Positions 1 to 64,000 of a DNA stretch of 64,000 nucleotides are shown piece after piece (position 1 is the first letter of the stretch; the number at the start of each line of letters is the position of its first letter). Source of the DNA: Balneolaceae bacterium (GTDB lineage Bacteria; Bacteroidota; Rhodothermia; Balneolales; Balneolaceae); NCBI GenBank assembly GCA_034521495.1, contig JAXHMK010000022.1, positions 62,001 to 126,000 on the forward strand, in the 5' to 3' direction. Made by a program: the position numbers and the translations under genes. Under the pieces are notes generated by a model, which ran no database searches, had not been told where the DNA came from, and saw only the letters and a program-made list of their open reading frames with translations.

Positions 1-3000
1 TGGACTTTCACATAATCGTTTCTGCCGGGCTCCTCCTCAACAGTCACAGGCTGTCGTTTTTCCCCGGGAGCTGAGGCTTGTTGGTTGCTTTTGCCTTCTC
101 CGTTACCCTGTTCTACCATTCCTTTCAAGCCCATATTGGTCGAGTCGGCATGCTGTGTCTTGGCTTTGTCCATGTTGTACTTGCCGGCTTCTTTGCGAGC
201 TTGCTTCAGTTTGTCCGGATCGGCCTGCATTTCGGGGATCGCCTTCCAGATGAGAGAAATCGTTTCCCGGTTGATTTCATCAAGCAGTGATTTAAACATC
301 TCAAACGCTTCACGCTTGTACTCCAGTAAAGGATCTTTTTGACCAAATGAGCGAAGGCCAATCCCCTCTTTTACGGAATCGAGTTCGCGCAAGTGTTCCA
401 TCCATTTATTGTCAATCGTGGAAAGAATTGCCGTTTTTTCCAGCGAGCGTGCCACTTCTCGTCCTTTATTTTTTTCCGCTTTTTCAACATCTACAATAAT
501 TCTCATACGGCGAATACCGTCGGTAAAAATTATCTGGATTTTTGAGGGTTTCTTTTCGGCATCTGATTCCTGGATCTGTTGAATAACTTTATAAATGGGG
601 GCTGCCACCAACTCTTCTTTTTTACGATACGCTTCATAGGCCTTTTCAATAATCAGATCTACCATGCCTTCTTCGCCCTGAATGGCCCATTCATCGAGAT
701 CTAATTCTACATCAACGGCAAGAAGTCGCAATACTTCATCGCGTAAAGTTTCAAACTCTCCATTGGGGTAGTATGACTGTACGAGCGTTTCCACGAGATC
801 TTCCAACATGTCGAAAATATCGCTCTGAAGTTGATCCCCTAAGAGGGCGTGCTTCCGTCGCGCATAAATCACATTCCGCTGGTTATTTAATACATCATCA
901 TATTCGAGCTGTTTTTTTCGAATACTAAAGTTGTTCTGCTCAACTTTTTTCTGAGCTCTTTCCAGTGATTTTGTCACCCAGGGATGCTGAATAACCTCAC
1001 CATCTTCAAAGTTCAGTTTCTCCATGATGTTGGCAATCCTGTCCGTACCGCCAAACAGTGTCATCAGATCATCTTCAAGCGAAACAAAAAACTGACTCTC
1101 GCCGGGATCACCCTGCCGGCCCGATCGCCCGCGAAGCTGAAGATCAATTCGCCGCGATTCGTGACGTTCCGTACCCAAAATGGCAAGACCGCCCTTCTCC
1201 TTCACGCCTTTACCAAGTTTAATGTCTGTACCACGCCCCGCCATGTTTGTAGCTACAGTAACTGCACCAATTTGTCCGGCGTGAGCTACAATTTCACTTT
1301 CCCGGGCGTGCTGTTTGGCGTTTAAAACGTTGTGCGGTATTTTTGCCCGTTTCAGCATTCGGCTAATCGTTTCAGATACATCCACGCTTGTAGTACCTAC
1401 GAGCACCGGCTGTCCCTTTTCATGATATTCCCGAATTCGGTCGATGGTGGCAGCGTATTTTTCGCGACGGGTTCGGAAGATCAGGTCTTCTTTGTCATCT
1501 CGAATAATAGGCCGGTTGGTAGGGATTACAGTTACATCAAGAGAATAAATTTCATTGAATTCGCCCTCTTCCGTAGCGGCTGTACCGGTCATACCGGCGA
1601 GTTTGTGATACATTCTAAAGAAGTTCTGCAATGTAACAGTTGCATAGGTCTGTGTGGCAGACTCTACTTTTACTTCCTCTTTAGCTTCAATAGCCTGGTG
1701 GAGTCCGTCTGAATATCGCCGGCCGGAGAGAACACGACCTGTGTGCTCATCTACAATTTGAACCTTCCCGTCCTGAACAATGTATTCTGATTCCCGCTCA
1801 AAAAGGGTATATGCTTTCAGAAGCTGGTTAATGGTATGAATTCGATCTCCACGTTCGGCAAATAATCGGTGCAGCTCGTTAAATCGTTTTTCGCGTTCCT
1901 GTTTAACATCTGCCTTAGCTTCTTCAATTTTCTTTTCCTTGTAATTATCACTGAACTCATCATTGGAGCGAATCTCTTCAATTTTTTCCTGTTCAAGGGC
2001 TTCCATCTCCTCTTCAATTTCTGAGGTCTCCGTTCCCAAATCAGGAATTACAAAAAACTCATCTCCCTCTTCATCTTTAGTGATAAAATCCCGTCCTTTT
2101 TCCGTCATCTCTATGGATTTCTGCTTCATGTCAACAGCATAGAAGAGATACTCATCAACAATAGGGAGTTTTTTCGCATTATCAGCCAGGTAAAAACTTT
2201 CGGTTTGTTGAACCAGCCGCTGGTAGTGCGCCTCCTGCATCATTTTTCGGAACTTCTTGTTCTTGGGGAAACCGCGTTCCGCACGATAGAGTGCCAGTCC
2301 GGCATCTTCTTCGTTTCCTTCTTCGTACAGTTTTTCAGCCTCGTTTACAAGCGATGCCACCAGTTTCTTCTGGGCTTGTACAAGAGACTCAACCCGTGGT
2401 TTCATCTCCTCGTATTTTTGCTGTCCGTTTGATTGAGGAACAGGTCCTGAAATAATCAGCGGAGTTCGGGCCTCATCAATTAAAATGGAGTCCACCTCAT
2501 CAATAATGGCGTAATGATGACCGCGCTGAACGAGCTGATCCTCTTCAACTACCATGTTATCCCGCAGATAGTCGAATCCAAATTCATTGTTAGTACCATA
2601 GGTGATATCCGCTTTATACGCATTTCGCCGTGCTTCAGTATTAGGACTGTATCGGTCAATGCAATCGACGGTCATACCATGAAAATTAAAAAGTGGTTCA
2701 TTCCACTCAGCATCTCTTTCGGCGAGGTAGGTATTTACGGTTACAATGTGGACACCACGATCTGCAAGGGCATTTAAGTAAGCGGGTAAAATAGCGGCAA
2801 GTGTCTTACCTTCCCCCGTCTTCATCTCTGCAATACTGCTGTTGTGCATGGAGATTGCACCTACAAGCTGAACATCGTAGGGAATCATATCCCATTCTGT
2901 TTCATTACCACCAACTTTCCAGGATTTTCCTACAAAACGCCGGCAGGTATCTTTCAGAACTGCGTACGCTTCCGGCAGAATTTCTTCGAGTGTGTCTTCC

Positions 3001-3314
3001 AGGATCTCCAGCCACTCTTCTTCAAGCTCTTCAATGATATCGGAAAATTCCCGTCGTTCGGCAAGCGTGATCGACTCATCGTTCGAGTCCATCTTCTCCT
3101 TAATTTCGTTGATCTCATCAGTGACATCCTGCGTTCTGTCTTTGATGAGTTGTTTAAACTCCTCGGTTTTCTGTTTCAGTTCTTCATCCGAAAGAGCCTT
3201 TACCTGGTCTTCATAGCTTTTAATTTCATCAACAACGGGCCAGATCTTCTTCAGATCTCTTTCACTCTTTGTTCCGAAAATACTGGTGAGAAATTTTGAA
3301 ATATATTCTATCAT
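1..3314 (-). CDS. secA: Preprotein translocase ATPase SecA (3' end beyond window)
   Basis: SecA drives post-translational export through SecYEG by ATP hydrolysis at the inner membrane. Reading the minus strand from the ATG at 3314 gives an open frame of 1104 codons to the window edge. Visible motifs are the Walker A MKTGEGKT near residue 165, the Walker B region with IIDEVDSILIDEARTP, and helicase motifs such as NMAGRGTDIKLG and GRSGRQGDPG. The region between the two nucleotide-binding folds holds a long charged, coiled-coil-like insertion, as in Bacteroidota SecA, which are longer than the about 900-residue E. coli protein. The C-terminal zinc-binding tail should lie just outside the window, since the frame ends in a GRNDYVKV stretch that usually precedes it. 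It is divergent from rpmH. Confidence 0.97.
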   Translation of the reverse strand, partial: MIEYISKFLTSIFGTKSERDLKKIWPVVDEIKSYEDQVKALSDEELKQKTEEFKQLIKDRTQDVTDEINEIKEKMDSNDESITLAERREFSDIIEELEEEWLEILEDTLEEILPEAYAVLKDTCRRFVGKSWKVGGNETEWDMIPYDVQLVGAISMHNSSIAEMKTGEGKTLAAILPAYLNALADRGVHIVTVNTYLAERDAEWNEPLFNFHGMTVDCIDRYSPNTEARRNAYKADITYGTNNEFGFDYLRDNMVVEEDQLVQRGHHYAIIDEVDSILIDEARTPLIISGPVPQSNGQQKYEEMKPRVESLVQAQKKLVASLVNEAEKLYEEGNEEDAGLALYRAERGFPKNKKFRKMMQEAHYQRLVQQTESFYLADNAKKLPIVDEYLFYAVDMKQKSIEMTEKGRDFITKDEEGDEFFVIPDLGTETSEIEEEMEALEQEKIEEIRSNDEFSDNYKEKKIEEAKADVKQEREKRFNELHRLFAERGDRIHTINQLLKAYTLFERESEYIVQDGKVQIVDEHTGRVLSGRRYSDGLHQAIEAKEEVKVESATQTYATVTLQNFFRMYHKLAGMTGTAATEEGEFNEIYSLDVTVIPTNRPIIRDDKEDLIFRTRREKYAATIDRIREYHEKGQPVLVGTTSVDVSETISRMLKRAKIPHNVLNAKQHARESEIVAHAGQIGAVTVATNMAGRGTDIKLGKGVKEKGGLAILGTERHESRRIDLQLRGRSGRQGDPGESQFFVSLEDDLMTLFGGTDRIANIMEKLNFEDGEVIQHPWVTKSLERAQKKVEQNNFSIRKKQLEYDDVLNNQRNVIYARRKHALLGDQLQSDIFDMLEDLVETLVQSYYPNGEFETLRDEVLRLLAVDVELDLDEWAIQGEEGMVDLIIEKAYEAYRKKEELVAAPIYKVIQQIQESDAEKKPSKIQIIFTDGIRRMRIIVDVEKAEKNKGREVARSLEKTAILSTIDNKWMEHLRELDSVKEGIGLRSFGQKDPLLEYKREAFEMFKSLLDEINRETISLIWKAIPEMQADPDKLKQARKEAGKYNMDKAKTQHADSTNMGLKGMVEQGNGEGKSNQQASAPGEKRQPVTVEEEPGRNDYVKV

Positions 3315-3574
3315 GTATGTAGGAAGTGTTTAAAATTCAGTTAGGCAAGTTACAGCTAATAATTCCAGTGTTCAACAAGCTTCGGGTTTGCAGATATTGT
3401 AACAATAATTGTGCCACAGTGCATAGTTTGATCCTTAACGTAAGAATAGCAGAAAGATTGAATCAAATTATTGAACAATTTCATGAAATAAGAGGTTCGG
3501 TTTTAATAATTTTCTTCTTATTTTTGGAGTCTATCAAAAAAACAGGACTTTGAATTTAACACCAAATTCTGGTT

Positions 3575-3730
3575 ATGAAACGTACATACCAACCAAGTAA
3601 GAAAAAGAGAGCGAATAAACACGGATTCCGCAAACGCAATAAAAGCAAAAGCGGGAAAGATGTGATTAAACGCCGCCGAAAAAAAGGGCGACATAAGCTT
3701 ACAACAAGTCATGAAAAAGGGCCCAAATAG
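3575..3730 (+). CDS. rpmH: 50S ribosomal protein L34
   Basis: A 51-residue, very basic protein starting [12 protein letters not shown] and containing [20 protein letters not shown], the standard L34 pattern. L34 is a small protein of the large ribosomal subunit. The gene begins the rpmH-rnpA-yidC series; its last 20 bases overlap the start of rnpA in another frame, so translation of the two is probably coupled. The 259-bp gap to the divergent secA should hold both promoters. I saw no DnaA-box cluster or dnaA gene here, so this is not evidently an origin region. Confidence 0.97.
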
Positions 3731-4193
3731 GTCTGATGGTGACAAACCTGATCAATCTCTGCCAAGATCAAAAATTTTACGCGGCCGGCGTAACTTCCAA
3801 CGTCTGTTTGAAAAATCAACCGTGCTGACTTCCGACTCAATTCAGTTTAGATACAGATTGTATAACAATCCTTCAGAAGGTTGTTTGGTCGGTTTTATAG
3901 CTCCCAAGAAAATCATTCCCGGTGCGGTTCAAAGAAATAAAGCAAAAAGGATCATGAGAGAAGTGTATCGAATCCACCAGGATTTTGTACAGGATCTTTT
4001 TTCGAGCAAGCAGTTTGGATTTCATGGTGCTTTTTTAGCCCGATCTGCCGAACTTACATTCAACCAGGTTCAAAAAGAGATGCTTCCCATATTAAAAGAG
4101 GTACGGGAGGTGTTGCTTAACTTTGAGCCCCGCCAGTTGAAATCAACAACTTCATCTGCAATGAACACCAACAGCGAAACTAAACAAGCTTAA
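3711..4193 (+). CDS. rnpA: Ribonuclease P protein component
   Basis: 160-residue basic protein that assists the RNase P RNA in 5' maturation of tRNA precursors. The family signature [13 protein letters not shown] is present near residue 84, preceded by [14 protein letters not shown], the usual N-terminal block. The start chosen at 3711 lies inside rpmH; no ATG or GTG occurs in frame between it and the conserved block, so the roughly 20-residue N-terminal extension appears genuine. The gene ends 4 bases before yidC. The C-terminal tail beyond residue 145 is Ser/Thr/Asn-rich and unconserved. Confidence 0.95.
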
Positions 4194-4197
4194 TACT

Positions 4198-6021
4198 TTG
4201 GATAGAAATACCGTAACTGGTCTTCTTTTAATTTTTGTAATTACGATTGCGTGGGCGTGGTTTACAATGCCCAGCGAAGAAGAACTCTCCCGCAGACAAG
4301 CTGAACAAGCAACTCAAGACAGTATTGCTGCTGCACAAGCAGAACAACAGAATGATTCATTGGTTGCAGCAAATGAAGATACAGCCAATCAGACACCCGA
4401 AACAGAATCTCCGTCAGAGAGCTCAGAACCCTCAGAGAGTCAGGCATCGCCAACAATCGGCGAGACCCAGACAAATCCGAATATGGGGGTATTTAGTGCG
4501 GCGAGTTTTGCAGATACAGTTTACACAATGGTTCAAACAGAGAAGTATGCTATTGAGATGACCAATCTTGGAGCTGGACCTTCACGTATAACATTGCAGA
4601 ATCATGAAACGTGGGATCATCAGCAGGTTCAGATGGTTCGAAATACGGCACACTCTGCCTATTCTCTCGGATTTCTATCCACTCAGAATTTAAATATCGA
4701 AACCAACAATCTTGTATTTGAACCCCTTACAGAAGCAGAGAATATTGAAATAAGTGGAGATGAAAGTACGGAGGTTTCCTATCGGCTCAACCTGGAGGGG
4801 GACTCAGAAATCATCTTTAACTATACATTTTTTGGAAATCGTTATTCATACAACCTGGATATTCGATTGGTGAATATGCAGGATTATATCAGCGGTACAA
4901 ATGTGGACTTTGGATGGACATCGGCACTCAATTTAACCGAGCATGACAGAGCACAGGATGCACAGGCTACGGCCGCTTATGTTTTTGCCGGTGGTGAGCT
5001 GGAGAAGTTCCAGGTTCCTGATGCGGAGCAAACAGAACAAAGAATTAATGGTACAATTGATTGGGTTTCAAGCCGCTCGCGATTCTTTGGTCAATATATC
5101 AAGCCGGTCACCAATTCCAATGCAGCTATTCTTCGAGGAGAAGAATTAGCCCAGGGAGGATTGCCGGAATATTATTATCGATATCAAGTTGCTGTACAGT
5201 CAAGTTACGTGCAAAGCCCGGAACTTTCTTATGAACTTTATGCGGGGCCTTTAAGATATGGAGATCTGAAAGCGTATGATGAACATGCATATGATGTTGT
5301 TGAGATCGGGTATGCCATTTTCAGGTGGTTTGCAGATCCATTAGTTCGTTATCTGATTATCCCGTTTTTTGCATTCGGTAGTTCAATTATCAACAATTAC
5401 GGAATTTTGATTATCCTTTTTGGTGTGATTGTAAAGCTGTTGCTCTTTCCACTCACACAGAAAAGCTTTAAGAGTATGGCAGCTATGAAAGAGCTGCAAC
5501 CCAAAATGAAGGAGATCCAGGAGAAGTATGAGGATGATCCACAGAAGCAGCAGAAAGAGACGATTGCCCTGTACCGAAAAGCGGGTGTGAATCCGTTAGG
5601 CGGTTGTTTACCCATGCTGTTGCAGTTTCCTATTTTGATTACGCTGTTCTATTTTTTCCAGAACTCCATGATTATCCGGCAGGAATCCTTCCTGTGGGCA
5701 AGCGATCTTTCTGCCCCTGATTATATTTTGAGTCTTCCCTTCAGTTTACCGGTTATTGGCGATCAAATTGCAGGTTTTGTACTTCTGATGTCTGTTGCCA
5801 TGTTCTTTCAGACTAAGTTGTCAGGCGGGATGAGCGGCGGTGGGGCACCGAGCGGCGGTCCTAACATGAAGGGATTCATGTATATCATGCCGGTTATAAT
5901 GCTTGTAGTATTTAATAACTTCGCGGCCGGACTTAGTTTGTACTACCTGGTTTACAACATACTTTCCATTGCCCAGCAAGCATACATCAATAAAGTGGTA
6001 AAAGGCGGTAGTGATGAATAG
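4198..6021 (+). CDS. yidC: Membrane protein insertase YidC
   Basis: 607-residue insertase/chaperone for inner-membrane proteins, working alone or with SecYEG. Residues 5-20 form the N-terminal membrane helix, followed by an acidic Gln/Ser-rich linker, a large periplasmic beta domain (about 90-350), and a C-terminal 60KD_IMP core with about five membrane helices containing LLFPLTQKSFKSMAAMKELQ. The start is TTG at 4198, giving MDRNTVTG, which matches the conserved YidC N-terminus. The next in-frame ATG comes after the first helix, so TTG is strongly favoured. It follows rnpA by 4 bases; the small yidD gene often found between them is absent. Confidence 0.97.
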   Translation: MDRNTVTGLLLIFVITIAWAWFTMPSEEELSRRQAEQATQDSIAAAQAEQQNDSLVAANEDTANQTPETESPSESSEPSESQASPTIGETQTNPNMGVFSAASFADTVYTMVQTEKYAIEMTNLGAGPSRITLQNHETWDHQQVQMVRNTAHSAYSLGFLSTQNLNIETNNLVFEPLTEAENIEISGDESTEVSYRLNLEGDSEIIFNYTFFGNRYSYNLDIRLVNMQDYISGTNVDFGWTSALNLTEHDRAQDAQATAAYVFAGGELEKFQVPDAEQTEQRINGTIDWVSSRSRFFGQYIKPVTNSNAAILRGEELAQGGLPEYYYRYQVAVQSSYVQSPELSYELYAGPLRYGDLKAYDEHAYDVVEIGYAIFRWFADPLVRYLIIPFFAFGSSIINNYGILIILFGVIVKLLLFPLTQKSFKSMAAMKELQPKMKEIQEKYEDDPQKQQKETIALYRKAGVNPLGGCLPMLLQFPILITLFYFFQNSMIIRQESFLWASDLSAPDYILSLPFSLPVIGDQIAGFVLLMSVAMFFQTKLSGGMSGGGAPSGGPNMKGFMYIMPVIMLVVFNNFAAGLSLYYLVYNILSIAQQAYINKVVKGGSDE

Positions 6022-6167
6022 AGAACTCTAATGAAGTAACGTTTTTTACTTGATCCGAAGGAGCCCTTCGTACTTGTTTAGCGTTTAAAAAAGTGATCGT
6101 CCACAATAAGTCAGAGCGACTTTTAGCTTAAGTCAGATTAACAGGTTTTTAATATTTGTTTCTATAT

Positions 6168-6325
6168 CTATTACCGTCCGCTTTAGCTGACGGGCAAGCG
6201 AACGGTCAGAAATCGAGTGGCTTTAGCCACATCTCTTCGTGAAGAATCCGAGTGAAGCCAAATTTGGCTAAAACTACGTAATCCTTGCTCTTATATTTTC
6301 CGTCAGCTAAAGCAGACGGTAATAG
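6168..6325. repeat. MITE-like element with 26-bp inverted ends
   Basis: Left arm 6168-6193 and right arm 6300-6325 are reverse complements over 26 bases with one mismatch (core CCGCTTTAGCTGACGG). The inside contains two further short palindromes, GTGGCTTTAGCCAC and AGCCAAATTTGGCT. No ORF is encoded, so this fits a small non-autonomous element or a long hairpin RNA signal downstream of yidC. Confidence 0.7.
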
Positions 6326-6633
6326 AGACCTCTTTCTCTTGTCTCTGATTTTCTTGGAACCACCCTTCCCTACATGTGTAGACGGCGGTCTACCGTTCCA
6401 CAAATCGTTAAACACGTACGAAGACTTGTGCCAGTGTTTGATGCGCCAGCTATAAGATACCCGTCTGACCGCTTTCGTATCTGTTTAGCGAATGATTGTC
6501 AATCTAACCGTTGAGAGGACTTACTCCATTTTTTAATACAAAACGAACTGAATTCTTTCTCGGTGCTCTGCTCCGAGATGGTAGTCTGCCTGCTGCCCGT
6601 TAAACATATAGGATGGAGCAGGACCACCTGATC

Positions 6634-6657
6634 TGTTTCACAGCAAGCAGTGAAACA
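6634..6657. terminator. 8-bp stem hairpin, possible terminator
   Basis: TGTTTCAC and GTGAAACA pair perfectly around an 8-base loop. No clear T-run follows on the plus strand, so termination is uncertain. Confidence 0.3.
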
Positions 6658-6794
6658 AGAAAAAATGTATTTTTATTTATATAAAGTGTTAAATATATGA
6701 TTTTTAACAACATATATTCCATATGAAATAATTTTCGGGGTAACTTCTCAACCGTTGAATAGAGAACCTTGTAGAGTATGGAATACCGATATGC

Positions 6795-6860
6795 GATTGG
6801 AGATATTCGATCTCAGATATACGATCTTCTTCTGCGATCGAATATCGCATATCTCCAATC
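6795..6860. repeat. Nested inverted repeat
   Basis: Two overlapping perfect stems: GATTGGAGATAT (6795-6806) with its complement at 6849-6860, and GATATTCGATC (6802-6812) with its complement at 6836-6846. The two stems are offset, so the block looks assembled from alternative palindromes. Function unknown. Confidence 0.6.
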
Positions 6861-7004
6861 TGAGATCAAAAATTTCTGCTTTCAGCCGCTAAACAGATAC
6901 TCCCCTTCGGATCACACAACCTGAAGCTCCAGCTCCTGTTTATTTCTAACAGGCAGTGACAATTCGCTCATCTCATAATGCCTGAACTTTTGTAAGTTGC
7001 ACGC

Positions 7005-7928
7005 ATGAAGAAAAGCGTAGCTTACAATCAATTCCCACAGGTTGTAGCCCAGGATAACCGATTCTGGCTTTTCAACCCCATTTTGAAAAAACGGTATGAA
7101 AACCGCCCAGAGGAGAGAGTGCGCCTGAGGTGGGTGGAGTATTTGCTGCTTCAAACCTCCTGGAAAAAAAACCGAATTGGTTTTGAAACTCCCGTCAGGC
7201 TACGCCAAAGTAAAAACACTCTTCGGGCCGATCTGGTTTTATATGCCGATAATATGAAACCAAATATACTTATAGAGTGTAAGTCTAATTCTGTGAAACT
7301 GAGTCATTCCTCTGCCGAGCAGGCAGCAAGATATAATAGCGAAGTAAATGCAGATTACCTGGTTCTTACCAATGGAGTTGAGGATTATTGGTTTGAAAAA
7401 ACCGGTGAGAAGATTGGCCAAACCACCAATGTTTTGAATCAGATTACCTCTTTTACTGAAATTGAGAAAGATGTTGATTATTGGTACAGGCGAGGGTTTT
7501 GTTCATCTCAACCGAACAGTGAATTAAATAATTGGTTAATTCAGGCATTGAACTTTTTTTGGTCAGATGAAATGGGAGGAAAGCGGAAATATCTCGACTT
7601 TCAAACAACGGTATTGCCGGTACCGATGAATCAATTTTATAAACTGTTTGAGATAGATTCGGACCAGCGCCTTGCAATAACATTCATCGGTACCGATTCT
7701 TCGGATACACTTATAATTGGAGTTTTAAATGAGACAGGAATCAATAAAGGCATCTGCTGTGTGAATCTTGATCAGTTGCAAAGTAAACAACAAAATGCGG
7801 TAACAGTTATTAGCGGAGATGAGAAAAGATCCTTTTCAGCCGGGAGAAATCATGGATTGAATATTTCTGATTTTCAGCCTGACCAAATCAAAAATCTGCC
7901 AAAAACGATCATGAAATTTTTTGATTGA
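7005..7928 (+). CDS. Type I restriction enzyme R N-terminal-domain protein (HSDR_N_2-like)
   Basis: 307-residue protein. Residues 25-135 resemble the N-terminal nuclease-like domain of HsdR-type proteins (HSDR_N_2): RPEERVRLRWVEYLL, then the PD-(D/E)XK-like core LRADLVLYADN ... NILIECKS, then AEQAARYNSEVNADYLVLTN. This is a stand-alone domain protein without helicase motor or partner methylase or specificity genes next to it, so it need not restrict DNA; such proteins are common and uncharacterised in Bacteroidota. The C-terminal half (about 170-307) has no motif I recognise. It stands alone between repeat-rich gaps. Confidence 0.75.
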   Translation: MKKSVAYNQFPQVVAQDNRFWLFNPILKKRYENRPEERVRLRWVEYLLLQTSWKKNRIGFETPVRLRQSKNTLRADLVLYADNMKPNILIECKSNSVKLSHSSAEQAARYNSEVNADYLVLTNGVEDYWFEKTGEKIGQTTNVLNQITSFTEIEKDVDYWYRRGFCSSQPNSELNNWLIQALNFFWSDEMGGKRKYLDFQTTVLPVPMNQFYKLFEIDSDQRLAITFIGTDSSDTLIIGVLNETGINKGICCVNLDQLQSKQQNAVTVISGDEKRSFSAGRNHGLNISDFQPDQIKNLPKTIMKFFD

Positions 7929-7957
7929 ACTCAGCTTCTGCTAACTTTCTTTCAGAT

Positions 7958-7990
7958 AGCCGTCTGACCGCTTGGAGCGGCCTGACGGCT
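7958..7990. repeat. REP-like palindrome CCGTCTGACCGCT family
   Basis: Palindromic unit with arms AGCCGTCTGACCGCT and AGCGGCCTGACGGCT around TGG, 30 bases after the preceding stop codon. It belongs to a family seen at 10038-10070, about 43192-43230, 43370-43395 and 55271-55305. It may also act as a terminator. Confidence 0.7.
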
Positions 7991-8092
7991 GCATGACTTT
8001 TATACCATAAAATTATCCGATGTGTGATTTAAGCAGATATTTTGATCTTACCTTGAACACTCATCGGATGAATCACTAAATTAAAAAAACCT

Positions 8093-9427
8093 ATGTCAAA
8101 TCAAGTCCACCGAAGTAAGCTATTGTCACTTTTTGAAGACAGTGAAGAAGGAATTATTTACATCAAGGGGGCAGATCTGATGTATCGCTATTCCACAGAT
8201 TATGAATTTCCATTTCGGCAAGAGAGTAATTTTTGGTACTTAACAGGGGTGAATGAACCCGGCTATCACGCGGTGTTGGATATCAAATCAGGCGATTATC
8301 ATCTGTTTACACCGAAAAGAGACTCCCAATTTGCGGTGTGGCACGGGCGCATCAAACCGATGGAGGAGATACGGGATTTGTATGAGCCGGATCACCTGCA
8401 TTATGATAATCAGCTTCTTTCAATTTTGAAGGATTTAGATCCATCTGTCATCTACTGTTTGGACGATGAGCAAGCCGAGTACCTGGAAGATCTTAACAGA
8501 GAGTTCAAGCTGGATGCCGATACGCTCGCCGATGCCATTACGTATTGTCGTTGCATCAAAACCGAAAGCGAACTCGACTTGATGCGAAAAGCGGCGGAGG
8601 TAAATAACATTGCGCACCGGGAAGTGATGAAAAATGTAAAACCGGGAATGTTTGAGTATGAAACCAAAGCGATTTTTGATTATCACCAACAGAAACATGG
8701 TTTGTTGCAGCCGGCCTATACAGGAATTCATGCAGGTGGGGTTAACAGTGCTATTTTGCACTATGTAGAGAATAATCAACAAATAAACGATGGGGATCTC
8801 TACCTGATTGATGCAGGGTTTGAATACAAAGGATACGCCTCTGATTTTACGAGAACCTATCCCATTAATGGAACATTTTCTTCGGATCAGGCTGCCATTT
8901 ACCAAGTAGTTTTAGATGCTCTGAACAGCTCTATTGAGATGACGGAGCCCGGAGTAAAAATGGAGGAGCTTCACCTGAATGCCTGTCGAATTATTCTTCG
9001 TGGATTAAAGGATGCCGGCGTGGTGAAAGGTGATGTAGAGGAGATGATGGAGAACGATATTTTTGCTCTGTTTTTTCCGCACGGCCTTGGACATTTTCTC
9101 GGTTTGGATACCCACGATGTAGGCGGCTACCCAAAGGGAGTGGAGCGCATTGAACGGCCGGGAATTAAATATTTGCGGGTAAGGCGAGAGCTCATTCCGG
9201 GAATGGTGATTACGGTTGAGCCGGGAATCTATTTCATACCGGCTTTGCTTGAACCGGCGCTTGAGAATGAAGAAAAAGCGCAATTTTTGAATAAGGAGAA
9301 GGTTCAATCTCTGTTTGATTTTGGAGGAATTCGGATTGAAGATAACCTGATTATTACCGAAGACGGATATGAGAATTTGACGGATGTACCGAAGGAGATT
9401 TCGGAGATTGAGGAAATGATGAAGTAG
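8093..9427 (+). CDS. pepP: Xaa-Pro aminopeptidase P (M24 family)
   Basis: 444-residue cytosolic metallopeptidase that removes N-terminal residues preceding proline. The N-terminal AMP_N domain (about 5-140) includes YRYSTDYEFPFRQESNFWYL, typical of PepP. The C-terminal pita-bread domain holds the di-metal ligands: the two Asp residues in LIDAGFEYKGYASDFTRTY, the His in FFPHGLGHFLGLDTHDVGG, and the Glu residues in ITVEPGIYF and GGIRIEDNLII. All ligands are present and the length is usual for the family. The gene is monocistronic, followed by a palindromic repeat. Confidence 0.95.
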   Translation: MSNQVHRSKLLSLFEDSEEGIIYIKGADLMYRYSTDYEFPFRQESNFWYLTGVNEPGYHAVLDIKSGDYHLFTPKRDSQFAVWHGRIKPMEEIRDLYEPDHLHYDNQLLSILKDLDPSVIYCLDDEQAEYLEDLNREFKLDADTLADAITYCRCIKTESELDLMRKAAEVNNIAHREVMKNVKPGMFEYETKAIFDYHQQKHGLLQPAYTGIHAGGVNSAILHYVENNQQINDGDLYLIDAGFEYKGYASDFTRTYPINGTFSSDQAAIYQVVLDALNSSIEMTEPGVKMEELHLNACRIILRGLKDAGVVKGDVEEMMENDIFALFFPHGLGHFLGLDTHDVGGYPKGVERIERPGIKYLRVRRELIPGMVITVEPGIYFIPALLEPALENEEKAQFLNKEKVQSLFDFGGIRIEDNLIITEDGYENLTDVPKEISEIEEMMK

Positions 9428-9444
9428 CTTACAGAATACTTTAA

Positions 9445-9545
9445 TGTGTCATCCTGAACTTGATTCAGGATCTCCGTTATTTGATCAGTTCGGAGATTCA
9501 GGATCTTCGGATTCAATGAGTTCGGAATCGAGTTCGGAATGACTT
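9445..9545. repeat. Palindromic intergenic repeat (ATCCTGAACTTGATTCAGGAT family)
   Basis: Contains the palindrome CCTGAACTTGATTCAGG followed by related half copies. The same core is found inside the MITE-like elements at 10488-10610, 34274-34420 and 52148-52288. Confidence 0.6.
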
Positions 9546-9560
9546 CAAACAAAATTTAAT

Positions 9561-10022
9561 ATGAAACAATACTTTCACATCAATATCGAACATAAAACCA
9601 GGGAGCGGAGAATTCTAAACGCTTTGTTGGCGCTCGTGACTGGAATTTTAACACTTACCTATCCAAACTTTCTTTACCTGATTGCAGGCGGATATCTCAT
9701 CGCTCTTGCACTGGTATTTATGTATGCCAGAACACCTGCAATTATTGCTGCTATCCCTTTGATAACAGGGGTTCTGATTTTTGTTTTTCCGGAAGTCATT
9801 CCCATCACCTTTGCCGTTTTTCTTGGCTTTTTTGGGGTAATCCTTCTAATGGTATTCCAGTTTTCCATTATGGGATTTCTGACTCTTATCATCGCCATTT
9901 TAATCGTGATGAATCCCGATTCGGTGGCCTATTTTATTGCGGCATTTCTATTACTCTACGGTGCCACAAACCTGATAAAATACTTTCAGAATCCAAGAGA
10001 TCGGTCCGGGTTGGTTCAATGA
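9561..10022 (+). CDS. DUF308/HdeD-family membrane protein
   Basis: 153-residue hydrophobic protein with about five to six closely spaced membrane helices and short loops, in the pattern of DUF308 (HdeD-like) proteins of unknown function. Alternating short helices such as ILNALLALVTGILTLTYP and AIIAAIPLITGVLIFVFPE match the internal repeat of that family. Its last 84 bases, with the stop codon and 9 bases beyond, are duplicated 17.25 kb downstream at 27193-27285, so the gene end serves as the left boundary of the accessory island. Confidence 0.8.
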   Translation: MKQYFHINIEHKTRERRILNALLALVTGILTLTYPNFLYLIAGGYLIALALVFMYARTPAIIAAIPLITGVLIFVFPEVIPITFAVFLGFFGVILLMVFQFSIMGFLTLIIAILIVMNPDSVAYFIAAFLLLYGATNLIKYFQNPRDRSGLVQ

Positions 10023-10031
10023 TTTTTGATC
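9939..10031 (+). repeat. Left 93-bp direct repeat bounding the accessory island
   Basis: Matches 27193-27285 in the same orientation with a single mismatch (C at 9971, T at 27225). It covers the final 27 sense codons and stop of the DUF308 gene plus 9 bases. The position, at a gene's 3' end with the gene kept whole, is what integration of a site-specific element produces. Confidence 0.9.
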
Positions 10032-10037
10032 CTCCAT

Positions 10038-10070
10038 CCCGTCAGACCGCTGCCTTTGCGGTCAGACGGG
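10038..10070. repeat. REP-like palindrome CCGTC-GACCGC family
   Basis: Arms CCCGTCAGACCGC and GCGGTCAGACGGG around TGCCTTT, with one mismatch in the middle of the stem. It lies just inside the left direct repeat of the island. Confidence 0.7.
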
Positions 10071-10487
10071 TAAAGTTGTTGGATGGCTTATAACCTGTTG
10101 CACGATTTAATACGCTGCCAGGATACCCATCGGACGGTAAAAACAGCCATCTGATGGGGAAGTTGAATGTATTAGAAACCCGAGTTTGATTGTTAAATTC
10201 GGATCTTTGAGTTCCCCACCTTCTCAAGGGAGGGGATTTGACTACCAGGGGTGTGTGTCAGGAGAGTTCAGTTGTACATTTTACAGAAGCTCGTTCTGGG
10301 CAAGAAAACCCTGATTCAATCGCTGCACCGAGCCCCTCCTTCATCGAGAGGGGATTGTTACCAAATTCGGCTATTTTTTGGTAAGAGATCAGATGCTGTA
10401 AGACGCTAAACACATACCTCCAGGAAAGGAGGGGACTTTCACTCACTACATTCAATAACTTTTGAATTGAAATCAGCTTTGAAAGAG

Positions 10488-10610
10488 GGCTTTGCAAAAC
10501 CGTGGTTATTGGTCAATCTGAACTCGATTCAGATTCTCCATTCGTCTTTATAGCCAGTATCTGGAGATCCTGAATCAAGTTCAGGATGACGGGCAGAGTT
10601 TTGCAAAGCC
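10488..10610. repeat. MITE-like element with GGCTTTGCAAAAC ends
   Basis: Perfect 13-bp inverted ends (10488-10500 and 10598-10610). The inside is itself an inverted repeat made of TGAACTCGATTCAGA and TGAATCAAGTTCAGGATGAC blocks. It shares its core, but not its ends, with the elements at 34274 and 52148. Confidence 0.75.
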
Positions 10611-10688
10611 TTCTGAAAGTATATGGACTGTTAAGATTCATTCATTTTATTACATTGGGTACAGTAAGAAAACCAAGACATTCAACAG

Positions 10689-13600
10689 ATGACGATTTCG
10701 GAGTACATCAACAACATCAATAAACGCTACAAAACGGGAATTTCAAGAGAGCATGCCTATCGCGGGGATTTGCAGAACCTGCTGGAAGGGATGCTGAAAA
10801 ATGTTCTGGTGACCAATGAACCGGCCAGGATCGAGTGCGGGGCACCTGATTTTATTCTCACGCAGAAAGATATTCCCGTCGGGTACATCGAAGCGAAGGA
10901 TATTGGGGAACCGCTGACCGGCAGCAAGCACAAAGAACAGTTCAACCGCTACAAAGAGTCGCTGCCCAATATTATTTTTACCGATTATCTCGATTTTCAT
11001 TTCTACAGGGATGATGAGTTTGTGGTGTCGGTTCGGATCGCGGAAGTGGCCGGAGATTCAATCCGTGCGGTGCCGGAAAACGAAGACAAATTCCGGCAGA
11101 TGATCAACGATTTTGCCACCCATTCTCTGCAAACGATCAAATCATCCTCCAAACTCTCCAAGATGATGGCAGCCAAAGCACGGCTTCTCTCAGAAATTAT
11201 TGAAAACGCACTGAATGCGGACAAAGAGAGTACAGATCGTGTGCATGAACCCTCTAACACCACACTGCGGGAACAGCTTGCCGCTTTTCAAAATGTGCTG
11301 ATTCACGATATTGACGAGAAAGAGTTTGCCGATATTTATGCCCAGACTATCGCCTACGGAATGTTTGCCGCGCGCCTGCACGACACCACGCTGGAAACCT
11401 TCTCCCGGTTTGAGGCCGCCCGGCTGATTCCCAAATCGAACCCGTTTCTGCGAAAGCTGTTCCAGTACATTGCCGGGTATGATCTGGACGAGCGGATCGA
11501 CTGGATTGTAGATGCCCTGGCCGACATCTTCCGTGCCACCGATGTGGACGGCCTTCTGAGCAATTTCGGCAAATCGACCCAACAAACAGACCCGGTCATA
11601 CACTTCTATGAAACCTTCCTGGCCGAGTTCGATCCCAAATTGCGTAAAAAACGTGGGGTTTGGTACACCCCCGATCCGGTGGTGAATTTTATTGTAAGAG
11701 CAGTGGATGATATTCTGAAGAATGAGTTTGGCTTGAAAGACGGCCTGGCCGATACCTCCAAAACCACCGTGAAGGTGAAAGTACCCACGCACGACAAGCG
11801 CCATAAAGATAATATGGTATTCGAAGAACGGGAAGTACATAAAGTACAATTGCTTGATCCTGTTGCCGGAACCGGGACGTTCCTGGCAGAAGTGATTAAA
11901 CAGATCTACAAAAAATTTGAAGGGCAGCAGGGCATCTGGCCCGACTATGTGGAGAACCACCTGATTCCCCGACTGAACGGGTTTGAAATTTTGATGGCCA
12001 GCTACGCCATGGCCCACCTGAAGCTGGACCTGCTGCTGAAAGAGACCGGCTACGACCGCGAAAGCAGTCAGCGGTTCCGGGTTTATCTGACCAACTCCCT
12101 CGAAGAGCACCACCCCGATACCGGCACTCTCTTTGCCGGATGGCTGAGCGACGAAGCCAATGAAGCCAATCACATCAAACGCGATACGCCGGTGATGGTG
12201 GTTTTGGGGAATCCGCCGTATTCAGTCAGTAGCTCAGTAATAAATCAGAGTTGGATTGAAAAATTATAAGTATGATGTATAAAAAAGATTTGATAGAGAA
12301 GAATATTCAACCACTTTCAGATGATTATATGAAAGTTTATTAGATATGGGCAATATTTTATTAACAAAAATGGTGAAGGTGTTTTAGCTTACATTAAGTA
12401 ATCAACAGCTTTATTCGATGGATTCATACATCGAGAAGATAAGAGAGAAGTTTACTTGAGGAGTTTGATGAGATTTATATACTTGATCTTGCATGGGAAG
12501 CTACAAGAAGAAAGAAATAACCAGATGATGGAAATACAGATGAAAATGTGTTTGATATCCAACAAGGTGTTTCAATTAATCTTTTCATTAAAGAATGTAG
12601 CAATGACAAGAAAATTAGCTGAAGTCTATCAAGGATTTATTTGGTAATAAGAGAATCATAAATATCAAAATTATTTGAACTAATAATCGATTTAGACACA
12701 TAGAATGGAAAGATTAATTAAACGAGACCTGATTATATATTTTTCCTCAAAGATGTCAATATGAATACGAAACAATATAATGCAGGATTTGAATTAGATG
12801 AGCTATTCTATCAAAAATATGGAGCAGGTAACTGCAAACGACAAGAGATGATCTTATTTAGTAGAATTCGAAAAGAATGCTAAAATCAATGAAATATTTA
12901 GAAAATTGCTGAATGATTCTTTTAGCGAAAAAGTATGACATAAAAATTATAAGATAAGAAATTCTATCTTCATATAAGTGCTTGAGAAAATGCAGGAGTG
13001 AAAATTATTCACAGAAATTCAGCTATAAAGAATTACAATTATCGTCTATTTCGATAATAGATAATATTTATTACGATCGATAATTTATTGTGGCCATAGC
13101 TTCTTTACAACATTATGAGCATTTGCTTAAAATTGAAAATAGGGTTTGATCATGGTAAACAGCAATGCCACAGTATGATTGTTCAATCATAATTTGCTTT
13201 GATCACAAAGACAATTACTGATCATAATTCCATTTGTCTTCAACCACGGGGAAGCTGCTTATTTTTCCTGCTTTATTTATACCCTGAAGAATCCACCTCA
13301 GCAAACCCTCGATGGCACACCCGAACGCAAACCCAATCTCGATCCAAAAATCGTCAAGAAGATAGCGGAAGGCTTAGGACTGAAGTTTGTTCCAGAAAAA
13401 GAGATCTCCCCTGGAGGGGAGTACTCCGCGAATGCGGAGGGAGGGGTGTCAGGTAAGGACGATACACCCACCGACTCCGACTCATCGTCGGAGCCACCTC
13501 CCTCAAGGGAGGATCTATCTGCCACAAACAGGAAAACCGGCAAAGTGCAGATCAACGATGAGCAGTACTTCGGCAACGTCCCCTTAAAAGCCTGGGAGTT

Positions 13601-13772
13601 CTACATCGGCGGCTACCAGCCCGCCGAAAAATGGCTCAAAGACCGCCGCGACCGCACGCTGAGCATGGAAGAGATTCAGCACTACCAGAAGATTATTGTG
13701 GCCTTAATGGAGACGGAGAGGTTGATGAGGGAGATTGATGGGGTATTTGAATTACAAAACAATGAGGAATAA
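10689..13772 (+). pseudogene. Type ISP restriction-modification enzyme, broken and internally deleted
   Basis: Type ISP enzymes join nuclease, translocase, adenine methylase and target recognition in one chain. The intact 5' part (526 codons, 10689-12269) holds the PD-(D/E)XK nuclease (GAPDFILTQKDIPVGYIEAKD), methylase motif I (PVAGTGTFL) and motif IV (NPPY). From about 12240 the sequence becomes AT-rich and continues to encode family segments (for example DEIYILDL, ENVFDIQQGVSINLF), but in changing frames with many small indels. At 13300-13405 family sequence returns in one frame (QTLDGTPERKPNLDP), meets a palindromic repeat (13406-13512), and resumes at NRKTGKVQINDEQYF through IGGYQPAEKWLKDRRDRTL to the stop. 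The section normally between VPEKE and that block is missing, so the gene cannot give a normal product. Confidence 0.85.
13406..13512. repeat. Intergenic-type palindromic repeat lying in frame inside the Type ISP gene
   Basis: Contains CTCCCCTGGAGGGGAG, TCCGCGAATGCGGA, CGACTCATCGTCG and CCTCCCTCAAGGGAGG palindromes. The same architecture occurs in non-coding DNA at about 38690-38745. Here the frame reads through it without a stop, joining two parts of the gene. Confidence 0.75.
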
Positions 13773-13773
13773 T

Positions 13774-16615
13774 ATGAATGATCCAAGAGGTTCAGTTTGG
13801 CAGAAGTGGGATTTGCATGTACATACACCAATATCTTATGAACAGAAATTCGGAAATGATTGGGACGAATATGTAAAGCAACTGAAATCAAAGGCTATTG
13901 AGCATGGAATAAATGTAATGGGAGTTACAGATTATTTTTCGATTGATGGTTACTGAGAAACTATGCAATGAGTTTGAACCAAAAGGACAGCCACTACTTG
14001 AATTAAAGAATGAAAAATTTCTTCATTTAATCCCAAATGTGGAGCTTAGATTGGAGAATTTTTGGAGATGAGGACGTATCAATTAATTTACATGTAATAT
14101 TCAGCGAAAAGTTAACTCCTACTGCGATTCGTGATTCTTTTCTTGAAGAACTGGATGTTTCTTTTCAAGGTCATAGCATTTCATGTAAAAAAAATAATTT
14201 AATAAAGATAGGATATGCAGAGGTAAATAAAGGGGCTTATAATGCCAATATTAATATTGATGACTTAACTGAGGGTGCAGAACAAAAATATCTAAAAACT
14301 GCGTTAAGATTAATAACTCTCAACTTCCGAAATATTAAAGATGAGTTATATAATTTTAAAAAAAAGTTGCCAGGTTGGGGCATGAATAAAGATTCTTATG
14401 CTTTTTTAATAGCAGCAAAAGGGCACGGTAGCTTAGATAGTTTACAATGGGTTGATGAACTTACAAAAGATGAACAAGAATTAGGTAGAGCAGGAAATAT
14501 TAGACAATCATTATTACATCATGCTGATGCTTGTTTTACTAATCATGATGGTGATCGTGAATTTTGTTTAGGGTTAAACAATGCTTGTCCCAGTGAAGAG
14601 TATCTTAATCGTTTTAATAGTTTTAAAGCTTGTGTATGGGGATCAGATGCTCACGAATATAAAAATTTATTTCATCCTTCAAATGGTACGACTAAAGATT
14701 ATACATGGATTAAAGCAGATCCAACTTTTGAAGGGTTTAAACAAATTTTGTTCGAACCAAAATACAGAGCACATATTGGAGAAAATGCCCCACCACCACC
14801 ACCAAAATCGATTGATAAATTAACTTTTAGTATTGATCGTAAGCTTTCCGTGAAAAAAGAAAGAAGAAGAAAACGAAGATTTTCGTCTAAGGAGAAATTT
14901 TGATCTAAAATTTAGTCCAAATCTTAATTGTTTAATTGGTGGAAGAGGAACAGGTAAGAGTACAATTCTAAATCTGATAAAATTAAAAACTTCAGAAGAG
15001 ATAAAGGAACTTTACGATGAATCAGAAATAATTGATGAAAATGGAAGTCCTGTTCAATTAAAGGATGCTGTTACAATTGAAGGAACCTCAAGTCATGAAA
15101 TTGAATTTCTAAGTCAAAATGAAATAGAACAATTTGCTTTGAATACACTTGCATTCACAAAAGTTGTATATGAGAGGTTAAAGCAGATTGGGGACAGATA
15201 TGCGCTCAAAGATAAAGGTTCTGAACTGTATGATTTTTTGGATGAATTAAATAGTGCAATTAACAGGCAAGTAAGAAAAATAAGTTTATTGCAAGAGAAG
15301 AAGAGGCTGGAGAATCTTCGTGGTGACAAAAATAAGGAAATAAGCATTCTTAAAGATGAGGACTATTTGGAGCTACAACAAGCAATCAATGGTTGCAGTA
15401 AGGAATTAACTAAGCTTAAAAACTCAAGGAAAAAGCTTGAAAATATGCTTAAAGATATTCAAGAGCTTATCCAAAAGTATAAATTAGAAGATGAAGTGGA
15501 AACGGATGAATTTTCCGAGGTAATCATTGATATTATTAGTACTCTTCAGAAATATTATGACGATCATTGTGAAAGGATAAAAGGACAGAGTGAAAGAGAA
15601 AAGGAATTAGAAAGAGACTTAAAATCTGCAAAAGATGATTTGAAAGACTATCTAACAGATTTAGGGTATGAAGAACAAAACATTAGTAATATTTCGAGTG
15701 CACAAGCTGAATCAAATGAATTGAGTGCAGAAATAGAAAAGATTGATCAAGAGATTAATATTATTGACGAAAGGAATTCATTAGTTTCAATTGATGATAA
15801 TTTAAGAGAAGAATTCGAAGGATTATTGATTCCTCGAATTGAGGAATTGAATGAAATGCTTAAAGCCATAAGTGAAACAACTCAGGAAGTAGAAGAAATT
15901 GCTTTGTCATATGAGTTTGATATAGATCGAGCGTTTGAGGATTTCTGCAAAAAATTCAACAAAGAACAACTTCCAACATTTGAATCTGGAACCTCACTAT
16001 CAGACAAAGATGTAATAGCACTTTTCAGAAATATAATTTCAGAAGATTTTACTATAAAATCAGATGATGAAATTCTTAAATGAGCTAAATGACAAGCGTG
16101 ATAATATCAAAACAAATAAAGTGATTTTCGATTATTTCAATCTAAATCAGGATGAGCATTTGAAGTTACTTAAGATCGTATCATCATCTACATAGAACAA
16201 ATGTAGAAAAATATTTGAAGATCAAGGTAAGCTACTGATGGTAGAGATATTAAAAGTAGTTCATTCGGACAAAGGTGTACTGCTGCAATGGTTATTCTTT
16301 TATCAATGGGAAATAATCCAATAATAATAGATGAACCAGAAGCACACCTCGATAGTGGTTTAATAGCTAAAATATTTGGTTACCCTTATAAAAGAAAGAA
16401 AACAGCATAGGCAGATAATTTTTGCTACTCACAATGCAAATTTTGTGATTAATGGGGATTCTGAACTTATTCATATTTTAACAATGAATGATGATAATTT
16501 GACTGAAATTACTCCCACCACTATTGAAAATATTTCTCATCGTTCAAATTTATACAATCTCGAAGGTGGTGAAGAAGCATTTAAGCAACGTGAGAAGAAA
16601 TATAATTTCCAATAG
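13774..16615 (+). pseudogene. TrlF-like PHP-domain/SMC-like ATPase, frameshifted
   Basis: The N-terminus WQKWDLHVHTP with GVTDYFSIDGY is a PHP phosphoesterase-type domain. After a frameshift near 13955 the frame continues as DEDVSINLHVIFSEKL to about 14890. After another it reads LNCLIGGRGTGKST (Walker A, about 14940), a long acidic coiled coil (15139-16083), and after further shifts an ABC-type C-terminal half with IIFATHNANFVIN (16415-16450) and the final stop. A PHP domain fused to an SMC-like ATPase is the layout of proteins annotated TrlF family; a role in phage defence is suspected, not shown here. The Walker B region (about 16200-16375) is damaged by stops. The DNA is visibly AT-rich compared with flanking genes. 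Confidence 0.75.
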
Positions 16616-16635
16616 ATCTATTTGTTTGTGACCCT

Positions 16636-17118
16636 GAAATCCACCCGAACCTCTTCATCGGCAACGAAACCGATTACGATTTCAAGGTCAAAAACCAAGA
16701 AGGCTGGAGTGTGGTACACGCCTGTAAAGAACCCTGCCATCGTCAGGCGCTTGGGTATTCAGGAAGAGGGGCACCGAAAGATCACCCTGAATATCTGATG
16801 GCTAAAAGGGGTAACAGGCTCATTCTCAATCTGGTGGATGCGAAAGACCCGGCTTTCATTTCAAAAGAGATAATTGACGAAGCACTGTCTTTTATCGATG
16901 AACAGTTGAGCAACGGACAGAAAGTGCTTGTGCACTGTAACCAGGGGCAGAGTCGTTCGCCCGGTATTGGGTTGCTTTATTTGGCGAAAGAAGGCATCAT
17001 CAAAAACAGATCCTTTAAGGAGGCTTTGACAGAGTTTGAAGAGATCTATCCGGGAATGAATATGGCTGGCGGGATGCGCGGGTTTTTGGTGGGGTATTGG
17101 GATGAGTATATGGTGTGA
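16636..17118 (+). CDS. Dual-specificity-phosphatase-like protein (start disrupted)
   Basis: The frame is open from before 16636 and reads [20 protein letters not shown], then [10 protein letters not shown], and near the C-terminus [15 protein letters not shown], the C(X)5R catalytic loop of cysteine phosphatases. Two relatives of the 5' end (21628 and 26322) start ATGACCGAAATCCA; here the corresponding stretch is GTGACCCTGAAATCCA, two extra bases, which puts the original start out of frame. A GTG at 16711 could start a shorter protein of 135 residues that keeps the catalytic motif. Substrate unknown. It directly follows the ATPase pseudogene. Confidence 0.7.
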
Positions 17119-17125
17119 TTAAAAA

Positions 17126-17179
17126 ATGACTGAGTATTTAGCATATATCGATGAATCAGGTGTTCCACAATTTCAATGA
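17126..17179 (+). pseudogene. Remnant of a DUF3800-type gene start
   Basis: Encodes MTEYLAYIDESGVPQFQ and then a stop. The YIDESG opening is typical of DUF3800 proteins of mobile and defence loci. Nothing of the rest of such a gene follows. Confidence 0.45.
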
Positions 17180-17211
17180 AAGTGCCTCTGAAATTTTCTC
17201 CTAATTGAAGT

Positions 17212-18066
17212 TTGACACCGGAGAATTATCAACAAAGTTTGGCGGAAAATAAAAGTTACATATCTGTAAATTCGGTTTTAAAAGTATTAGATACCGGGGA
17301 AGATCCAATCAAAGTATTGGCAGAGGATGAAAATGCTTATCTGATCAAGCATAATATCCGGGAAAACAGTTTCCCAAATCTTGCCCGCGAGTGGATATGC
17401 TACCGGCTTTTCAGGCATTTCAAGGTATCTACACCCAAAGCCGAACTGCTATTCTTTGATCCGATGTTGTTTCAGGAAGAACTTATGTCATTGACCGGTC
17501 GATTTGCAAAACAGATTGTATTTGGATCCAGATGGCTGCAAGCGCGGGATGATCTTAAAGATGAGATCTATTCCGGCAAATCCGACACGAAAGAAAAGCT
17601 GTTGAATCCGTTAGAACTGGCAAAGATTTTAGTGATGGATATATGGTTAAAGAACAGTGACCGTCAATCAGGAAATTTGAATATAATTGTATCCAAACAG
17701 AAGCTCTATGCGATTGATCACTCCGCTACTTTTGACCAGGAGCCATTCATTCGTTTGGCAGAAGCCGACAGAAAAGAGTATTTTGTGGAGCCGGGCGAAA
17801 TCGGGGATTTGATCATTAACTCCAATTATTTTAACTACTATTTTAAGCGGTATCCAAAAGAGTTTGAAAACGCCGGAATAAATCTCTGTGAGAAAATAGA
17901 AGTAACTGATGAAGCGTTGTTGAATAAGATTCTGGATAGCTTGCCTGAAAGCTGGCAAATAAGTAATGAGGAGAAAAAAGCTATTATTGAGTATTTGATG
18001 TTTCGGAAATCAAAACTCAAAGAGTTATTTATCGGGCATCTAAACTTTAACAGACAAAAACCATGA
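17212..18066 (+). CDS. HipA-like kinase-fold protein (HipA_2 family)
   Basis: 284 residues. The C-terminal half carries the kinase-like catalytic motifs: LVMDIWLKNSDRQSGNLNI (catalytic Asp and metal-binding Asn) and LYAIDHSATFD (metal-binding Asp). This pattern belongs to the HipA_2 group of HipA-like proteins, shorter than classic HipA and without its N-terminal subdomain. The start is TTG at 17212, after a short AGGA-like purine stretch; the next Met is near residue 83, too late. It overlaps the next gene by 4 bases (ATGA), so the two are co-translated. It may phosphorylate a protein target, but no substrate can be inferred. Confidence 0.75.
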   Translation: MTPENYQQSLAENKSYISVNSVLKVLDTGEDPIKVLAEDENAYLIKHNIRENSFPNLAREWICYRLFRHFKVSTPKAELLFFDPMLFQEELMSLTGRFAKQIVFGSRWLQARDDLKDEIYSGKSDTKEKLLNPLELAKILVMDIWLKNSDRQSGNLNIIVSKQKLYAIDHSATFDQEPFIRLAEADRKEYFVEPGEIGDLIINSNYFNYYFKRYPKEFENAGINLCEKIEVTDEALLNKILDSLPESWQISNEEKKAIIEYLMFRKSKLKELFIGHLNFNRQKP

Positions 18067-18938
18067 ACTCCCTGATCCGATATCGTATTTTTTATTGGGT
18101 TCCCAATACTCTGTCCGGCGAACGGATAGCGGCAGGACTGTGCCTGTACGACAGGGAAGCGGACCGGCTCGACACGCACTGGATCGGCCAAAGGGAATTG
18201 TCGCGGCTGCAAAAGATATTTTCTTTCAGCAGCAAAGCCGATTCCCAAGATGTATTGAATCTGTTGAGTGAAACGGATGGGAACTGGAAATCCAAGGCTT
18301 ACGATCCTTCATTTTGGAACTACATTGAAAGTTACTGGAATGGAATTGTACAGGTTTCTGAAGAACGTAAACTCTACTATGAAGGCAATGCGTCTGATTT
18401 TTCGCGCAAAAGCGAAATGTTAAAGAACCAATTTTTGCCGCTTTCTGGCCTTAAATCAAAAAGGAAATCCGGTGGTTCGAAAAAAATCACCCGAAATTTT
18501 GAGCGCTGGGTGAAAGAGATAAAGATTGAGGAAAAAGTTACGTTAGGGAAAGAGATCCCGGAGCATGGGAAATACCACCTTCTTAAATCGATCTATCTGG
18601 ATCTGGGGGCAGACAATGGCCAGATGATTGGCTCGGCAGGTATTGACTTTTCATTAACTCACAAAACACTCACCGAAAAAGCACACGCCTACTTTGCCGG
18701 TTTCCAAAGTATCAGAAATGTAGAACGGGGAGGGGATTTCAGTCTTGTTGTCCACAGGAAAGGCAAAGCATACCAATCTATTGAGAAAAAAGATTCTCAA
18801 TTGTATGATGATTTTCGTTACCGGTGCAGGGATTTGAATATCAGAGTTCTTAAACTCGATGAACTGAAAGATTACATAGAAGATCTTTCCGAAAAACCGG
18901 ATTTAAGGCCGCTTGAACTGGAAGAGGTTGAAGAATAA
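18063..18938 (+). CDS. DUF3037-family partner of the HipA-like protein
   Basis: 291 residues. The N-terminus RYRIFYWVPNTLSGERIAAGLCLYD matches the pattern of DUF3037 proteins, which are commonly encoded next to HipA_2 kinases. The central region is basic (KSKRKSGGSKK) and the C-terminus acidic (PLELEEVEE). The ATGA overlap with the upstream kinase gene supports a two-protein unit, perhaps toxin-antitoxin-like. Function of DUF3037 is unknown. Confidence 0.7.
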   Translation: MNSLIRYRIFYWVPNTLSGERIAAGLCLYDREADRLDTHWIGQRELSRLQKIFSFSSKADSQDVLNLLSETDGNWKSKAYDPSFWNYIESYWNGIVQVSEERKLYYEGNASDFSRKSEMLKNQFLPLSGLKSKRKSGGSKKITRNFERWVKEIKIEEKVTLGKEIPEHGKYHLLKSIYLDLGADNGQMIGSAGIDFSLTHKTLTEKAHAYFAGFQSIRNVERGGDFSLVVHRKGKAYQSIEKKDSQLYDDFRYRCRDLNIRVLKLDELKDYIEDLSEKPDLRPLELEEVEE

Positions 18939-18977
18939 GTCATTCTTTTTAAAGAGTTCCTAAAATCTTTATGCTCC

Positions 18978-19344
18978 ATGAATGCAAAAAGTTCTAATAA
19001 TGTCGAAGAAATTCGAAGCGAGTTCCAAAAACTGTTCGAACAATCTGCTGAAGAGCAGGCTGATCACCGGGCACAGATGCTCTCCTATGTTTTCCTGAGC
19101 GAGGCTCAAAAAAGCGATGAATCGTAAAAGCTGAACTCGCAAAAGGCTGGCCAAAGAGATCGGCACATCCGCCAGCTATCTCACACAGCTCTTTCGAGGC
19201 GACCGTCTGTTGAATTTCAAGACCGTGGCGAAAATTGAAGCGGCGCTGGACATCGAATTTAGAGTATCTGTATCACACGATACTGCCACATATCAAAATA
19301 GCGAAGAGTTGAACCTGAACCATTCCCAGGTAAATGAACCTTGA
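18978..19344 (+). pseudogene. Xre-type helix-turn-helix protein, frameshifted
   Basis: The first frame (MNAKSSNNVEEIRSEFQKLF to AQKSDES) stops at about 19126. In another frame the sequence goes on with RLAKEIGTSASYLTQLFRGD and KTVAKIEAALDIEFRVSV, a clear Xre/Cro HTH ending. One or two small indels near 19110-19145 separate the halves. It was probably the antidote or regulator of a lost module. A 32-codon ORF (19342-19440) that follows is unrecognised. Confidence 0.65.
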
Positions 19345-19448
19345 TTGTGGATGTAATTGCATATTCGGCGAGGCAGAAGTATGAGCCAAAAGAGTACATG
19401 AAGAAGAAAGGCGGTCACAATTTTTTCCTTAACCATTAGAAGTTGCCC

Positions 19449-19589
19449 ATCGGCGGCTACCATCCCGCCGAAAAATGGCTCAAAGACCGCCGCGACCGCA
19501 CGCTCAGCATGGAGGAGATTCAGCACTATCAGAAGATTATCGTGGCGTTGATGGAGACGGATAGGATTATGGGGGAAATCGGCTTATAA
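19449..19589 (+). pseudogene. Second copy of the Type ISP gene 3' end
   Basis: 46 codons reading IGGYHPAEKWLKDRRDRTL, then SMEEIQHYQKIIVALMET, to a stop. It is nearly identical in DNA to the 3' end of the Type ISP pseudogene (about 13597-13740). No other part of such a gene is nearby. The following 230 bp to 19821 contains no recognisable gene. Confidence 0.8.
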
Positions 19590-19821
19590 TGAATTGCTCT
19601 CCGAAAAATTCTGACAATGTCATAATTTTCATAAGATAGATACGAATTAAGAGAAATTATTACTACTTTAAAGTATGATTTGATTGACATGTCAGATAAT
19701 AAATAAATACAATCTTCAGCTTTCTTAAGAAATAGTTGATGGAGACAGAGTAAAATTGACGTGTTCACAGACGAATTTAAACTTTGAACACGAAACCGTA
19801 ACCGCCTGAGGAACCTTAGCA

Positions 19822-21006
19822 ATGAAAAATATACTGGAAGAATTGGACCCTGTTGTATTGGGTGAGGAATTAAAGCATGCCAGAAATAAGGCGGGCATGA
19901 CTCAGGAGGAGGTCTCCAAACTTTTGGATGTAGCCAGAACTACGGTTACGGCTATTGAAAAAGGAGAGCGCCGAATTCGCCCGGATGAATTGATCAAGCT
20001 ATCCGAAGCCTTTAACAAAAGTGTTCACGAGTTTTTGAGGGTAAAAAAACCCATTGAATCATTCCAGGTGCAGTTCAGGGCAGCATACAAACGTTCTGAA
20101 AAAGAGAATGACGAAATGAATTCCATCATTGATGAATTTGAAGAACTCTGCCGCGACTATTTGGAGCTGGAGGAACTTGTTTATGGTATGCCGTGGCAAA
20201 ATTATCCTGTGGAATACAAAATTACCGGCTCAAATATTGAACAAAGTGCGGAGAGCATAGCTATCAGAGAGAGAAACCGGTTGGGGTTAGGGGATGGGCC
20301 GATCCCCATGCTGCGGGATATCCTGGAGCAGGATATAGGCCTTCGGATTTTCTATTTAAAAATGCCTGCGAACTTTTCTGAAATGTATAACTATCATGAT
20401 TACCTGGGAGGCTGTATGGCGGTGAATGCAAATCATCCCGAAGTAAGAAGACGTTGGTCTATGAGTCATGGATATGCCCATTTTCTTGTTCACAGGAAAG
20501 GGCCGGTTGTTGATTCAGAGGAAAAACATGTCCGGCTTGAAAAAAATGAACAATTTGCAGATGCTTTTTCAAAACATTTTTTAATGCCTGCAAATAGCAT
20601 ACTTAAAAAATACGATGATATTAAAAAGTCCAAGAATAAATTTACCATTGCGGATCTGTTTATTACTGCCCACTATTATGGGGTTTCACTTGAAGCAATG
20701 ACTCGCAGGCTGGAAGAGATGAAACTGATTGATTTGGGAACCTGGGAGAAATTAAAGAGCCACAATATTCGAATAAAGGAAGAACAGAAAAAACTCAATA
20801 TTGAAGAGTTACCCCAGCGGGATGATATGCTTCCCGTTCGATATCAGTATTTGGCACTGTATGCATTTGAAAAAGGGATGATTACGGAGGGGCAGTTTGC
20901 AAAATTCCTAAGAAAAAACCGTGTTGAAGCCAGAGACTTTGTTATGGAAAATCAATTTGAAATTGATGATGATCTTGAACTTGAACAGCCATTATCCGTT
21001 TTATAA
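19822..21006 (+). CDS. Xre HTH plus ImmA/IrrE-type peptidase-fold protein, catalytic Glu missing
   Basis: 394 residues. Residues 14-70 form an Xre HTH (RNKAGMTQEEVSKLL ... TVTAIEKGERRIRP). Residues 150-260 match the ImmA/IrrE (COG2856) domain, including RRRWSMSHGYAHFLVHR and KNEQFADAFSKHFLMP. Family members have HExxH at this place; here it is H216-G-Y-A-H220, so the catalytic Glu is Gly (codon GGA, one step from GAA). Both zinc-ligand His residues and the downstream Glu243 remain. The protein may bind its partner or DNA without cleaving, or be a recent mutant. The PIN-like gene follows after 11 bases. Confidence 0.85.
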   Translation: MKNILEELDPVVLGEELKHARNKAGMTQEEVSKLLDVARTTVTAIEKGERRIRPDELIKLSEAFNKSVHEFLRVKKPIESFQVQFRAAYKRSEKENDEMNSIIDEFEELCRDYLELEELVYGMPWQNYPVEYKITGSNIEQSAESIAIRERNRLGLGDGPIPMLRDILEQDIGLRIFYLKMPANFSEMYNYHDYLGGCMAVNANHPEVRRRWSMSHGYAHFLVHRKGPVVDSEEKHVRLEKNEQFADAFSKHFLMPANSILKKYDDIKKSKNKFTIADLFITAHYYGVSLEAMTRRLEEMKLIDLGTWEKLKSHNIRIKEEQKKLNIEELPQRDDMLPVRYQYLALYAFEKGMITEGQFAKFLRKNRVEARDFVMENQFEIDDDLELEQPLSVL

Positions 21007-21017
21007 AAGATTAACAA

Positions 21018-21575
21018 ATGACTATTCATTTTGAACAGAAGGGTATCATACTTGATGCGTGTTGTATTATCAATTTGTATGCAAGTTCTGTTATGCAAGA
21101 GGTTTTAGAATCGTTTCAGTTACCTTTTTATGTAGACCGATATGTAAAAGAGAGAGAAGCATTAAAAATAAAAGGAGAAAAGGAAAATGAGTTTATTGAT
21201 ATAGATTTGCTCCCTTTTATCCAGGATAAAATATTGCACGAAGTTTCTCTGTCGGGTGAGGATGAGGTGAATACATTTGTTAATTTGGCGGTTTCACTGG
21301 ATGATGGCGAGGCCAGATGTGGGGCTATTGCTGCTCACCGAAATTTAGTTGTTGCTACGGATGAAAAAGTTGGAATTCGAATATTTTCAGGCTTAGGGCC
21401 ACCGATTTCCACAATCAGTACTCTGGAAATTCTGCATGATTGGTCGGTGAATAAAAATATAACGACCGATAAAATAAGCATGGTTTTGAAGAAGATTGAA
21501 AAAAGAGCAAGCTACCGGCCGGGATCAAAACATGCGTATTTTGAATGGTGGAAAAAACATTATCAAATAGGATAA
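21018..21575 (+). CDS. PIN-like nuclease-fold protein paired with the Xre-ImmA protein
   Basis: 185 residues. The N-terminal IILDACCIINLYAS has the first PIN-fold Asp, and LDDGEARCGAIAAHRNLVVATDE has the central Glu and the later Asp typical of PIN-like nucleases. Arrangement directly after an Xre-ImmA/IrrE gene points to a toxin/antitoxin-like or regulated-defence pair, with the upstream protein as repressor/antitoxin. Four acidic positions look intact, so nuclease activity is possible. Target unknown. Confidence 0.65.
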   Translation: MTIHFEQKGIILDACCIINLYASSVMQEVLESFQLPFYVDRYVKEREALKIKGEKENEFIDIDLLPFIQDKILHEVSLSGEDEVNTFVNLAVSLDDGEARCGAIAAHRNLVVATDEKVGIRIFSGLGPPISTISTLEILHDWSVNKNITTDKISMVLKKIEKRASYRPGSKHAYFEWWKKHYQIG

Positions 21576-21627
21576 AGGCAATTAATTTTTCCTTATTCAT
21601 AATGAATACTTACTGTCTGGACCTATT

Positions 21628-22350
21628 ATGACCGAAATCCAACCAAACTTATTCATTGGCAACGAAAACGACTATGAGTTCAACGTTAAAGACCAGGAAG
21701 GCTGGAGTGTGGTACACGCCTGTAAAGAACCCTACCATCGTCAGGCGCTTGGGTATTCAGGAAGAGGGGCGCCGAAAGATCATCCCGAATATTTAATGGC
21801 AAAAAGGGAAAACCGGCTCATTCTCAAGCTGGTGATTGAAAAAGAACGAGTGCTCACTGAAAATTGGAACAAGCCTCATGGCAGGGGCAACATCGACCCG
21901 GAGAATTTTTCCCCTTATCCCAAAAATCCCATGATAGCCCGCTTCTTTAAAGAAATCGGCCGGGTTGACGAGTTGGGTTCCGGCGTGCGAAATACCTACA
22001 AATATTGCGGCCTCTATACCCCCGGTACTAAACCGGAATTTATTGAAGGCGATGTGTTTAAGGCGATTATACCCATTCAAACCGAACAAGTTAGTGGGGA
22101 AGCTACTGGGGAAGTTAGTGGGGAAGTTCAAAAAGTAGTAAGCGCTTTAGAAGCTGCAATGAAACGTTCAGAAATACAAAATAAACTGGAATTAAAACAC
22201 GATGATTATTTCAGGCTAAACTACATTGAGCCGGCCATAAAAGAAGGTTTCATAGAAATGACATACCCGAACAGCCCCAACCATCCGAATCAGAAATACC
22301 GATTGACGGCGAAAGGTAAAAAGCTGAAGACGCGAATGGAGAAGAAATGA
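21628..22350 (+). CDS. Chimeric ORF: phosphatase-gene 5' end joined to AlbA_2-type C-terminus
   Basis: Residues 1-69 ([18 protein letters not shown] to RLILKLV) repeat the N-terminus of the phosphatase-like gene at 16636, ending before its catalytic loop. From there the sequence changes to [40 protein letters not shown] and a winged-helix-like tail, the C-terminal part of AlbA_2/RecG-like regulators. The join falls in LKLVIEKER. Neither half is complete, so the 240-residue product is probably a recombination by-product, although the frame is open. It overlaps the next ORF by 4 bases. Confidence 0.75.
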
Positions 22351-22757
22351 AAATTAGCAAGGTACACAATAACGGGAAAAATAGAGTGCAGGTGAATAAA
22401 AACGGCTCTTCTGATCCACATTTCGAAACCGATGATGAGCGCACCTATTTCCTGGCGGTTTTGCCGGTTCATCCGGAGGTAAAAATGAGGGGCGAAGCTG
22501 AGGGTCAAGCTCAAGAAAACGACTTAAATGACACTGAAAGAACCATTTTGGATATTTTAAAGCAGGGGCCAAGCTCTACAGATGAAATTGTCAAAGAGTT
22601 GGGATTAAGCAAGCGGACAGGAGCTTTACAGAGAACATTAAAGAGCTTGTTGGAAAAAGAATTCATTGAATATTTGTATCCGGATACACCGCGGCATCCC
22701 GGCCAAAAATATATATTAAGGAAACAGTACCCTAAAACAGATCATAGAGATGATTAG
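22347..22757 (+). CDS. C-terminal remnant of an AlbA_2-type regulator
   Basis: 136 residues. [19 protein letters not shown] then VLPVHPE is the end of the AlbA_2/ATP-binding module of transcriptional regulators in the RecG-like group. It is followed by a winged-helix segment ([20 protein letters not shown]) and a tail [10 protein letters not shown]. The N-terminal AlbA_2 domain is lacking, so this is likely a second partial copy of the gene type seen in the preceding chimera. It overlaps the nuclease pseudogene by 8 bases. Confidence 0.6.
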
Positions 22758-23854
22758 AATTTACCACACCGCCGACCTCCACATCGGCCTCCGATTCAAA
22801 AACCACCCGGAAGCCAGTGAAACTTTAGTTCAGGCCCGCTACGAAACACTTGAAAAATTGGTTGGCATGGCTAATGAGCAGAATGCGGATATTTTTGCCA
22901 TTGCCGGAGACCTGTTCGACCGAACAAGTATGAAGGTGTCTGACATTCAAAGGGTTATTCAGACGATCAATAAATTTGAGGGGAAGTGTGGCCTTGGTAC
23001 TTGCCCGGTAATCACGACTATATCACCGAAGACAGCCAGCTCTGGGACCGGTTCAAAAAAGAGGCAGGAGGAAACGTGCTGGTTTTGGATAAAAAAGAAC
23101 CTGTAGATCTGAGTGAGTATGACCTGAACGCAGTGGTCTGGCCGGCTCCCTGCCACGCCAAACACTCAGCAGAAAACGCGGTGGGTTGGGTGAAAGATGA
23201 AGAGAAAGACCCGGATAAGGTTCATATCGGTATCGCCCACGGAAGTATCGAAGGTGTATCGCCCGATTTTAATCAGCAGTATTTTCCGATGACTGTTCGG
23301 GAGCTGAACAGTTCCGGCGTAGATATCTGGCTGATGGGCCATACCCACATTACTTTTCCAGAAAAACCGGGAAAAAGGATATCGTATTCAATCCGGGCAC
23401 CCCGGAGCCGGACGGTTTCGATTGCAATCACGAAGGCCGGGCGTTTTTGCATACTGTTGATGAAAACAAATCCATCTCAACGGAGATTCTGAGCACCGGA
23501 ACGTATCGGTTCCGCAAAATGGAAAGAAGTTTAAACAGTGCCTCTGATGTAGATAAGCTTTTGGACGAGTTCGAAGATGACGAATATAACCGAATCATGC
23601 TTAAGCTTGCCGTCTCCGGCCGACTGGAGCCTGAACTGTTTGAGAAATGGCGGGAAAAGAGGCACAGCATCCGGGAGGCGGTTCTTGAACTGAAGCTGGA
23701 CGATTCAGAACTCCGGCGAAAAGTAACCGAAGAGCAGATCCGAAAGGAGTTTACTGAAGGGTCTTTCCCCGAACAGCTGCTCTCCTCTATTCCGGAAGAA
23801 AATGAGGACGAACTGCAGATGGCCTATGAACTGATCCGTGAGGTGAAGCAATGA
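22750..23854 (+). pseudogene. SbcD/Mre11-like DNA repair nuclease with two frameshifts
   Basis: The N-terminus [18 protein letters not shown] and IFAIAGDLFDRTS are metallophosphoesterase motifs of SbcD-type nucleases. Near 22985-23000 the frame shifts and goes on with YLPGNHDYITEDSQLWD, HIGIAHGSIEG and IWLMGHTHITFPEKPGK. At an A-run near 23374 a second shift leads to DIVFNPGTPEPDGFD and a C-terminal domain to 23854. Both shifts are explained by losing one or two bases. All catalytic motifs are otherwise present, so an error or a recent mutation is likely. It overlaps the ATPase gene by 4 bases. Confidence 0.8.
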
Positions 23855-26295
23855 AGCTGAAATCGATTAAACTGCACCCGTTTGCCGGTATCCGTGATAA
23901 AAGTATTGAGTTTGACGACGGATTAAATGTTCTGCTTGGACCGAATGAAGCGGGTAAATCTACCATCTACAATGCTATTCTGAACGGACTGCTGACAACC
24001 ACCTCATTAACAACGACAAAAGTGGAAAGTGAAATGGGACGGTTTTTTCCTGCATCGGGAGGGGATGTCATTCGTGTGGATCTGGAATTGCTGGATGAGG
24101 ATCAAAACACCATTCGCATTCGGAAAGCCTGGAAAAAAGGAAATCGAAAGGGGAGTGCTTCTCTTCACCTTGCTGACGGTACAGAGATCACAGACGAGGA
24201 GATAGTTCAGCAGAAAATCGAAGAACTGCTCCCGGTATCTGCGGCGACCCTTCGAACGATCTTGCTTGCGGATCAGTCCGGCCTGCATCGCACCATTCGT
24301 GAAATGGAACAGGAAGATGGGGTCCGCAAGGAGCTGGGAGATATCCTGCGTCAAAATTTGATGGAAACGGGCGGCGTGTCGGTTGACCGGTTCCGTGAAC
24401 TGCTGGACAATCGGTACGAAGAGTATTTCAAACGGTGGGACCGGGATCAGGACTATCCGGAGAAAAACAGGGGTATCAGCAATCCATATAAAACAGGAAC
24501 AGGGAAAGTTCTGGACGCCTATTATCAAAAAGAACAGCTCCGGCTGGACCTTGAAGAGGCCAGGAGGTTTGAAGATGAGCTGGATCAGCTGAATGAACAG
24601 CTTTCGGTGTTGATCAACCGCCAAAAAGAGAAGAAGGAAGAGTTCGACAAACTCCAGCCGCTGAAAAAAGGGATCAGCCAGCGGCAATTGCTGGAACAGA
24701 AACTGGAAACGGCTCAAGAGAAGCGGAAAACCCTGCTTGAGATTAGTCAGCAGTGGCCGGTCATGGAAGATCGTATCAAACAGCTGGAGCCGAAGAAAAA
24801 AGTTCAGCAGGAAAAGATTGAGAAACTTCAGGAGGAACAGAAAAAAGCTCAAGAGAAGCAGCAGGCAAATCAGCTTGAATCCCGCATCAAAAAACTGGAA
24901 CAACTTGTTGAAGATGTAGAGGCTGCCAGGAAGGAAGTAAATGAAGCGAAGAAAGTTGAGGAGGCTGAAGTGAAAAAGCTCCGTGAGCTTCAATCTGAAG
25001 TGAGGAGATTGAATACACAGATTGAGGCTGCTCGACTTACGATAAAAATCCATTCGAAATCGGATGGCTCTATAGAATACTCAGAAGCTGGAAAAGATGA
25101 AGAGACATTAAAGGCCAAATCGGGTGAAGTAATCGAGAAAACAGTCTCCGGTGGATTTACCTTGAAAACCGGGGAACTGAATATACAGGTTATTTCGGGT
25201 GAGGGAGATTTGGAGCAGGTCATAGAAAATTATCAGCACAAAAAGGAAGAGCTAAACACAGTACTTCAAAAGTTTGAGGTGGAATCCGTTCAGGATGCAG
25301 AATCGTTTGCGTCTTTGTATCAACAGAAGCAGCAAAAACTTCAGCAAGCGGAGAAATTATACAAATCTGAATTAGGCGAAGATAACATCAGTGATTTAAA
25401 AGAATCATTGAAAGAGTTTGGCGATTTGAAACAAATTCGCTCATCTGAAGATATTACGGATGATCTTGTTGATGCTCGAACAGAACTTCAGAGTCTAACC
25501 AAAGAAGCGGATGAAGCCGGGGAGAAATTAGAGAAGTGGAAAGAGACGTATGAATCGGTAGAGGATGTAATATTAGAACTGGCGGATCTATCGAAGTCTA
25601 TTAAAGATATAAAAAGGGAAATAGAGCAACTGCCGGAGCTTCCCGAAGGGTTTGAGTCGGCCAACGAGTTTATTGAATACGTTGAGGCAATGGATCAGGA
25701 TATTCGTGACCTTGAAGCGAAGATTAGTAACTATAAAATTGAGAAAGCGAATCTTGAAAAGGATGCCCCCGATACATCCTCTGAGGAGCTTGAAAAGATG
25801 CTGGAAGAAGCGGAGGCTGATTTTGAACGGATTTACCACGAAGCGGAAACGCTGGCTAAGGTCCGGGAACGAACGTTAGATCTGCTTGAATCAATGGATG
25901 CCAATACCTACAGCGGGCTGGAACAGAGCTTTCTGAATTGGGTGCAGCAGATGGTGGGTAATCGCTTTGATACCATACAAATGAACGGAGATTTACCACA
26001 AACCTTTCAAACCGATGACGGCCGACCGCTCACCTATGAAATTCTGTCTCATGGTACCAAAGATATCGTGGCTCTTGCCTGGCGATTTGCGTTAACAGAG
26101 TATTTTCTGAAGGATCAAGCCGGCTTCATTGTTCTGGACGACCCAATGGTGGATATGGACCCGGAACGGAGAAAGATGGCTTCAGAGGCAATTGAAGTGT
26201 TTGCTAAAAAGCAGCAGGTGTTAGTGATGACATGCCATCCGGAGCATGCAAAACAAATAGGTAAGAAAAACAAGAGTGCAATTGAATTTCCATAA
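23851..26295 (+). CDS. SbcC/YhaN-like SMC-type ATPase
   Basis: 814 residues. The N-terminal half of the ABC head has Walker A GPNEAGKST at residues 30-38; a long coiled coil (about 200-690) rich in Glu/Lys/Gln follows; the C-terminal half has the signature-like LSHGTKDIVALAWRFAL and Walker B FIVLDDPMVDMDP. With the upstream SbcD-like nuclease it forms a Mre11-Rad50-type DNA end-processing pair. The middle of the coiled coil lacks an obvious CxxC zinc hook. This group often sits in accessory or defence loci, consistent with the neighbours. Frame intact. Confidence 0.85.
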   Translation: MKLKSIKLHPFAGIRDKSIEFDDGLNVLLGPNEAGKSTIYNAILNGLLTTTSLTTTKVESEMGRFFPASGGDVIRVDLELLDEDQNTIRIRKAWKKGNRKGSASLHLADGTEITDEEIVQQKIEELLPVSAATLRTILLADQSGLHRTIREMEQEDGVRKELGDILRQNLMETGGVSVDRFRELLDNRYEEYFKRWDRDQDYPEKNRGISNPYKTGTGKVLDAYYQKEQLRLDLEEARRFEDELDQLNEQLSVLINRQKEKKEEFDKLQPLKKGISQRQLLEQKLETAQEKRKTLLEISQQWPVMEDRIKQLEPKKKVQQEKIEKLQEEQKKAQEKQQANQLESRIKKLEQLVEDVEAARKEVNEAKKVEEAEVKKLRELQSEVRRLNTQIEAARLTIKIHSKSDGSIEYSEAGKDEETLKAKSGEVIEKTVSGGFTLKTGELNIQVISGEGDLEQVIENYQHKKEELNTVLQKFEVESVQDAESFASLYQQKQQKLQQAEKLYKSELGEDNISDLKESLKEFGDLKQIRSSEDITDDLVDARTELQSLTKEADEAGEKLEKWKETYESVEDVILELADLSKSIKDIKREIEQLPELPEGFESANEFIEYVEAMDQDIRDLEAKISNYKIEKANLEKDAPDTSSEELEKMLEEAEADFERIYHEAETLAKVRERTLDLLESMDANTYSGLEQSFLNWVQQMVGNRFDTIQMNGDLPQTFQTDDGRPLTYEILSHGTKDIVALAWRFALTEYFLKDQAGFIVLDDPMVDMDPERRKMASEAIEVFAKKQQVLVMTCHPEHAKQIGKKNKSAIEFP

Positions 26296-26321
26296 GAGTA
26301 CTTCATCTTATTCAAACTGAC

Positions 26322-26478
26322 ATGACCGAAATCCACACAAGACCTCTTCATCGGCAACGAAAACGACTACGAGTTCAAGGTCAAAAACCAGGAAGGCTGG
26401 AGTGTGGTACACGCCTGCAAAGAACCTTATCATCGGCAGGCGCTTGGGTTTTCGGGCAGTGTGATAAATTCAAAATAG
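26322..26478 (+). pseudogene. Third copy of the phosphatase-gene 5' end
   Basis: Starts ATGACCGAAATCCAC, then one extra base shifts the frame; from about 26340 it reads [36 protein letters not shown] and soon stops at 26478. Only the first 45-50 codons of the gene are present. DNA identity with 16636 and 21628 is high by eye. Confidence 0.8.
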
Positions 26479-26530
26479 TTGCCTGCCGTGATCGTTTTAT
26501 AGTATATTGCTTTTAAATAATCCTATTGTA

Positions 26531-26725
26531 ATGAGTGATAAACGAAAAAACGCAGCCATTTTAGAAAAAAAGGAATTAAAAAAATCAAAACACCTGGTTA
26601 AAGATCAGGATACGGGATTGGTTTTTCTAACTGGCCCCTCCATTACTAAAAAAAAGGTCCAAAAAGATTTTCCGATCGACTCCGATAGAGACACAATTAT
26701 AATTCGCCGCTCAGTAGGTTTATGA
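26531..26725 (+). CDS. Antitoxin-like partner of the PIN toxin
   Basis: 64 residues, strongly basic at the N-terminus (MSDKRKNAAILEKKELKKSK) and ending DTIIIRRSVGL. I do not recognise a known DNA-binding fold. Its size and its ATGA overlap with the PIN gene make it the likely antitoxin, which normally binds the toxin and represses the operon. The start at 26531 was chosen over an upstream frame start (26507) because it fits the spacing better. Confidence 0.6.
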   Translation: MSDKRKNAAILEKKELKKSKHLVKDQDTGLVFLTGPSITKKKVQKDFPIDSDRDTIIIRRSVGL

Positions 26726-27156
26726 ATGTACTGTTTGATAGCAGCGCTTTAGTAGCATTATTAGTGAAAGATCACGATGACCATCAGCGTGTTTACCAAC
26801 TCTATAAAGAGTATGCAGATAGGGAAACAGATTTATTTATTTCTACACATTCCATTGCCGAAGTCTTTAGAACATTAACCTGGGGAGTGGAATATTTAAA
26901 CTATTCAGCCAATGAAGCCCACCAAGCTATTCACTACTCCATACTATCTGTATTTGAAACTGTAGATAGCACCAAGACGGACTATCGACTTGTTTTGGAA
27001 TTTCTCAGACAAAATAATCTCAAAGGGCCAATCATCTATGATGCATTGATAGCCTTCGCATCTGAAAAGGTCAGAGCAAAAGAACTCGTAACATTAAATA
27101 CAAAAGACTTTAGACGTGTTTGGGGACTCACTTCTGCCAATTTGGTAGAACCATAA
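26722..27156 (+). CDS. VapC-type PIN ribonuclease toxin
   Basis: 144 residues with the PIN pattern: MNVLFDSSALVALLV (first Asp), STHSIAEVFRTLT (Glu), IYDALIAFAS (Asp) and TLNTKDFRRVWG (last Asp). VapC-like toxins cut RNA and are held inactive by the upstream small protein. It is the last gene of the island, ending 36 bases before the right direct repeat, a place typical of stabilising modules. Confidence 0.8.
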   Translation: MNVLFDSSALVALLVKDHDDHQRVYQLYKEYADRETDLFISTHSIAEVFRTLTWGVEYLNYSANEAHQAIHYSILSVFETVDSTKTDYRLVLEFLRQNNLKGPIIYDALIAFASEKVRAKELVTLNTKDFRRVWGLTSANLVEP

Positions 27157-27192
27157 GTTTAATTATAAACTATCCATTTTACCTGTTTCATA

Positions 27193-27285
27193 GCGGCATT
27201 TCTATTACTCTACGGTGCCACAAATCTGATAAAATACTTTCAGAATCCAAGAGATCGGTCCGGGTTGGTTCAATGATTTTTGATC
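27193..27285 (+). repeat. Right 93-bp direct repeat bounding the accessory island
   Basis: Copy of 9939-10031. It holds a 27-codon 3' fragment of the DUF308 gene with its stop, and it overlaps by two bases the stop codon of the convergent DUF5694 gene. Removing one repeat and the island would place the two genes end to end. Confidence 0.9.
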
Positions 27286-28138
27286 AGAGATAATCATTCG
27301 GTTCAACCAATTTCATCTGCAGATCTGATTCAACAAAATACCTGAGCAGCGGAGCATGGCCTGATCCGAAGATTACGATAATTCGATCACCAGGTTTGGT
27401 AATCTGACTCAAACTTGAAAATATTTTGATATTTCGTTCATGCCATTCGCTGACTAAATCTGCTCCAACAAAAGTTGTGTCGTTTCCTACGGACGCTGTT
27501 AAAGCATAAAAATGCCGCTGCACAGCCAGGTATTCAGGACTGTTTTTCTTTCGAAGAATTTCAGGAATAGTATTGCTGCTGACTAACTCCTGATTTCTGT
27601 TTTCTACATATTCGCTAAGCTTTTGGAACTGATCTACAAATTCCGGCTGATGTTCCTTTGCAAAATCAAGAACAGTCTGGAAGGGAAAATCACCATCATG
27701 ATCGATTGAATAGACTTGGTCGTGATTGAACTCACCGGCCAGTCGAAACCCCAGTTGTTGCCGTTCATTTCTCGAAAGCGAATGGTTACCGGCAAGGTAA
27801 GCGCTGTACATGCTGTCAATCTCGGGTTTGTAATCCGGCCTGGCTTCGAGGGCAATTTTGGTAGGCTGAAACTCAGACAGGCTATCTATCACTTGATCTA
27901 TTTGAGCTTGGTATTTAGGCTCCAAAACATCCGGAAATTTGATATTAATCACATCCTGCCCCGGATTTCCAAAATGAGAAGTTCCCAGGATCATCACCTC
28001 AATCTCTTCCTGATGATCGACTGGTGCCTGTCCTGAAACCGGTTCTGTGGAAAAGGAGAGAAAAACGAAAAGAAGTGTTGCAGGCAAGAAAAGTCGCTTC
28101 AAATAAGTTTTAAAACTATGCAGATCCATTTGATTCAT
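27284..28138 (-). CDS. DUF5694 exported protein
   Basis: 284 residues with an N-terminal signal/anchor helix (about 15-35, ending near SGQ) and a domain opening EVMILGTSHFGNPGQDVINI, followed by FQPTKIALEARPD, which fits DUF5694. The late motif IIVIFGSGHAPLLRYF resembles the end of TraB/GumN-like folds, but I cannot assign an activity. Possible starts are Met1 or Met4. It is convergent with the island. Confidence 0.65.
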   Translation of the reverse strand: MNQMDLHSFKTYLKRLFLPATLLFVFLSFSTEPVSGQAPVDHQEEIEVMILGTSHFGNPGQDVINIKFPDVLEPKYQAQIDQVIDSLSEFQPTKIALEARPDYKPEIDSMYSAYLAGNHSLSRNERQQLGFRLAGEFNHDQVYSIDHDGDFPFQTVLDFAKEHQPEFVDQFQKLSEYVENRNQELVSSNTIPEILRKKNSPEYLAVQRHFYALTASVGNDTTFVGADLVSEWHERNIKIFSSLSQITKPGDRIIVIFGSGHAPLLRYFVESDLQMKLVEPNDYL

Positions 28139-28205
28139 GCATTTACTTAATGTTTTAGTGCATGAATGAATACGAAAATCGAGAAGCGATGTTTAACAGG
28201 TACTG

Positions 28206-28715
28206 CTATTGATACGTTGCAAGAAAGTTATCGAAAGATATACTCTGATAAGCCCCCGATGAAACATACATCAAAACCGGTTCCAGGCGTTTAGGTTCAA
28301 GAAATCCGGAGGTATGAAACAGATAGCCGCCATCCGGTGCCAGGAAAACAAGAGCCGGCACCCCCTCTGCATTTAGCGTTTGAGCCAACCGAAGCGGGGT
28401 GAGAGTTTGATTTCTGTATTGAAGGGGAGTTTCGTTATCATCGCGGTTCAGACGTGTCCATACAAATTGTTCAGAAAAATCATCAGCCAGTTCGGGATAC
28501 ACCTCTTTCTGCATCTTTTTGCACCAGCCGCACCACGGTGCCCAGATATCCGCCAAAATGGGAAGTTGATTCTCTTCTGCAAGTTGTATGGCCTCTTCGA
28601 ACGGTTCCCACTGAATCGAATGTTCCTGGGCAATGGCAGATGACTCAAAAAGAGTTCCTGTCAGCATTAATGCAGTAATAATGATGGTGATAATTTGAGA
28701 TTCTTTTTTATTCAT
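28206..28715 (-). CDS. Exported thioredoxin-fold protein
   Basis: 169 residues: a signal peptide (about 1-28), then PILADIWAPWCGWCKKM, a thioredoxin active site (WCGWCK), and a cis-Pro region (GVPALVFLAPDG). Similar to DUF255/thioredoxin_7-like periplasmic reductases. It lies downstream of the TonB receptor on the same strand with a 170-bp repeat-like gap, so co-transcription is uncertain. Partner unknown; a role in metal-protein maturation is possible from context. Confidence 0.85.
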   Translation of the reverse strand: MNKKESQIITIIITALMLTGTLFESSAIAQEHSIQWEPFEEAIQLAEENQLPILADIWAPWCGWCKKMQKEVYPELADDFSEQFVWTRLNRDDNETPLQYRNQTLTPLRLAQTLNAEGVPALVFLAPDGGYLFHTSGFLEPKRLEPVLMYVSSGAYQSISFDNFLATYQ

Positions 28716-28885
28716 GGTTCCGTAATGTTGGTTTGGAGGTTGTCACCCTCCTGTTCGCTCTGTTCACTTCTCCTTTCAAAGGGAGATTTTACTCGTTCCG
28801 AAGGTCCTCCTTCGGAATGCCAAACCGAAGCTCCGCTTCCATTCATTCCATCAGCTTCCCAAACAGAAATCAAACTCATGTCAAT
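28716..28885. repeat. Palindromic intergenic repeats
   Basis: Contains CCTTTCAAAGG-type and TTCCGAAGGTCCTCCTTCGGAA palindromic pieces of the dispersed CCTCC/GGAGG family. Confidence 0.5.
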
Positions 28886-31120
28886 TTATCTGAGATTTAT
28901 TCGTGCACCTAACGAGAATGTTCGCCCAACAATCGGCCCCCATGTATAAATGGTGTCAAAATCAGGACCAAACGGATTTCTGGCATCCACAAGCGGACTT
29001 CCCTGGGTGTAATCAAATATATTTTCTATGGAGATATAGGCTTCAAAACCAACTCCTATGCTGCTGTTCACATTGGTAAACTCTTTCGTGATTTTCAGAT
29101 CATGAGTTGAAAAAGCAGGCGACCATTCATCCCTCCCAAAATCTTCTACATAATTGTTCGGCATTCGTTTCGGCCCAACGAGGTTGCCATTGTATCCCAA
29201 TGACAAATCAAGCGAACGAATGTCATAAGTGGCCCCGAACGTACCTGTATACTCCGGTGCGTAAGTCAACGCTTGCTTCTGGCCATTCTCATCCGTGTAC
29301 ACATCCATGATGGTGAGACTCGCATTATAACTGAAGGGAAGGGCTGTGAAATTCTGATCAAGATCTACAGAAAATCCTTGTGTGACTGAAAATCCATCCA
29401 GGTTTTCGTAGACGATTAGGTTTGGATCCTGGTCATAATCCGGGATGATCTTGTTTGAAAAATGGGTGTAAAATCCATCGAGACTGATGGTCATTGGATT
29501 TGTTCCAAAGGGTATGATCTGCTCCAAACTCGCCGTAATACTTTTGGATCGTTCGGGATCGAGATCTTCATTGAATACAACATCTCGAGATCCGGTCAGT
29601 GCTGCGTGATCTTCTGTAAATACATTTACCACCCGAAACCCCGTACCGGCGCTTGCCCTGAATGTTGTTGATTCCGTTGGGCTGAATTTTGCGGATAATC
29701 GAGGAGCGGTTACATAGCCGTGTTCGGAGTGGTGATCAATCCGGAGTCCGCCGAGAAATGTAAAATCACTGACAGTTAATTCTCCCTGCGAGAAGATTCC
29801 CGGAATCCATCGGCGGTCCACGCCTTCGGAAGTAGCGGGCGTATTATCGTTGTAGGTTTCATATCGGAGAGTTGCTCCCGACAGTAGTTTAAAATGATCT
29901 CCGACGGACTGATCCCACGTGGCCTGGCCAAATATAATTCCCTGCTGCGCATCATACCATTCAGTCCCATAGTAGCTGTCCTGATCATGATACGTGACAG
30001 CTCCGCTAAATCGAAGTTGTTCATTGAGACCTGCGGGCCGATAGTCACTCATCATTTCAAACCGGTTGGTGTAGATCGATTCCCCGTAAATTTGATCCGA
30101 GCCGCGAAGATCATCCGTAAAAGCCTGTACACCCCCGGTTCGGTTCTCCGTGTAAACTTTGGTGGCTACATTTAAGCGCTGCTCCATGTTTTTCCCGAGA
30201 AGTGTACCCTTTCCAAATAGAGAAAGTCGAGATTGATTGACCAGATCGTTAAATGTGTCGCCGTTTTTGTCAAAATAATTCTCCAGGCGAACGATGTTTC
30301 CACTGACGAATCCTTCAAAGCGTCCGACCTTCGGAGAATAGGCCAGGTTTATATTTCCCTCTTCAGTACTTTTTGCATAGATATCTGCAGAAAAAGTTGG
30401 GGTGGTAGCCGGATTTTTGGTGATAATATTCACCACGCCACCCAACGCCTGTGTTCCGTAGAGAGTAGATTGCGGACCTTTTATCACTTCCACCTGGTCG
30501 ATAATGGACGGGCTGATTCCGTTCAACCCATAAACGGAGGCCAGTGCTCCCATAATCGGCATGCCGTCAATCAGTACGGCTGTGTTTGGGCCTTCCACTC
30601 CGTTGATTCGAATAGCATTGGTTCCGCAAACTCCGCAGTTTAACTGAGTTGAGAGTCCGTTTACACTACTGATCAGATCCATGATATTCGCACTGATTTT
30701 TCCCTGCTGAAGCTGTTCAGATTTTACAACGCTGACTTTCACCGGAGAGTCTTTGACGTGGGTTTTTCGCATCGTTCCGGTTACGACCACCTGATCGAGC
30801 TCAAGTGTGGATTCTTCCAGTTCGATATTCAGTTCCAAAACTTCTCCAGCTTGAATCTCGACAGTGGTTGAATATTTTTTAAATCCAACTGAGGAAACTT
30901 CCAGGGTGTACGTACCGGCTGGAATATTTTTGATTTGATACAATCCCTTGGCATCAGTAGCAGTTCCTTTTTGAAGCTCGGCAATACCAGCGTTGGCGCC
31001 GATGACCGGCTCTCCTTTGGATGTAACCGTTCCTTCAATTTCTCCTACCGATTTTTGAGCAGCTCCTGTACAGGGAAGCAGGAGAATGAGTGTCAATAGA
31101 AACAAGTATGATTTTCTCAT
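28886..31120 (-). CDS. TonB-dependent outer-membrane receptor with CxxC plug motif
   Basis: 744 residues: signal peptide (1-20), a carboxypeptidase-regulatory-like domain (25-105), a plug domain (about 115-235) and a beta-barrel ending in FSLGARINLR with a terminal Arg-rich strand. The plug contains STQLNCGVCGTNAIRINGVE, a CxxC seen in Bacteroidota receptors near copper or zinc genes, and VEVIKGPQSTLYGTQALGGV, the usual plug block. Neighbouring P1B ATPase and Fur-family regulator suggest a metal or metal-complex substrate. A palindromic site directly abuts its start codon. Confidence 0.85.
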   Translation of the reverse strand: MRKSYLFLLTLILLLPCTGAAQKSVGEIEGTVTSKGEPVIGANAGIAELQKGTATDAKGLYQIKNIPAGTYTLEVSSVGFKKYSTTVEIQAGEVLELNIELEESTLELDQVVVTGTMRKTHVKDSPVKVSVVKSEQLQQGKISANIMDLISSVNGLSTQLNCGVCGTNAIRINGVEGPNTAVLIDGMPIMGALASVYGLNGISPSIIDQVEVIKGPQSTLYGTQALGGVVNIITKNPATTPTFSADIYAKSTEEGNINLAYSPKVGRFEGFVSGNIVRLENYFDKNGDTFNDLVNQSRLSLFGKGTLLGKNMEQRLNVATKVYTENRTGGVQAFTDDLRGSDQIYGESIYTNRFEMMSDYRPAGLNEQLRFSGAVTYHDQDSYYGTEWYDAQQGIIFGQATWDQSVGDHFKLLSGATLRYETYNDNTPATSEGVDRRWIPGIFSQGELTVSDFTFLGGLRIDHHSEHGYVTAPRLSAKFSPTESTTFRASAGTGFRVVNVFTEDHAALTGSRDVVFNEDLDPERSKSITASLEQIIPFGTNPMTISLDGFYTHFSNKIIPDYDQDPNLIVYENLDGFSVTQGFSVDLDQNFTALPFSYNASLTIMDVYTDENGQKQALTYAPEYTGTFGATYDIRSLDLSLGYNGNLVGPKRMPNNYVEDFGRDEWSPAFSTHDLKITKEFTNVNSSIGVGFEAYISIENIFDYTQGSPLVDARNPFGPDFDTIYTWGPIVGRTFSLGARINLR

Positions 31121-31163
31121 AGATAAACTATTTATTTAGTCTTAACTAAAAATTAGTTTATCT
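31121..31163 (-). promoter_or_regulatory. Palindromic operator candidate of the TonB receptor
   Basis: AGATAAACTA (31121-31130) and TAGTTTATCT (31154-31163) are perfect inverted repeats separated by 23 bases. Between them lies a second palindrome, TTAGTCTTAACTAA. The site begins right at the start codon, so it covers the leader and probably the promoter. Confidence 0.5.
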
Positions 31164-31339
31164 AAGAAAATATGTCAAGTGAAATATGTTGACCCAACCC
31201 CCGGCCCCTGACATTACTCATATAATTTTATCATTTTTGATATAAACTGATGCCAGCCAATAGATAAAGCCGTTAGGTTTTTTTGTCTTGATTCATCTGT
31301 ACAAACAGGGATCTGTAGATTTGCAGCCATAATGAAAAG

Positions 31340-31660
31340 CTCTGAAAGAGCGCAAGAACATAGCCCCGGGCAGAGTGAGCTTACGAACGACGCCCGGGGA
31401 TAAACAAGCATGAGAATAGGCCCCGAGGCGGTGGACCGCGGACGGGCAACACTTATTATCGAGGGGTTCCGGAAATACCGTGGAAAAGACGATCCCCTTC
31501 GAATCCCGGATACGCCGGTCAATTCAACCCTCGAACTTGCAGGAAGCTTTTCAACATCCGGCGGCTCGGGTTTGTATGGTTGGCTGCCTTCTATCCCCAG
31601 GCGTCGTTCGGAGTATCTCCTCACTCTGCCTGGGGCTGTGTTCTTCAGACTCTTTCAGAG
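31340..31660. repeat. Long inverted repeat with about 65-bp arms
   Basis: The left arm (31340-31402, beginning CTCTGAAAGAG) and right arm (31592-31660, ending CTCTTTCAGAG) are reverse complements with several mismatches. The 190-bp interior is more GC-rich than its surroundings and contains shorter stems. It could be a MITE, a REP cluster or a structured RNA. Confidence 0.7.
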
Positions 31661-31901
31661 TCGGATTTCTGCCATTCATGACTTCACAGGATTTTTTAAA
31701 TCTTATGACCAAAAAATTAGATGAACTCTATATCTGGCCCATCCATATCAGAAGTCCTTCCAAGGCGTGCTTTACGACCATATGGAGCCTGACCGACTGC
31801 CGGCGGTAGGGATTTAGGGTGGGTCTGAAACGTGAAGTATCTTTGCGTTCTCGGTACCCTTGGCGGTTTCAAAAAAAGGAAGTAATTCATCGGAAAGGGG
31901 C

Positions 31902-31922
31902 AAAAGACTTCCGAAGTCTTTT
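31902..31922. terminator. Bidirectional terminator-like hairpin
   Basis: AAAAGACTTC and GAAGTCTTTT form a perfect stem with A and T flanks, a factor-independent terminator shape. A related perfect palindrome, GAGACTTCGGAAGTCTC, lies at 31980-31996, just after the P-type ATPase gene. Confidence 0.55.
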
Positions 31923-32009
31923 CAGTGATCTTCTGATGTTTGAATGTTAAAAGAGGAGTCAGTAATAATTCAATCCTAAGAGACTTCGGAAGTCTCCTTC
32001 AGGGCTCAA

Positions 32010-34004
32010 TCAAAATCCATTCTCTGAATTCGAATTGCGTTTAACACAGCTAAGCAAAGCCACACCCACATCCGCAAAAACAGCTTCCCAAAGAGTGGCG
32101 ATTCCGATGGCGCCAAGAACAAGCACCAAACCTTTTACGCCCAAAGCCAGGCCGATATTTTGCCAGACGATATTTCGTGTTTTCTTGGCGATGGTGATAG
32201 CCGTGGCAATTTTGGAAGGTTGATCTGTTTGAATCACTACATCCGCCGTTTCGATGGCGGCGTCACTTCCCATCGCTCCCATGGCAATTCCGATATCACT
32301 TAATGCCAACACGGGCGCATCGTTGATTCCGTCACCCACAAAAGAAGTGGTTCCCTCATACTGATTCATAATCGCTTCCAGTTTCTCCGCTTTTTCTTCA
32401 GGAAGTAGTTCTCCAAAAACCTGATCAATTTTGAGTTGAGTACCGATTCTGTCCGCTTCGGATTGAATATCCCCGCTGAGCATAAACAAACGCTCAACTC
32501 CAAGATCTCTTATTTTCTGAATGGCCTGAGCCGAATCATCTTTTACTTCATCGGAAATTGTTAATAGTCCGGCATGTTTTCCATCAACTGCGATGTGAAT
32601 AATAGTTTCATCGGAATCATTAGAATAGCCGTTCAGGTTTATATCTTTCCGATTCATTAGCTTTTTATTCCCGATCAGAATAGTTGAATTATCGACTGTG
32701 GCCTGGATTCCATGACCCGGAATTTCGGATTGCTCGGTTACTGCCAATGAAGATCCATTTCTATTTCCAGTAAACTCAGTGATCGCTTTCGCAATGGGGT
32801 GCGTTGAGTTCCTTTCCGCGGCATGCAGGTAGGAGAAGAGTTGACCTTCGTCATGATCGAAACTTTGGAAATCCTGAACCGCAAACACACCTTTTGTCAG
32901 CGTTCCGGTTTTATCAAAGACAACTGTTTTAACGGATTTTAGGGCATCCAGATAATTCGATCCCTTCACCAAAATTCCATTCCTCGAAGCCGCCCCGATT
33001 CCCCCAAAGTATCCCAGCGGAATAGAGATCACAAGTGCACACGGACAGGAGATGACGAGAAAAACGAGTCCACGATAAAACCACTCTTCAAACACGTAAT
33101 TGCTCACAAAAAACCAGGGAGTCAGAACCAGCAGTGTTGCCAGAAGAACCACTATAGGGGTATAAACTCTGGCAAAAGAACGTATAAATTGTTCGGTTTT
33201 TGATTTTCGGGAGGCCGCATCCTGAACCATCTTTAAGATCCGGGTGATGGAATTGTTCTCAAAAGAACTGGTCACTTCGATCTCAATAACCATGTCTTGG
33301 TTAATGAATCCAGAGAGAACTTTTTCATCTTTTTCAAAATGTCTGGGCTTGCTCTCGCCGGTAATGGCGGAGGTATCAAAAGCGGCTCGTTCGTTTAAAA
33401 GATTTCCATCCAAAGGAATACGTTCACCCGGCTTCACCCGGATGATATCTCCGATATTTACATCTTTTGGATGGACGATTTCAAAAGAGTCTCCCCGCTT
33501 TAGATCTGCCGTGTTCGGACGAATATCGAGCAGTGCTTTGATATTTCCCCGTGCTTTCTGAACGGCTGCTTGTTGAAATGCCTCACCTACAGAGTAGAAC
33601 AACATTACCGCCACTCCCTCGGGATATTCTCCGATCAAAAATGCTCCAACGGTTGCAATACCCATCAGAAAAAATTCGGTAAAGAGATCTCCCTGTTTCA
33701 GACTTTTCCATCCCATCTCCAAAACCGGCAGGCCAACCGGCAAATAGGCAATACCATACCATCCAATTCGAACCAGTTCAGAAAACCAGGCAGGCTGAAT
33801 GAATGTATCGAGAATCAGGCCTGTACCGAGCATCAAAAAACTGACAATCGGCTGCCAATGGTCTTTCATAAATGATCTATCCTTATCACCCTGAGTGTTC
33901 TCTTGAAACGGATCTTGCCCGGCATCACACGAGCAAGAAGCCTGGGAGGTTTTTTGAGGCTGCGGCGAACAGCAATCATCTTGGGCGTTTGTATCTTTTT
34001 TCAT
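32010..34004 (-). CDS. zntA: Zn/Cd-type P1B ATPase, C-terminus altered by a +1 frameshift
   Basis: 664 residues from the ATG at 34004 (a TTG 36 bases upstream is possible). It exports soft divalent metals at the inner membrane. Motifs: membrane CPC (ISCPCALV), DKTGTLT, STHPIAKA, GDGINDAP, and GIAMGAMGSDAAIETADVV, as in the Zn/Cd/Pb subgroup. There is no HMA domain; instead a Cys-rich leader (CCSPQ ... SCSCD) may bind metal. The conserved C-terminal helix breaks after ADVGVALL: the present frame reads SCVKRNSNSENGF, while the next frame reads AVLNAIRIQRMDFD and stops at 32006. One inserted base near CTTAGCTG accounts for this. Confidence 0.92.
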   Translation of the reverse strand: MKKDTNAQDDCCSPQPQKTSQASCSCDAGQDPFQENTQGDKDRSFMKDHWQPIVSFLMLGTGLILDTFIQPAWFSELVRIGWYGIAYLPVGLPVLEMGWKSLKQGDLFTEFFLMGIATVGAFLIGEYPEGVAVMLFYSVGEAFQQAAVQKARGNIKALLDIRPNTADLKRGDSFEIVHPKDVNIGDIIRVKPGERIPLDGNLLNERAAFDTSAITGESKPRHFEKDEKVLSGFINQDMVIEIEVTSSFENNSITRILKMVQDAASRKSKTEQFIRSFARVYTPIVVLLATLLVLTPWFFVSNYVFEEWFYRGLVFLVISCPCALVISIPLGYFGGIGAASRNGILVKGSNYLDALKSVKTVVFDKTGTLTKGVFAVQDFQSFDHDEGQLFSYLHAAERNSTHPIAKAITEFTGNRNGSSLAVTEQSEIPGHGIQATVDNSTILIGNKKLMNRKDINLNGYSNDSDETIIHIAVDGKHAGLLTISDEVKDDSAQAIQKIRDLGVERLFMLSGDIQSEADRIGTQLKIDQVFGELLPEEKAEKLEAIMNQYEGTTSFVGDGINDAPVLALSDIGIAMGAMGSDAAIETADVVIQTDQPSKIATAITIAKKTRNIVWQNIGLALGVKGLVLVLGAIGIATLWEAVFADVGVALLSCVKRNSNSENGF

Positions 34005-34040
34005 TTGATAAATCTTTACTTCTGTCAATGCATCAACCAA

Positions 34041-34444
34041 AAATTAGGGAGTAAAAAGATGCAACAATATTGCAAAGATGGGTAAAGCTGTCTGTAGATG
34101 TTTGGCGAATAGGCAGGAGCTGAAGGGAAGCTTCAGGGAGGTGTTGCGAAGGAGGACCATCGCAACAAGTTTAACACTCGCGCAAGTTTGAAACTTGTGC
34201 GAAAATAAAGGAATGGCACTTGGTACAAGTTACAAACTTGCACCAGTTAGGAGAAGCGGAGCTTCAGAATGTTCGTTGAGGCTGTCCAAAAAGGATGTCA
34301 TTCTGAACTCGATTCAGAATCTCCACGCTTTAACTATGCTTGGAGATACCGGATCGGGGTCCGGTATGACAAAAATACGAATATTGATTTCTCTCACATC
34401 CTTTTTGGATAACCTCAACGAGTTTAAAAACTCGCAAGGATCTG
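34041..34444. other. Gap between zntA and fur-type gene, mostly repeats
   Basis: No gene. GCGCAAGTTTGAAACTTGTGC and related hairpins (about 34180-34260) precede a MITE-like element at 34274-34420. Confidence 0.6.
34274..34420 (+). repeat. MITE-like element, copy 1
   Basis: 147 bp with inverted ends beginning CGTTGAGGCTGTCC and AAAAAGGATGT (25 bp, two mismatches). The interior has the palindromes TTCTGAACTCGATTCAGAA and CCGGATCGGGGTCCGG. A near-identical copy in the opposite orientation is at 52148-52288. Confidence 0.85.
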
Positions 34445-34876
34445 TCAATTCCTACACGCCGGACAAACCCCGTTAATCACAAAATCCCCGGAAACAGGTT
34501 GATAGTCATCCGGTAGATTAATCGCTGGAACAGATCGATCGGGAAAGCAAAATGTCTTTTTGCAGGAGTTGCAGTAGAAATGAACATGGATATCTTCGGG
34601 GTAGGTACAACTACAATCATCTGCACAAAGCGCATATTTTGCACTGCCGCTCAGATCGTGAATTTCGTGAACAAGCCCTTTATCTTCAAATGTTTTCAGC
34701 GTTCGGTAAAGTGTCGTTCGATCTGATTTTGAGAAATGCTGTTCCACATCTGACAGGTTCACTGCCTCATTTTTTTCCACCAGATATTCCAAAACCCGCA
34801 ACCGCATTGCCGTTGGTTTGATGTTGCGGCTTTCCAGCTTCTCAACAAGAGGGTTATTTGTAGTAGTTGGTTCCAT
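34445..34876 (-). CDS. Fur-family metalloregulator
   Basis: 143 residues from Met at 34876 (a GTG 21 bases upstream is possible). The N-terminal winged helix has KPTAMRLRVLEYL and SDRTTLYRTLKTFEDKGL, typical of Fur/Zur/PerR. The C-terminal half has HVHFYCNSCKKTFC and VCPAC, two CxxC pairs of the structural zinc site. It lies beside zntA and the receptor gene, which it may control; zinc (Zur-like) is the best guess from context, but sensing specificity cannot be read. Confidence 0.88.
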   Translation of the reverse strand: MEPTTTNNPLVEKLESRNIKPTAMRLRVLEYLVEKNEAVNLSDVEQHFSKSDRTTLYRTLKTFEDKGLVHEIHDLSGSAKYALCADDCSCTYPEDIHVHFYCNSCKKTFCFPDRSVPAINLPDDYQPVSGDFVINGVCPACRN

Positions 34877-34995
34877 ATCTGTGTAAAGATATAACACTTT
34901 TGAGATAAAAAAATTTCACCTGTCACAGAGGATTGTGGAGTGAGGGATGCATAGTGTGGATTAGATAATATTTTTTAATAATGAGGTTTTTGATT

Positions 34996-35928
34996 CTATA
35001 TCCACCCAATATTTTTCCGGCGTTTATTCAATACGTTTCTGTAAGCCTCTTTCATCTCATCAGTTAAAAAACTGATTTCTATGAGTCGATCCCATTTTGG
35101 AAAAGCAGATTGGATTTCATCTTTGATATTGGTTAGTACTTTATCATTCAGACTCAGCCTCTCTTTCCCGAAATAATCAAAAAAGTTCTCCTCATTAAAA
35201 TTCGACTTCTTTCCCTGTAAGGGCAATGCCATCTCTTCCGTTGCATTTGCAAGCACAATCGTTGTATTTAGCAGATCGTAGGCAGGAGAGAGTTCTATTT
35301 TATGATCCCGGTGAATCAAAGAAAAGTTTTTGAGGTGCATATCTTCATTTCCACACAACCAGGCAAACAGTACCCTGCGAAACAATTTCATTTTTTCGAC
35401 CAGGGGGAACGTACAGTATTCCTCAATTAATGTTGCCACTTTTTCCATAGAGTAATCATACTTTGTGTTGCGGCTCTTACCGGCTACCTGAGCAAAATCC
35501 TCCACATGGATTTTCCCGGTTCGCCCCACACGGTCAAACCGGCGGATGAAATAGAGCATAGACTCATCTTTGGCATAAACAAGTCCGTGAAAAGGAACCT
35601 CAATACCACAAGCGGCAGCCATGCGCATTGTCACATCTTCATTTTCCGGCACTTCTTCATAATCCAATAATGGAGGTTTTAAAATATAGCTTCCGTGTTT
35701 ATCAACCACTTTAAAAACTCCCTCTTTTACGCTCAACTGTGCACTCAGTTTGGGCTGCACGCCGGCGATCGACATTTTGGTCATCCGTTTTTGAGCTTCC
35801 CGGATCTGCTCCCGTTGGGATAAAGGAAAAGGAGCCATCTCTTTTAAAGACGGATTTAACCTGTTCAACCCCGTTTTGCTGTAGGTTCCTGACGATATCT
35901 CTTGGTAGGTAATCGGGCAGCGCTTCAT
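34996..35928 (-). CDS. hipT: HipT-like serine/threonine kinase toxin
   Basis: 310 residues. HipA-type kinase core without the N-subdomain 1: the ATP-site loop MSIAGVQPKLSA (52-63), the ATP Lys in GSYILKPP (Lys84), catalytic LCGNEDMHLKNF (Asp196) and metal-binding SPAYDLLN (Asp218). In tripartite HipBST systems the kinase (HipT) is separate from the small HipS. The loop that in HipT carries paired serines reads S-I-A here, so only one Ser is kept. HipT of E. coli targets tryptophanyl-tRNA synthetase; the target here is unknown. It overlaps hipS by 4 bases. Confidence 0.85.
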   Translation of the reverse strand: MKRCPITYQEISSGTYSKTGLNRLNPSLKEMAPFPLSQREQIREAQKRMTKMSIAGVQPKLSAQLSVKEGVFKVVDKHGSYILKPPLLDYEEVPENEDVTMRMAAACGIEVPFHGLVYAKDESMLYFIRRFDRVGRTGKIHVEDFAQVAGKSRNTKYDYSMEKVATLIEEYCTFPLVEKMKLFRRVLFAWLCGNEDMHLKNFSLIHRDHKIELSPAYDLLNTTIVLANATEEMALPLQGKKSNFNEENFFDYFGKERLSLNDKVLTNIKDEIQSAFPKWDRLIEISFLTDEMKEAYRNVLNKRRKNIGWI

Positions 35929-36239
35929 TCGCTTACCTCCTGTACTGTTACCGCGCCAACGGTATCCTCCCCAACGGCCATTAACTGGGTAAAAGCATCA
36001 TTCCGGTCAATTTTTTTACTTCGGAGCAGCATCTCCAGGTTTGCTCCCTCTGGCAGCAGCCCCTCAAAAAAAGGTGGAAACTGATTGTATTCAAACACCT
36101 GTTTTTTGACCGGCATTGTAACCGAGATCGGCGGACCACTGTATTCATTACAATAGCGAAATCGATACAGTTTATTTTTTTCCAGTTCAGTTAATACACC
36201 TGCTTTTTCCCCGTGCATAAAAATGTCAACCTTTTTCAT
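35925..36239 (-). CDS. hipS: HipS-like small protein (HipA N-subdomain 1)
   Basis: 104 residues resembling the N-terminal subdomain of HipA: GEKAGVLTELEKNKLYRFRY and FPPFFEGLLPEGANLEMLL, then VGEDTVGAVTV. In HipBST systems this protein acts as the antitoxin of HipT. It overlaps hipB by 14 bases and hipT by 4, so translation of the three genes is coupled. Confidence 0.82.
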   Translation of the reverse strand: MKKVDIFMHGEKAGVLTELEKNKLYRFRYCNEYSGPPISVTMPVKKQVFEYNQFPPFFEGLLPEGANLEMLLRSKKIDRNDAFTQLMAVGEDTVGAVTVQEVSE

Positions 36240-36459
36240 CTATCTCCTCCTCACATTGTTTCATAACAGGACTTTCAAACAGGATCGAAATATTCAGAAC
36301 TTTACATATTTTTTGCAGCGAATTGAATTGGACGGTTTCTTTGCCGTGTTCAATGTCAAAAACCACTGTTTTCCCTGCCCCGGCCAGATCAGCTAACTGT
36401 TTTTGAGTGAGACCACTCTTTTGCCGATGGCAACGGATGAGACTTCCTATTTTATTCAT
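36226..36459 (-). CDS. hipB: HipB-like Xre regulator
   Basis: 77-residue Xre HTH protein: IGSLIRCHRQKSGLTQKQLA, GAGKTVVFDIEHGKETVQF. It is the first gene of the hipB-hipS-hipT operon and presumably represses it. Three inverted repeats lie 28-78 bases upstream of its start. Confidence 0.88.
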   Translation of the reverse strand: MNKIGSLIRCHRQKSGLTQKQLADLAGAGKTVVFDIEHGKETVQFNSLQKICKVLNISILFESPVMKQCEEEIDEKG

Positions 36460-36486
36460 AAGTCAAAAATTTACTGTTAAAGCATG

Positions 36487-36537
36487 ATTATAGGTTATAA
36501 TAATGATTAATACTTACATAATCATTCTATAATAGAA
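36487..36537 (-). promoter_or_regulatory. Cluster of three palindromes upstream of hipB
   Basis: ATTATAggtTATAAT (36487-36501), AATGATTA-N9-TAATCATT (36502-36526) and TTCTATaATAGAA (36525-36537), all perfect. They occupy the expected promoter position, so they are candidate HipB operators. They differ from the TATCC-N8-GGATA operator of E. coli HipB. Confidence 0.55.
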
Positions 36538-36656
36538 TTAACTACCGCTATGACAGTAATAGGCTACCTAAATAGGATCATCAAACAGATTAAATATTAA
36601 AAAAAGACAAATAATACCGCTAATGCAGTAAATAATAGGCAAATGATGAAACAGGA

Positions 36657-36803
36657 TTGGATCGATCTATTTCTGATATTTCATGGAGCAGCGATGACGA
36701 CCTCTATTTTTTGTATGATGATGAAGGTGTCACAAAGATCGGGTTTACGGATCTGAACGGAGATATGGAGTGTTGCCTAAAATATAAGCTGAAAAACCAT
36801 TAA
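36657..36803 (+). pseudogene. Fragment of a beta-propeller (PD40/TolB-like) protein gene
   Basis: The frame reads DISWSSDDDLYFLYDDEGVT then KIGFTDLNGDME and stops. The DISWSSD-LYFLYD pattern is a blade of peptidase/TolB-type propellers. No start or other blades are nearby. The rest of 36460-36937 shows no gene. Confidence 0.45.
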
Positions 36804-36937
36804 TAACCGTTGATCGCATACGGAAAGGCTATCCCAACTGAGAATGGATAAACAACGGTCCACTGTCCCCGCTCAGCGTTCTAATGCAAATTCACAACTT
36901 TTTTAACTGATAAACAGGTTTTCATGGTAATTTTAAA

Positions 36938-37720
36938 TCATTCATTTTTCTTCAGTTCATCCAGTAATTCTCTTGCTTCGTTGATGTGACGCTTATTGTC
37001 TTTTATGGTAGGTTCAAGGGTTAACAATTTTTCAAGAACCGGGATGGCTCTTTTTTCCTGCCCCGACCGAATATAGTGTTTGGCCAAATCATAATAAAAA
37101 AGGATACTTTTCGGATTGAGTTTAAGCGCTCTTTTCAGGTATTCTTCAGCTTTCTGGTTAGATGCCTCCGGCAAGCCATCTGAGATAAAGCGGGAGGCAA
37201 ATCGTGAAACACGACTCAAATTGGCCACTTCCGATTGCAACACTCCGTAAAGATGCCAGGAGGGAGCATGATTTGGGTTACGGTCGAGAGCTTTTTGGAC
37301 ATTATCTTCAATTTCATGCGATAGTTTGATCCGGGTTCTGGTTCCGACGATATCAGATATTCTTCCTTTGGCTACAGCTAAAACATAATAGGGATGGACC
37401 CTGTCCGGATAGTGTTCAACAGCTTTTTCGGCAAGCTCCGTAGCTTTTTCAAAGTAGTTCTGCTGGTCATTTTTATTGTCAAGCCGGTGGCCAATTACTG
37501 AATGGAGCAGGCTTGCATTCCACAGAGCTTTGTAGTGGTCGGAATCTCTTTCGAGAATTTCCATATACGTTTTAAGAGCACCTGTTTCATTCATCTCGTC
37601 AGCCTGCCGGGAAGCTTTCCGCAGAAGTTCGTCAACAGAGTCAGGTGCAGATTGAGAAACAAGTTTAGCGGGAAACAGAATCAGAATAAAAATCAAAACA
37701 TATCTGTACGTAAGTGCCAT
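36938..37720 (-). CDS. Exported TPR protein
   Basis: 260 residues with a signal sequence (about 1-22) and repeated TPR helices, for example HYKALWNASLLHSVIGHRLD, HPYYVLAVAKGRISD and SILFYYDLAKHYIRSGQEKR. The layout resembles RMD1/PTPIP51-like small TPR proteins that bind partners in the periplasm. Partner and function unknown. Divergent from the lipoprotein gene at 37981. Confidence 0.75.
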   Translation of the reverse strand: MALTYRYVLIFILILFPAKLVSQSAPDSVDELLRKASRQADEMNETGALKTYMEILERDSDHYKALWNASLLHSVIGHRLDNKNDQQNYFEKATELAEKAVEHYPDRVHPYYVLAVAKGRISDIVGTRTRIKLSHEIEDNVQKALDRNPNHAPSWHLYGVLQSEVANLSRVSRFASRFISDGLPEASNQKAEEYLKRALKLNPKSILFYYDLAKHYIRSGQEKRAIPVLEKLLTLEPTIKDNKRHINEARELLDELKKNE

Positions 37721-37980
37721 AATTGTTAACGTATGAGTTGTACGATCATTATTAGTGTAGTTTTAAAGAAGGCTTTACAGAGCCTTCTCTTAGAAAAAGC
37801 GAACAGATTTAGGTAATTCAGAGACTCTTCGGAGTTTTTAGTTTTCATCTTCAGTGTACGTTTTGAATCACTGTGTTACCGAGGTTCAAGCAGAGAGATC
37901 TATTCCACTTTCTTTGGTACAGCTCTCGAATTATTGTAGTTTCGCAAACCATTAACTCATAGTCATTTTTAATTTTAGCA

Positions 37981-38577
37981 ATGAAAAAGATATTATTCGC
38001 TATTTTCTGCATCACATTCATCGCATGTGGAAACTCTTCTCAGAATTCAAACGCCGCTAACGGTGAAGCTTCAGAAAAGGTTCAAGAATCGTCTGCCACT
38101 GAGTCAATCAATAATCAAGAAGCACTTTCTGGCGAGGTTGTACTTCACCTTGGTGATGAGGAATTTGAAATCAACCAATTCAGAAAGAATAAAACAGAGA
38201 TAAGTTTAACAGAATCTCAAATTTCGATACGGCTGACGGGATCAAATGACGAAAGGTCGGTAATGATAAATCTTCAGGGCCCGTCGCTTTATGCCGATAA
38301 GCCTGTAATTTTTGAGCCGATTTCTGCCGGAGAAAATGAGAATAAAGCCAATATCACGGCTATTGGTTTTAAAGAAAGCGGAGAATCAAGAGATCAAATC
38401 ATCTTAAAAGAAGGAGAAATACATGTTACTGCTCTTGTTCTTGATGATGAAACTCCTGAGCTTGAACTCTCTTTCAGCGGGACCGGCGGACCACAAATGG
38501 ATTTTGACAATGAACAGTCTCAGCCGATGAGCGGATCCATTTCAATTGAGTTCGACAATAAAATTGATATGAGATAA
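37981..38577 (+). CDS. Predicted lipoprotein of unknown function
   Basis: 198 residues. MKKILFAIFCITFIACGNSS is a lipoprotein signal with lipobox FIAC (Cys16). A Ser/Asn/Glu-rich linker follows, then a beta-rich acidic domain with no recognised family. It is preceded by a 260-bp divergent promoter region and followed by palindromic repeats. Confidence 0.7.
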   Translation: MKKILFAIFCITFIACGNSSQNSNAANGEASEKVQESSATESINNQEALSGEVVLHLGDEEFEINQFRKNKTEISLTESQISIRLTGSNDERSVMINLQGPSLYADKPVIFEPISAGENENKANITAIGFKESGESRDQIILKEGEIHVTALVLDDETPELELSFSGTGGPQMDFDNEQSQPMSGSISIEFDNKIDMR

Positions 38578-38879
38578 GCGAAATAATAATGAACTACCTC
38601 GGGGCAGAGCCCACAAGGTATCCACTTTAAACCTATAATTTTTTTTAATAAAGTATGCGGATATTGGTGAGTGTCCCCCTTCGTGGGGGCAATGGGGGAT
38701 GATCAATCTCCCCTCGAGGGGAGTACGGCTTTAGCCGGGAGGGGTGTAATACTTCAAAACCAAGAATTGGACATTCCTGAACTTCGAAAGTCATCCCCCA
38801 GCTCTCTCCGTTCGCTTCCCCCTTCAAAGGGGGAATTAAACCACTTTAGATTAAACAATTTGTTGAATCCTTTTTTCTA
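38578..38879. repeat. Gap with GGAGGGG/CCCCTCC palindromic repeats
   Basis: CCCCCTTCGTGGGGGCAATG, CTCCCCTCGAGGGGAG, CGGCTTTAGCCG and CCCCCTTCAAAGGGGG palindromes lie in tandem (about 38672-38835). It is the same family as the element inside the Type ISP gene at 13406-13512. No gene. Confidence 0.7.
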
Positions 38880-40259
38880 TCAAACTGTTTTCGAATAGGT
38901 AGTTTTTTGTTGAGCCCCTTTCAAATACTCATCAAACACCATCGCGATATTTCTCAGAAAGAGGCGGCCGGTTTCTGTGATATAAAAACCATTTGAAGTT
39001 TGAATGAGAAGTCCGTCAGCTTCAAAAACAGAAAGTTGATCAAGTTCGGCTGAATATTTTTCTGGAATGTGAACACCGGTTTCGGCCTGGAATTCAGAGT
39101 AGTTGATCTCTCCTCTGCACATAATCTGCATGATAATCTTCTTCCGGATGTTGTCCTCATCAGTCAGAGAATAGGCTTTTTTGATTGGACGTTGATTCTG
39201 ATCAAGCAGGCGGTAATATTCATCCAGATCTTTCGAATTTTGATAAAAAAGCCGACTGCTCTGGGAGATGCCTGACATTCCAAGTGCCAACATATCCAGT
39301 TCGGCATGAGTGCTGTATCCCTGGAAATTCCGGTGCAGAGTTCCTTCGTGAAGTGCTTTGCTCAGCTCGTCATTCTCCTTTGCAAAATGATCCATCCCGA
39401 TAAAATCATAACCGTTTTCCTGCAGATACCCGATGCCTGTTAAAAGCATATTTAGTTTTTCAGGAGTTGAGGGAAAATCCTCCTCATTCAGCAATTTTTG
39501 AGCGGGCATCACCGATGGGATATGCGCATAACTGTAAATGGCAAAACGGTCCGGGTCCAGGCTCAACGCATCATCGAGTGTTTGCCTGAAAGATTCCGGT
39601 GTTTGTTTTGGCAGGCCGTAGATCAGGTCGAGGTTAATTTGGCTGATGCCGTGTTTCCTGAGAAATTCAGATACATTTTGGGTCTGTTCAAAGGGCTGAA
39701 TTCGATGAATTGCCTTTTGAACATCCGGGTTGGTATCCTGCACACCCAGGGAAGCGCGATTACAGCCAATTTCTGACAGGGCTTTCACATGTTCTTCTGT
39801 AACTCTTCTCGGATCAATTTCAACACTGTATTCCGGTTCAGGATGAATACTGAAATAGGTTTGAATCAGTTCGCCAAGACGAATGAGCTGATCCGGGTTG
39901 AGAAACGTAGGAGTTCCGCCGCCAAAGTGAATCTGTTTCAGTTTTGATTCCGGGTGAACGTGATCTGAGATGAGCTTCATCTCTTTTTCGAGGAAATCAA
40001 GATATACCGAACCACGGTCCTGATCTTTTGTGATCACCTTTGTACATCCACAATACCAGCATAGCGAAAAACAGAACGGTATGTGAATATAGAGCGAATA
40101 AGATCGCGGCTGATTCTGCCGGTGCCGAAATTCATTGTCAAGAACCGACTGATTAAAATCCGTTTCGAACTGAACGGCAGTAGGGTACGATGTATATCGC
40201 GGCCCGGCTACGTTGTATTTTTCAACAAGTTTGTAAAGTTCTTGGTTTGATTGTGCCAC
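38880..40259 (-). CDS. hemN: Oxygen-independent coproporphyrinogen III dehydrogenase
   Basis: 459-residue radical-SAM enzyme for anaerobic haem synthesis (coproporphyrinogen III to protoporphyrinogen IX). It has the N-terminal RYTSYPTAVQF, the radical-SAM cluster CFSLCWYCGC (CX3CX2C, then the HemN-type Cys) and HFGGGTPTFL; the C-terminal HemN domain is present. Located 11 bases after an Rrf2 regulator gene on the same strand, so it is probably in its operon; demand for haem under denitrifying conditions fits the neighbourhood. Confidence 0.95.
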   Translation of the reverse strand: MAQSNQELYKLVEKYNVAGPRYTSYPTAVQFETDFNQSVLDNEFRHRQNQPRSYSLYIHIPFCFSLCWYCGCTKVITKDQDRGSVYLDFLEKEMKLISDHVHPESKLKQIHFGGGTPTFLNPDQLIRLGELIQTYFSIHPEPEYSVEIDPRRVTEEHVKALSEIGCNRASLGVQDTNPDVQKAIHRIQPFEQTQNVSEFLRKHGISQINLDLIYGLPKQTPESFRQTLDDALSLDPDRFAIYSYAHIPSVMPAQKLLNEEDFPSTPEKLNMLLTGIGYLQENGYDFIGMDHFAKENDELSKALHEGTLHRNFQGYSTHAELDMLALGMSGISQSSRLFYQNSKDLDEYYRLLDQNQRPIKKAYSLTDEDNIRKKIIMQIMCRGEINYSEFQAETGVHIPEKYSAELDQLSVFEADGLLIQTSNGFYITETGRLFLRNIAMVFDEYLKGAQQKTTYSKTV

Positions 40260-40270
40260 TTAAATAAAAC

Positions 40271-40747
40271 CTAATTGTCCTCTAACTCATCATTAAAAAG
40301 TTGGTTGAAATCACCATCGGTTGTAAGGCGAAGATTCTCTTCTTTACCCTTTTTTACCAGTTCGGTCAATGTTGTTTCCTCCAGCATTTCACGGATGGAA
40401 TCCCTGGTTTCGGCCCACTTATCGTGGAGCGGACAGGGATTTTTGGTTCCGCAGCCGGGCAGGCCCAAAGCACACTCCGTTAATAGTTGCGGTCCGTCGA
40501 TTGCTAAAACGATATCCATCAGAGGAATTTCTGTCCCATCTTTACTCAGGCGAACTCCCCCATTCGGCCCTTTGAACGATTCCATCAATCCTTCAGCCGT
40601 TAGCTGCTGAAGAATTTTTGTTAGAAAGTGAAAGGAGATTTCAAGTTTACCGCTCATTTTACGAATGGGAATATATTCCCCGTTTTCTCTTGACGCGAGG
40701 TAGAGCGAAGCCCTTAGACCGTAAACACATGATTTTGATAATAGCAT
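40271..40747 (-). CDS. Rrf2-family regulator with three-Cys cluster motif
   Basis: 158 residues: winged helix MLLSKSCVYGLRASLYLA ... SFHFLTKILQQL ... KGPNGGVRL, then CALGLPGCGTKNPCPLHDKW, three Cys and a His in the spacing (C-X6-C-X5-C-X2-H) close to Fe-S sensors such as NsrR/IscR. It probably senses NO, oxygen or cluster status. A TTAAGA-like palindrome sits 18 bases upstream of the start, suggesting autoregulation. Operon with hemN. Confidence 0.88.
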   Translation of the reverse strand: MLLSKSCVYGLRASLYLASRENGEYIPIRKMSGKLEISFHFLTKILQQLTAEGLMESFKGPNGGVRLSKDGTEIPLMDIVLAIDGPQLLTECALGLPGCGTKNPCPLHDKWAETRDSIREMLEETTLTELVKKGKEENLRLTTDGDFNQLFNDELEDN

Positions 40748-40764
40748 ATAGTTGTTTTATGTTA

Positions 40765-40784
40765 TTGAGACTCTTTTATCTTAA
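40765..40784 (-). promoter_or_regulatory. Rrf2-type operator upstream of rrf2-hemN
   Basis: TTGAGA-N8-TCTTAA, one mismatch in the left half against TTAAGA-N8-TCTTAA. Located 18 bases before the ATG. A further TCTTAA half-site occurs at about 40819. Confidence 0.6.
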
Positions 40785-40862
40785 ATTAATTATTTTAACG
40801 GTTAGAAACCACTTTAATCTTAAATAAACGAACCTTTAATCTGTTTCTTCGCATCAACAATG

Positions 40863-42059
40863 TTATAGAGTTTTAAAGCTTTTCAGATAGATCCAACCGG
40901 CAGGAATGAGAGGAAGGGCGGCAATGTACATCACCCAAATGTATGGTTGACCTGGAGTAAGCCGGGATGGAAAATAACTGCTGATGAACAAAAGGGAGAT
41001 CAAAACCAAAAGAACTGAACCGGCAAATAGTTGTACCGGAACCTGGCTGTATTTTATTTGAAATACCTGCATGATCGAAATTGACACGATGCCTAAAAGG
41101 AGCAGATGCAGGTAGAGTATTCTCAACCCGTGTTCACCCGGCCAAAGATCGAATGGAAGCACAGCAATGGCCTGAAATAATATTTTTACTCCAATCAACC
41201 CAAGAATGGATTTCCATACAAAACCGCTGAATTTATTTGATTTTAAAAATAGGTAAAAGTGTATAATCAAAGAGATAAGAATCAATACGAGTCCTGTTTT
41301 TGCAGAAAAAAGCATAAGTGGTGTAACAAGAGACTCGGTCAGGCTGAACGGAAATATCAGCATCGAACCGATTAGAAGCGGCTGCCACAACCAGCCGGAA
41401 CTCAAAGTATTTGTGGAAAGATTTTTTTGATTCCAAATAATACCGAGGATTCCCAGCACAGTCCATCCCTCTGTAAAGACGGCCAGGAAGAAATGAGTGA
41501 GTGCAGATGAAAATAGCGGGTTGTGAACATTGCTGAATTGAAAGACGGATACTCCCCAGGCTCCGAGAGAACTGATCAACAGTGCTGTCAAGGCACCATC
41601 GAAGAGATTTAGAGAGATATCTGAATAAATGTTAGAGCGATTTTGATAATAGAGCCAGGCAAACCAGTACCATGTAATCATGATGATTCCGGAAATGATG
41701 GCAGCAATCGGCAGATCGGCCGACCCAAGTGAAACGGATCGGTATCCATAGAAAAGGAAAAAGGGATAGGATAGAAAGCCTAATCCAATCATGGAGTAAA
41801 GGCATCTTTTAAAGGAGTTGTGATTAATATCTGGTTTGTACTTAGTTAATGCGGAAATCATCCAAACCATAATGGCCGGTGAGATCCAGTTAAATAACAT
41901 CAAGTGGGAGTGAGCATGACGAATATTAATCAAGTCTAACGAGCTGGGTAATGGATAGAGCATCCCCACACGGTAGAGGAAACCAGTAAGCGCGGCAAGC
42001 AGGAAGCTGAGTAAAGACAACTTCCAGATAGTTCGGTAGTTGTTATCAATTAATTTCAT
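40863..42059 (-). CDS. Polytopic membrane protein with conserved His motifs
   Basis: 398 residues with about ten to twelve membrane helices. RHAHSHLMLFNWISP, SALTHFFLAVFTEGW and RILYLHLLLLG place several His residues in helices, as in haem-containing membrane proteins of the NnrS/haem-copper type. I cannot assign the family. It overlaps ctaA by 14 bases and so is co-expressed with haem A synthesis; a haem- or oxidase-related role is likely. Confidence 0.6.
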   Translation of the reverse strand: MKLIDNNYRTIWKLSLLSFLLAALTGFLYRVGMLYPLPSSLDLINIRHAHSHLMLFNWISPAIMVWMISALTKYKPDINHNSFKRCLYSMIGLGFLSYPFFLFYGYRSVSLGSADLPIAAIISGIIMITWYWFAWLYYQNRSNIYSDISLNLFDGALTALLISSLGAWGVSVFQFSNVHNPLFSSALTHFFLAVFTEGWTVLGILGIIWNQKNLSTNTLSSGWLWQPLLIGSMLIFPFSLTESLVTPLMLFSAKTGLVLILISLIIHFYLFLKSNKFSGFVWKSILGLIGVKILFQAIAVLPFDLWPGEHGLRILYLHLLLLGIVSISIMQVFQIKYSQVPVQLFAGSVLLVLISLLFISSYFPSRLTPGQPYIWVMYIAALPLIPAGWIYLKSFKTL

Positions 42060-43095
42060 GAATGACCACAGGATCAGTTTGATTCACGTAATTAAGGAAA
42101 GCTACAATCACACCAAAAAGTACCAATGCCATAGCCTGGTGAAGTACGCCGAGCCAAACAGGTACGTATAGAATCAGGGTAAACACTCCAAGTAAGTATT
42201 GAATCAATGCAACTGTAAGAAGAATAAAAGCCCACTTTTTGGTAGGATACTTGGTTTCGAGCATGAAAGAGCGTATCAAGATAGCGAAAGTTATTAAACC
42301 TAAAAGGGTGCCAATAACCCGGTGAATCCATTGAACGGTGACAATATTTTCAAAAAAGTTCAGTATGAGCGGTTCCATGCCCCAAAGCTCCGGAGGGGCC
42401 CAATAAGTATTCATTTTTGGAAAAGTATTGTACACATATCCGGCCTGTAAATTGGCAACAAATGCCCCGTAGATAATCTGGATCAGCAGCAGTACCATGA
42501 ATCCGTACAGCCACCAGCGTAACTCTCTGCCGGCGTTTTCATACGGATTCGTTGAAGGAGTCAAATCAAGAGCATACCAAATGCAGAATCCAACAATGGT
42601 GAAAGCCAGTAAAAGGTGAGCGGCAAGACGATAGTGGCTTACTTCAGGAATATCCACCAGACCGCTCATCACCATAAACCATCCTAATAATCCCTGGCTC
42701 AAGCCAAGTATGAACAGGATGATTCCCCGTTTGATGTTCTTGGAATCTATTTTCTTTTTGATGACAAACCAGGCAAACGGAATAATGAAAACCAATCCAA
42801 GAATCCGTCCGATGAGCCTGTGCAGATATTCCCAGAAAAAGATGGTCTTAAATTCCGGGAGGCTCATGCTATAGTTGATATGCTGATACTCCGGGAACTG
42901 TTTGTACTGCTCGAATGTATCTTCCCATTGTGCATCGGAGAGAGGCGGGATGGCTCCCATAATTGGATTCCAGTCTACCATAGATAGGCCGGAACCGGTC
43001 AGGCGGGTTATGCCGCCAATCACAACCATTACAAAAATCAGGACAGCCCCGGTCCAATACCAGCGCCGGACATGTTTTTTATCATCGGAAGTCAT
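42046..43095 (-). CDS. ctaA: Haem A synthase (COX15/CtaA)
   Basis: 349-residue inner-membrane enzyme that oxidises haem O to haem A for aa3-type oxidases. Eight membrane helices and the conserved His residues are seen in WEYLHRLIGR, SHYRLAAHLLLA, WIHRVIGTLLG and LGVLHQAMAL. The long loop after the first helix with RLTGSGLSMVDWNPIMG is the family hallmark. It is followed by the overlapping His-rich membrane protein. Confidence 0.95.
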   Translation of the reverse strand: MTSDDKKHVRRWYWTGAVLIFVMVVIGGITRLTGSGLSMVDWNPIMGAIPPLSDAQWEDTFEQYKQFPEYQHINYSMSLPEFKTIFFWEYLHRLIGRILGLVFIIPFAWFVIKKKIDSKNIKRGIILFILGLSQGLLGWFMVMSGLVDIPEVSHYRLAAHLLLAFTIVGFCIWYALDLTPSTNPYENAGRELRWWLYGFMVLLLIQIIYGAFVANLQAGYVYNTFPKMNTYWAPPELWGMEPLILNFFENIVTVQWIHRVIGTLLGLITFAILIRSFMLETKYPTKKWAFILLTVALIQYLLGVFTLILYVPVWLGVLHQAMALVLFGVIVAFLNYVNQTDPVVIHEIN

Positions 43096-43432
43096 GCTTC
43101 AGAAAATAATGAGTTGAAGGCTTTTTTGTTAAGGCGTCTAAGATAATCGTGTTTAGGGAAGAATACATCGGGTGAATTCTGATATTGAAGAAACCCGTCA
43201 GACCGCTTTGGTATCTGTTTAGCGATCTGACAGACGAAAAAAGCCAATCTCTTGGCACAGACCGTTTTTCGCCCTCACCCCTTCGCCCCTCTCCCCGAGG
43301 GAGAGGGGTTGGGGGAGAGGGCGAAACGATGAATGGCCTGGAACAAGGAGTCTTTTCGCGCTAAACATGTACCCGCTTTGAGCGGTCTGACGGGTAATTG
43401 TATCCCAAGGCATCACGTAATTACAAATCACT
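43096..43432. repeat. Gap with REP-like and CCTCTCCC palindromes
   Basis: Imperfect CCGTCAGACCGCT unit with TGTTTAGCG (about 43192-43230), CCCCTCTCCCCGAGGGAGAG (about 43288-43308), and a half unit CGCTTTGAGCGGTCTGACGG (43374-43393). No gene. Confidence 0.65.
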
Positions 43433-44230
43433 CTAAAAATCTTTCTTCTTGAAAAGTCTCAGGCCCAACCACATGGGCAGTACGAGCCACAGAATCAGCA
43501 TGAAAGAGGCTGTGAATATCCCTTTTGCCGAGCCGAGAAATTGGTTGAAAACGGCCCCTGTGTAGCCCATCAATGCGGAAATATCGAATTCAAGCAGAAC
43601 AAGTATCCTGGCAAGATCAATGGGATTGAGCATCGTCAACCCAACTACTCCCGTTTCTATGGGGTAGTCTCCAAAGATAAAGATGAGCATCAAGATCAAC
43701 CCGTCATAGATCACTGCCATAAAGAGCCAGATCATCAGGGAGTATCCAAAACCTTTAATTTTTTCATCATAAAAAATCAGGCCCATTACAAACCCGAGGC
43801 CGGTAAATATAAAGGTTAAAAAAGCGCCAAGTCCCAGGACGAGAAGTGTCTGACCAGCTGTTTCTCCCGTAAAATTGCCATGCCAGATCATGGGAAGTGT
43901 TGTACCCGCAATAAACGCAACAGTTAGCGGACCCGAAATTCCTGTAAATAATCCCCAGAAAAGTGTACCCCGTTTGACCGGTTGAGTAAGTAAAAGTTCG
44001 AGGTAATCCCTGGACTGATAGATAAATAAAATTCCATACAGCATGCTGATGAGCGGGATAAAAAGCAGAATCAGGTTGCTGATACTCAAAAGTACTTCCG
44101 ATCCGCCCCCGGAAAACCGGAAAAGTGTGTCGGTGAGGATAAGAAATATCAATCCATATCCAATCAGCCAGCGTGCCCGTAAAAGCGACTGGAATTCGTT
44201 TCTTACAATTTGATAATAGACAGACATCAT
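43433..44230 (-). CDS. nosY: Nitrous oxide reductase maturation ABC permease
   Basis: 265 residues with six membrane helices (ABC-2 type), the permease of the NosDFY complex that supplies sulfur/copper for the Cu-Z centre of NosZ. It overlaps nosF by 4 bases at the end of the nos operon. The family assignment rests on context plus the helix pattern and SRDYLELLLTQPVKRGTLFW, usual in this group. Confidence 0.9.
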   Translation of the reverse strand: MMSVYYQIVRNEFQSLLRARWLIGYGLIFLILTDTLFRFSGGGSEVLLSISNLILLFIPLISMLYGILFIYQSRDYLELLLTQPVKRGTLFWGLFTGISGPLTVAFIAGTTLPMIWHGNFTGETAGQTLLVLGLGAFLTFIFTGLGFVMGLIFYDEKIKGFGYSLMIWLFMAVIYDGLILMLIFIFGDYPIETGVVGLTMLNPIDLARILVLLEFDISALMGYTGAVFNQFLGSAKGIFTASFMLILWLVLPMWLGLRLFKKKDF

Positions 44231-44937
44231 ACCTCTGTACCCTCCATCATTTGAGCAATAGCTCCCTCAAGATGGTCCTGCTTGTTGTCCTTCAACAGAT
44301 CGCCGATGGTTCCGAAATACCGAATTTCACCTTCAAGAATAAACACAACATTCTCTACAAGCTGTTCCAGTTCACTCATAATATGAGATGTAATCAGGAT
44401 GGTTTTACCGGCTTTTTTCTCTTTTCGAATTCGCTCTTTAAAGATGAAACTTGAGCGCGGATCGAGGCCGGCAGTCGGCTCATCAAAGAAAAGGATAGAG
44501 GGGTTGAACATCATAGCAAGAACGGCTCCTATTTTTTGCCGGTTTCCCCCGGAGAGCACTCTCAACGGTTTATCAATTTCGGAATGCAGGTTAAACTCTT
44601 CAATAATTTCATCTTTAAATTCACCTGTTTCGCCGCGGAGATTTTCCAGGAACTCAAAAAGTTCTGAAGCATACATATTTTCAGGATATCGGGCTTGCTG
44701 CGGCATATAACCGATATTTCGGCGGTACTGGTAATCCCCGTTTAGTGTTGTATTGTTGATGGTGATGGTACCCGAGTCTGGTTTTACAAGTCCCAGCAGG
44801 GTCTTAATCATAGTGGTTTTGCCGGAACCATTTGGCCCCACAATTCCTATTGATTGGCCGTCTGGTATCTCCAGATTAATGTCCTTGAGGACATGGTGAT
44901 CTCCGAAAGACTTATGGAGTTGTTGGATCGTAATCAT
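44227..44937 (-). CDS. nosF: Nitrous oxide reductase maturation ATPase
   Basis: 236-residue ABC ATPase: Walker A GIVGPNGSGKTTM, signature LRVLSGGNRQKIGA, Walker B SILFFDEPTAGLDP, H-loop ITSH. It energises the NosDFY complex. The gene overlaps nosD and nosY by 4 bases each, so the three are translationally coupled. Confidence 0.95.
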   Translation of the reverse strand: MITIQQLHKSFGDHHVLKDINLEIPDGQSIGIVGPNGSGKTTMIKTLLGLVKPDSGTITINNTTLNGDYQYRRNIGYMPQQARYPENMYASELFEFLENLRGETGEFKDEIIEEFNLHSEIDKPLRVLSGGNRQKIGAVLAMMFNPSILFFDEPTAGLDPRSSFIFKERIRKEKKAGKTILITSHIMSELEQLVENVVFILEGEIRYFGTIGDLLKDNKQDHLEGAIAQMMEGTEV

Positions 44938-46214
44938 TGGTTAGGTTTCATTGAAGGTTTGGGGTCAACAAGGTTTTTTGGCGTTAAAACCGGGAAAACA
45001 CGTTCGGCTGTATCTAATACGTCGGCCATCATGCTTCTGAGAAGAATCAGGGAGAGAGGTTTTCTTTCCGCAAGGAGCGAGAAAAGACGGACGGGCCTGT
45101 ATTCCACATCACCAACTCCGTCTCGGTTGAGGTCGTATCCTTCGTACTGGCTCCAGTAATTGCCTTCGTAATGATTGGGATTTTGACGGCTGTTTGTTGT
45201 TACTTCAAATACATTGCCTATGAAATTATTCTCCCGGATCTGATTATCCACACCATTCGCCATCATTCGTAAGGCTGTGCCATTATCGCGAAATTCGTTT
45301 TGTTCAATTTCTACACGGTTAGACGCCTCGCTATAAATTCCTACTGAGTTTGCTTCAAACAGGTTGAATTGCACAATGCTGTCGTTAATCTCTTTTAAAA
45401 GGAGACCGTACCGGTTTGCCCCCCAGTTCTGAATAAAACGATTGTGGCGCATAATTACATTTTCGGTGTACATAACCGCTACACCCGAAACATTATCTTT
45501 GAACCGGTTGCCGATATAACTGCAGGAATCGGAATACATAAAATGGAGACCGTAGCGGATATTGCTGTATACGTTATTTCCGGTCATCATACTATTCTCA
45601 ACAAATTCCAGGTAGATGCCGTCGCGGTGGCCTGTAATTTCATTTTGATCCACTTCAACATTCTTGCTGTACCAGATATGAATTCCATTTCCGGATGTGG
45701 TTTGCCTGTCTGCATCCGAAAAGATGCGATTTCCGGACAGTTCAATTGTTTCGCTTTTTGCAATAAAGATGGCAAAGAAGTTGTTGGTGAGAGTGACGTT
45801 TTCAATGTGAATGTTGCTGCTCTGTTCAACAAGAATAGCCGCGTAGTCTTCCATAAAACCGGACCCGGAATTTTTGATCTCAAAATTTTTGAGTGTGATA
45901 TAATCCCCATGTAAAATCAGTCCGAATCCTTTTTCTTCAATATCAAATATCGCTTTTCCCTGGCCATCAATGGTGAGTGATTTCGAAATCGTATCAGCGT
46001 GTACAGGATAGGTTCCCTGCTCGAAAAGGATGGTATCTCCGGAATCTGCCAGTGCAACAGCACTTTTTAGTGTAGAGATCTCCCCGCCAGGTTTTACGGT
46101 GATGGTACGATGTTGAGCTACACCTAATTGCACGCTGTTCCCGGCCATAGATATGAGGATCAGAGAAAAAAGAAATCGGGTCCGAAATGTTTGTAAAAAA
46201 ACCGGTAGAGTCAT
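44934..46214 (-). CDS. nosD: Periplasmic copper-processing protein NosD
   Basis: 426 residues from the ATG at 46214, which gives MTLPVFLQTFRTRFLFSLIL, a signal sequence, and an ATGA overlap with nosL; longer starts run inside nosL. A right-handed beta-helix of repeated N-x-x-x-x-N parallel coils (for example GNGIHIWYSKNVEVDQNEI, DGIYLEFVENSMMTGNNVYS) is the carbohydrate-binding/NosD pattern. It works with NosFY in Cu-Z assembly. Confidence 0.95.
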   Translation of the reverse strand: MTLPVFLQTFRTRFLFSLILISMAGNSVQLGVAQHRTITVKPGGEISTLKSAVALADSGDTILFEQGTYPVHADTISKSLTIDGQGKAIFDIEEKGFGLILHGDYITLKNFEIKNSGSGFMEDYAAILVEQSSNIHIENVTLTNNFFAIFIAKSETIELSGNRIFSDADRQTTSGNGIHIWYSKNVEVDQNEITGHRDGIYLEFVENSMMTGNNVYSNIRYGLHFMYSDSCSYIGNRFKDNVSGVAVMYTENVIMRHNRFIQNWGANRYGLLLKEINDSIVQFNLFEANSVGIYSEASNRVEIEQNEFRDNGTALRMMANGVDNQIRENNFIGNVFEVTTNSRQNPNHYEGNYWSQYEGYDLNRDGVGDVEYRPVRLFSLLAERKPLSLILLRSMMADVLDTAERVFPVLTPKNLVDPKPSMKPNQ

Positions 46215-46663
46215 TGCTGTCCATTCCATTGGTTGAGAACAAAGTCCACCGTTTGATCCCATTCCTGTTGTTCAGCACCCGATAACGGGCCGGGCAATGT
46301 CGTGTCAGACGGGATGGCAAACAGGGAAAGCCCCATAGGACTCTGTACGTCTTCCGAATGATAAACAGATGCATTCTCCAGGAGCATCCAGCTTTTATTT
46401 TGAGTGTAATCAGACAGGTATAGCTTGGCGTTTTCAGCTATTTCGGGATTTTGATGGGTAAAAGCAGCCATACATTCAATACTGTCGAACTTGTAGGCTT
46501 TCCCTTTGTCTGATACAAGTTGTGCTGCAAATTGGGTATCAGAAATCACCATTTTGCAGTAGGTGCACTCGTCTGTATGCAACTGAATTTCCGAAGGTTC
46601 CTGGCTCAGACAAGCACTCAGCAATATCAAGCCGGGCAGAATAAGAGCGATAAAATTTTTCAT
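46211..46663 (-). CDS. nosL: Copper chaperone lipoprotein NosL
   Basis: 150-residue outer-face lipoprotein (lipobox LLSAC near residue 18) that binds Cu(I) for NosZ. DECTYCKMVISD and KFDSIECMAAF are the NosL family copper-binding and core motifs. It lies between the nos membrane protein and nosD, overlapping nosD by 4 bases. Confidence 0.93.
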   Translation of the reverse strand: MKNFIALILPGLILLSACLSQEPSEIQLHTDECTYCKMVISDTQFAAQLVSDKGKAYKFDSIECMAAFTHQNPEIAENAKLYLSDYTQNKSWMLLENASVYHSEDVQSPMGLSLFAIPSDTTLPGPLSGAEQQEWDQTVDFVLNQWNGQQ

Positions 46664-46692
46664 CTGTTTTTCCTCGTTCTGTTATCTTGTTC

Positions 46693-47268
46693 TTATTCCT
46701 TTTCAGGTTTGCTTTTCCAGTAGACAAAGCTTGCCAAAGAGATACTCAAAAGAGAGATATAAAACCCAAGAGCGGGCAGCGACGTTGCTTTAATATTCAG
46801 CAACTGTTTGGTTCCGATCAGTGGGGGCTGATAGGTCATACCGGGGATTTTTATGGCCGCATCTGGATTGAGGTTGTGTCCGTAATCGTATCCCCACAGG
46901 TAGAAATCAACCACCCCTGCTATGGCAAGCAGAATAAAGAGGATTATCCAGATTAAAAGTGCGGTACGGTTTCCCCAAATTGCAATTCCAAGTCCTGAAA
47001 CGATCAAAAATCCAAAGATCCATGGCATAATTTTCAATTCGGGAATCGATTCTGGAGTGATCGGTTTCATGCCGATGTAGTGATTCAACCCGTTGATGTT
47101 CTGAAGGTCTTGCTTGGACTGTCCCTCAATTTTATCTATAGATATTTTCAGGCCAATTCCCTCAGGATATTGGGGAGCTTCCATATCGATTGTCCAAATG
47201 GGGGTGATAAAAACAAATCCAAGCAGGAGGGCGGCAACTGCCATTATAATTTTATGTGTCGTTTTCAT
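46693..47268 (-). CDS. nos-operon membrane protein of unknown function
   Basis: 191 residues with about four membrane helices and a first extracytoplasmic loop YPEGIGLKISIDKIEG, and a later KIPGMTYQPPLIGTKQLLN. Such proteins accompany nosZ-nosL in Bacteroidota nos clusters. It is not NosR. A possible role is electron or copper delivery to NosZ. There are 86 bases to nosZ upstream and 29 to nosL downstream. Confidence 0.6.
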   Translation of the reverse strand: MKTTHKIIMAVAALLLGFVFITPIWTIDMEAPQYPEGIGLKISIDKIEGQSKQDLQNINGLNHYIGMKPITPESIPELKIMPWIFGFLIVSGLGIAIWGNRTALLIWIILFILLAIAGVVDFYLWGYDYGHNLNPDAAIKIPGMTYQPPLIGTKQLLNIKATSLPALGFYISLLSISLASFVYWKSKPEKE

Positions 47269-47354
47269 AAGGTTCCTCTCTGCTATTTTTACATTCTAAG
47301 AATAGAGAGAGGCCGGTCAAAACCTCTCTCAGGTTTATACTTGGTTTATTCGGA

Positions 47355-49334
47355 TTATTCTCCAGTACCGTATGAAATGGGTACATCAGATCCTTCCGGG
47401 GAAACCCGTGCGTAACCCTGCATCTCCTGGTGAAGAGCTGAGCAGAAATCTGTACAGTAGAACGGGAATACGCCTGCTTTTTTCGGTTCCCAGGTAAGAG
47501 TTCTGGTTTCGCCAGGCATAACCAGCAGTTCAGCATTTTGAGCACCCAGCATGGCAAAACCGTGCGGTACATCCCAGTCTTGTTCGAGATTGGTGACATG
47601 GAAGAACACTTTATCTCCTACCTTTATACCTTCAATATTATCCGGTGTAAAGTGAGATCGGATTGTTGTCATATATACGTGAACTTCGTTTCCTTCTCTT
47701 ACAATTCGTGTATCCGCTTCGCTTTTTACAGCATCGGGATGATTGTTATCCTCAAGGGGATAGAACCGTACCTGGTTTTCTTTTACAATATCAGCCGGAA
47801 TTGCCTGTGCGTAGTGAGGCTCACCGTCTGTGGGAAAGTCCAGGAGTAACTCCATCTTCTCGCCCGAAATATCGATCAGTTGGGCAGAGTGGAACAGCTC
47901 GGGACCTGTTGGAAGATAGCGGTCTTTGGTAATCTTGTTCAGTGCTACAAGATATTTACCCCATGGCTGACGACTGTCTCCTCCGGGGATCATCAGGTGA
48001 CCAGGAGAGTAGTAGGCATCAATTCGGTCTACAACCTCAAAGGTTTCGAGGCTCCACTTTACAATTTCTGAGGAGATGAACGCCGTTGTGTAGGCATAAC
48101 CATTTCCGTCGAACTCTGTGTGAAGCGTTCCGATGCCGGCATTTTCCACCTCAGCCTGGATAACTGAATCGTAATTAAGAACAGGTATACCGTCTACTTC
48201 ACCCTCAAAATCTTCATTTTCAATCGCCTGTATCATATTTTCAAACGAGTGAACCGGAAGTACGGATGATAATTTACCACCACCAACGATATAGCGGCCT
48301 GTTGGGTCCACATCCACACCGTGCGGAGATTTTGGAGTTGGCAGGTAATAAATAATTCCGGGGTGTTCTGTTGGATCAAGCACACGAACGGTTTCAATCA
48401 CTTCGGATTTGGCTCTCTGTTCGTCATGATCTATATAATTCCGGTAGTGTTCGCCCGGAACCACCCGTCCCTCTCCGTTGGCAGCCAGTTCGGAAGCTTT
48501 TTTCCAGTTAACGGCGGCAATAAAATCCTTGTCGTTTCTGGATGCATTGACTTCCAGGAGAGTGTTTGCCTCTTCAGTATTGTACGTTGTATAGAATGCC
48601 CAGTCTTCAGAAGGTCCTTTACCGGCATGAGAAAGATCGTAATTATAGCCGGGGACCAATATTTGAAAATCGACACTCATTTCCCCATCATCAGCAACTT
48701 TAATATAGGAGAGAGTTCCCTTGAAGTTTTCGGCATACGATGAGATCGGAACATCTTGGTTCTCCAGGTTTTCCTGGTCCATCGGAATACTGAAACGGGT
48801 AGCTGCGGATACATAATCTGTATTTACAGTCACAAAAGAAGAGGCGTGATTACCGGCCGAATTTGGAATCTCAATAATTTCGGCGGTTTGAAAAGTGCTC
48901 AGATCAATTCTTGCAATACGAGGTGTATTGTTTCCATTGATAAATACCCAACGCCCATCTGGTACACCGTTTGTTTGAGATATTTCGGGGTGGTGGGCAT
49001 CATCCCAGGGTATAAATCCGTGGGAGGTTTGAAGCATCGGTTTTGTCTCTTCGGAGTAACCGTATCCGTTTACAGGTGCCTGAGAAAATACAGGTACGGT
49101 ATAGAGATGGCGACCTGACGGAATTCCGTATACAGTTAATTGTCCGCTGTATCCGCCTGAGAAGAGCCCGTAAAATTCATCGTGTTCTCCCGGGGCTACA
49201 TATACTTTTTGTGCGGCGTCGCTCGAACCGGCTAAATTTTGCTGTGAAGGGCATCCGTACAGAAGGATACCGAGCACGGCAATCAGCGGTACGGACCACC
49301 AAAAAAGTCGTTTGTTTTTATTTTTTGTTTGCAT
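47355..49334 (-). CDS. nosZ: Nitrous oxide reductase, Sec-dependent lipoprotein form
   Basis: 659 residues. It reduces N2O to N2 with a Cu-Z and a Cu-A centre. The N-terminus is a lipoprotein signal (LGILLYGC, no twin-arginine), as in clade II NosZ. The seven-bladed propeller shows DDAHHPEISQTNG and other Cu-Z His sites; the C-terminal cupredoxin holds Cu-A ligands in FYCTDFCSALHQEMQGY. Length and motifs are complete. It follows the cytochrome c gene by 29 bases and probably gets electrons from it. Confidence 0.96.
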   Translation of the reverse strand: MQTKNKNKRLFWWSVPLIAVLGILLYGCPSQQNLAGSSDAAQKVYVAPGEHDEFYGLFSGGYSGQLTVYGIPSGRHLYTVPVFSQAPVNGYGYSEETKPMLQTSHGFIPWDDAHHPEISQTNGVPDGRWVFINGNNTPRIARIDLSTFQTAEIIEIPNSAGNHASSFVTVNTDYVSAATRFSIPMDQENLENQDVPISSYAENFKGTLSYIKVADDGEMSVDFQILVPGYNYDLSHAGKGPSEDWAFYTTYNTEEANTLLEVNASRNDKDFIAAVNWKKASELAANGEGRVVPGEHYRNYIDHDEQRAKSEVIETVRVLDPTEHPGIIYYLPTPKSPHGVDVDPTGRYIVGGGKLSSVLPVHSFENMIQAIENEDFEGEVDGIPVLNYDSVIQAEVENAGIGTLHTEFDGNGYAYTTAFISSEIVKWSLETFEVVDRIDAYYSPGHLMIPGGDSRQPWGKYLVALNKITKDRYLPTGPELFHSAQLIDISGEKMELLLDFPTDGEPHYAQAIPADIVKENQVRFYPLEDNNHPDAVKSEADTRIVREGNEVHVYMTTIRSHFTPDNIEGIKVGDKVFFHVTNLEQDWDVPHGFAMLGAQNAELLVMPGETRTLTWEPKKAGVFPFYCTDFCSALHQEMQGYARVSPEGSDVPISYGTGE

Positions 49335-49363
49335 GGTTTTAGTTGTTTTGTGAGTAGTAATGG

Positions 49364-49843
49364 TTATGATTGGTTTTCATCTTCAAGTGTTCTGAAATAT
49401 TCCACGATAGCCCTGGCTTGCTCTATCGTTACATTTTGATAGGGCATGGGAGACATATATTCCTGCATCATCTTGATTCCTTCGGGATGTTTTTTGGTCA
49501 TCTCATCAGGATTCATAATCATATTCATGATATAAGCAGGAGATCTTCGGTCCAGGATGTCATTTGAAGCGGGTCCGATATATCGTTCCGTAGGTTTATG
49601 GCATGCTGTACATTTGGCCTCGTAGACCTCTTTGCCTTGTGCTGCCAGTTCGGGATCGAGTTCTCCCAACTCTACGACCTCGGTAACCGGCCCGATTCCG
49701 TGTTCCAGCTCAAATTCAGTCAGTCCCTGTTCATTGGTCTGGTTGGAATCTTCAGTTTGTTGTTCGGATGACTCTCCACCGCAGGCATTGAATACCAGGA
49801 GTGTAAGAGCCAGGATGATGATTTGAATAATTCTGTGTTTCAT
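49364..49843 (-). CDS. Nos-operon c-type cytochrome lipoprotein
   Basis: 159 residues: lipobox FNAC (Cys20), acidic linker, one haem motif CTACHKPTERYIGP and an axial Met candidate in MSPMPYQNVT near the C-terminus. It is a monohaem class I cytochrome c at the membrane surface, placed between the Rrf2 gene and nosZ, and the likely direct donor to NosZ. The symbol nosC is used for such genes in related operons but I do not assert orthology. Confidence 0.88.
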   Translation of the reverse strand: MKHRIIQIIILALTLLVFNACGGESSEQQTEDSNQTNEQGLTEFELEHGIGPVTEVVELGELDPELAAQGKEVYEAKCTACHKPTERYIGPASNDILDRRSPAYIMNMIMNPDEMTKKHPEGIKMMQEYMSPMPYQNVTIEQARAIVEYFRTLEDENQS

Positions 49844-49854
49844 AAGTTTTAGTA

Positions 49855-49874
49855 TTAAGAGTATTTAGTCTTAA
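49855..49874 (-). promoter_or_regulatory. Operator TTAAGA-N8-TCTTAA before the nos cytochrome
   Basis: Perfect inverted repeat, 11 bases upstream of the cytochrome start and just after the Rrf2 gene. It covers the region where an internal promoter for nosC-nosZ would lie, and would block initiation if occupied. Confidence 0.65.
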
Positions 49875-49880
49875 ATAAGG

Positions 49881-50294
49881 TTAAATTTTTTGGTCCCACT
49901 CTGCAAGTTCACGAATGGTTACGGTTTCAACCATCTGTTCCATTTTTATTTTTAAATTCGTCCACTCCTCGTGAATTGGGCAGGCCTTGTGATTTTGAAA
50001 AATCGGAAGCCCAAGAGCACATTCAGGTATAGCATAATCTTTATCCAGGCTTTTAATAATCTCCTGAATGGTAATATCCTCCGCATTTCTGGCGAGTTTA
50101 ACCCCGCCATTGGGGCCTTTGTAAGACTCCAGAATTTGTGCTTGTGTAAGATGCTGCAACACTTTCGTTAAAAAATGGAAGGATATGTCAAGTTCATCAC
50201 TCAATTCCCGAATGGTTACAAACCCCTCGCCTTGTCTGCCAGCCAGCAGAACAGAAGCTCGAAGTCCATAAATACAGGAGTATGAAAGTGACAT
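49881..50294 (-). CDS. Rrf2-family regulator lacking the middle cluster Cys
   Basis: 137 residues, paralogue of the 40271 gene: MSLSYSCIYGLRASVLLA ... SFHFLTKVLQHL ... KGPNGGVKL. Its cluster region reads CALGLPIFQNHKACPIHEEW, so first and third Cys and the His are kept while the middle Cys is Phe. It may hold a differently ligated cluster or none. It heads the nos operon and has its own TTAAGA-like operator upstream. Confidence 0.85.
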   Translation of the reverse strand: MSLSYSCIYGLRASVLLAGRQGEGFVTIRELSDELDISFHFLTKVLQHLTQAQILESYKGPNGGVKLARNAEDITIQEIIKSLDKDYAIPECALGLPIFQNHKACPIHEEWTNLKIKMEQMVETVTIRELAEWDQKI

Positions 50295-50301
50295 AAAAGT
50301 T

Positions 50302-50321
50302 TAAAGACTATTTTATCTTAA
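50302..50321 (-). promoter_or_regulatory. Operator upstream of the nos-operon Rrf2 gene
   Basis: TAAAGA-N8-TCTTAA, eight bases before the start codon; the right half is perfect, the left has two mismatches against TTAAGA. Confidence 0.55.
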
Positions 50322-51196
50322 TATACTACATTTTTTGATTGGCAAACAAGCTCAGATGAAATTTTTTTCGGACCAACGGGAATTAAAACAGTTGATTATT
50401 TAGATACTGAAAGAAACAACACAAATTTATTTAAGAATGAAGTACATGGTTATCGGAAAAAGAACCACTTTATATTTGTTTGAAAATATTTCTGAGGATT
50501 AATGATTGAAAAAGTCCCGAAAGGGCGTAATCTGGAACGCATGTTGATAGGCTTCTGCCCCTTTGGGGCTGTCTTGCTGGGTGTTGCCTATTCTCATAGC
50601 GCGTTGCGCTATGCTGTTGACCGGCGCCCCATTCGGGGCTTAAAAACCGATACTCTTATTCAACATAATTGTCCAATTGTGTCTATTTTTGAACGGTTCA
50701 TACACGTTCAACTATCGAAGCAATTTTCACGATTGGGTGCTCAAATTTTATAGTGAAATGCCCTGACGGGGCTTTATCAACAGCATAGTCCCGAAAGGGA
50801 TTTTCGGGGCTATGTCCTAATGGCAAATTATGAGTAAGCCCTGAAAAGGCGAAAGCCCATAACCGTGTTGCTGTAAGGCTTATGGTTTTTTGGAGCTTTT
50901 AATTATTTGATATGTCTTCATGACGGATATGGGATAATTATATTTGATTTTGTCTAACCTAATAAACAACGGCCGGACCGGCTACAGAGAGGGAAATAAT
51001 TGCCAGGTAAAAGGAAGATCAATCGTTTAAGTTTTTAAGTTGGCTTAAGCCATTTCACATGCTTGATATAGTTCAAGTCTGATAAATAACTTTAATAATA
51101 AAATCATAAAACAGCCCGCAAATACACGAAAATTAATTGGTGTTTTTGTGTTTTAGTGGCTTTCCTTTTTCACGTAATCTTTTAAACGATTGTACA
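50322..51196. other. 875-bp gap with hairpin repeats
   Basis: No credible gene; the 83-codon frame at 50502-50753 is made of repeats. Hairpins: GCCCCTTTGGGGC (50557-50569), CATAGCGC-GTT-GCGCTATG (50595-50613) and CATAGTCCCGAAAGGGA with CGGGGCTATG (50784-50814). The promoter of the nos regulator gene lies at its left end. Confidence 0.6.
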
Positions 51197-51616
51197 CTAA
51201 TGCTTTAAATTTCTGTAACTAACAACCCGGTTCCAGATCAGCCATGCAAAAAGAAAAATACTACTCACAAGAAACCCCCGGCCCATGATCTTGAGATTTA
51301 CCATCCCGCCATCAACAAAATACCCCGAAATCAACAGGAGTAATCCGGTATTAAATAAAGTTATCATACACCAGGCCAAAACTCCCGGGCCTCTTGCTTT
51401 GCCTTTAAGAAAACGGGGAAACATCCAATATGCGGTTCCCATCACAAACTGAATGAGCCAGCCCCAGATTGCAGTTTCAAAGTGAATTGGCAACAGTGCC
51501 CAGACTCCCGGATGCAGCGGCTGAACTTTGTGGAACAGAAGTACTCCTCCAATACCCACAGCAACTGCCAGGTAAAACAGTGAGAGTCGAAGCATCATAA
51601 CGGTCTGGGCAGGCAT
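51197..51616 (-). CDS. Small four-helix membrane protein (paralogue pair, B)
   Basis: 139 residues with four predicted helices. LLPIHFETAIWGWLIQFVMG followed by TAYWMFPRF contains a His and the block GW-x2-Q-x2-MG-x3-WMFPR shared with the neighbouring gene. Helix/His pattern recalls NnrS or haem-copper oxidase fragments; family not assigned. It overlaps the upstream paralogue by one base (TGATG). Placed between the nos and NO-detoxification genes. Confidence 0.6.
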   Translation of the reverse strand: MPAQTVMMLRLSLFYLAVAVGIGGVLLFHKVQPLHPGVWALLPIHFETAIWGWLIQFVMGTAYWMFPRFLKGKARGPGVLAWCMITLFNTGLLLLISGYFVDGGMVNLKIMGRGFLVSSIFLFAWLIWNRVVSYRNLKH

Positions 51617-52050
51617 CAGGTTGACCTCCGCTTACGTTTTTTCTTTGGCTGAACCCGGGGCCAGATCTCAGCTACATAAAACAGAATACCGCCCAACTGA
51701 AGAAGAATCGAAACGCTGATTATACCCATCATCCATAGATTTTCTGTAAAAAAGGGGAGAAAGGGTTCACTTAAAAAACGGATGATAAGTCCTGTATTCA
51801 GACACCAGAAAGAAGCCAATGCAGAAAATGTCTCTGTTTTTTTGCGGTCTCTTCGTTTTCTTGGAAACATCCAGATGGATACACCCATGATGACCTGTGT
51901 GACCCATCCAATCACAATCATATGCCAGTAAACGGGCAAGAGTAAAGTTCCAGAATCGATGAACGGCAATTCAGACAGGAATGCTAACACTATTCCCAGG
52001 AAGAGATAGATCATCCCGGATTTGATAAACCAACGTGTGATTCTCGGCAT
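51616..52050 (-). CDS. Small four-helix membrane protein (paralogue pair, A)
   Basis: 144 residues, four helices, LLPVYWHMIVIGWVTQVIMG then VSIWMFPRK, and a very basic tail (KKKRKRRST). Similar to the downstream gene in the GW-x2-Q-x2-MG-x3-WMFPR block, so the two probably arose by duplication and may form a heterodimer. Function unknown; expression with denitrification genes is inferred from position. Confidence 0.6.
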   Translation of the reverse strand: MPRITRWFIKSGMIYLFLGIVLAFLSELPFIDSGTLLLPVYWHMIVIGWVTQVIMGVSIWMFPRKRRDRKKTETFSALASFWCLNTGLIIRFLSEPFLPFFTENLWMMGIISVSILLQLGGILFYVAEIWPRVQPKKKRKRRST

Positions 52051-52375
52051 TTTGGTTTCTTATTTGAGTTTGATTTTAAAGTCTGTTAGATGTCTCAGGG
52101 CGTTCTTATTGATGAGTATCCTCCTTCAAAAGGGACTTTATCCTAAATTGAGGCTGTCCAAAAAGGATGTGAGAGAAATCAATATTTTCATTTTTGTCAT
52201 ACCGGACCCCGATCCGGTATCTCCAAGCATAGTTAAAGAGTGGAGATTCTGAATCGAGTTCAGAATGACATCCTTTTAGGACAGCCTCGGAATTAAACCA
52301 ACTTTGATTAAAATGCCACGGGAAACATCAAACCCCAATCCTGAATCCCACGGCATGATTCAACATCATCTCTGC
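52051..52375. other. Intergenic gap mostly occupied by a MITE-like element
   Basis: Holds the 52148-52288 element. No gene. Confidence 0.6.
52148..52288 (-). repeat. MITE-like element, copy 2
   Basis: Reverse-oriented, about 95% identical by eye to 34274-34420, with inverted ends reading TGAGGCTGTCC and AAAAAGGATGT. It carries the same inner palindromes. Confidence 0.85.
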
Positions 52376-53101
52376 TTAGGCAGCAATTAGTTTTTCAGCT
52401 TTTTTAAACAGGATGTTATTCTCCAGGTGAACGTGCTTATGCAGATCTTCTTCAAATCCTGCAAGATTCTGGTAGAGAATTTGGTACGTTTTGCATGCAT
52501 CCGCGGGCGGAGTAAAATCATTACTCAGCTTTCGAATATTAGCCATAACCTGGCCCGCTCCGTCGTGGTCATCCTCCATCAGGGTAAGCTGACCTTTTAA
52601 TTTTTCTTTTTCAGCTTCAAGCAGGGATTCTCCGTTTTTTAGCTTTGCTGATATATTTTTAATCAATGGGAATACAGTTGCCTCTTCGGCTTCCAGATGT
52701 TCTGTTAACTCGTTTGAAAGAGTAACGAAAGACTTAAAGATCTCAACATTTTCGGGATACTGTTCGCCGTAAACCCGGGCTACTTTAGCGGCATAAGCTG
52801 AAATTTCATCCGTCTTTTTCCGAACAAATGAATGATGCGTATTGATGATGTAATCAATCAAAAAATCGGCTTCCCATTCGCTGTAATTGTGGTCTCCGGA
52901 AGTATTACTATCTGCAATATCAAGGAGTTTACCGACAACCTCTTCTAAAGCTATGTCTCGCTTCTGGCACACTTCATTCAGCGATTTACCGCCTCCGCAA
53001 CAGAAGTCGATGCCGAACTCTTTAAAAACTCCGGCTGCGTGATAGTTTTCTGTTACAATGTCTCCGATTCTCTTAGAAGCTAAGTTTTCATTATTCATCA
53101 T
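52376..53101 (-). CDS. ric: Repair of iron centres protein (RIC/YtfE/ScdA)
   Basis: 241 residues from Met at 53101. RIC proteins are di-iron hemerythrin-like proteins that help restore Fe-S clusters after NO or oxidative damage. The N-terminal ScdA_N domain has the Cys motif GIDFCCGGGKSLNEVC; the C-terminal domain has the iron-ligand His/Glu residues in NTHHSFVRK, HLEAEEATVFPLI, MEDDHDGAG and KHVHLENNILF. The upstream in-frame extension (to 53143) has no sensible start. Follows the cupredoxin gene with a terminator-like hairpin between. Confidence 0.92.
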   Translation of the reverse strand: MMNNENLASKRIGDIVTENYHAAGVFKEFGIDFCCGGGKSLNEVCQKRDIALEEVVGKLLDIADSNTSGDHNYSEWEADFLIDYIINTHHSFVRKKTDEISAYAAKVARVYGEQYPENVEIFKSFVTLSNELTEHLEAEEATVFPLIKNISAKLKNGESLLEAEKEKLKGQLTLMEDDHDGAGQVMANIRKLSNDFTPPADACKTYQILYQNLAGFEEDLHKHVHLENNILFKKAEKLIAA

Positions 53102-53130
53102 AGTGATAGATATAGATTTGGGGTTAAAGT

Positions 53131-53167
53131 AAAACACGGTCAAAATTGAAGGTTGTTCAACCGTGTT
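53131..53167 (-). terminator. Terminator-like hairpin after the cupredoxin gene
   Basis: AACACGGT (53133-53140) pairs with ACCGTGTT (53160-53167); on the minus strand a short T-rich stretch follows. It lies between the cupredoxin stop and ric. Confidence 0.5.
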
Positions 53168-53182
53168 GGTTTAAAATGTTTG

Positions 53183-53653
53183 TCATGAAGTTTCGGCTAC
53201 CCGAAGAATTCCCTTCATTCCGCCAAAATAGTGTCCCGGGAATGTGCATACATATTCATATTCACCGGGATTGTCAGGTACGGTAAATTCAATGGTGGAT
53301 GTCTCTCCACCGCCAATCATTGACGTTGTTGCAATTACCTGCTCTTCATATTCAGGCGCGATGTATTCGGTATCGGGCGCTGCCATGGAGGCGAGTACAA
53401 ATTCTTCCACATTTGTGTCAAGATCTACAATCGCAAGATTATGAGACATCGCCTGTGGCGGCATGTTACTTTTTACATCCAGTACAATCCGAATGGTTTC
53501 GCCGGGTTCGGCTTCAATCAGTGTTTCGCTGAACTGCATATTGTCCTGCCCGATGACGGTAATGGTTCGAATATCATCCGACTGGGCAAATCCTGAATTC
53601 ATAAACAGAACTGCCAGGAAAAGTGTAAGTGTGGTTTTAATCAGTGTTTTCAT
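53183..53653 (-). CDS. Azurin/plastocyanin-like cupredoxin
   Basis: 156 residues: signal peptide (about 1-23, ending FAQS), type 1 copper fold with the N-terminal His ligand in MSHNLAIVDLD and the C-terminal ligand loop YVCTFPGHYFGGM (Cys, His, Met), the azurin-like spacing. A periplasmic electron carrier; it may serve NirK or NosZ, as suggested by location in the denitrification region. Confidence 0.9.
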   Translation of the reverse strand: MKTLIKTTLTLFLAVLFMNSGFAQSDDIRTITVIGQDNMQFSETLIEAEPGETIRIVLDVKSNMPPQAMSHNLAIVDLDTNVEEFVLASMAAPDTEYIAPEYEEQVIATTSMIGGGETSTIEFTVPDNPGEYEYVCTFPGHYFGGMKGILRVAETS

Positions 53654-53841
53654 TGTCTTATGGTTTGATTTTAAAAAAATTCGTGTAGTTGTTTAATTAA
53701 CTTCAGTTCGAGATAAGAAACTTGAATATTGCGCTCCCCTCCTGCCTGCCCTCGATACCTCGGGGTGCAAGGAGGGGACTTTTTCAATGCTTTTGCCTTC
53801 ATTTTATCTGGAACTGACGTTATTTAATTAGTTGAAGGAGA

Positions 53842-54461
53842 TTAACTTCCTTTTATTTGATTTTTCTGTATTTCATTATTGATCCATTCGGCCGCTTCCT
53901 CAACAGGCTGATTTAATCCCTCCAGCCTGTGAGCAATTCTGCCCTTTCATCCAGAACGGTTACGAGGTTTGAATGGCTGAAATGGCCGTCACTTTTTTGA
54001 GCATATTGAACGCCCAGAAGCATGGCCAGTTCGCGAATATCAGCCGGTTTTGCGGTTGTAAAATGCCATTGGGGAATATTCAGATCTTGTTTGATAGCAT
54101 AGTTTCTCAGCACCTCCGGGGTGTCATTCTCAGGATCAAAGGTGACTGCCAAAATGTTAACTTCTGACCGGAGACTCTCATCTACAGCTTCAAATACACG
54201 CCGTGCATCACGGATCAAAATCGGACAGACCTGTGTGCAGTTCCCGTAAAACATGACCACTACAACGGGGTTTCCCTGTAGATCCGCAAGCTGAAAACTC
54301 TCACCGCGATGATCAGTCCACGAAGCATCCATGTGATAGACAGAGTGCTCGCTTTGAACCGGTTGTGCCTTCATGGCATTGTGATTCATATGCTGTGCAA
54401 TTGCGCTTTGAGCAACCAGGAGAATCAATAATCCGGTTGATAGTGTTTGAAATAATTTCAT
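53842..54461 (-). CDS. SCO1/SenC-like copper chaperone (3' frameshift)
   Basis: Signal peptide, then a thioredoxin-like fold with the copper-binding MFYGNCTQVCPILIRD (CxxxC) and the conserved His in DGHFSHSNLV. SCO proteins deliver copper or reduce disulphides for Cu-A and related sites, so service to NosZ or an oxidase is likely. In the present frame the protein ends early at AELLTGWRD (53913); in the next frame the sequence runs on naturally as GRIAHRLEGLNQPVEEAAEW to a stop at 53842. Loss of one G in the AAGGGCAG stretch near 53945 explains this. It overlaps nirV by 4 bases. Confidence 0.85.
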
Positions 54462-55258
54462 AACGATTTCTCGGCTTGTTGTTTCGTTTTACCGGCATCA
54501 TAAGCGCATCGAAAACCTACCATGCCTGTTGTCATTTTTGGGTTAAAACTCATTCGTGTGATATATCTCACAGAGGCGGCGTAACTGTACGTATTGCCCA
54601 GTTTTTGCATGCGCCCAACCGTACCGCAGTCCAGTGATATCTCATTGCTGATGGGCGGTTTGAAATCCTCCACCCACTCCATAATCAATCCGAATTGGTC
54701 TTTTATACCGTGCCGGTTTTCGATATCCGTACTTCCCACCGTTTTTGTGTTTTGAACATCCACGGCAGAGTACCACCCCATCAGTTCGTTGGCGAACTCA
54801 TTCATCTCCTCAGCAGAGTCAAAATCCATGAGCTGGGCCGAGTATTCCCACTCGTTGAGTGTTGGTAATCGTCCGCCGGCCCACCTGCAGTAAGCATTTG
54901 CCGCAAACCATGATATCCGGGTAACCGGCTGATACGGTTTTACATTCTCGCCGGGATCCAGATCATCTTTCCAATGTTTCAGATAACCGGAATCGGCATA
55001 AATTGCGGGTATATTTGATCGCCGCCACTCTTCGTTTTGTTCAAGGAATTCCAGGAAATCTGCATTGGTTACTGCCAGCTCATCCATATAAAAATCTTCA
55101 ACCTCAATAGGCTCTCCTTCCACTTCCGGCAGAATGGAGTGAAAGGAGCCACCCGGAATCTGAATCGGATTTTCCTGGGCGAAAGCCTGCTCCGATCCGG
55201 CCATGAATGTGGCAAGAATTAGAACGATGAAGGTGATATGTTGTATGAAGTTTGTCAT
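54458..55258 (-). CDS. nirV: NirV-like formylglycine-generating-enzyme-family protein
   Basis: 266 residues with a signal peptide (about 1-27). The SUMF1-type domain shows ITWF-like VTRISWFAANAYCRWAGGRL, PTLNEWEYSA and the C-terminal GMVGFRCAYD. NirV genes of this family stand beside nirK in many denitrifiers and their exact role is not known; it is not needed to postulate real formylglycine synthesis. It follows nirK with a REP-like palindrome between and overlaps sco. Confidence 0.85.
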   Translation of the reverse strand: MTNFIQHITFIVLILATFMAGSEQAFAQENPIQIPGGSFHSILPEVEGEPIEVEDFYMDELAVTNADFLEFLEQNEEWRRSNIPAIYADSGYLKHWKDDLDPGENVKPYQPVTRISWFAANAYCRWAGGRLPTLNEWEYSAQLMDFDSAEEMNEFANELMGWYSAVDVQNTKTVGSTDIENRHGIKDQFGLIMEWVEDFKPPISNEISLDCGTVGRMQKLGNTYSYAASVRYITRMSFNPKMTTGMVGFRCAYDAGKTKQQAEKSL

Positions 55259-55270
55259 TATTGCTGAGAT

Positions 55271-55305
55271 TATCCGTCTGACCGCTATGAGCGGTCTGAC
55301 GGATA
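55271..55305. repeat. REP-like palindrome between nirK and nirV
   Basis: TATCCGTCTGACCGCT-ATG-AGCGGTCTGACGGATA, one mismatch in a 16-bp stem. It is 13 bp after the nirV start on the genome and 9 bp before the nirK stop, so it may end or protect the nirK transcript. Confidence 0.7.
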
Positions 55306-55313
55306 GGGGTAGC

Positions 55314-56444
55314 TTACTTTTTTGGGCCTGCTTTCAACGTACCGGTTGCACCTTTTTCTGCATCGGCAAATTCATGATCTATCAGGATGTATTTGCCCTC
55401 TTCAGGCACAATCATGTCGATAGTTGCCGAGCCGGATGCACCAACCAAAACGGTTTGCATGCCTCTCATTTCATTAAAGGGGTGCCCTTCCAGCCATACG
55501 CGGTCAAAAATTCCGCCGATTACATGGAAGCTTGATGTTCCGCTCGGGCCGTTATTGGAGAAGTGAAGGCGAACACGCTCTCCTGCATTGGCTTTCAGAG
55601 GTTGATCATGTAACACAGTTTGATGGCCGTTGAATACAACGTGAGATGGATTTCGGGCCTGGGCTGCTTCAAAATCGTATTGATAGAGTTCACCGGGTCC
55701 TTTTGTAAGGTAGTATTCGGATTGCACCACTACATATTCACGGTCAACCTGGTCATCCGTTGGGTACCCGTCTTTCGGGGAAACCACAACAACTCCGTGC
55801 TGTCCCATGGCCGTGTGCATCAACACACTTGGTGTTCCGCAGTGGTAGATGTACGTTCCCGGATAGTTTGCCACCCAGTCGAATTTTATGGTTTGTCCCG
55901 GTGCGATGGTTCTCCATTTGTCATCTTTTGCCACGGTTCCGGCGTGGAAATCCATGGAGTGTGGCATCGGCATAATACTGCCTTCAGGATTCATAAAAGG
56001 ATTCTCTGAGATCTGCTTCAAATATGGAGAGGTTTCGGCACCCGGTTCAGAAATGTCAACTATTTCGTCAGAACGGTTTTGCATAGTAAATGTAATACGG
56101 TCGCCTTCCTTTACATGAATGACCGGCCCCGGTACAGTTCCGCCAAAAGTCCACGCTCTGTAACGAACGCCATCGGCTACTTCAATTTCCTGGGCAAGGA
56201 TATCCATCCGTATATCGTGATGTTTATTCCCTTCATAATCAAGGGGAGCAAGGTTCGGCAGCATGGTGATAGTTTCGCCAACAACCGCCGGTCCGTCGTA
56301 GTCTTCGGTATAAACTTCAGCTTCGGGCATTCCGAATGTCATGCCGTCAATGGTATACTCTGTTGTTTGAGCATGTGCCAAATAATGGGTAGCTGAAAAG
56401 ACCAAAAATGTTAAAAGAGTAATTGTTTTTATAAATGTTCTCAT
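55314..56444 (-). CDS. nirK: Copper nitrite reductase, possible Gln axial ligand
   Basis: 376 residues with a signal peptide (about 1-25). Two cupredoxin domains. Type 1 copper: His162, Cys202, His210; type 2 copper: His167, His201 and the C-terminal His in ILIDHEFADAEKG; catalytic Asp165 (PHSMDFHAG) and His in SSFHVIGGIFDRVW are kept. In typical NirK the axial ligand is Met in H-x3-G-M-x-G; here the stretch reads HTAMGQHG, with Gln215 at that position and Met213 two residues before. An extra loop (about 125-160) precedes His162. A perfect TTAAGA palindrome lies 69 bases upstream. Confidence 0.94.
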   Translation of the reverse strand: MRTFIKTITLLTFLVFSATHYLAHAQTTEYTIDGMTFGMPEAEVYTEDYDGPAVVGETITMLPNLAPLDYEGNKHHDIRMDILAQEIEVADGVRYRAWTFGGTVPGPVIHVKEGDRITFTMQNRSDEIVDISEPGAETSPYLKQISENPFMNPEGSIMPMPHSMDFHAGTVAKDDKWRTIAPGQTIKFDWVANYPGTYIYHCGTPSVLMHTAMGQHGVVVVSPKDGYPTDDQVDREYVVVQSEYYLTKGPGELYQYDFEAAQARNPSHVVFNGHQTVLHDQPLKANAGERVRLHFSNNGPSGTSSFHVIGGIFDRVWLEGHPFNEMRGMQTVLVGASGSATIDMIVPEEGKYILIDHEFADAEKGATGTLKAGPKK

Positions 56445-56512
56445 TGTGTATTTGATTTATTACTAATAAAAGAGTCCTTTGTCTTTTATTAGGATAAGGA
56501 TGAAATGTGAAT

Positions 56513-56532
56513 TTAAGATAAAGATGTCTTAA
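56513..56532 (-). promoter_or_regulatory. Operator TTAAGA-N8-TCTTAA upstream of nirK
   Basis: Perfect 6+6 palindrome with an 8-base spacer, 69 bases before the nirK ATG. Same spacing as the sites before the two Rrf2 genes and the nos cytochrome. Confidence 0.7.
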
Positions 56533-56663
56533 TTAGTTTGATCTCTGCCACACCTGCATTTAAAAGCCATTATTGGTGTTATTTCCGCATATACATTCAA
56601 AAAAACAGCTCTCTCGAAAGCGGTATGTGAAGAGAATCAAAGTGCGGATGAGGAACGTTGTGT

Positions 56664-57539
56664 TTAATCGGGAATTCTAAATTTATCCCTCCACTCCAGA
56701 ATTTTCATTTTAAAATCAGAGTAGATTTCATCTGCCGGAGATTCCGAAGAGTCTTGCAGAAGTTTATTAAAGGTTACTTCAAAGCCATCACAAAACCGAC
56801 CTTGTAAAAGCATTGCATTTCCCGATTTTGTAGCTCCTTCTCCAAGGTGGCCTTTGTCGGTATCCTGGTTCAGATAATTCTTTGACCTGCTTAAGAATTG
56901 CCTTGAATCATTGATATTCCCGGAACGCCACTTTATAAAACCCATCAAAAAAAGTGCTTCTTCATTCGTACTGTTCACAGAAAGAATGTCTGACAGAAGT
57001 TCTTCCGCCGGTAGAGGGTCATTATTTAATAGGTGAATCTTAGCCAGCAGCAGGGGGGCACCGGTCTCTTCCAGGTTTAATTTCCACGCTTCCGAGAAAT
57101 AGAGATAAGCTTTCTCGAGATCGAAGTGCTGATTTTTCGGATCCATGCAAAAATGAAGGGTTCCCAGCCGGAGATTTGTCCTGGGTGCATTCGGCTCCTC
57201 CTGTAGCAGTCGATTCCATTTCAGGTTGGCCTTCTCAAATTCCCTGGCCATCAGATGCATGCTCCCTGCATAGTACAGGGCATCTTTGTGATTGCTTTTG
57301 AGCTGTAAAGCTTTTGAATATTCTTTCGATGCTTCCCGGTAGAGCTGTTGAGAGCGATATTCCGTAGCTTGATTGTAATGATCCCAAAAACGGGCTTCTA
57401 TGGTTTCATCAGTGTTCAGAGAACTGCTGGTAGAATTTTGAGGATATTCAACTGAAGACGGAGTCCATTTCCAGATGGCTACACCTGCATACAAAAGGAT
57501 CATTACAAAAAATGAAAGGACGTGCGCTTTTGATATCAT
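56664..57539 (-). CDS. Membrane-anchored TPR protein
   Basis: 291 residues with an N-terminal membrane helix (about 8-28) and several TPR units (YREASKEYSKALQLKSNHKD, DALYYAGSMHLMAREFEKA, LLLAKIHLLNNDPLPAEELL). It is the last gene of the operon that starts at 61398 and overlaps the CRTAC1-type gene by 4 bases, so it may organise partners of that protein. Confidence 0.8.
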   Translation of the reverse strand: MISKAHVLSFFVMILLYAGVAIWKWTPSSVEYPQNSTSSSLNTDETIEARFWDHYNQATEYRSQQLYREASKEYSKALQLKSNHKDALYYAGSMHLMAREFEKANLKWNRLLQEEPNAPRTNLRLGTLHFCMDPKNQHFDLEKAYLYFSEAWKLNLEETGAPLLLAKIHLLNNDPLPAEELLSDILSVNSTNEEALFLMGFIKWRSGNINDSRQFLSRSKNYLNQDTDKGHLGEGATKSGNAMLLQGRFCDGFEVTFNKLLQDSSESPADEIYSDFKMKILEWRDKFRIPD

Positions 57540-59317
57540 CGGTATGTTCCCTCTCCTTCAATAATCTTGATCTCCCGGTTGGCCGGAATATTCGCAAATT
57601 CTTCAATCAGTCCGCTTGGCCATTCAACAATAAGACTATCTGCGGTTTCAGATTCCCGAAGGCCAAAATGTTGTACAAGACTGTTGTGGGAGAGGTAAGA
57701 CGCCTGCATTCCCACCTGTTTGACCTGGACTCCCCCGGGTGTGATAAGTTGTAGTTTGGTTCCGTATGCAGACCGGTTACTTGTTGTTCCTTCAAGTTCT
57801 ACCTTTAGCCAATTGTTGGCGGTCTCGGTTTGATTTTTAAGAAGTATTCCCGGCCCGTCGTGGTTTACAATAAACAGGTCAAGCTTGCCGTCGTTATTAT
57901 AATCGGCATAAGCAGCGCCCCGGCCTACCAGCTCTTCAGAGAAGTACCCTCCGGAAACCTCACCAATTTCATAAAAACCGTCCTCATTATTTCGGTTCCA
58001 GTAGAGAAGGTCCCGCATGCCAATCATTTTTTCGGGTTGATCGGTAAGCTGGTTGGTATGTCCGTTGGCAACAAACAGATCGGGGCGTGTATCGTTGTCA
58101 ATATCAAAAAAGAAAGTACCCCAGCCAACGTAGTCGAGAGAAGATTGACCGAGCCCGTAACGGTCAGCTTCGTCTTTAAAAAACAACATATCATTCCCAT
58201 CATCAGTCCACATGTTGGAATAGAACGCATTTTCCTGTGCAATCCAATGAGTGATGAAAATGTCCAGGTCTTCATCTCCATTCCAGTCACCCACGGCCAG
58301 GCCCATGGACCCACGGTAATCGGCAGCTTTGGCGGGATAACTGATATCAAGAAACTCAAAATTATTCGTGTTCCGATAGAGTGCGTTGTCTGAGACATCA
58401 TTCGTAACATAGAGCTCGGGGAGGTGATCGTTGGTCAGATCCACCCAGGTTGCTTCCAGTCCCTTACCCTGCGGATTATCCAGGCCCAGTTCTTTAGCAG
58501 CTTCCCGGAATGTTCCATCTCCATTGTTGATGAAAAAAAGGTTTCCGGTCGGATCAAAAACAGATGGGTTGATGGAAGGAGGTTCGTGGAGATCTTTAAT
58601 TTCATTTACATCCGGAATTTCAAAGTAGGAGAGATATCCCGTTACATAGAGATCTATATATCCATCGTTATTGACATCGCCCCATGCTGCTCCGGCCCAA
58701 AAATCTTCAAATCCATCGAGGCCGGCTTTTTTTGTGATTTCATTGAAGGTTCCATCACCGTTGTTGCTGAATAAACGAAGCTGGTTATAACCGGTTACCA
58801 GGCAGTCAATGGTGCCGTTATTGTCGATATCGGCCCAGGCTGTTCCCATACCGTGCATTCGAAGCTCAAGTCCCGACTCAGCTGTGACATCCGTAAACGT
58901 TTCGTTTCCATTGTTCCGATAGAGTTTAGAGGTAGCGGGAGATTGTTGGAACTCCTCATCGGACAGATCCATCGGGCCGGCATTATTCACAACGAACAGA
59001 TCCTGAAATCCATCGTTATTATAATCGATCCATGCTACTCCGGATCCCATATCTTCCGTAATTCTTGATCCTCGTGTTCCATAGAAGTGCTTAAATTGAA
59101 TTCCCGTTTCTTGAGTAACATCCTGAAACAGAATGGATGGCAGGTCTTCCGGCAAATCTCTGTCGAGTTTGGATGTAAGACCCTGTGCCTCGGTGACACT
59201 CGCTGAACCGGGCGATTGCACCAGCCACCAGACCGATGCAGTGGAGATCAAAAAAACAAGGCTCAATGAGAGCGATGCCCAGGTGATTTTGCGTTGTCTT
59301 TTGGACAAATTCATCAT
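57536..59317 (-). CDS. CRTAC1/ASPIC-UnbV family VCBS-repeat protein
   Basis: 593 residues: an N-terminal membrane anchor, then about seven FG-GAP/VCBS blades with repeated D-x-[DN]-x-D-G calcium-type loops (VAWIDYNNDGFQDLFVVNN, AWGDVNNDGYIDLYVTG, GWGTFFFDIDNDTRPDLFVAN), and a C-terminal ASPIC/UnbV domain (SAYGTKLQLITPGGVQVKQV). Extracytoplasmic. In Bacteroidota such proteins lie beside multihaem cytochromes, function unknown. It overlaps both neighbours. Confidence 0.88.
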   Translation of the reverse strand: MMNLSKRQRKITWASLSLSLVFLISTASVWWLVQSPGSASVTEAQGLTSKLDRDLPEDLPSILFQDVTQETGIQFKHFYGTRGSRITEDMGSGVAWIDYNNDGFQDLFVVNNAGPMDLSDEEFQQSPATSKLYRNNGNETFTDVTAESGLELRMHGMGTAWADIDNNGTIDCLVTGYNQLRLFSNNGDGTFNEITKKAGLDGFEDFWAGAAWGDVNNDGYIDLYVTGYLSYFEIPDVNEIKDLHEPPSINPSVFDPTGNLFFINNGDGTFREAAKELGLDNPQGKGLEATWVDLTNDHLPELYVTNDVSDNALYRNTNNFEFLDISYPAKAADYRGSMGLAVGDWNGDEDLDIFITHWIAQENAFYSNMWTDDGNDMLFFKDEADRYGLGQSSLDYVGWGTFFFDIDNDTRPDLFVANGHTNQLTDQPEKMIGMRDLLYWNRNNEDGFYEIGEVSGGYFSEELVGRGAAYADYNNDGKLDLFIVNHDGPGILLKNQTETANNWLKVELEGTTSNRSAYGTKLQLITPGGVQVKQVGMQASYLSHNSLVQHFGLRESETADSLIVEWPSGLIEEFANIPANREIKIIEGEGTYR

Positions 59318-61398
59318 TATTGAATCTCCCGTGGTAAAATAGTTACCGTTTTAGAGTGTTCAGAAATTGTTGTAACAGGTGATGTATCGTAATTTTTGAT
59401 ATCGCTGAAGACTTCATTCATCAAAAACTGATTAAACTTTCGGTATTGCAGTTTAGCCGTTATTTCAATTTGGGATGTTCCCGGTGGTAGTGAATCCAAA
59501 GTGTAGGAAGCTGGTTGTGAATCTGAGAACGGTTTATGCTTTTGTTCCTGTTGCTCCATCATCATAGAGAAACGCGCATAATCCGATTTGCCCGGAAATA
59601 GAGCCCGGCTGTAGCGCACGCCCACCATCTCCCATAAATTGTGCCGATCAATTAAATTTCCATACTGATCTACGGGCTCAGCTTTAAAGACAAAAGCCCC
59701 GGGCTCAATAAAATGATTTTCATCGAGTTTGCCGGATGCAAAGAGTACATTTCCATGTTGATCGGTTACGGTCATATCAATCCAGGCCTGTATCATGTCG
59801 AGCGGGCCTGTTGGGAATTCATGCCCGGCTTTTCGGTTGTTGATCAAAACGTCCATACGCAGTTTTTCGCCGGCAAAAGTGGTATCCGGCGAAATGATGG
59901 TAATTGGAACGACCGGGCCGCCCTCCCATTTATCCTGTATCTCGGGGATTTCGTATTCTCCCCGAAGCCACTCCTCAATCATCTGAACATGTTCGTCAGC
60001 ATTTGGCAGATCCAGAAGTTTGGGTACAAACTGGTTGCCGCCTAAAAATCGGTGACTTCGGTGTTTCCCATCATCGGGAGTTCTGTTATAATCAGATCGA
60101 TCTCCGCTGGAGGGATCGAGGGATTCAACGAGCGGCATATGACACTCCCTGCATTCTATGGTTTGAAACGGCTCATTTTCAGAAAACCAGTGACTTTTCC
60201 TCCACTGGTCGTACTGGTTTTGAAGCTGAACCCAGCCTACGTTATTGATGTCTTCGTCTACATATTGCTTATGGCATGAACCGCAATATTCAGAGGTTTT
60301 AATCAGTGGCCGGTTATAACTCTCGATGTGATAGTCAGGGTAGGCACGGATCAGGAAATCGCTGATTAGTTTGGAAGTTTTACCCTCGCCGAGTTCAAAA
60401 AGATATCGTTCAGGCAGGTCAAGTACGTAATCGGCATTTCCCTGAACATCAGCCTCGCTAATTGCATGGCATGAGATACAGGAGACCCCCTCATTAATAC
60501 CGGTTTGATGTGTGAGTGAGTCGGAATAGAGATTGGCCGATCCTGAAAACAACCCAATAGGATCGTGACAACCCCCACAATAGCGAGCCGCCACGGGTCC
60601 TTTTAGCTCTCCCATATTTTCCTGGATTTTCCTGAAGAAAGGATCACTTGCCGAATATCGGTGTGCACTCACTTCCCACTCCTCTTTAATCTCCTTGTGG
60701 CAGCCGGCAGATCCGCACGATTCAGAACCACCCATCACCCGGGGAAAAGTCAGGCTGCTGTCTGCAGTAGAGGCAAGACTTGGATAGAAGGGTGAATCAG
60801 AATTTTGATGATACTGGTAATTTTGCGGAGGGGATGCAGAGGTCTCTGTTTTTGAATAGGCAAACATAAAGAGGCCGACCAGTAAAAACTGAATCAACAG
60901 GAGGTAGATGCTGTTGAAGCCAAACCGTTTTTGCCCTGTTAGACGAGACCGAATGCTTGTACTGAGTGACTGAACTTTTGAATCACGCCAGATAATCAGG
61001 AATACGTGTGGTATGACGGAGGCGATTAACACAAAGGTGGAGATGAGATGAACATTCTTCCAAACGGTACCAATGGAACTCGTAAACAGTGCCTGCCAGG
61101 TTAAAACAATCCCGGTAATAATGGCTGTCGTTGTTGCCGCCATCCCAACATACCCGGTAACAGAAAATTCATTCAGAGGACGGTCTTTGTACTTCATCCA
61201 GTGTTTGAATTGATACCACAGATAGGGAAACATGAAAATGAGTCCGGCTGCGGTATGAAGCAAGACCATCACCTGGTTTGACAGGCTAAATGGAAGGAAT
61301 GAGATGGATAAGCCGGTCAGAATCTCAAATAGTAACAAACCTGATACAAGGTACAGAAGTTTACTTGACCAGGAGCTGTGCTGAGATTTTGTGTTCAT
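59317..61398 (-). CDS. Membrane-anchored multihaem c-type cytochrome
   Basis: 693 residues. The N-terminal part has about five membrane helices with His residues (VLLHTAAG, WKNVHLIS, VIPHVFLI), resembling a small b-type cytochrome domain. Then come haem sites: CGSAGCH (CX4CH), CGGCH, CISCH, CGSCH and CRECH, so probably four or five haems c. The C-terminal beta domain has NNRKAGHEFPTGPLDM, usual in cytochrome c554-like proteins. The fused b and c domains suggest quinol-linked electron transfer across the membrane. It overlaps the next gene by one base. Confidence 0.88.
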   Translation of the reverse strand: MNTKSQHSSWSSKLLYLVSGLLLFEILTGLSISFLPFSLSNQVMVLLHTAAGLIFMFPYLWYQFKHWMKYKDRPLNEFSVTGYVGMAATTTAIITGIVLTWQALFTSSIGTVWKNVHLISTFVLIASVIPHVFLIIWRDSKVQSLSTSIRSRLTGQKRFGFNSIYLLLIQFLLVGLFMFAYSKTETSASPPQNYQYHQNSDSPFYPSLASTADSSLTFPRVMGGSESCGSAGCHKEIKEEWEVSAHRYSASDPFFRKIQENMGELKGPVAARYCGGCHDPIGLFSGSANLYSDSLTHQTGINEGVSCISCHAISEADVQGNADYVLDLPERYLFELGEGKTSKLISDFLIRAYPDYHIESYNRPLIKTSEYCGSCHKQYVDEDINNVGWVQLQNQYDQWRKSHWFSENEPFQTIECRECHMPLVESLDPSSGDRSDYNRTPDDGKHRSHRFLGGNQFVPKLLDLPNADEHVQMIEEWLRGEYEIPEIQDKWEGGPVVPITIISPDTTFAGEKLRMDVLINNRKAGHEFPTGPLDMIQAWIDMTVTDQHGNVLFASGKLDENHFIEPGAFVFKAEPVDQYGNLIDRHNLWEMVGVRYSRALFPGKSDYARFSMMMEQQEQKHKPFSDSQPASYTLDSLPPGTSQIEITAKLQYRKFNQFLMNEVFSDIKNYDTSPVTTISEHSKTVTILPREIQ

Positions 61399-61408
61399 AA
61401 GATATAAT

Positions 61409-61428
61409 AAAAGACAAAATACTATTAA
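61409..61428 (-). promoter_or_regulatory. Weak TTAAGA-type site upstream of the multihaem operon
   Basis: On the minus strand TTAATA-N8-TCTTTT, with the spacer GTATTTTG close to the GTATTTAG of the nos site. Three mismatches, so weak evidence. Confidence 0.3.
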
Positions 61429-61681
61429 ATATGGTTAACTAAAATATATAACACCATCGTCAAAAAAAAGAGCAAGTTGAGATATTATTCTATGAGTGTA
61501 TTTTTCCATGTTTTGGTGAATTATCCGCTGGTAAAGTATCCGGTCTGCTTCATCTCTTGATGAAAACTTCAAAGCAAGTAATAAGAGATGTATGAACGGC
61601 AGTAAAACTGTTTCTCTTAAATCCGAATTTGGCTACCTTACTATATACACTGTGATTACAAAAGAGATGAGGGAGGAGAAT

Positions 61682-62614
61682 ATGAGTAAGAGATTAGACC
61701 GCAGAACTTTTCTGAAGAATAGCTTGGTTGCCGCGGCCGGACTCGGTTTTGCAACCACAACCAAAAACGATCTGTTTGCCAAAACTGCTGCATGGATTTC
61801 AGATCCCATAAACAATCCAATGCCCAAACGGCCGCTCGGAAATACCGGTTTCGATGTGGGTATTTACAGCCTCGGCGGACAGGGTGCCTTGGAAATCCCA
61901 GGTACTTTTGATAAATCTGTGGCAATCATTAACCGGGCACTTGACCTGGGCGTGAATTATATCGATACGGCTGCTTACTATGGCTCCGGTTCCAGTGAGA
62001 CCTATATTGGCGAAGTGATGAAGACGCGGCGTGACGAAGTATTCCTGGCAACGAAAAGCCACGATTACACCTATGACGGAACGATGCGCTTGTTTGAAGA
62101 GAGCCTTCGCCGGCTGAATACGGATCATGTTGACTTGTACCAACACCATTATATGATGCAGGAGAGGTATGACAGATTGGTGCAAAAGAACAGTGCACGG
62201 CAAGCATTTGAGAAACTGAAAGAGGAGGGAGTCGTTCGGTTTATCGGGGTGACGAGTCACTCAAGTCGGATTCTTTCGGAAGCGATTGAAGGCTATCCTT
62301 ACGATTGTGCACTCATTCCTTTAAATGCATCAGGTTCTATTTTGCAGGATGAACAAAATCTCGACCGTTTCTTCCGGCTTACTTCTGACAGGAATATGGG
62401 AGTGATCGGGATGAAAGTATTTGGCGGAGGTGGTTTGGTTGGCCGCGGATTGACACCAAAACAGCTTTTATACTATACAATGAGTCAGCCGGTTTCTACA
62501 ACCATCGTAGGTATCTCCCGGATGGAACATCTTGAAGAGAATATTCGGAATGCGAAGGAATTCAAGCCGCTCACAGAGGAAGAGATAATGGAACTGCGAG
62601 CAGGAATTCAGTGA
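61682..62614 (+). CDS. TAT-signal aldo/keto reductase
   Basis: 310 residues from the ATG at 61682, which has GGGAGGAG ten bases upstream and a twin-arginine signal MSKRLDRRTFLKNSLVAAAG. The AKR domain has PKRPLGNTGFDVGIYSLGGQ, the catalytic Asp-Tyr region NYIDTAAYYGSG and DHVDLYQHH. The upstream in-frame extension to 61592 lacks a ribosome site. Probably a cofactor-using exported oxidoreductase; substrate unknown. Divergent from the multihaem operon. Confidence 0.9.
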   Translation: MSKRLDRRTFLKNSLVAAAGLGFATTTKNDLFAKTAAWISDPINNPMPKRPLGNTGFDVGIYSLGGQGALEIPGTFDKSVAIINRALDLGVNYIDTAAYYGSGSSETYIGEVMKTRRDEVFLATKSHDYTYDGTMRLFEESLRRLNTDHVDLYQHHYMMQERYDRLVQKNSARQAFEKLKEEGVVRFIGVTSHSSRILSEAIEGYPYDCALIPLNASGSILQDEQNLDRFFRLTSDRNMGVIGMKVFGGGGLVGRGLTPKQLLYYTMSQPVSTTIVGISRMEHLEENIRNAKEFKPLTEEEIMELRAGIQ

Positions 62615-63107
62615 ACAGTTCATCAGGAAACAGTGAGCATTCTACTCGTGGCGAAGGTCTCCTTCGTACGTGTTTAGCGTTTTGCAGTATCTGTTTTCAT
62701 TTAAAAAGCTTGAGTTCAAGTAATAAGCAAGGCTGTATAATCCCCACTTGAGAGGGGACAGATTGAATCGCGTTCAGCGATTGAATCAGGGGTGTGTTAC
62801 CCAGGATTCGAAGTTCCTTTTAAACGTGTAGCCAATGGAACACTCCCTCGACACACCCCTGGTTCGTCAAACCCGGCTTCGCCGTTTTGCCTTCACCTGT
62901 CCCCTCTCAAGAGTGGATTTCCTTCCCACTCCGAGGCATCAGGTCGATGAACAACTACTCTCCTTCGGTATATATTTATGAAGCTTTTCACTCGTTCAGA
63001 AGGTCTCCTTCTGAATGCACAGTTGAAGCTCTGCTTCATGTTTCTATAATGATGCGAGGTTCCGTTCCTAAGCGGAGCGTCGGAACAAGTAAGTTTGTAT
63101 AAGAAAA
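62615..63107. other. Gap with palindromic repeats
   Basis: Holds CCTTCGTACGTGTTTAGCG (about 62668), GAGGGGACAGATTGAATCGC with a matching CCCCTCTC piece (about 62750-62910), and GTTCAGAAGGTCTCCTTCTGAA (about 62994-63015). No gene seen. Confidence 0.6.
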
Positions 63108-63329
63108 TTATCCTTCCACCCGTATCACATCAACCGGACAAACCTCGGCAGCTCTCTCGTTTAACTCCCGTTCATGTTCTCCCACGTCGGCGCGGTAGAC
63201 CTGTCCCTTTTTCTTTCCGCCGATGAGGACACATTTGCCGTCGCGCTTGGACATCTGCCACCGTTCGGGCCACGCCTCCACGCAGTAGTTGCAGCCGATA
63301 CATTTGTCCCGGTAATAGATGATGCGCAT
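63108..63329 (-). CDS. Small 4Fe-4S ferredoxin
   Basis: 73 residues: DKCIGCNYCVEAWPERW, a CX2CX2C motif, and a fourth Cys in AAEVCPVDVIRV, forming one [4Fe-4S] site with a long intervening loop. It overlaps the preceding U32 gene by one base, suggesting a shared operon. Confidence 0.85.
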   Translation of the reverse strand: MRIIYYRDKCIGCNYCVEAWPERWQMSKRDGKCVLIGGKKKGQVYRADVGEHERELNERAAEVCPVDVIRVEG

Positions 63330-64000
63330 CAGGAGCGATCCTCCCAGAGGTACACATTATCACCGTCCCGGACATCCACGTCAATCTTGATAGTGCATTC
63401 TTGTCCCTGGACCGCCTTTTCAGCAGGTTTGTCATCCACCCAAAACGATTCGATCGTTGGTTCCGCTACCCCGGTTCGATCGCCGATAATCAGGATGGAA
63501 TCATCTGTTGAGATCTCTCTCGCTTTGATTCGGAGATGAGCCACTTTTGCTTTGGGATAGTAATGAAGCACTTTCCCCACAAATGTTTTCTCTTTCCTGG
63601 CTGCAGAACCATAAACGGGACTCCATTCTCCCAGTTTTCTTCCCAAATAATAACCATCCCAAAATCCACGATTATACACCTGGTCTAAGTCGTTCTTCCA
63701 TTGTCTTGCTTTTTCGGGGGTGTAGGTGCCATTTGCAACAGCGAGAGAAGCTGCTTTGTAACAGCGGGTTGTAGTTTTAACATATTCGGGAGAGCGACCC
63801 CGTCCTTCAATTTTCAAAACGGCTGCACCTGAATCCAGTACACGGTCCAGGAAATCGATGGTGCAAAGATCCTTGGGCGACATGATGTATTCGTTATCAA
63901 TCTTCAGTTCGGTACCGTCATCAGACTGTACGTTGTAAGCATGACGGCAGTTTTGCATACAAGCCCCGCGGTTGGCAGATGCATTATACGTATGTAAACT
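63329..64000 (-). CDS. U32-family peptidase (5' part beyond window)
   Basis: The frame runs off the window edge. The cut-off N-terminal side reads SLHTYNASANRGACMQNCRH, the Cys-containing U32 motif (NRGAC-QNCR), and the downstream part has FLDRVLDSGAAVLKIEGRGR. U32 proteins include YegQ-type factors of tRNA or 23S rRNA hydroxylation and peptidases; the exact member is not resolved. The C-terminal half (from about 63560) is a barrel-like domain. Confidence 0.85.
   Translation of the reverse strand, partial: SLHTYNASANRGACMQNCRHAYNVQSDDGTELKIDNEYIMSPKDLCTIDFLDRVLDSGAAVLKIEGRGRSPEYVKTTTRCYKAASLAVANGTYTPEKARQWKNDLDQVYNRGFWDGYYLGRKLGEWSPVYGSAARKEKTFVGKVLHYYPKAKVAHLRIKAREISTDDSILIIGDRTGVAEPTIESFWVDDKPAEKAVQGQECTIKIDVDVRDGDNVYLWEDRS

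Follow-up and report, generated by a model that had tools for sequence, protein, structure and literature searches.

A 17-kb island, pieced together from defence and toxin-antitoxin modules, many of them broken, lies between a DUF308-like gene and a convergent DUF5694 gene in the genome of a Balneolaceae bacterium, and comparison with a sister species confirms that it is a real insertion. The features of the locus are listed in Table 1 by their positions in the window, which is the whole stretch of 64,000 nucleotides (on contig C22) that was analysed. The two ends of the island are direct repeats of 93 bp, identical but for one C/T difference. Their coordinates and the single mismatch reproduce the original prediction, and the ORF coordinates agree with its further claim that the left copy keeps the DUF308 gene whole and the right copy leaves a 27-codon fragment that touches the DUF5694 stop codon. 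The right copy in fact ends 2 bp inside this stop codon (27284-27286). A repeat search of the window extended the pair leftward by 11 bp, to 104 bp at 96% identity (9928-10031 and 27182-27285). A chance origin of a 93-bp match within 28 kb is negligible, and the 93-bp repeat is present in just two copies, with no third, in the whole 4.57-Mb, 22-contig genome.

It had been proposed that collapsing the two copies would give a simple convergent gene pair, and that relatives should be searched for an empty site with a single copy. Exactly such a pair is present in the sister species, G015: its DUF5694 gene (C127:56315-57166, plus strand) and its DUF308 gene (57178-57636, minus strand) are convergent and 11 bp apart, with a single copy of the gene end at their junction and nothing between the genes. 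When joined, the island flanks align to G015 continuously through this junction. Of the 28 genus genomes, G015 alone has a close DUF5694 ortholog (79%), and its DUF308 is the closest as well (95%); none of the 27 congeners searched (G015 and 26 other genomes of the genus) has a second DUF308 3' end. Two arrangements had been named in advance as contrary to an insertion, namely an empty relative with both copies and the same gene order with the repeat absent; G015 shows neither of them.

Table 1. Features of the island and its flanks (positions in the window)
Feature	Position	Strand	Evidence or remark
Intact DUF308-like membrane protein gene, target, 153 aa	9561..10022	+	Weak Pfam DUF308/DUF3096 matches; G015 ortholog 95% identical
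Imperfect repeat extension	9928..9938	+	11 bp, 8/11 match to 27182-27192, 3 mismatches
Left copy of 93-bp repeat	9939..10031	+	Last 84 bp of DUF308-like gene plus 9 bp
REP-like palindrome CCCGTCAGACCGC...GCGGTCAGACGGG	10038..10070		Begins 7 bp past left copy; family recurs in window
Dispersed repeat of ~130 bp	10482..10624		At least 8 further copies in genome, at 96-100% among the matches listed
Broken type ISP / IIG restriction-modification (RM) gene, 5' part	10689..12269	+	PADLOC REase_MTase_IIG, E=1e-182
RM gene 3' remnant (Type_ISP_C)	13446..13772	+	Pfam PF18135
Broken TrlF-type PHP/ATPase gene, several frames	13735..16615	+	NCBIfam NF045780 on two fragments
Dual-specificity phosphatase (DSP)-like gene	16636..17118	+	Pfam DSPc
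HipA-like kinase, candidate defence PDC-M66A	17212..18066	+	Pfam HipA_2, PADLOC
Partner of HipA-like gene (PDC-M66B-like, weak)	18063..18938	+	PADLOC E=0.003
Remnants: HTH gene and DUF3800-like gene end	18969..19440	+	Also beside ISP gene ends in G012
Second RM 3'-end copy, diverged (89% to 13597-13735)	19441..19579	+	Repeat comparison; same arrangement in G012 C177
HTH + ImmA/IrrE peptidase (RmrA-like)	19822..21006	+	Pfam PF06114, PF01381; PADLOC
185-aa gene directly 3' of ImmA-type gene	21018..21575	+	No Pfam match
Chimeric ORF joining phosphatase 5' end to RecG-like/Fic-like C-terminal part	21628..22350	+	Repeat and Pfam matches
Fic-like C-terminal winged-helix ORF	22347..22757	+	Pfam PF21247
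Lamassu-like LmuA/SbcD-type phosphoesterase gene	22750..23854	+	Pfam Metallophos; two frameshifts vs G019 (tblastn, intact G019 protein)
LmuB-like SMC/AAA ATPase, intact, 814 aa	23851..26295	+	PADLOC LmuB, Pfam
Small ORF, putative antitoxin of PIN toxin	26507..26725	+	Position only
VapC-type PIN-domain protein	26722..27156	+	Pfam PIN, NCBIfam; stop 25 bp before 104-bp repeat
Right copy of 93-bp repeat	27193..27285	+	27-codon DUF308 remnant with stop, plus 9 bp
Intact DUF5694 gene, convergent neighbour	27284..28138	-	Pfam PF18950; 79% ortholog adjoins DUF308 in G015

Relatives of the island pieces occur in other species of the genus at 69-89% DNA identity, every one of them in another context. 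The 5' part of the RM gene is ~84% identical to an intact 1086-aa gene of G019. The 5' end of the DSP-like phosphatase gene is found three times in the island (16636-16847, 21634-21845 and ~26329-26466), and remnants of it are present in G010 and G012 too. The dispersed repeat near the left end is partly self-complementary (MITE/REPIN-like). Judged by position, the 185-aa gene is a possible partner of the ImmA-type gene, and the small ORF is likely the antitoxin of the PIN toxin. In G012 (C177), two copies of an ISP gene 3' end enclose a DUF3800-like gene; the island holds remnants of this at 13597-13735 and 19441-19579, an older gene-end repeat nested inside it.

The absence of an integrase between the repeats had also been noted, and none of the recombinase families tested is represented there. 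Read-through whole-genome searches detected no tyrosine recombinase (PF00589), Y1 transposase or resolvase (PF00239) within C22:72032-89181, and no resolvase in the whole genome; elsewhere the genome encodes five tyrosine recombinases (on C2, C10, C7, C17 and C4) and 13 Y1 transposases. DDE transposases and relaxases were covered by Pfam scans of ORFs, and the scanned island ORFs contain no transposase domain. The island ORFs that were tested include nothing recognisable as an integrase, a relaxase-like gene or a phage structural gene, and the repeat search of the window revealed no inverted repeats pairing both island ends. As for attachment sites and carriers, no tRNA or Rfam attachment site was found in the window, and the DUF308 end is encoded by no viral contig and no plasmid. 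The DUF308 tail is not conserved across the genus, being common only to this genome and G015.

The same geometry, with unrelated cargo and with unrelated, unique repeats, recurs at other loci of this genome, as seen by self-comparison of 1.16 Mb of it and inspection of its Y1 loci. On C10 (275968-277008), 174-bp copies of a convergent ankyrin/POT gene junction (275968 and 276838) surround a RAYT gene that has REP palindromes at either end, and the corresponding junction in G011 is uninterrupted. Also on C10, 161-bp copies of the 5' end of a UvrD-type gene (333973 and 335084, to 335244) enclose an MNT-HEPN toxin-antitoxin pair, with a REPIN-like element at the left boundary of the insert. On C13, 250-bp copies of a vapC end (27210 and 28185) flank a repeat element and vapBC, and on C9, 143-bp copies of the 3' end of a UbiB-type gene (354617 and 355594) flank another RAYT. 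The UbiB pair, at 79% identity, escaped the scan thresholds, so these counts are lower bounds. At the remaining Y1 transposase loci the flanks are mostly REP/BIME-type repeats, gene ends being found only at the C10 and C9 RAYTs. In 400 kb of G011, the sole low-frequency control, no gene-end case was found.

One gene 3' end occurs three times on C9 (79674, 79950 and 82553, within 78711-82662), with a 2.5-kb insert of two genes between the last two copies. It is present twice in G015 (C127:159789-161097), its copies are conserved at the amino acid level, and the structure is old, shared and accreting. A 353-aa gene has a two-copy arrangement in common with G015. In G015 itself, the 3' end of a P-type ATPase gene (129 bp, 99%) is duplicated, its copies lying on either side of 175 bp of palindromic intergenic DNA (C127:52715-52843 and 53019-53147). 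This gene is the ortholog of window 32010-34040, whose frame is seemingly shifted near the 3' end relative to G015 (window 32010-32060), giving a different C-terminus. In G019, 242-bp copies of the 3' end of a VOC-family gene enclose the intact 1086-aa ISP RM gene, and no other gene between them is intact. Related cargo in G019, G012 and the island is thus surrounded by different repeats, a finding that favours serial accretion over a single site-specific attachment system. This genome also contains large direct duplications, at C22:147625-161034 (6.7 kb, 97%) and C13:66579-86585 (5.8 kb, 99%; 3.0 kb, 97%), which suggest that it is prone to recombination.

The differences between the copies of a pair are informative as to their origin. 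The neutral expectation for the synonymous fraction of differences is about 0.2-0.28. Against this, synonymous and nonsynonymous differences number 22/5 at UbiB (P=2e-11), 14/5 and 10/4 at the 353-aa gene, 8/5 at UvrD, 13/14 at VOC and 6/3 at POT, whereas the excess is absent in vapC (3/8) and the ankyrin fragment (0/2). A duplicate made upon insertion would turn non-coding and lose the synonymous bias; the strong excess therefore implies that, for the most part, both copies were still coding when they diverged and so belonged to different lineages. Judged by these counts, most of the diverged sibling copies look like alleles from two lineages rather than a duplication made on insertion, and the simplest reading is that one of the two copies at such a locus is another lineage's allele of the gene, brought in along with the cargo. 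Later gene conversion could keep the fragments coding-like and so mimic this signal, an alternative raised by the sharing of the 353-aa gene arrangement with G015. At UbiB, comparison with G015 and G011 singles out neither copy as the foreign one.

The DUF308 copies, with 1/93 differences, have too few for an allele test, although over 104 bp there are three synonymous differences and one nonsynonymous (P=0.04), a weak signal. The DUF308 genes of this genome and G015 differ at 35 of 67 four-fold sites, and against that distance the 1/93 between the copies marks the repeat as young or homogenised. At least part of the decay of the cargo appears to predate the repeat, in that long internal segments of the intact G019 RM gene are missing from the island's version and two frameshifts interrupt LmuA.

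Of the three origins offered by the original prediction (a cargo remnant, use of an integrase encoded elsewhere, or other recombination), the last fits best, given the recurrence of the geometry with unrelated repeats. We put at about even the chance that additive homologous recombination, e.g., single-crossover integration of imported recircularised DNA, made the DUF308 island. A fragment from a close relative, in which a DUF308 3' end was joined to the cargo, would have entered the cell, been trimmed and had its ends joined into a circle. This circle would then have crossed over once within the ~100 bp in common with the chromosome, leaving the gene, its end, the cargo, an end remnant and the neighbour in this order, with nothing lost and the target gene whole. 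Additive recombination would account for the geometry, the intact target, the arbitrary inner boundary, the absence of a recombinase, the arbitrary nature of the cargo and the allelic copies. As the DUF308 copies differ at 1/93, the donor would have been conspecific, or the copies were later converted. In Escherichia coli conjugation, 56 of 60 recombinants had a partial duplication of the homologous segment, the 14 sequenced being 109-950 bp, and these duplications were ascribed to a single crossover with a trimmed, recircularised molecule (PMC3240628). Transformation can yield duplications via partial homology as well (PMC3784515). A broader reading, to which we give somewhat less than even chances, is that throughout the genus insertion did not make the long target duplications, which would instead be alleles of the target gene end that came in from outside, and that defence and toxin-antitoxin cargo hitchhikes on short gene-end homology, accreting serially without a recombinase of its own. 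The same imported-allele reading perhaps extends to wherever insertion with long target duplication occurs.

The island may instead be the remnant of a site-specific integrative element (CIME-like), whose tyrosine integrase was lost or acts in trans, with the DUF308 3' end as attachment site and the repeats as attL and attR. The attL/attR-like repeats at a gene end, on which the original prediction based its view of the geometry, do stand, and their position at a gene 3' end is classic; five tyrosine recombinases are encoded elsewhere in the genome, and integrative elements with a codon-conserved gene end in attP are known (phage 21 at icd). It is nevertheless disfavoured and, in our assessment, a good deal less probable than additive recombination, because the DUF308 tail is unconserved, the RM cargo has a different repeat in G019 and gene-end repeats elsewhere are unrelated. 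The lack of integrase, relaxase-like or phage structural genes among the tested island ORFs, of an integrase at the sibling insertions, and of the DUF308 end in viral contigs and plasmids also tells against it. A true target-site duplication, in which staggered cuts ~100-250 bp apart were filled in around the cargo, perhaps with help from REP/RAYT, we regard as unlikely. In its favour, several left boundaries have REP-like palindromes immediately inside them, gene-end repeats enclose two of the RAYT genes themselves, and the DUF308 copies are 99% identical even though G015 differs at 12 of 84 bases of this gene end. But decay after insertion would show no codon bias, contrary to the strong synonymous excess in most of the diverged pairs; intergenic DNA in this genome is rich in REPs, so finding them at boundaries may be chance; and relatives of IS200/IS605 are reported not to produce larger target duplications (PMC2817692). 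All 28 genomes of the genus lack Ku, which makes end-joining capture (NHEJ) of the cargo unlikely. Microhomology at the joints is confined to one edge of the DUF308 pair (9/15), the other gene-end pairs scoring 0-6/15.

The island might also have arrived ready-made, with both repeats formed in another strain and spread by a double crossover in the flanking genes. Decay in the island (RM segments lost, LmuA frameshifted) far exceeds the divergence of the repeats, and the nested internal gene-end repeats speak of a long history; yet with such a transfer the repeats would still have to be explained, only in a different strain, and we consider it improbable. An assembly artefact joining DNA at the 93-bp repeat is the most far-fetched of these explanations, since the locus is on one 263-kb contig of a 22-contig assembly, the copies differ by one base and their flanks differ, and sibling copies that are 10-20% divergent would not be confused by an assembler.

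How integrase-free defence islands move is largely unexplained, and the pattern called insertion with long target duplication has been on record since 2000. The present locus and its siblings extend it beyond Helicobacter, to a 17-kb island and to several types of cargo, and the recurrence of the layout around other cargo suggests that genes are acquired by a route without an integrase, as already noted in Helicobacter. Synonymous excess between the copies offers a simple sequence test of allele import versus duplication at insertion.

Among known systems, a transposon would have a transposase and terminal inverted repeats, neither of which was found at the island by the Y1 search, the Pfam scans of ORFs and the repeat search. 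CIMEs, which derive from ICEs or IMEs, resemble the island in that direct repeats at a gene 3' end flank cargo that lacks an integrase. In contrast to them, no related integrase-bearing element with the same attachment site was found here (27 congeners, viral contigs, plasmids), and the repeats differ between insertions of related cargo. Phage 21 and e14 integrate at the 3' end of icd, where an incoming codon-conserved 3' end restores the gene. The DUF308 gene would similarly have been restored by an incoming 3' end, but phage 21 and e14 have an integrase of their own and insert at a single fixed site. Single-crossover integration in E. coli gives the same product geometry, with repeats (109-950 bp) that are part of a gene end; that case is a laboratory suicide plasmid, whereas ours is a natural genomic island interpreted from its sequence (PMC3240628).

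By the features tested, the DUF308 island belongs to a known kind, "insertion with long target duplication", described in Helicobacter pylori in 2000. According to passages of PMC3874152 and of PMC1643837 (citing Nobusato et al. 2000, Gene 259:99, and Furuta et al. 2010), RM systems insert with long, variable target duplications on the order of 100 bp. As far as those passages describe the H. pylori insertions, these and the DUF308 island both have RM cargo without a known link to a mobile element, no recombinase, direct repeats of variable length (here 93-104 bp at DUF308 and 129-250 bp at other loci) and an empty site in a related genome, which is the single-copy site of G015 in our case. 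The H. pylori cases in these passages are RM genes, whereas the DUF308 insert is a composite island of 17 kb with siblings that carry RAYT, toxin-antitoxin pairs and sensor genes; and the passages of PMC3874152 and PMC1643837 on H. pylori report no allele-like copies such as those at several sibling loci here. The size of the island, its composite nature and the allele-like sibling copies are thus what this locus adds to the known kind.
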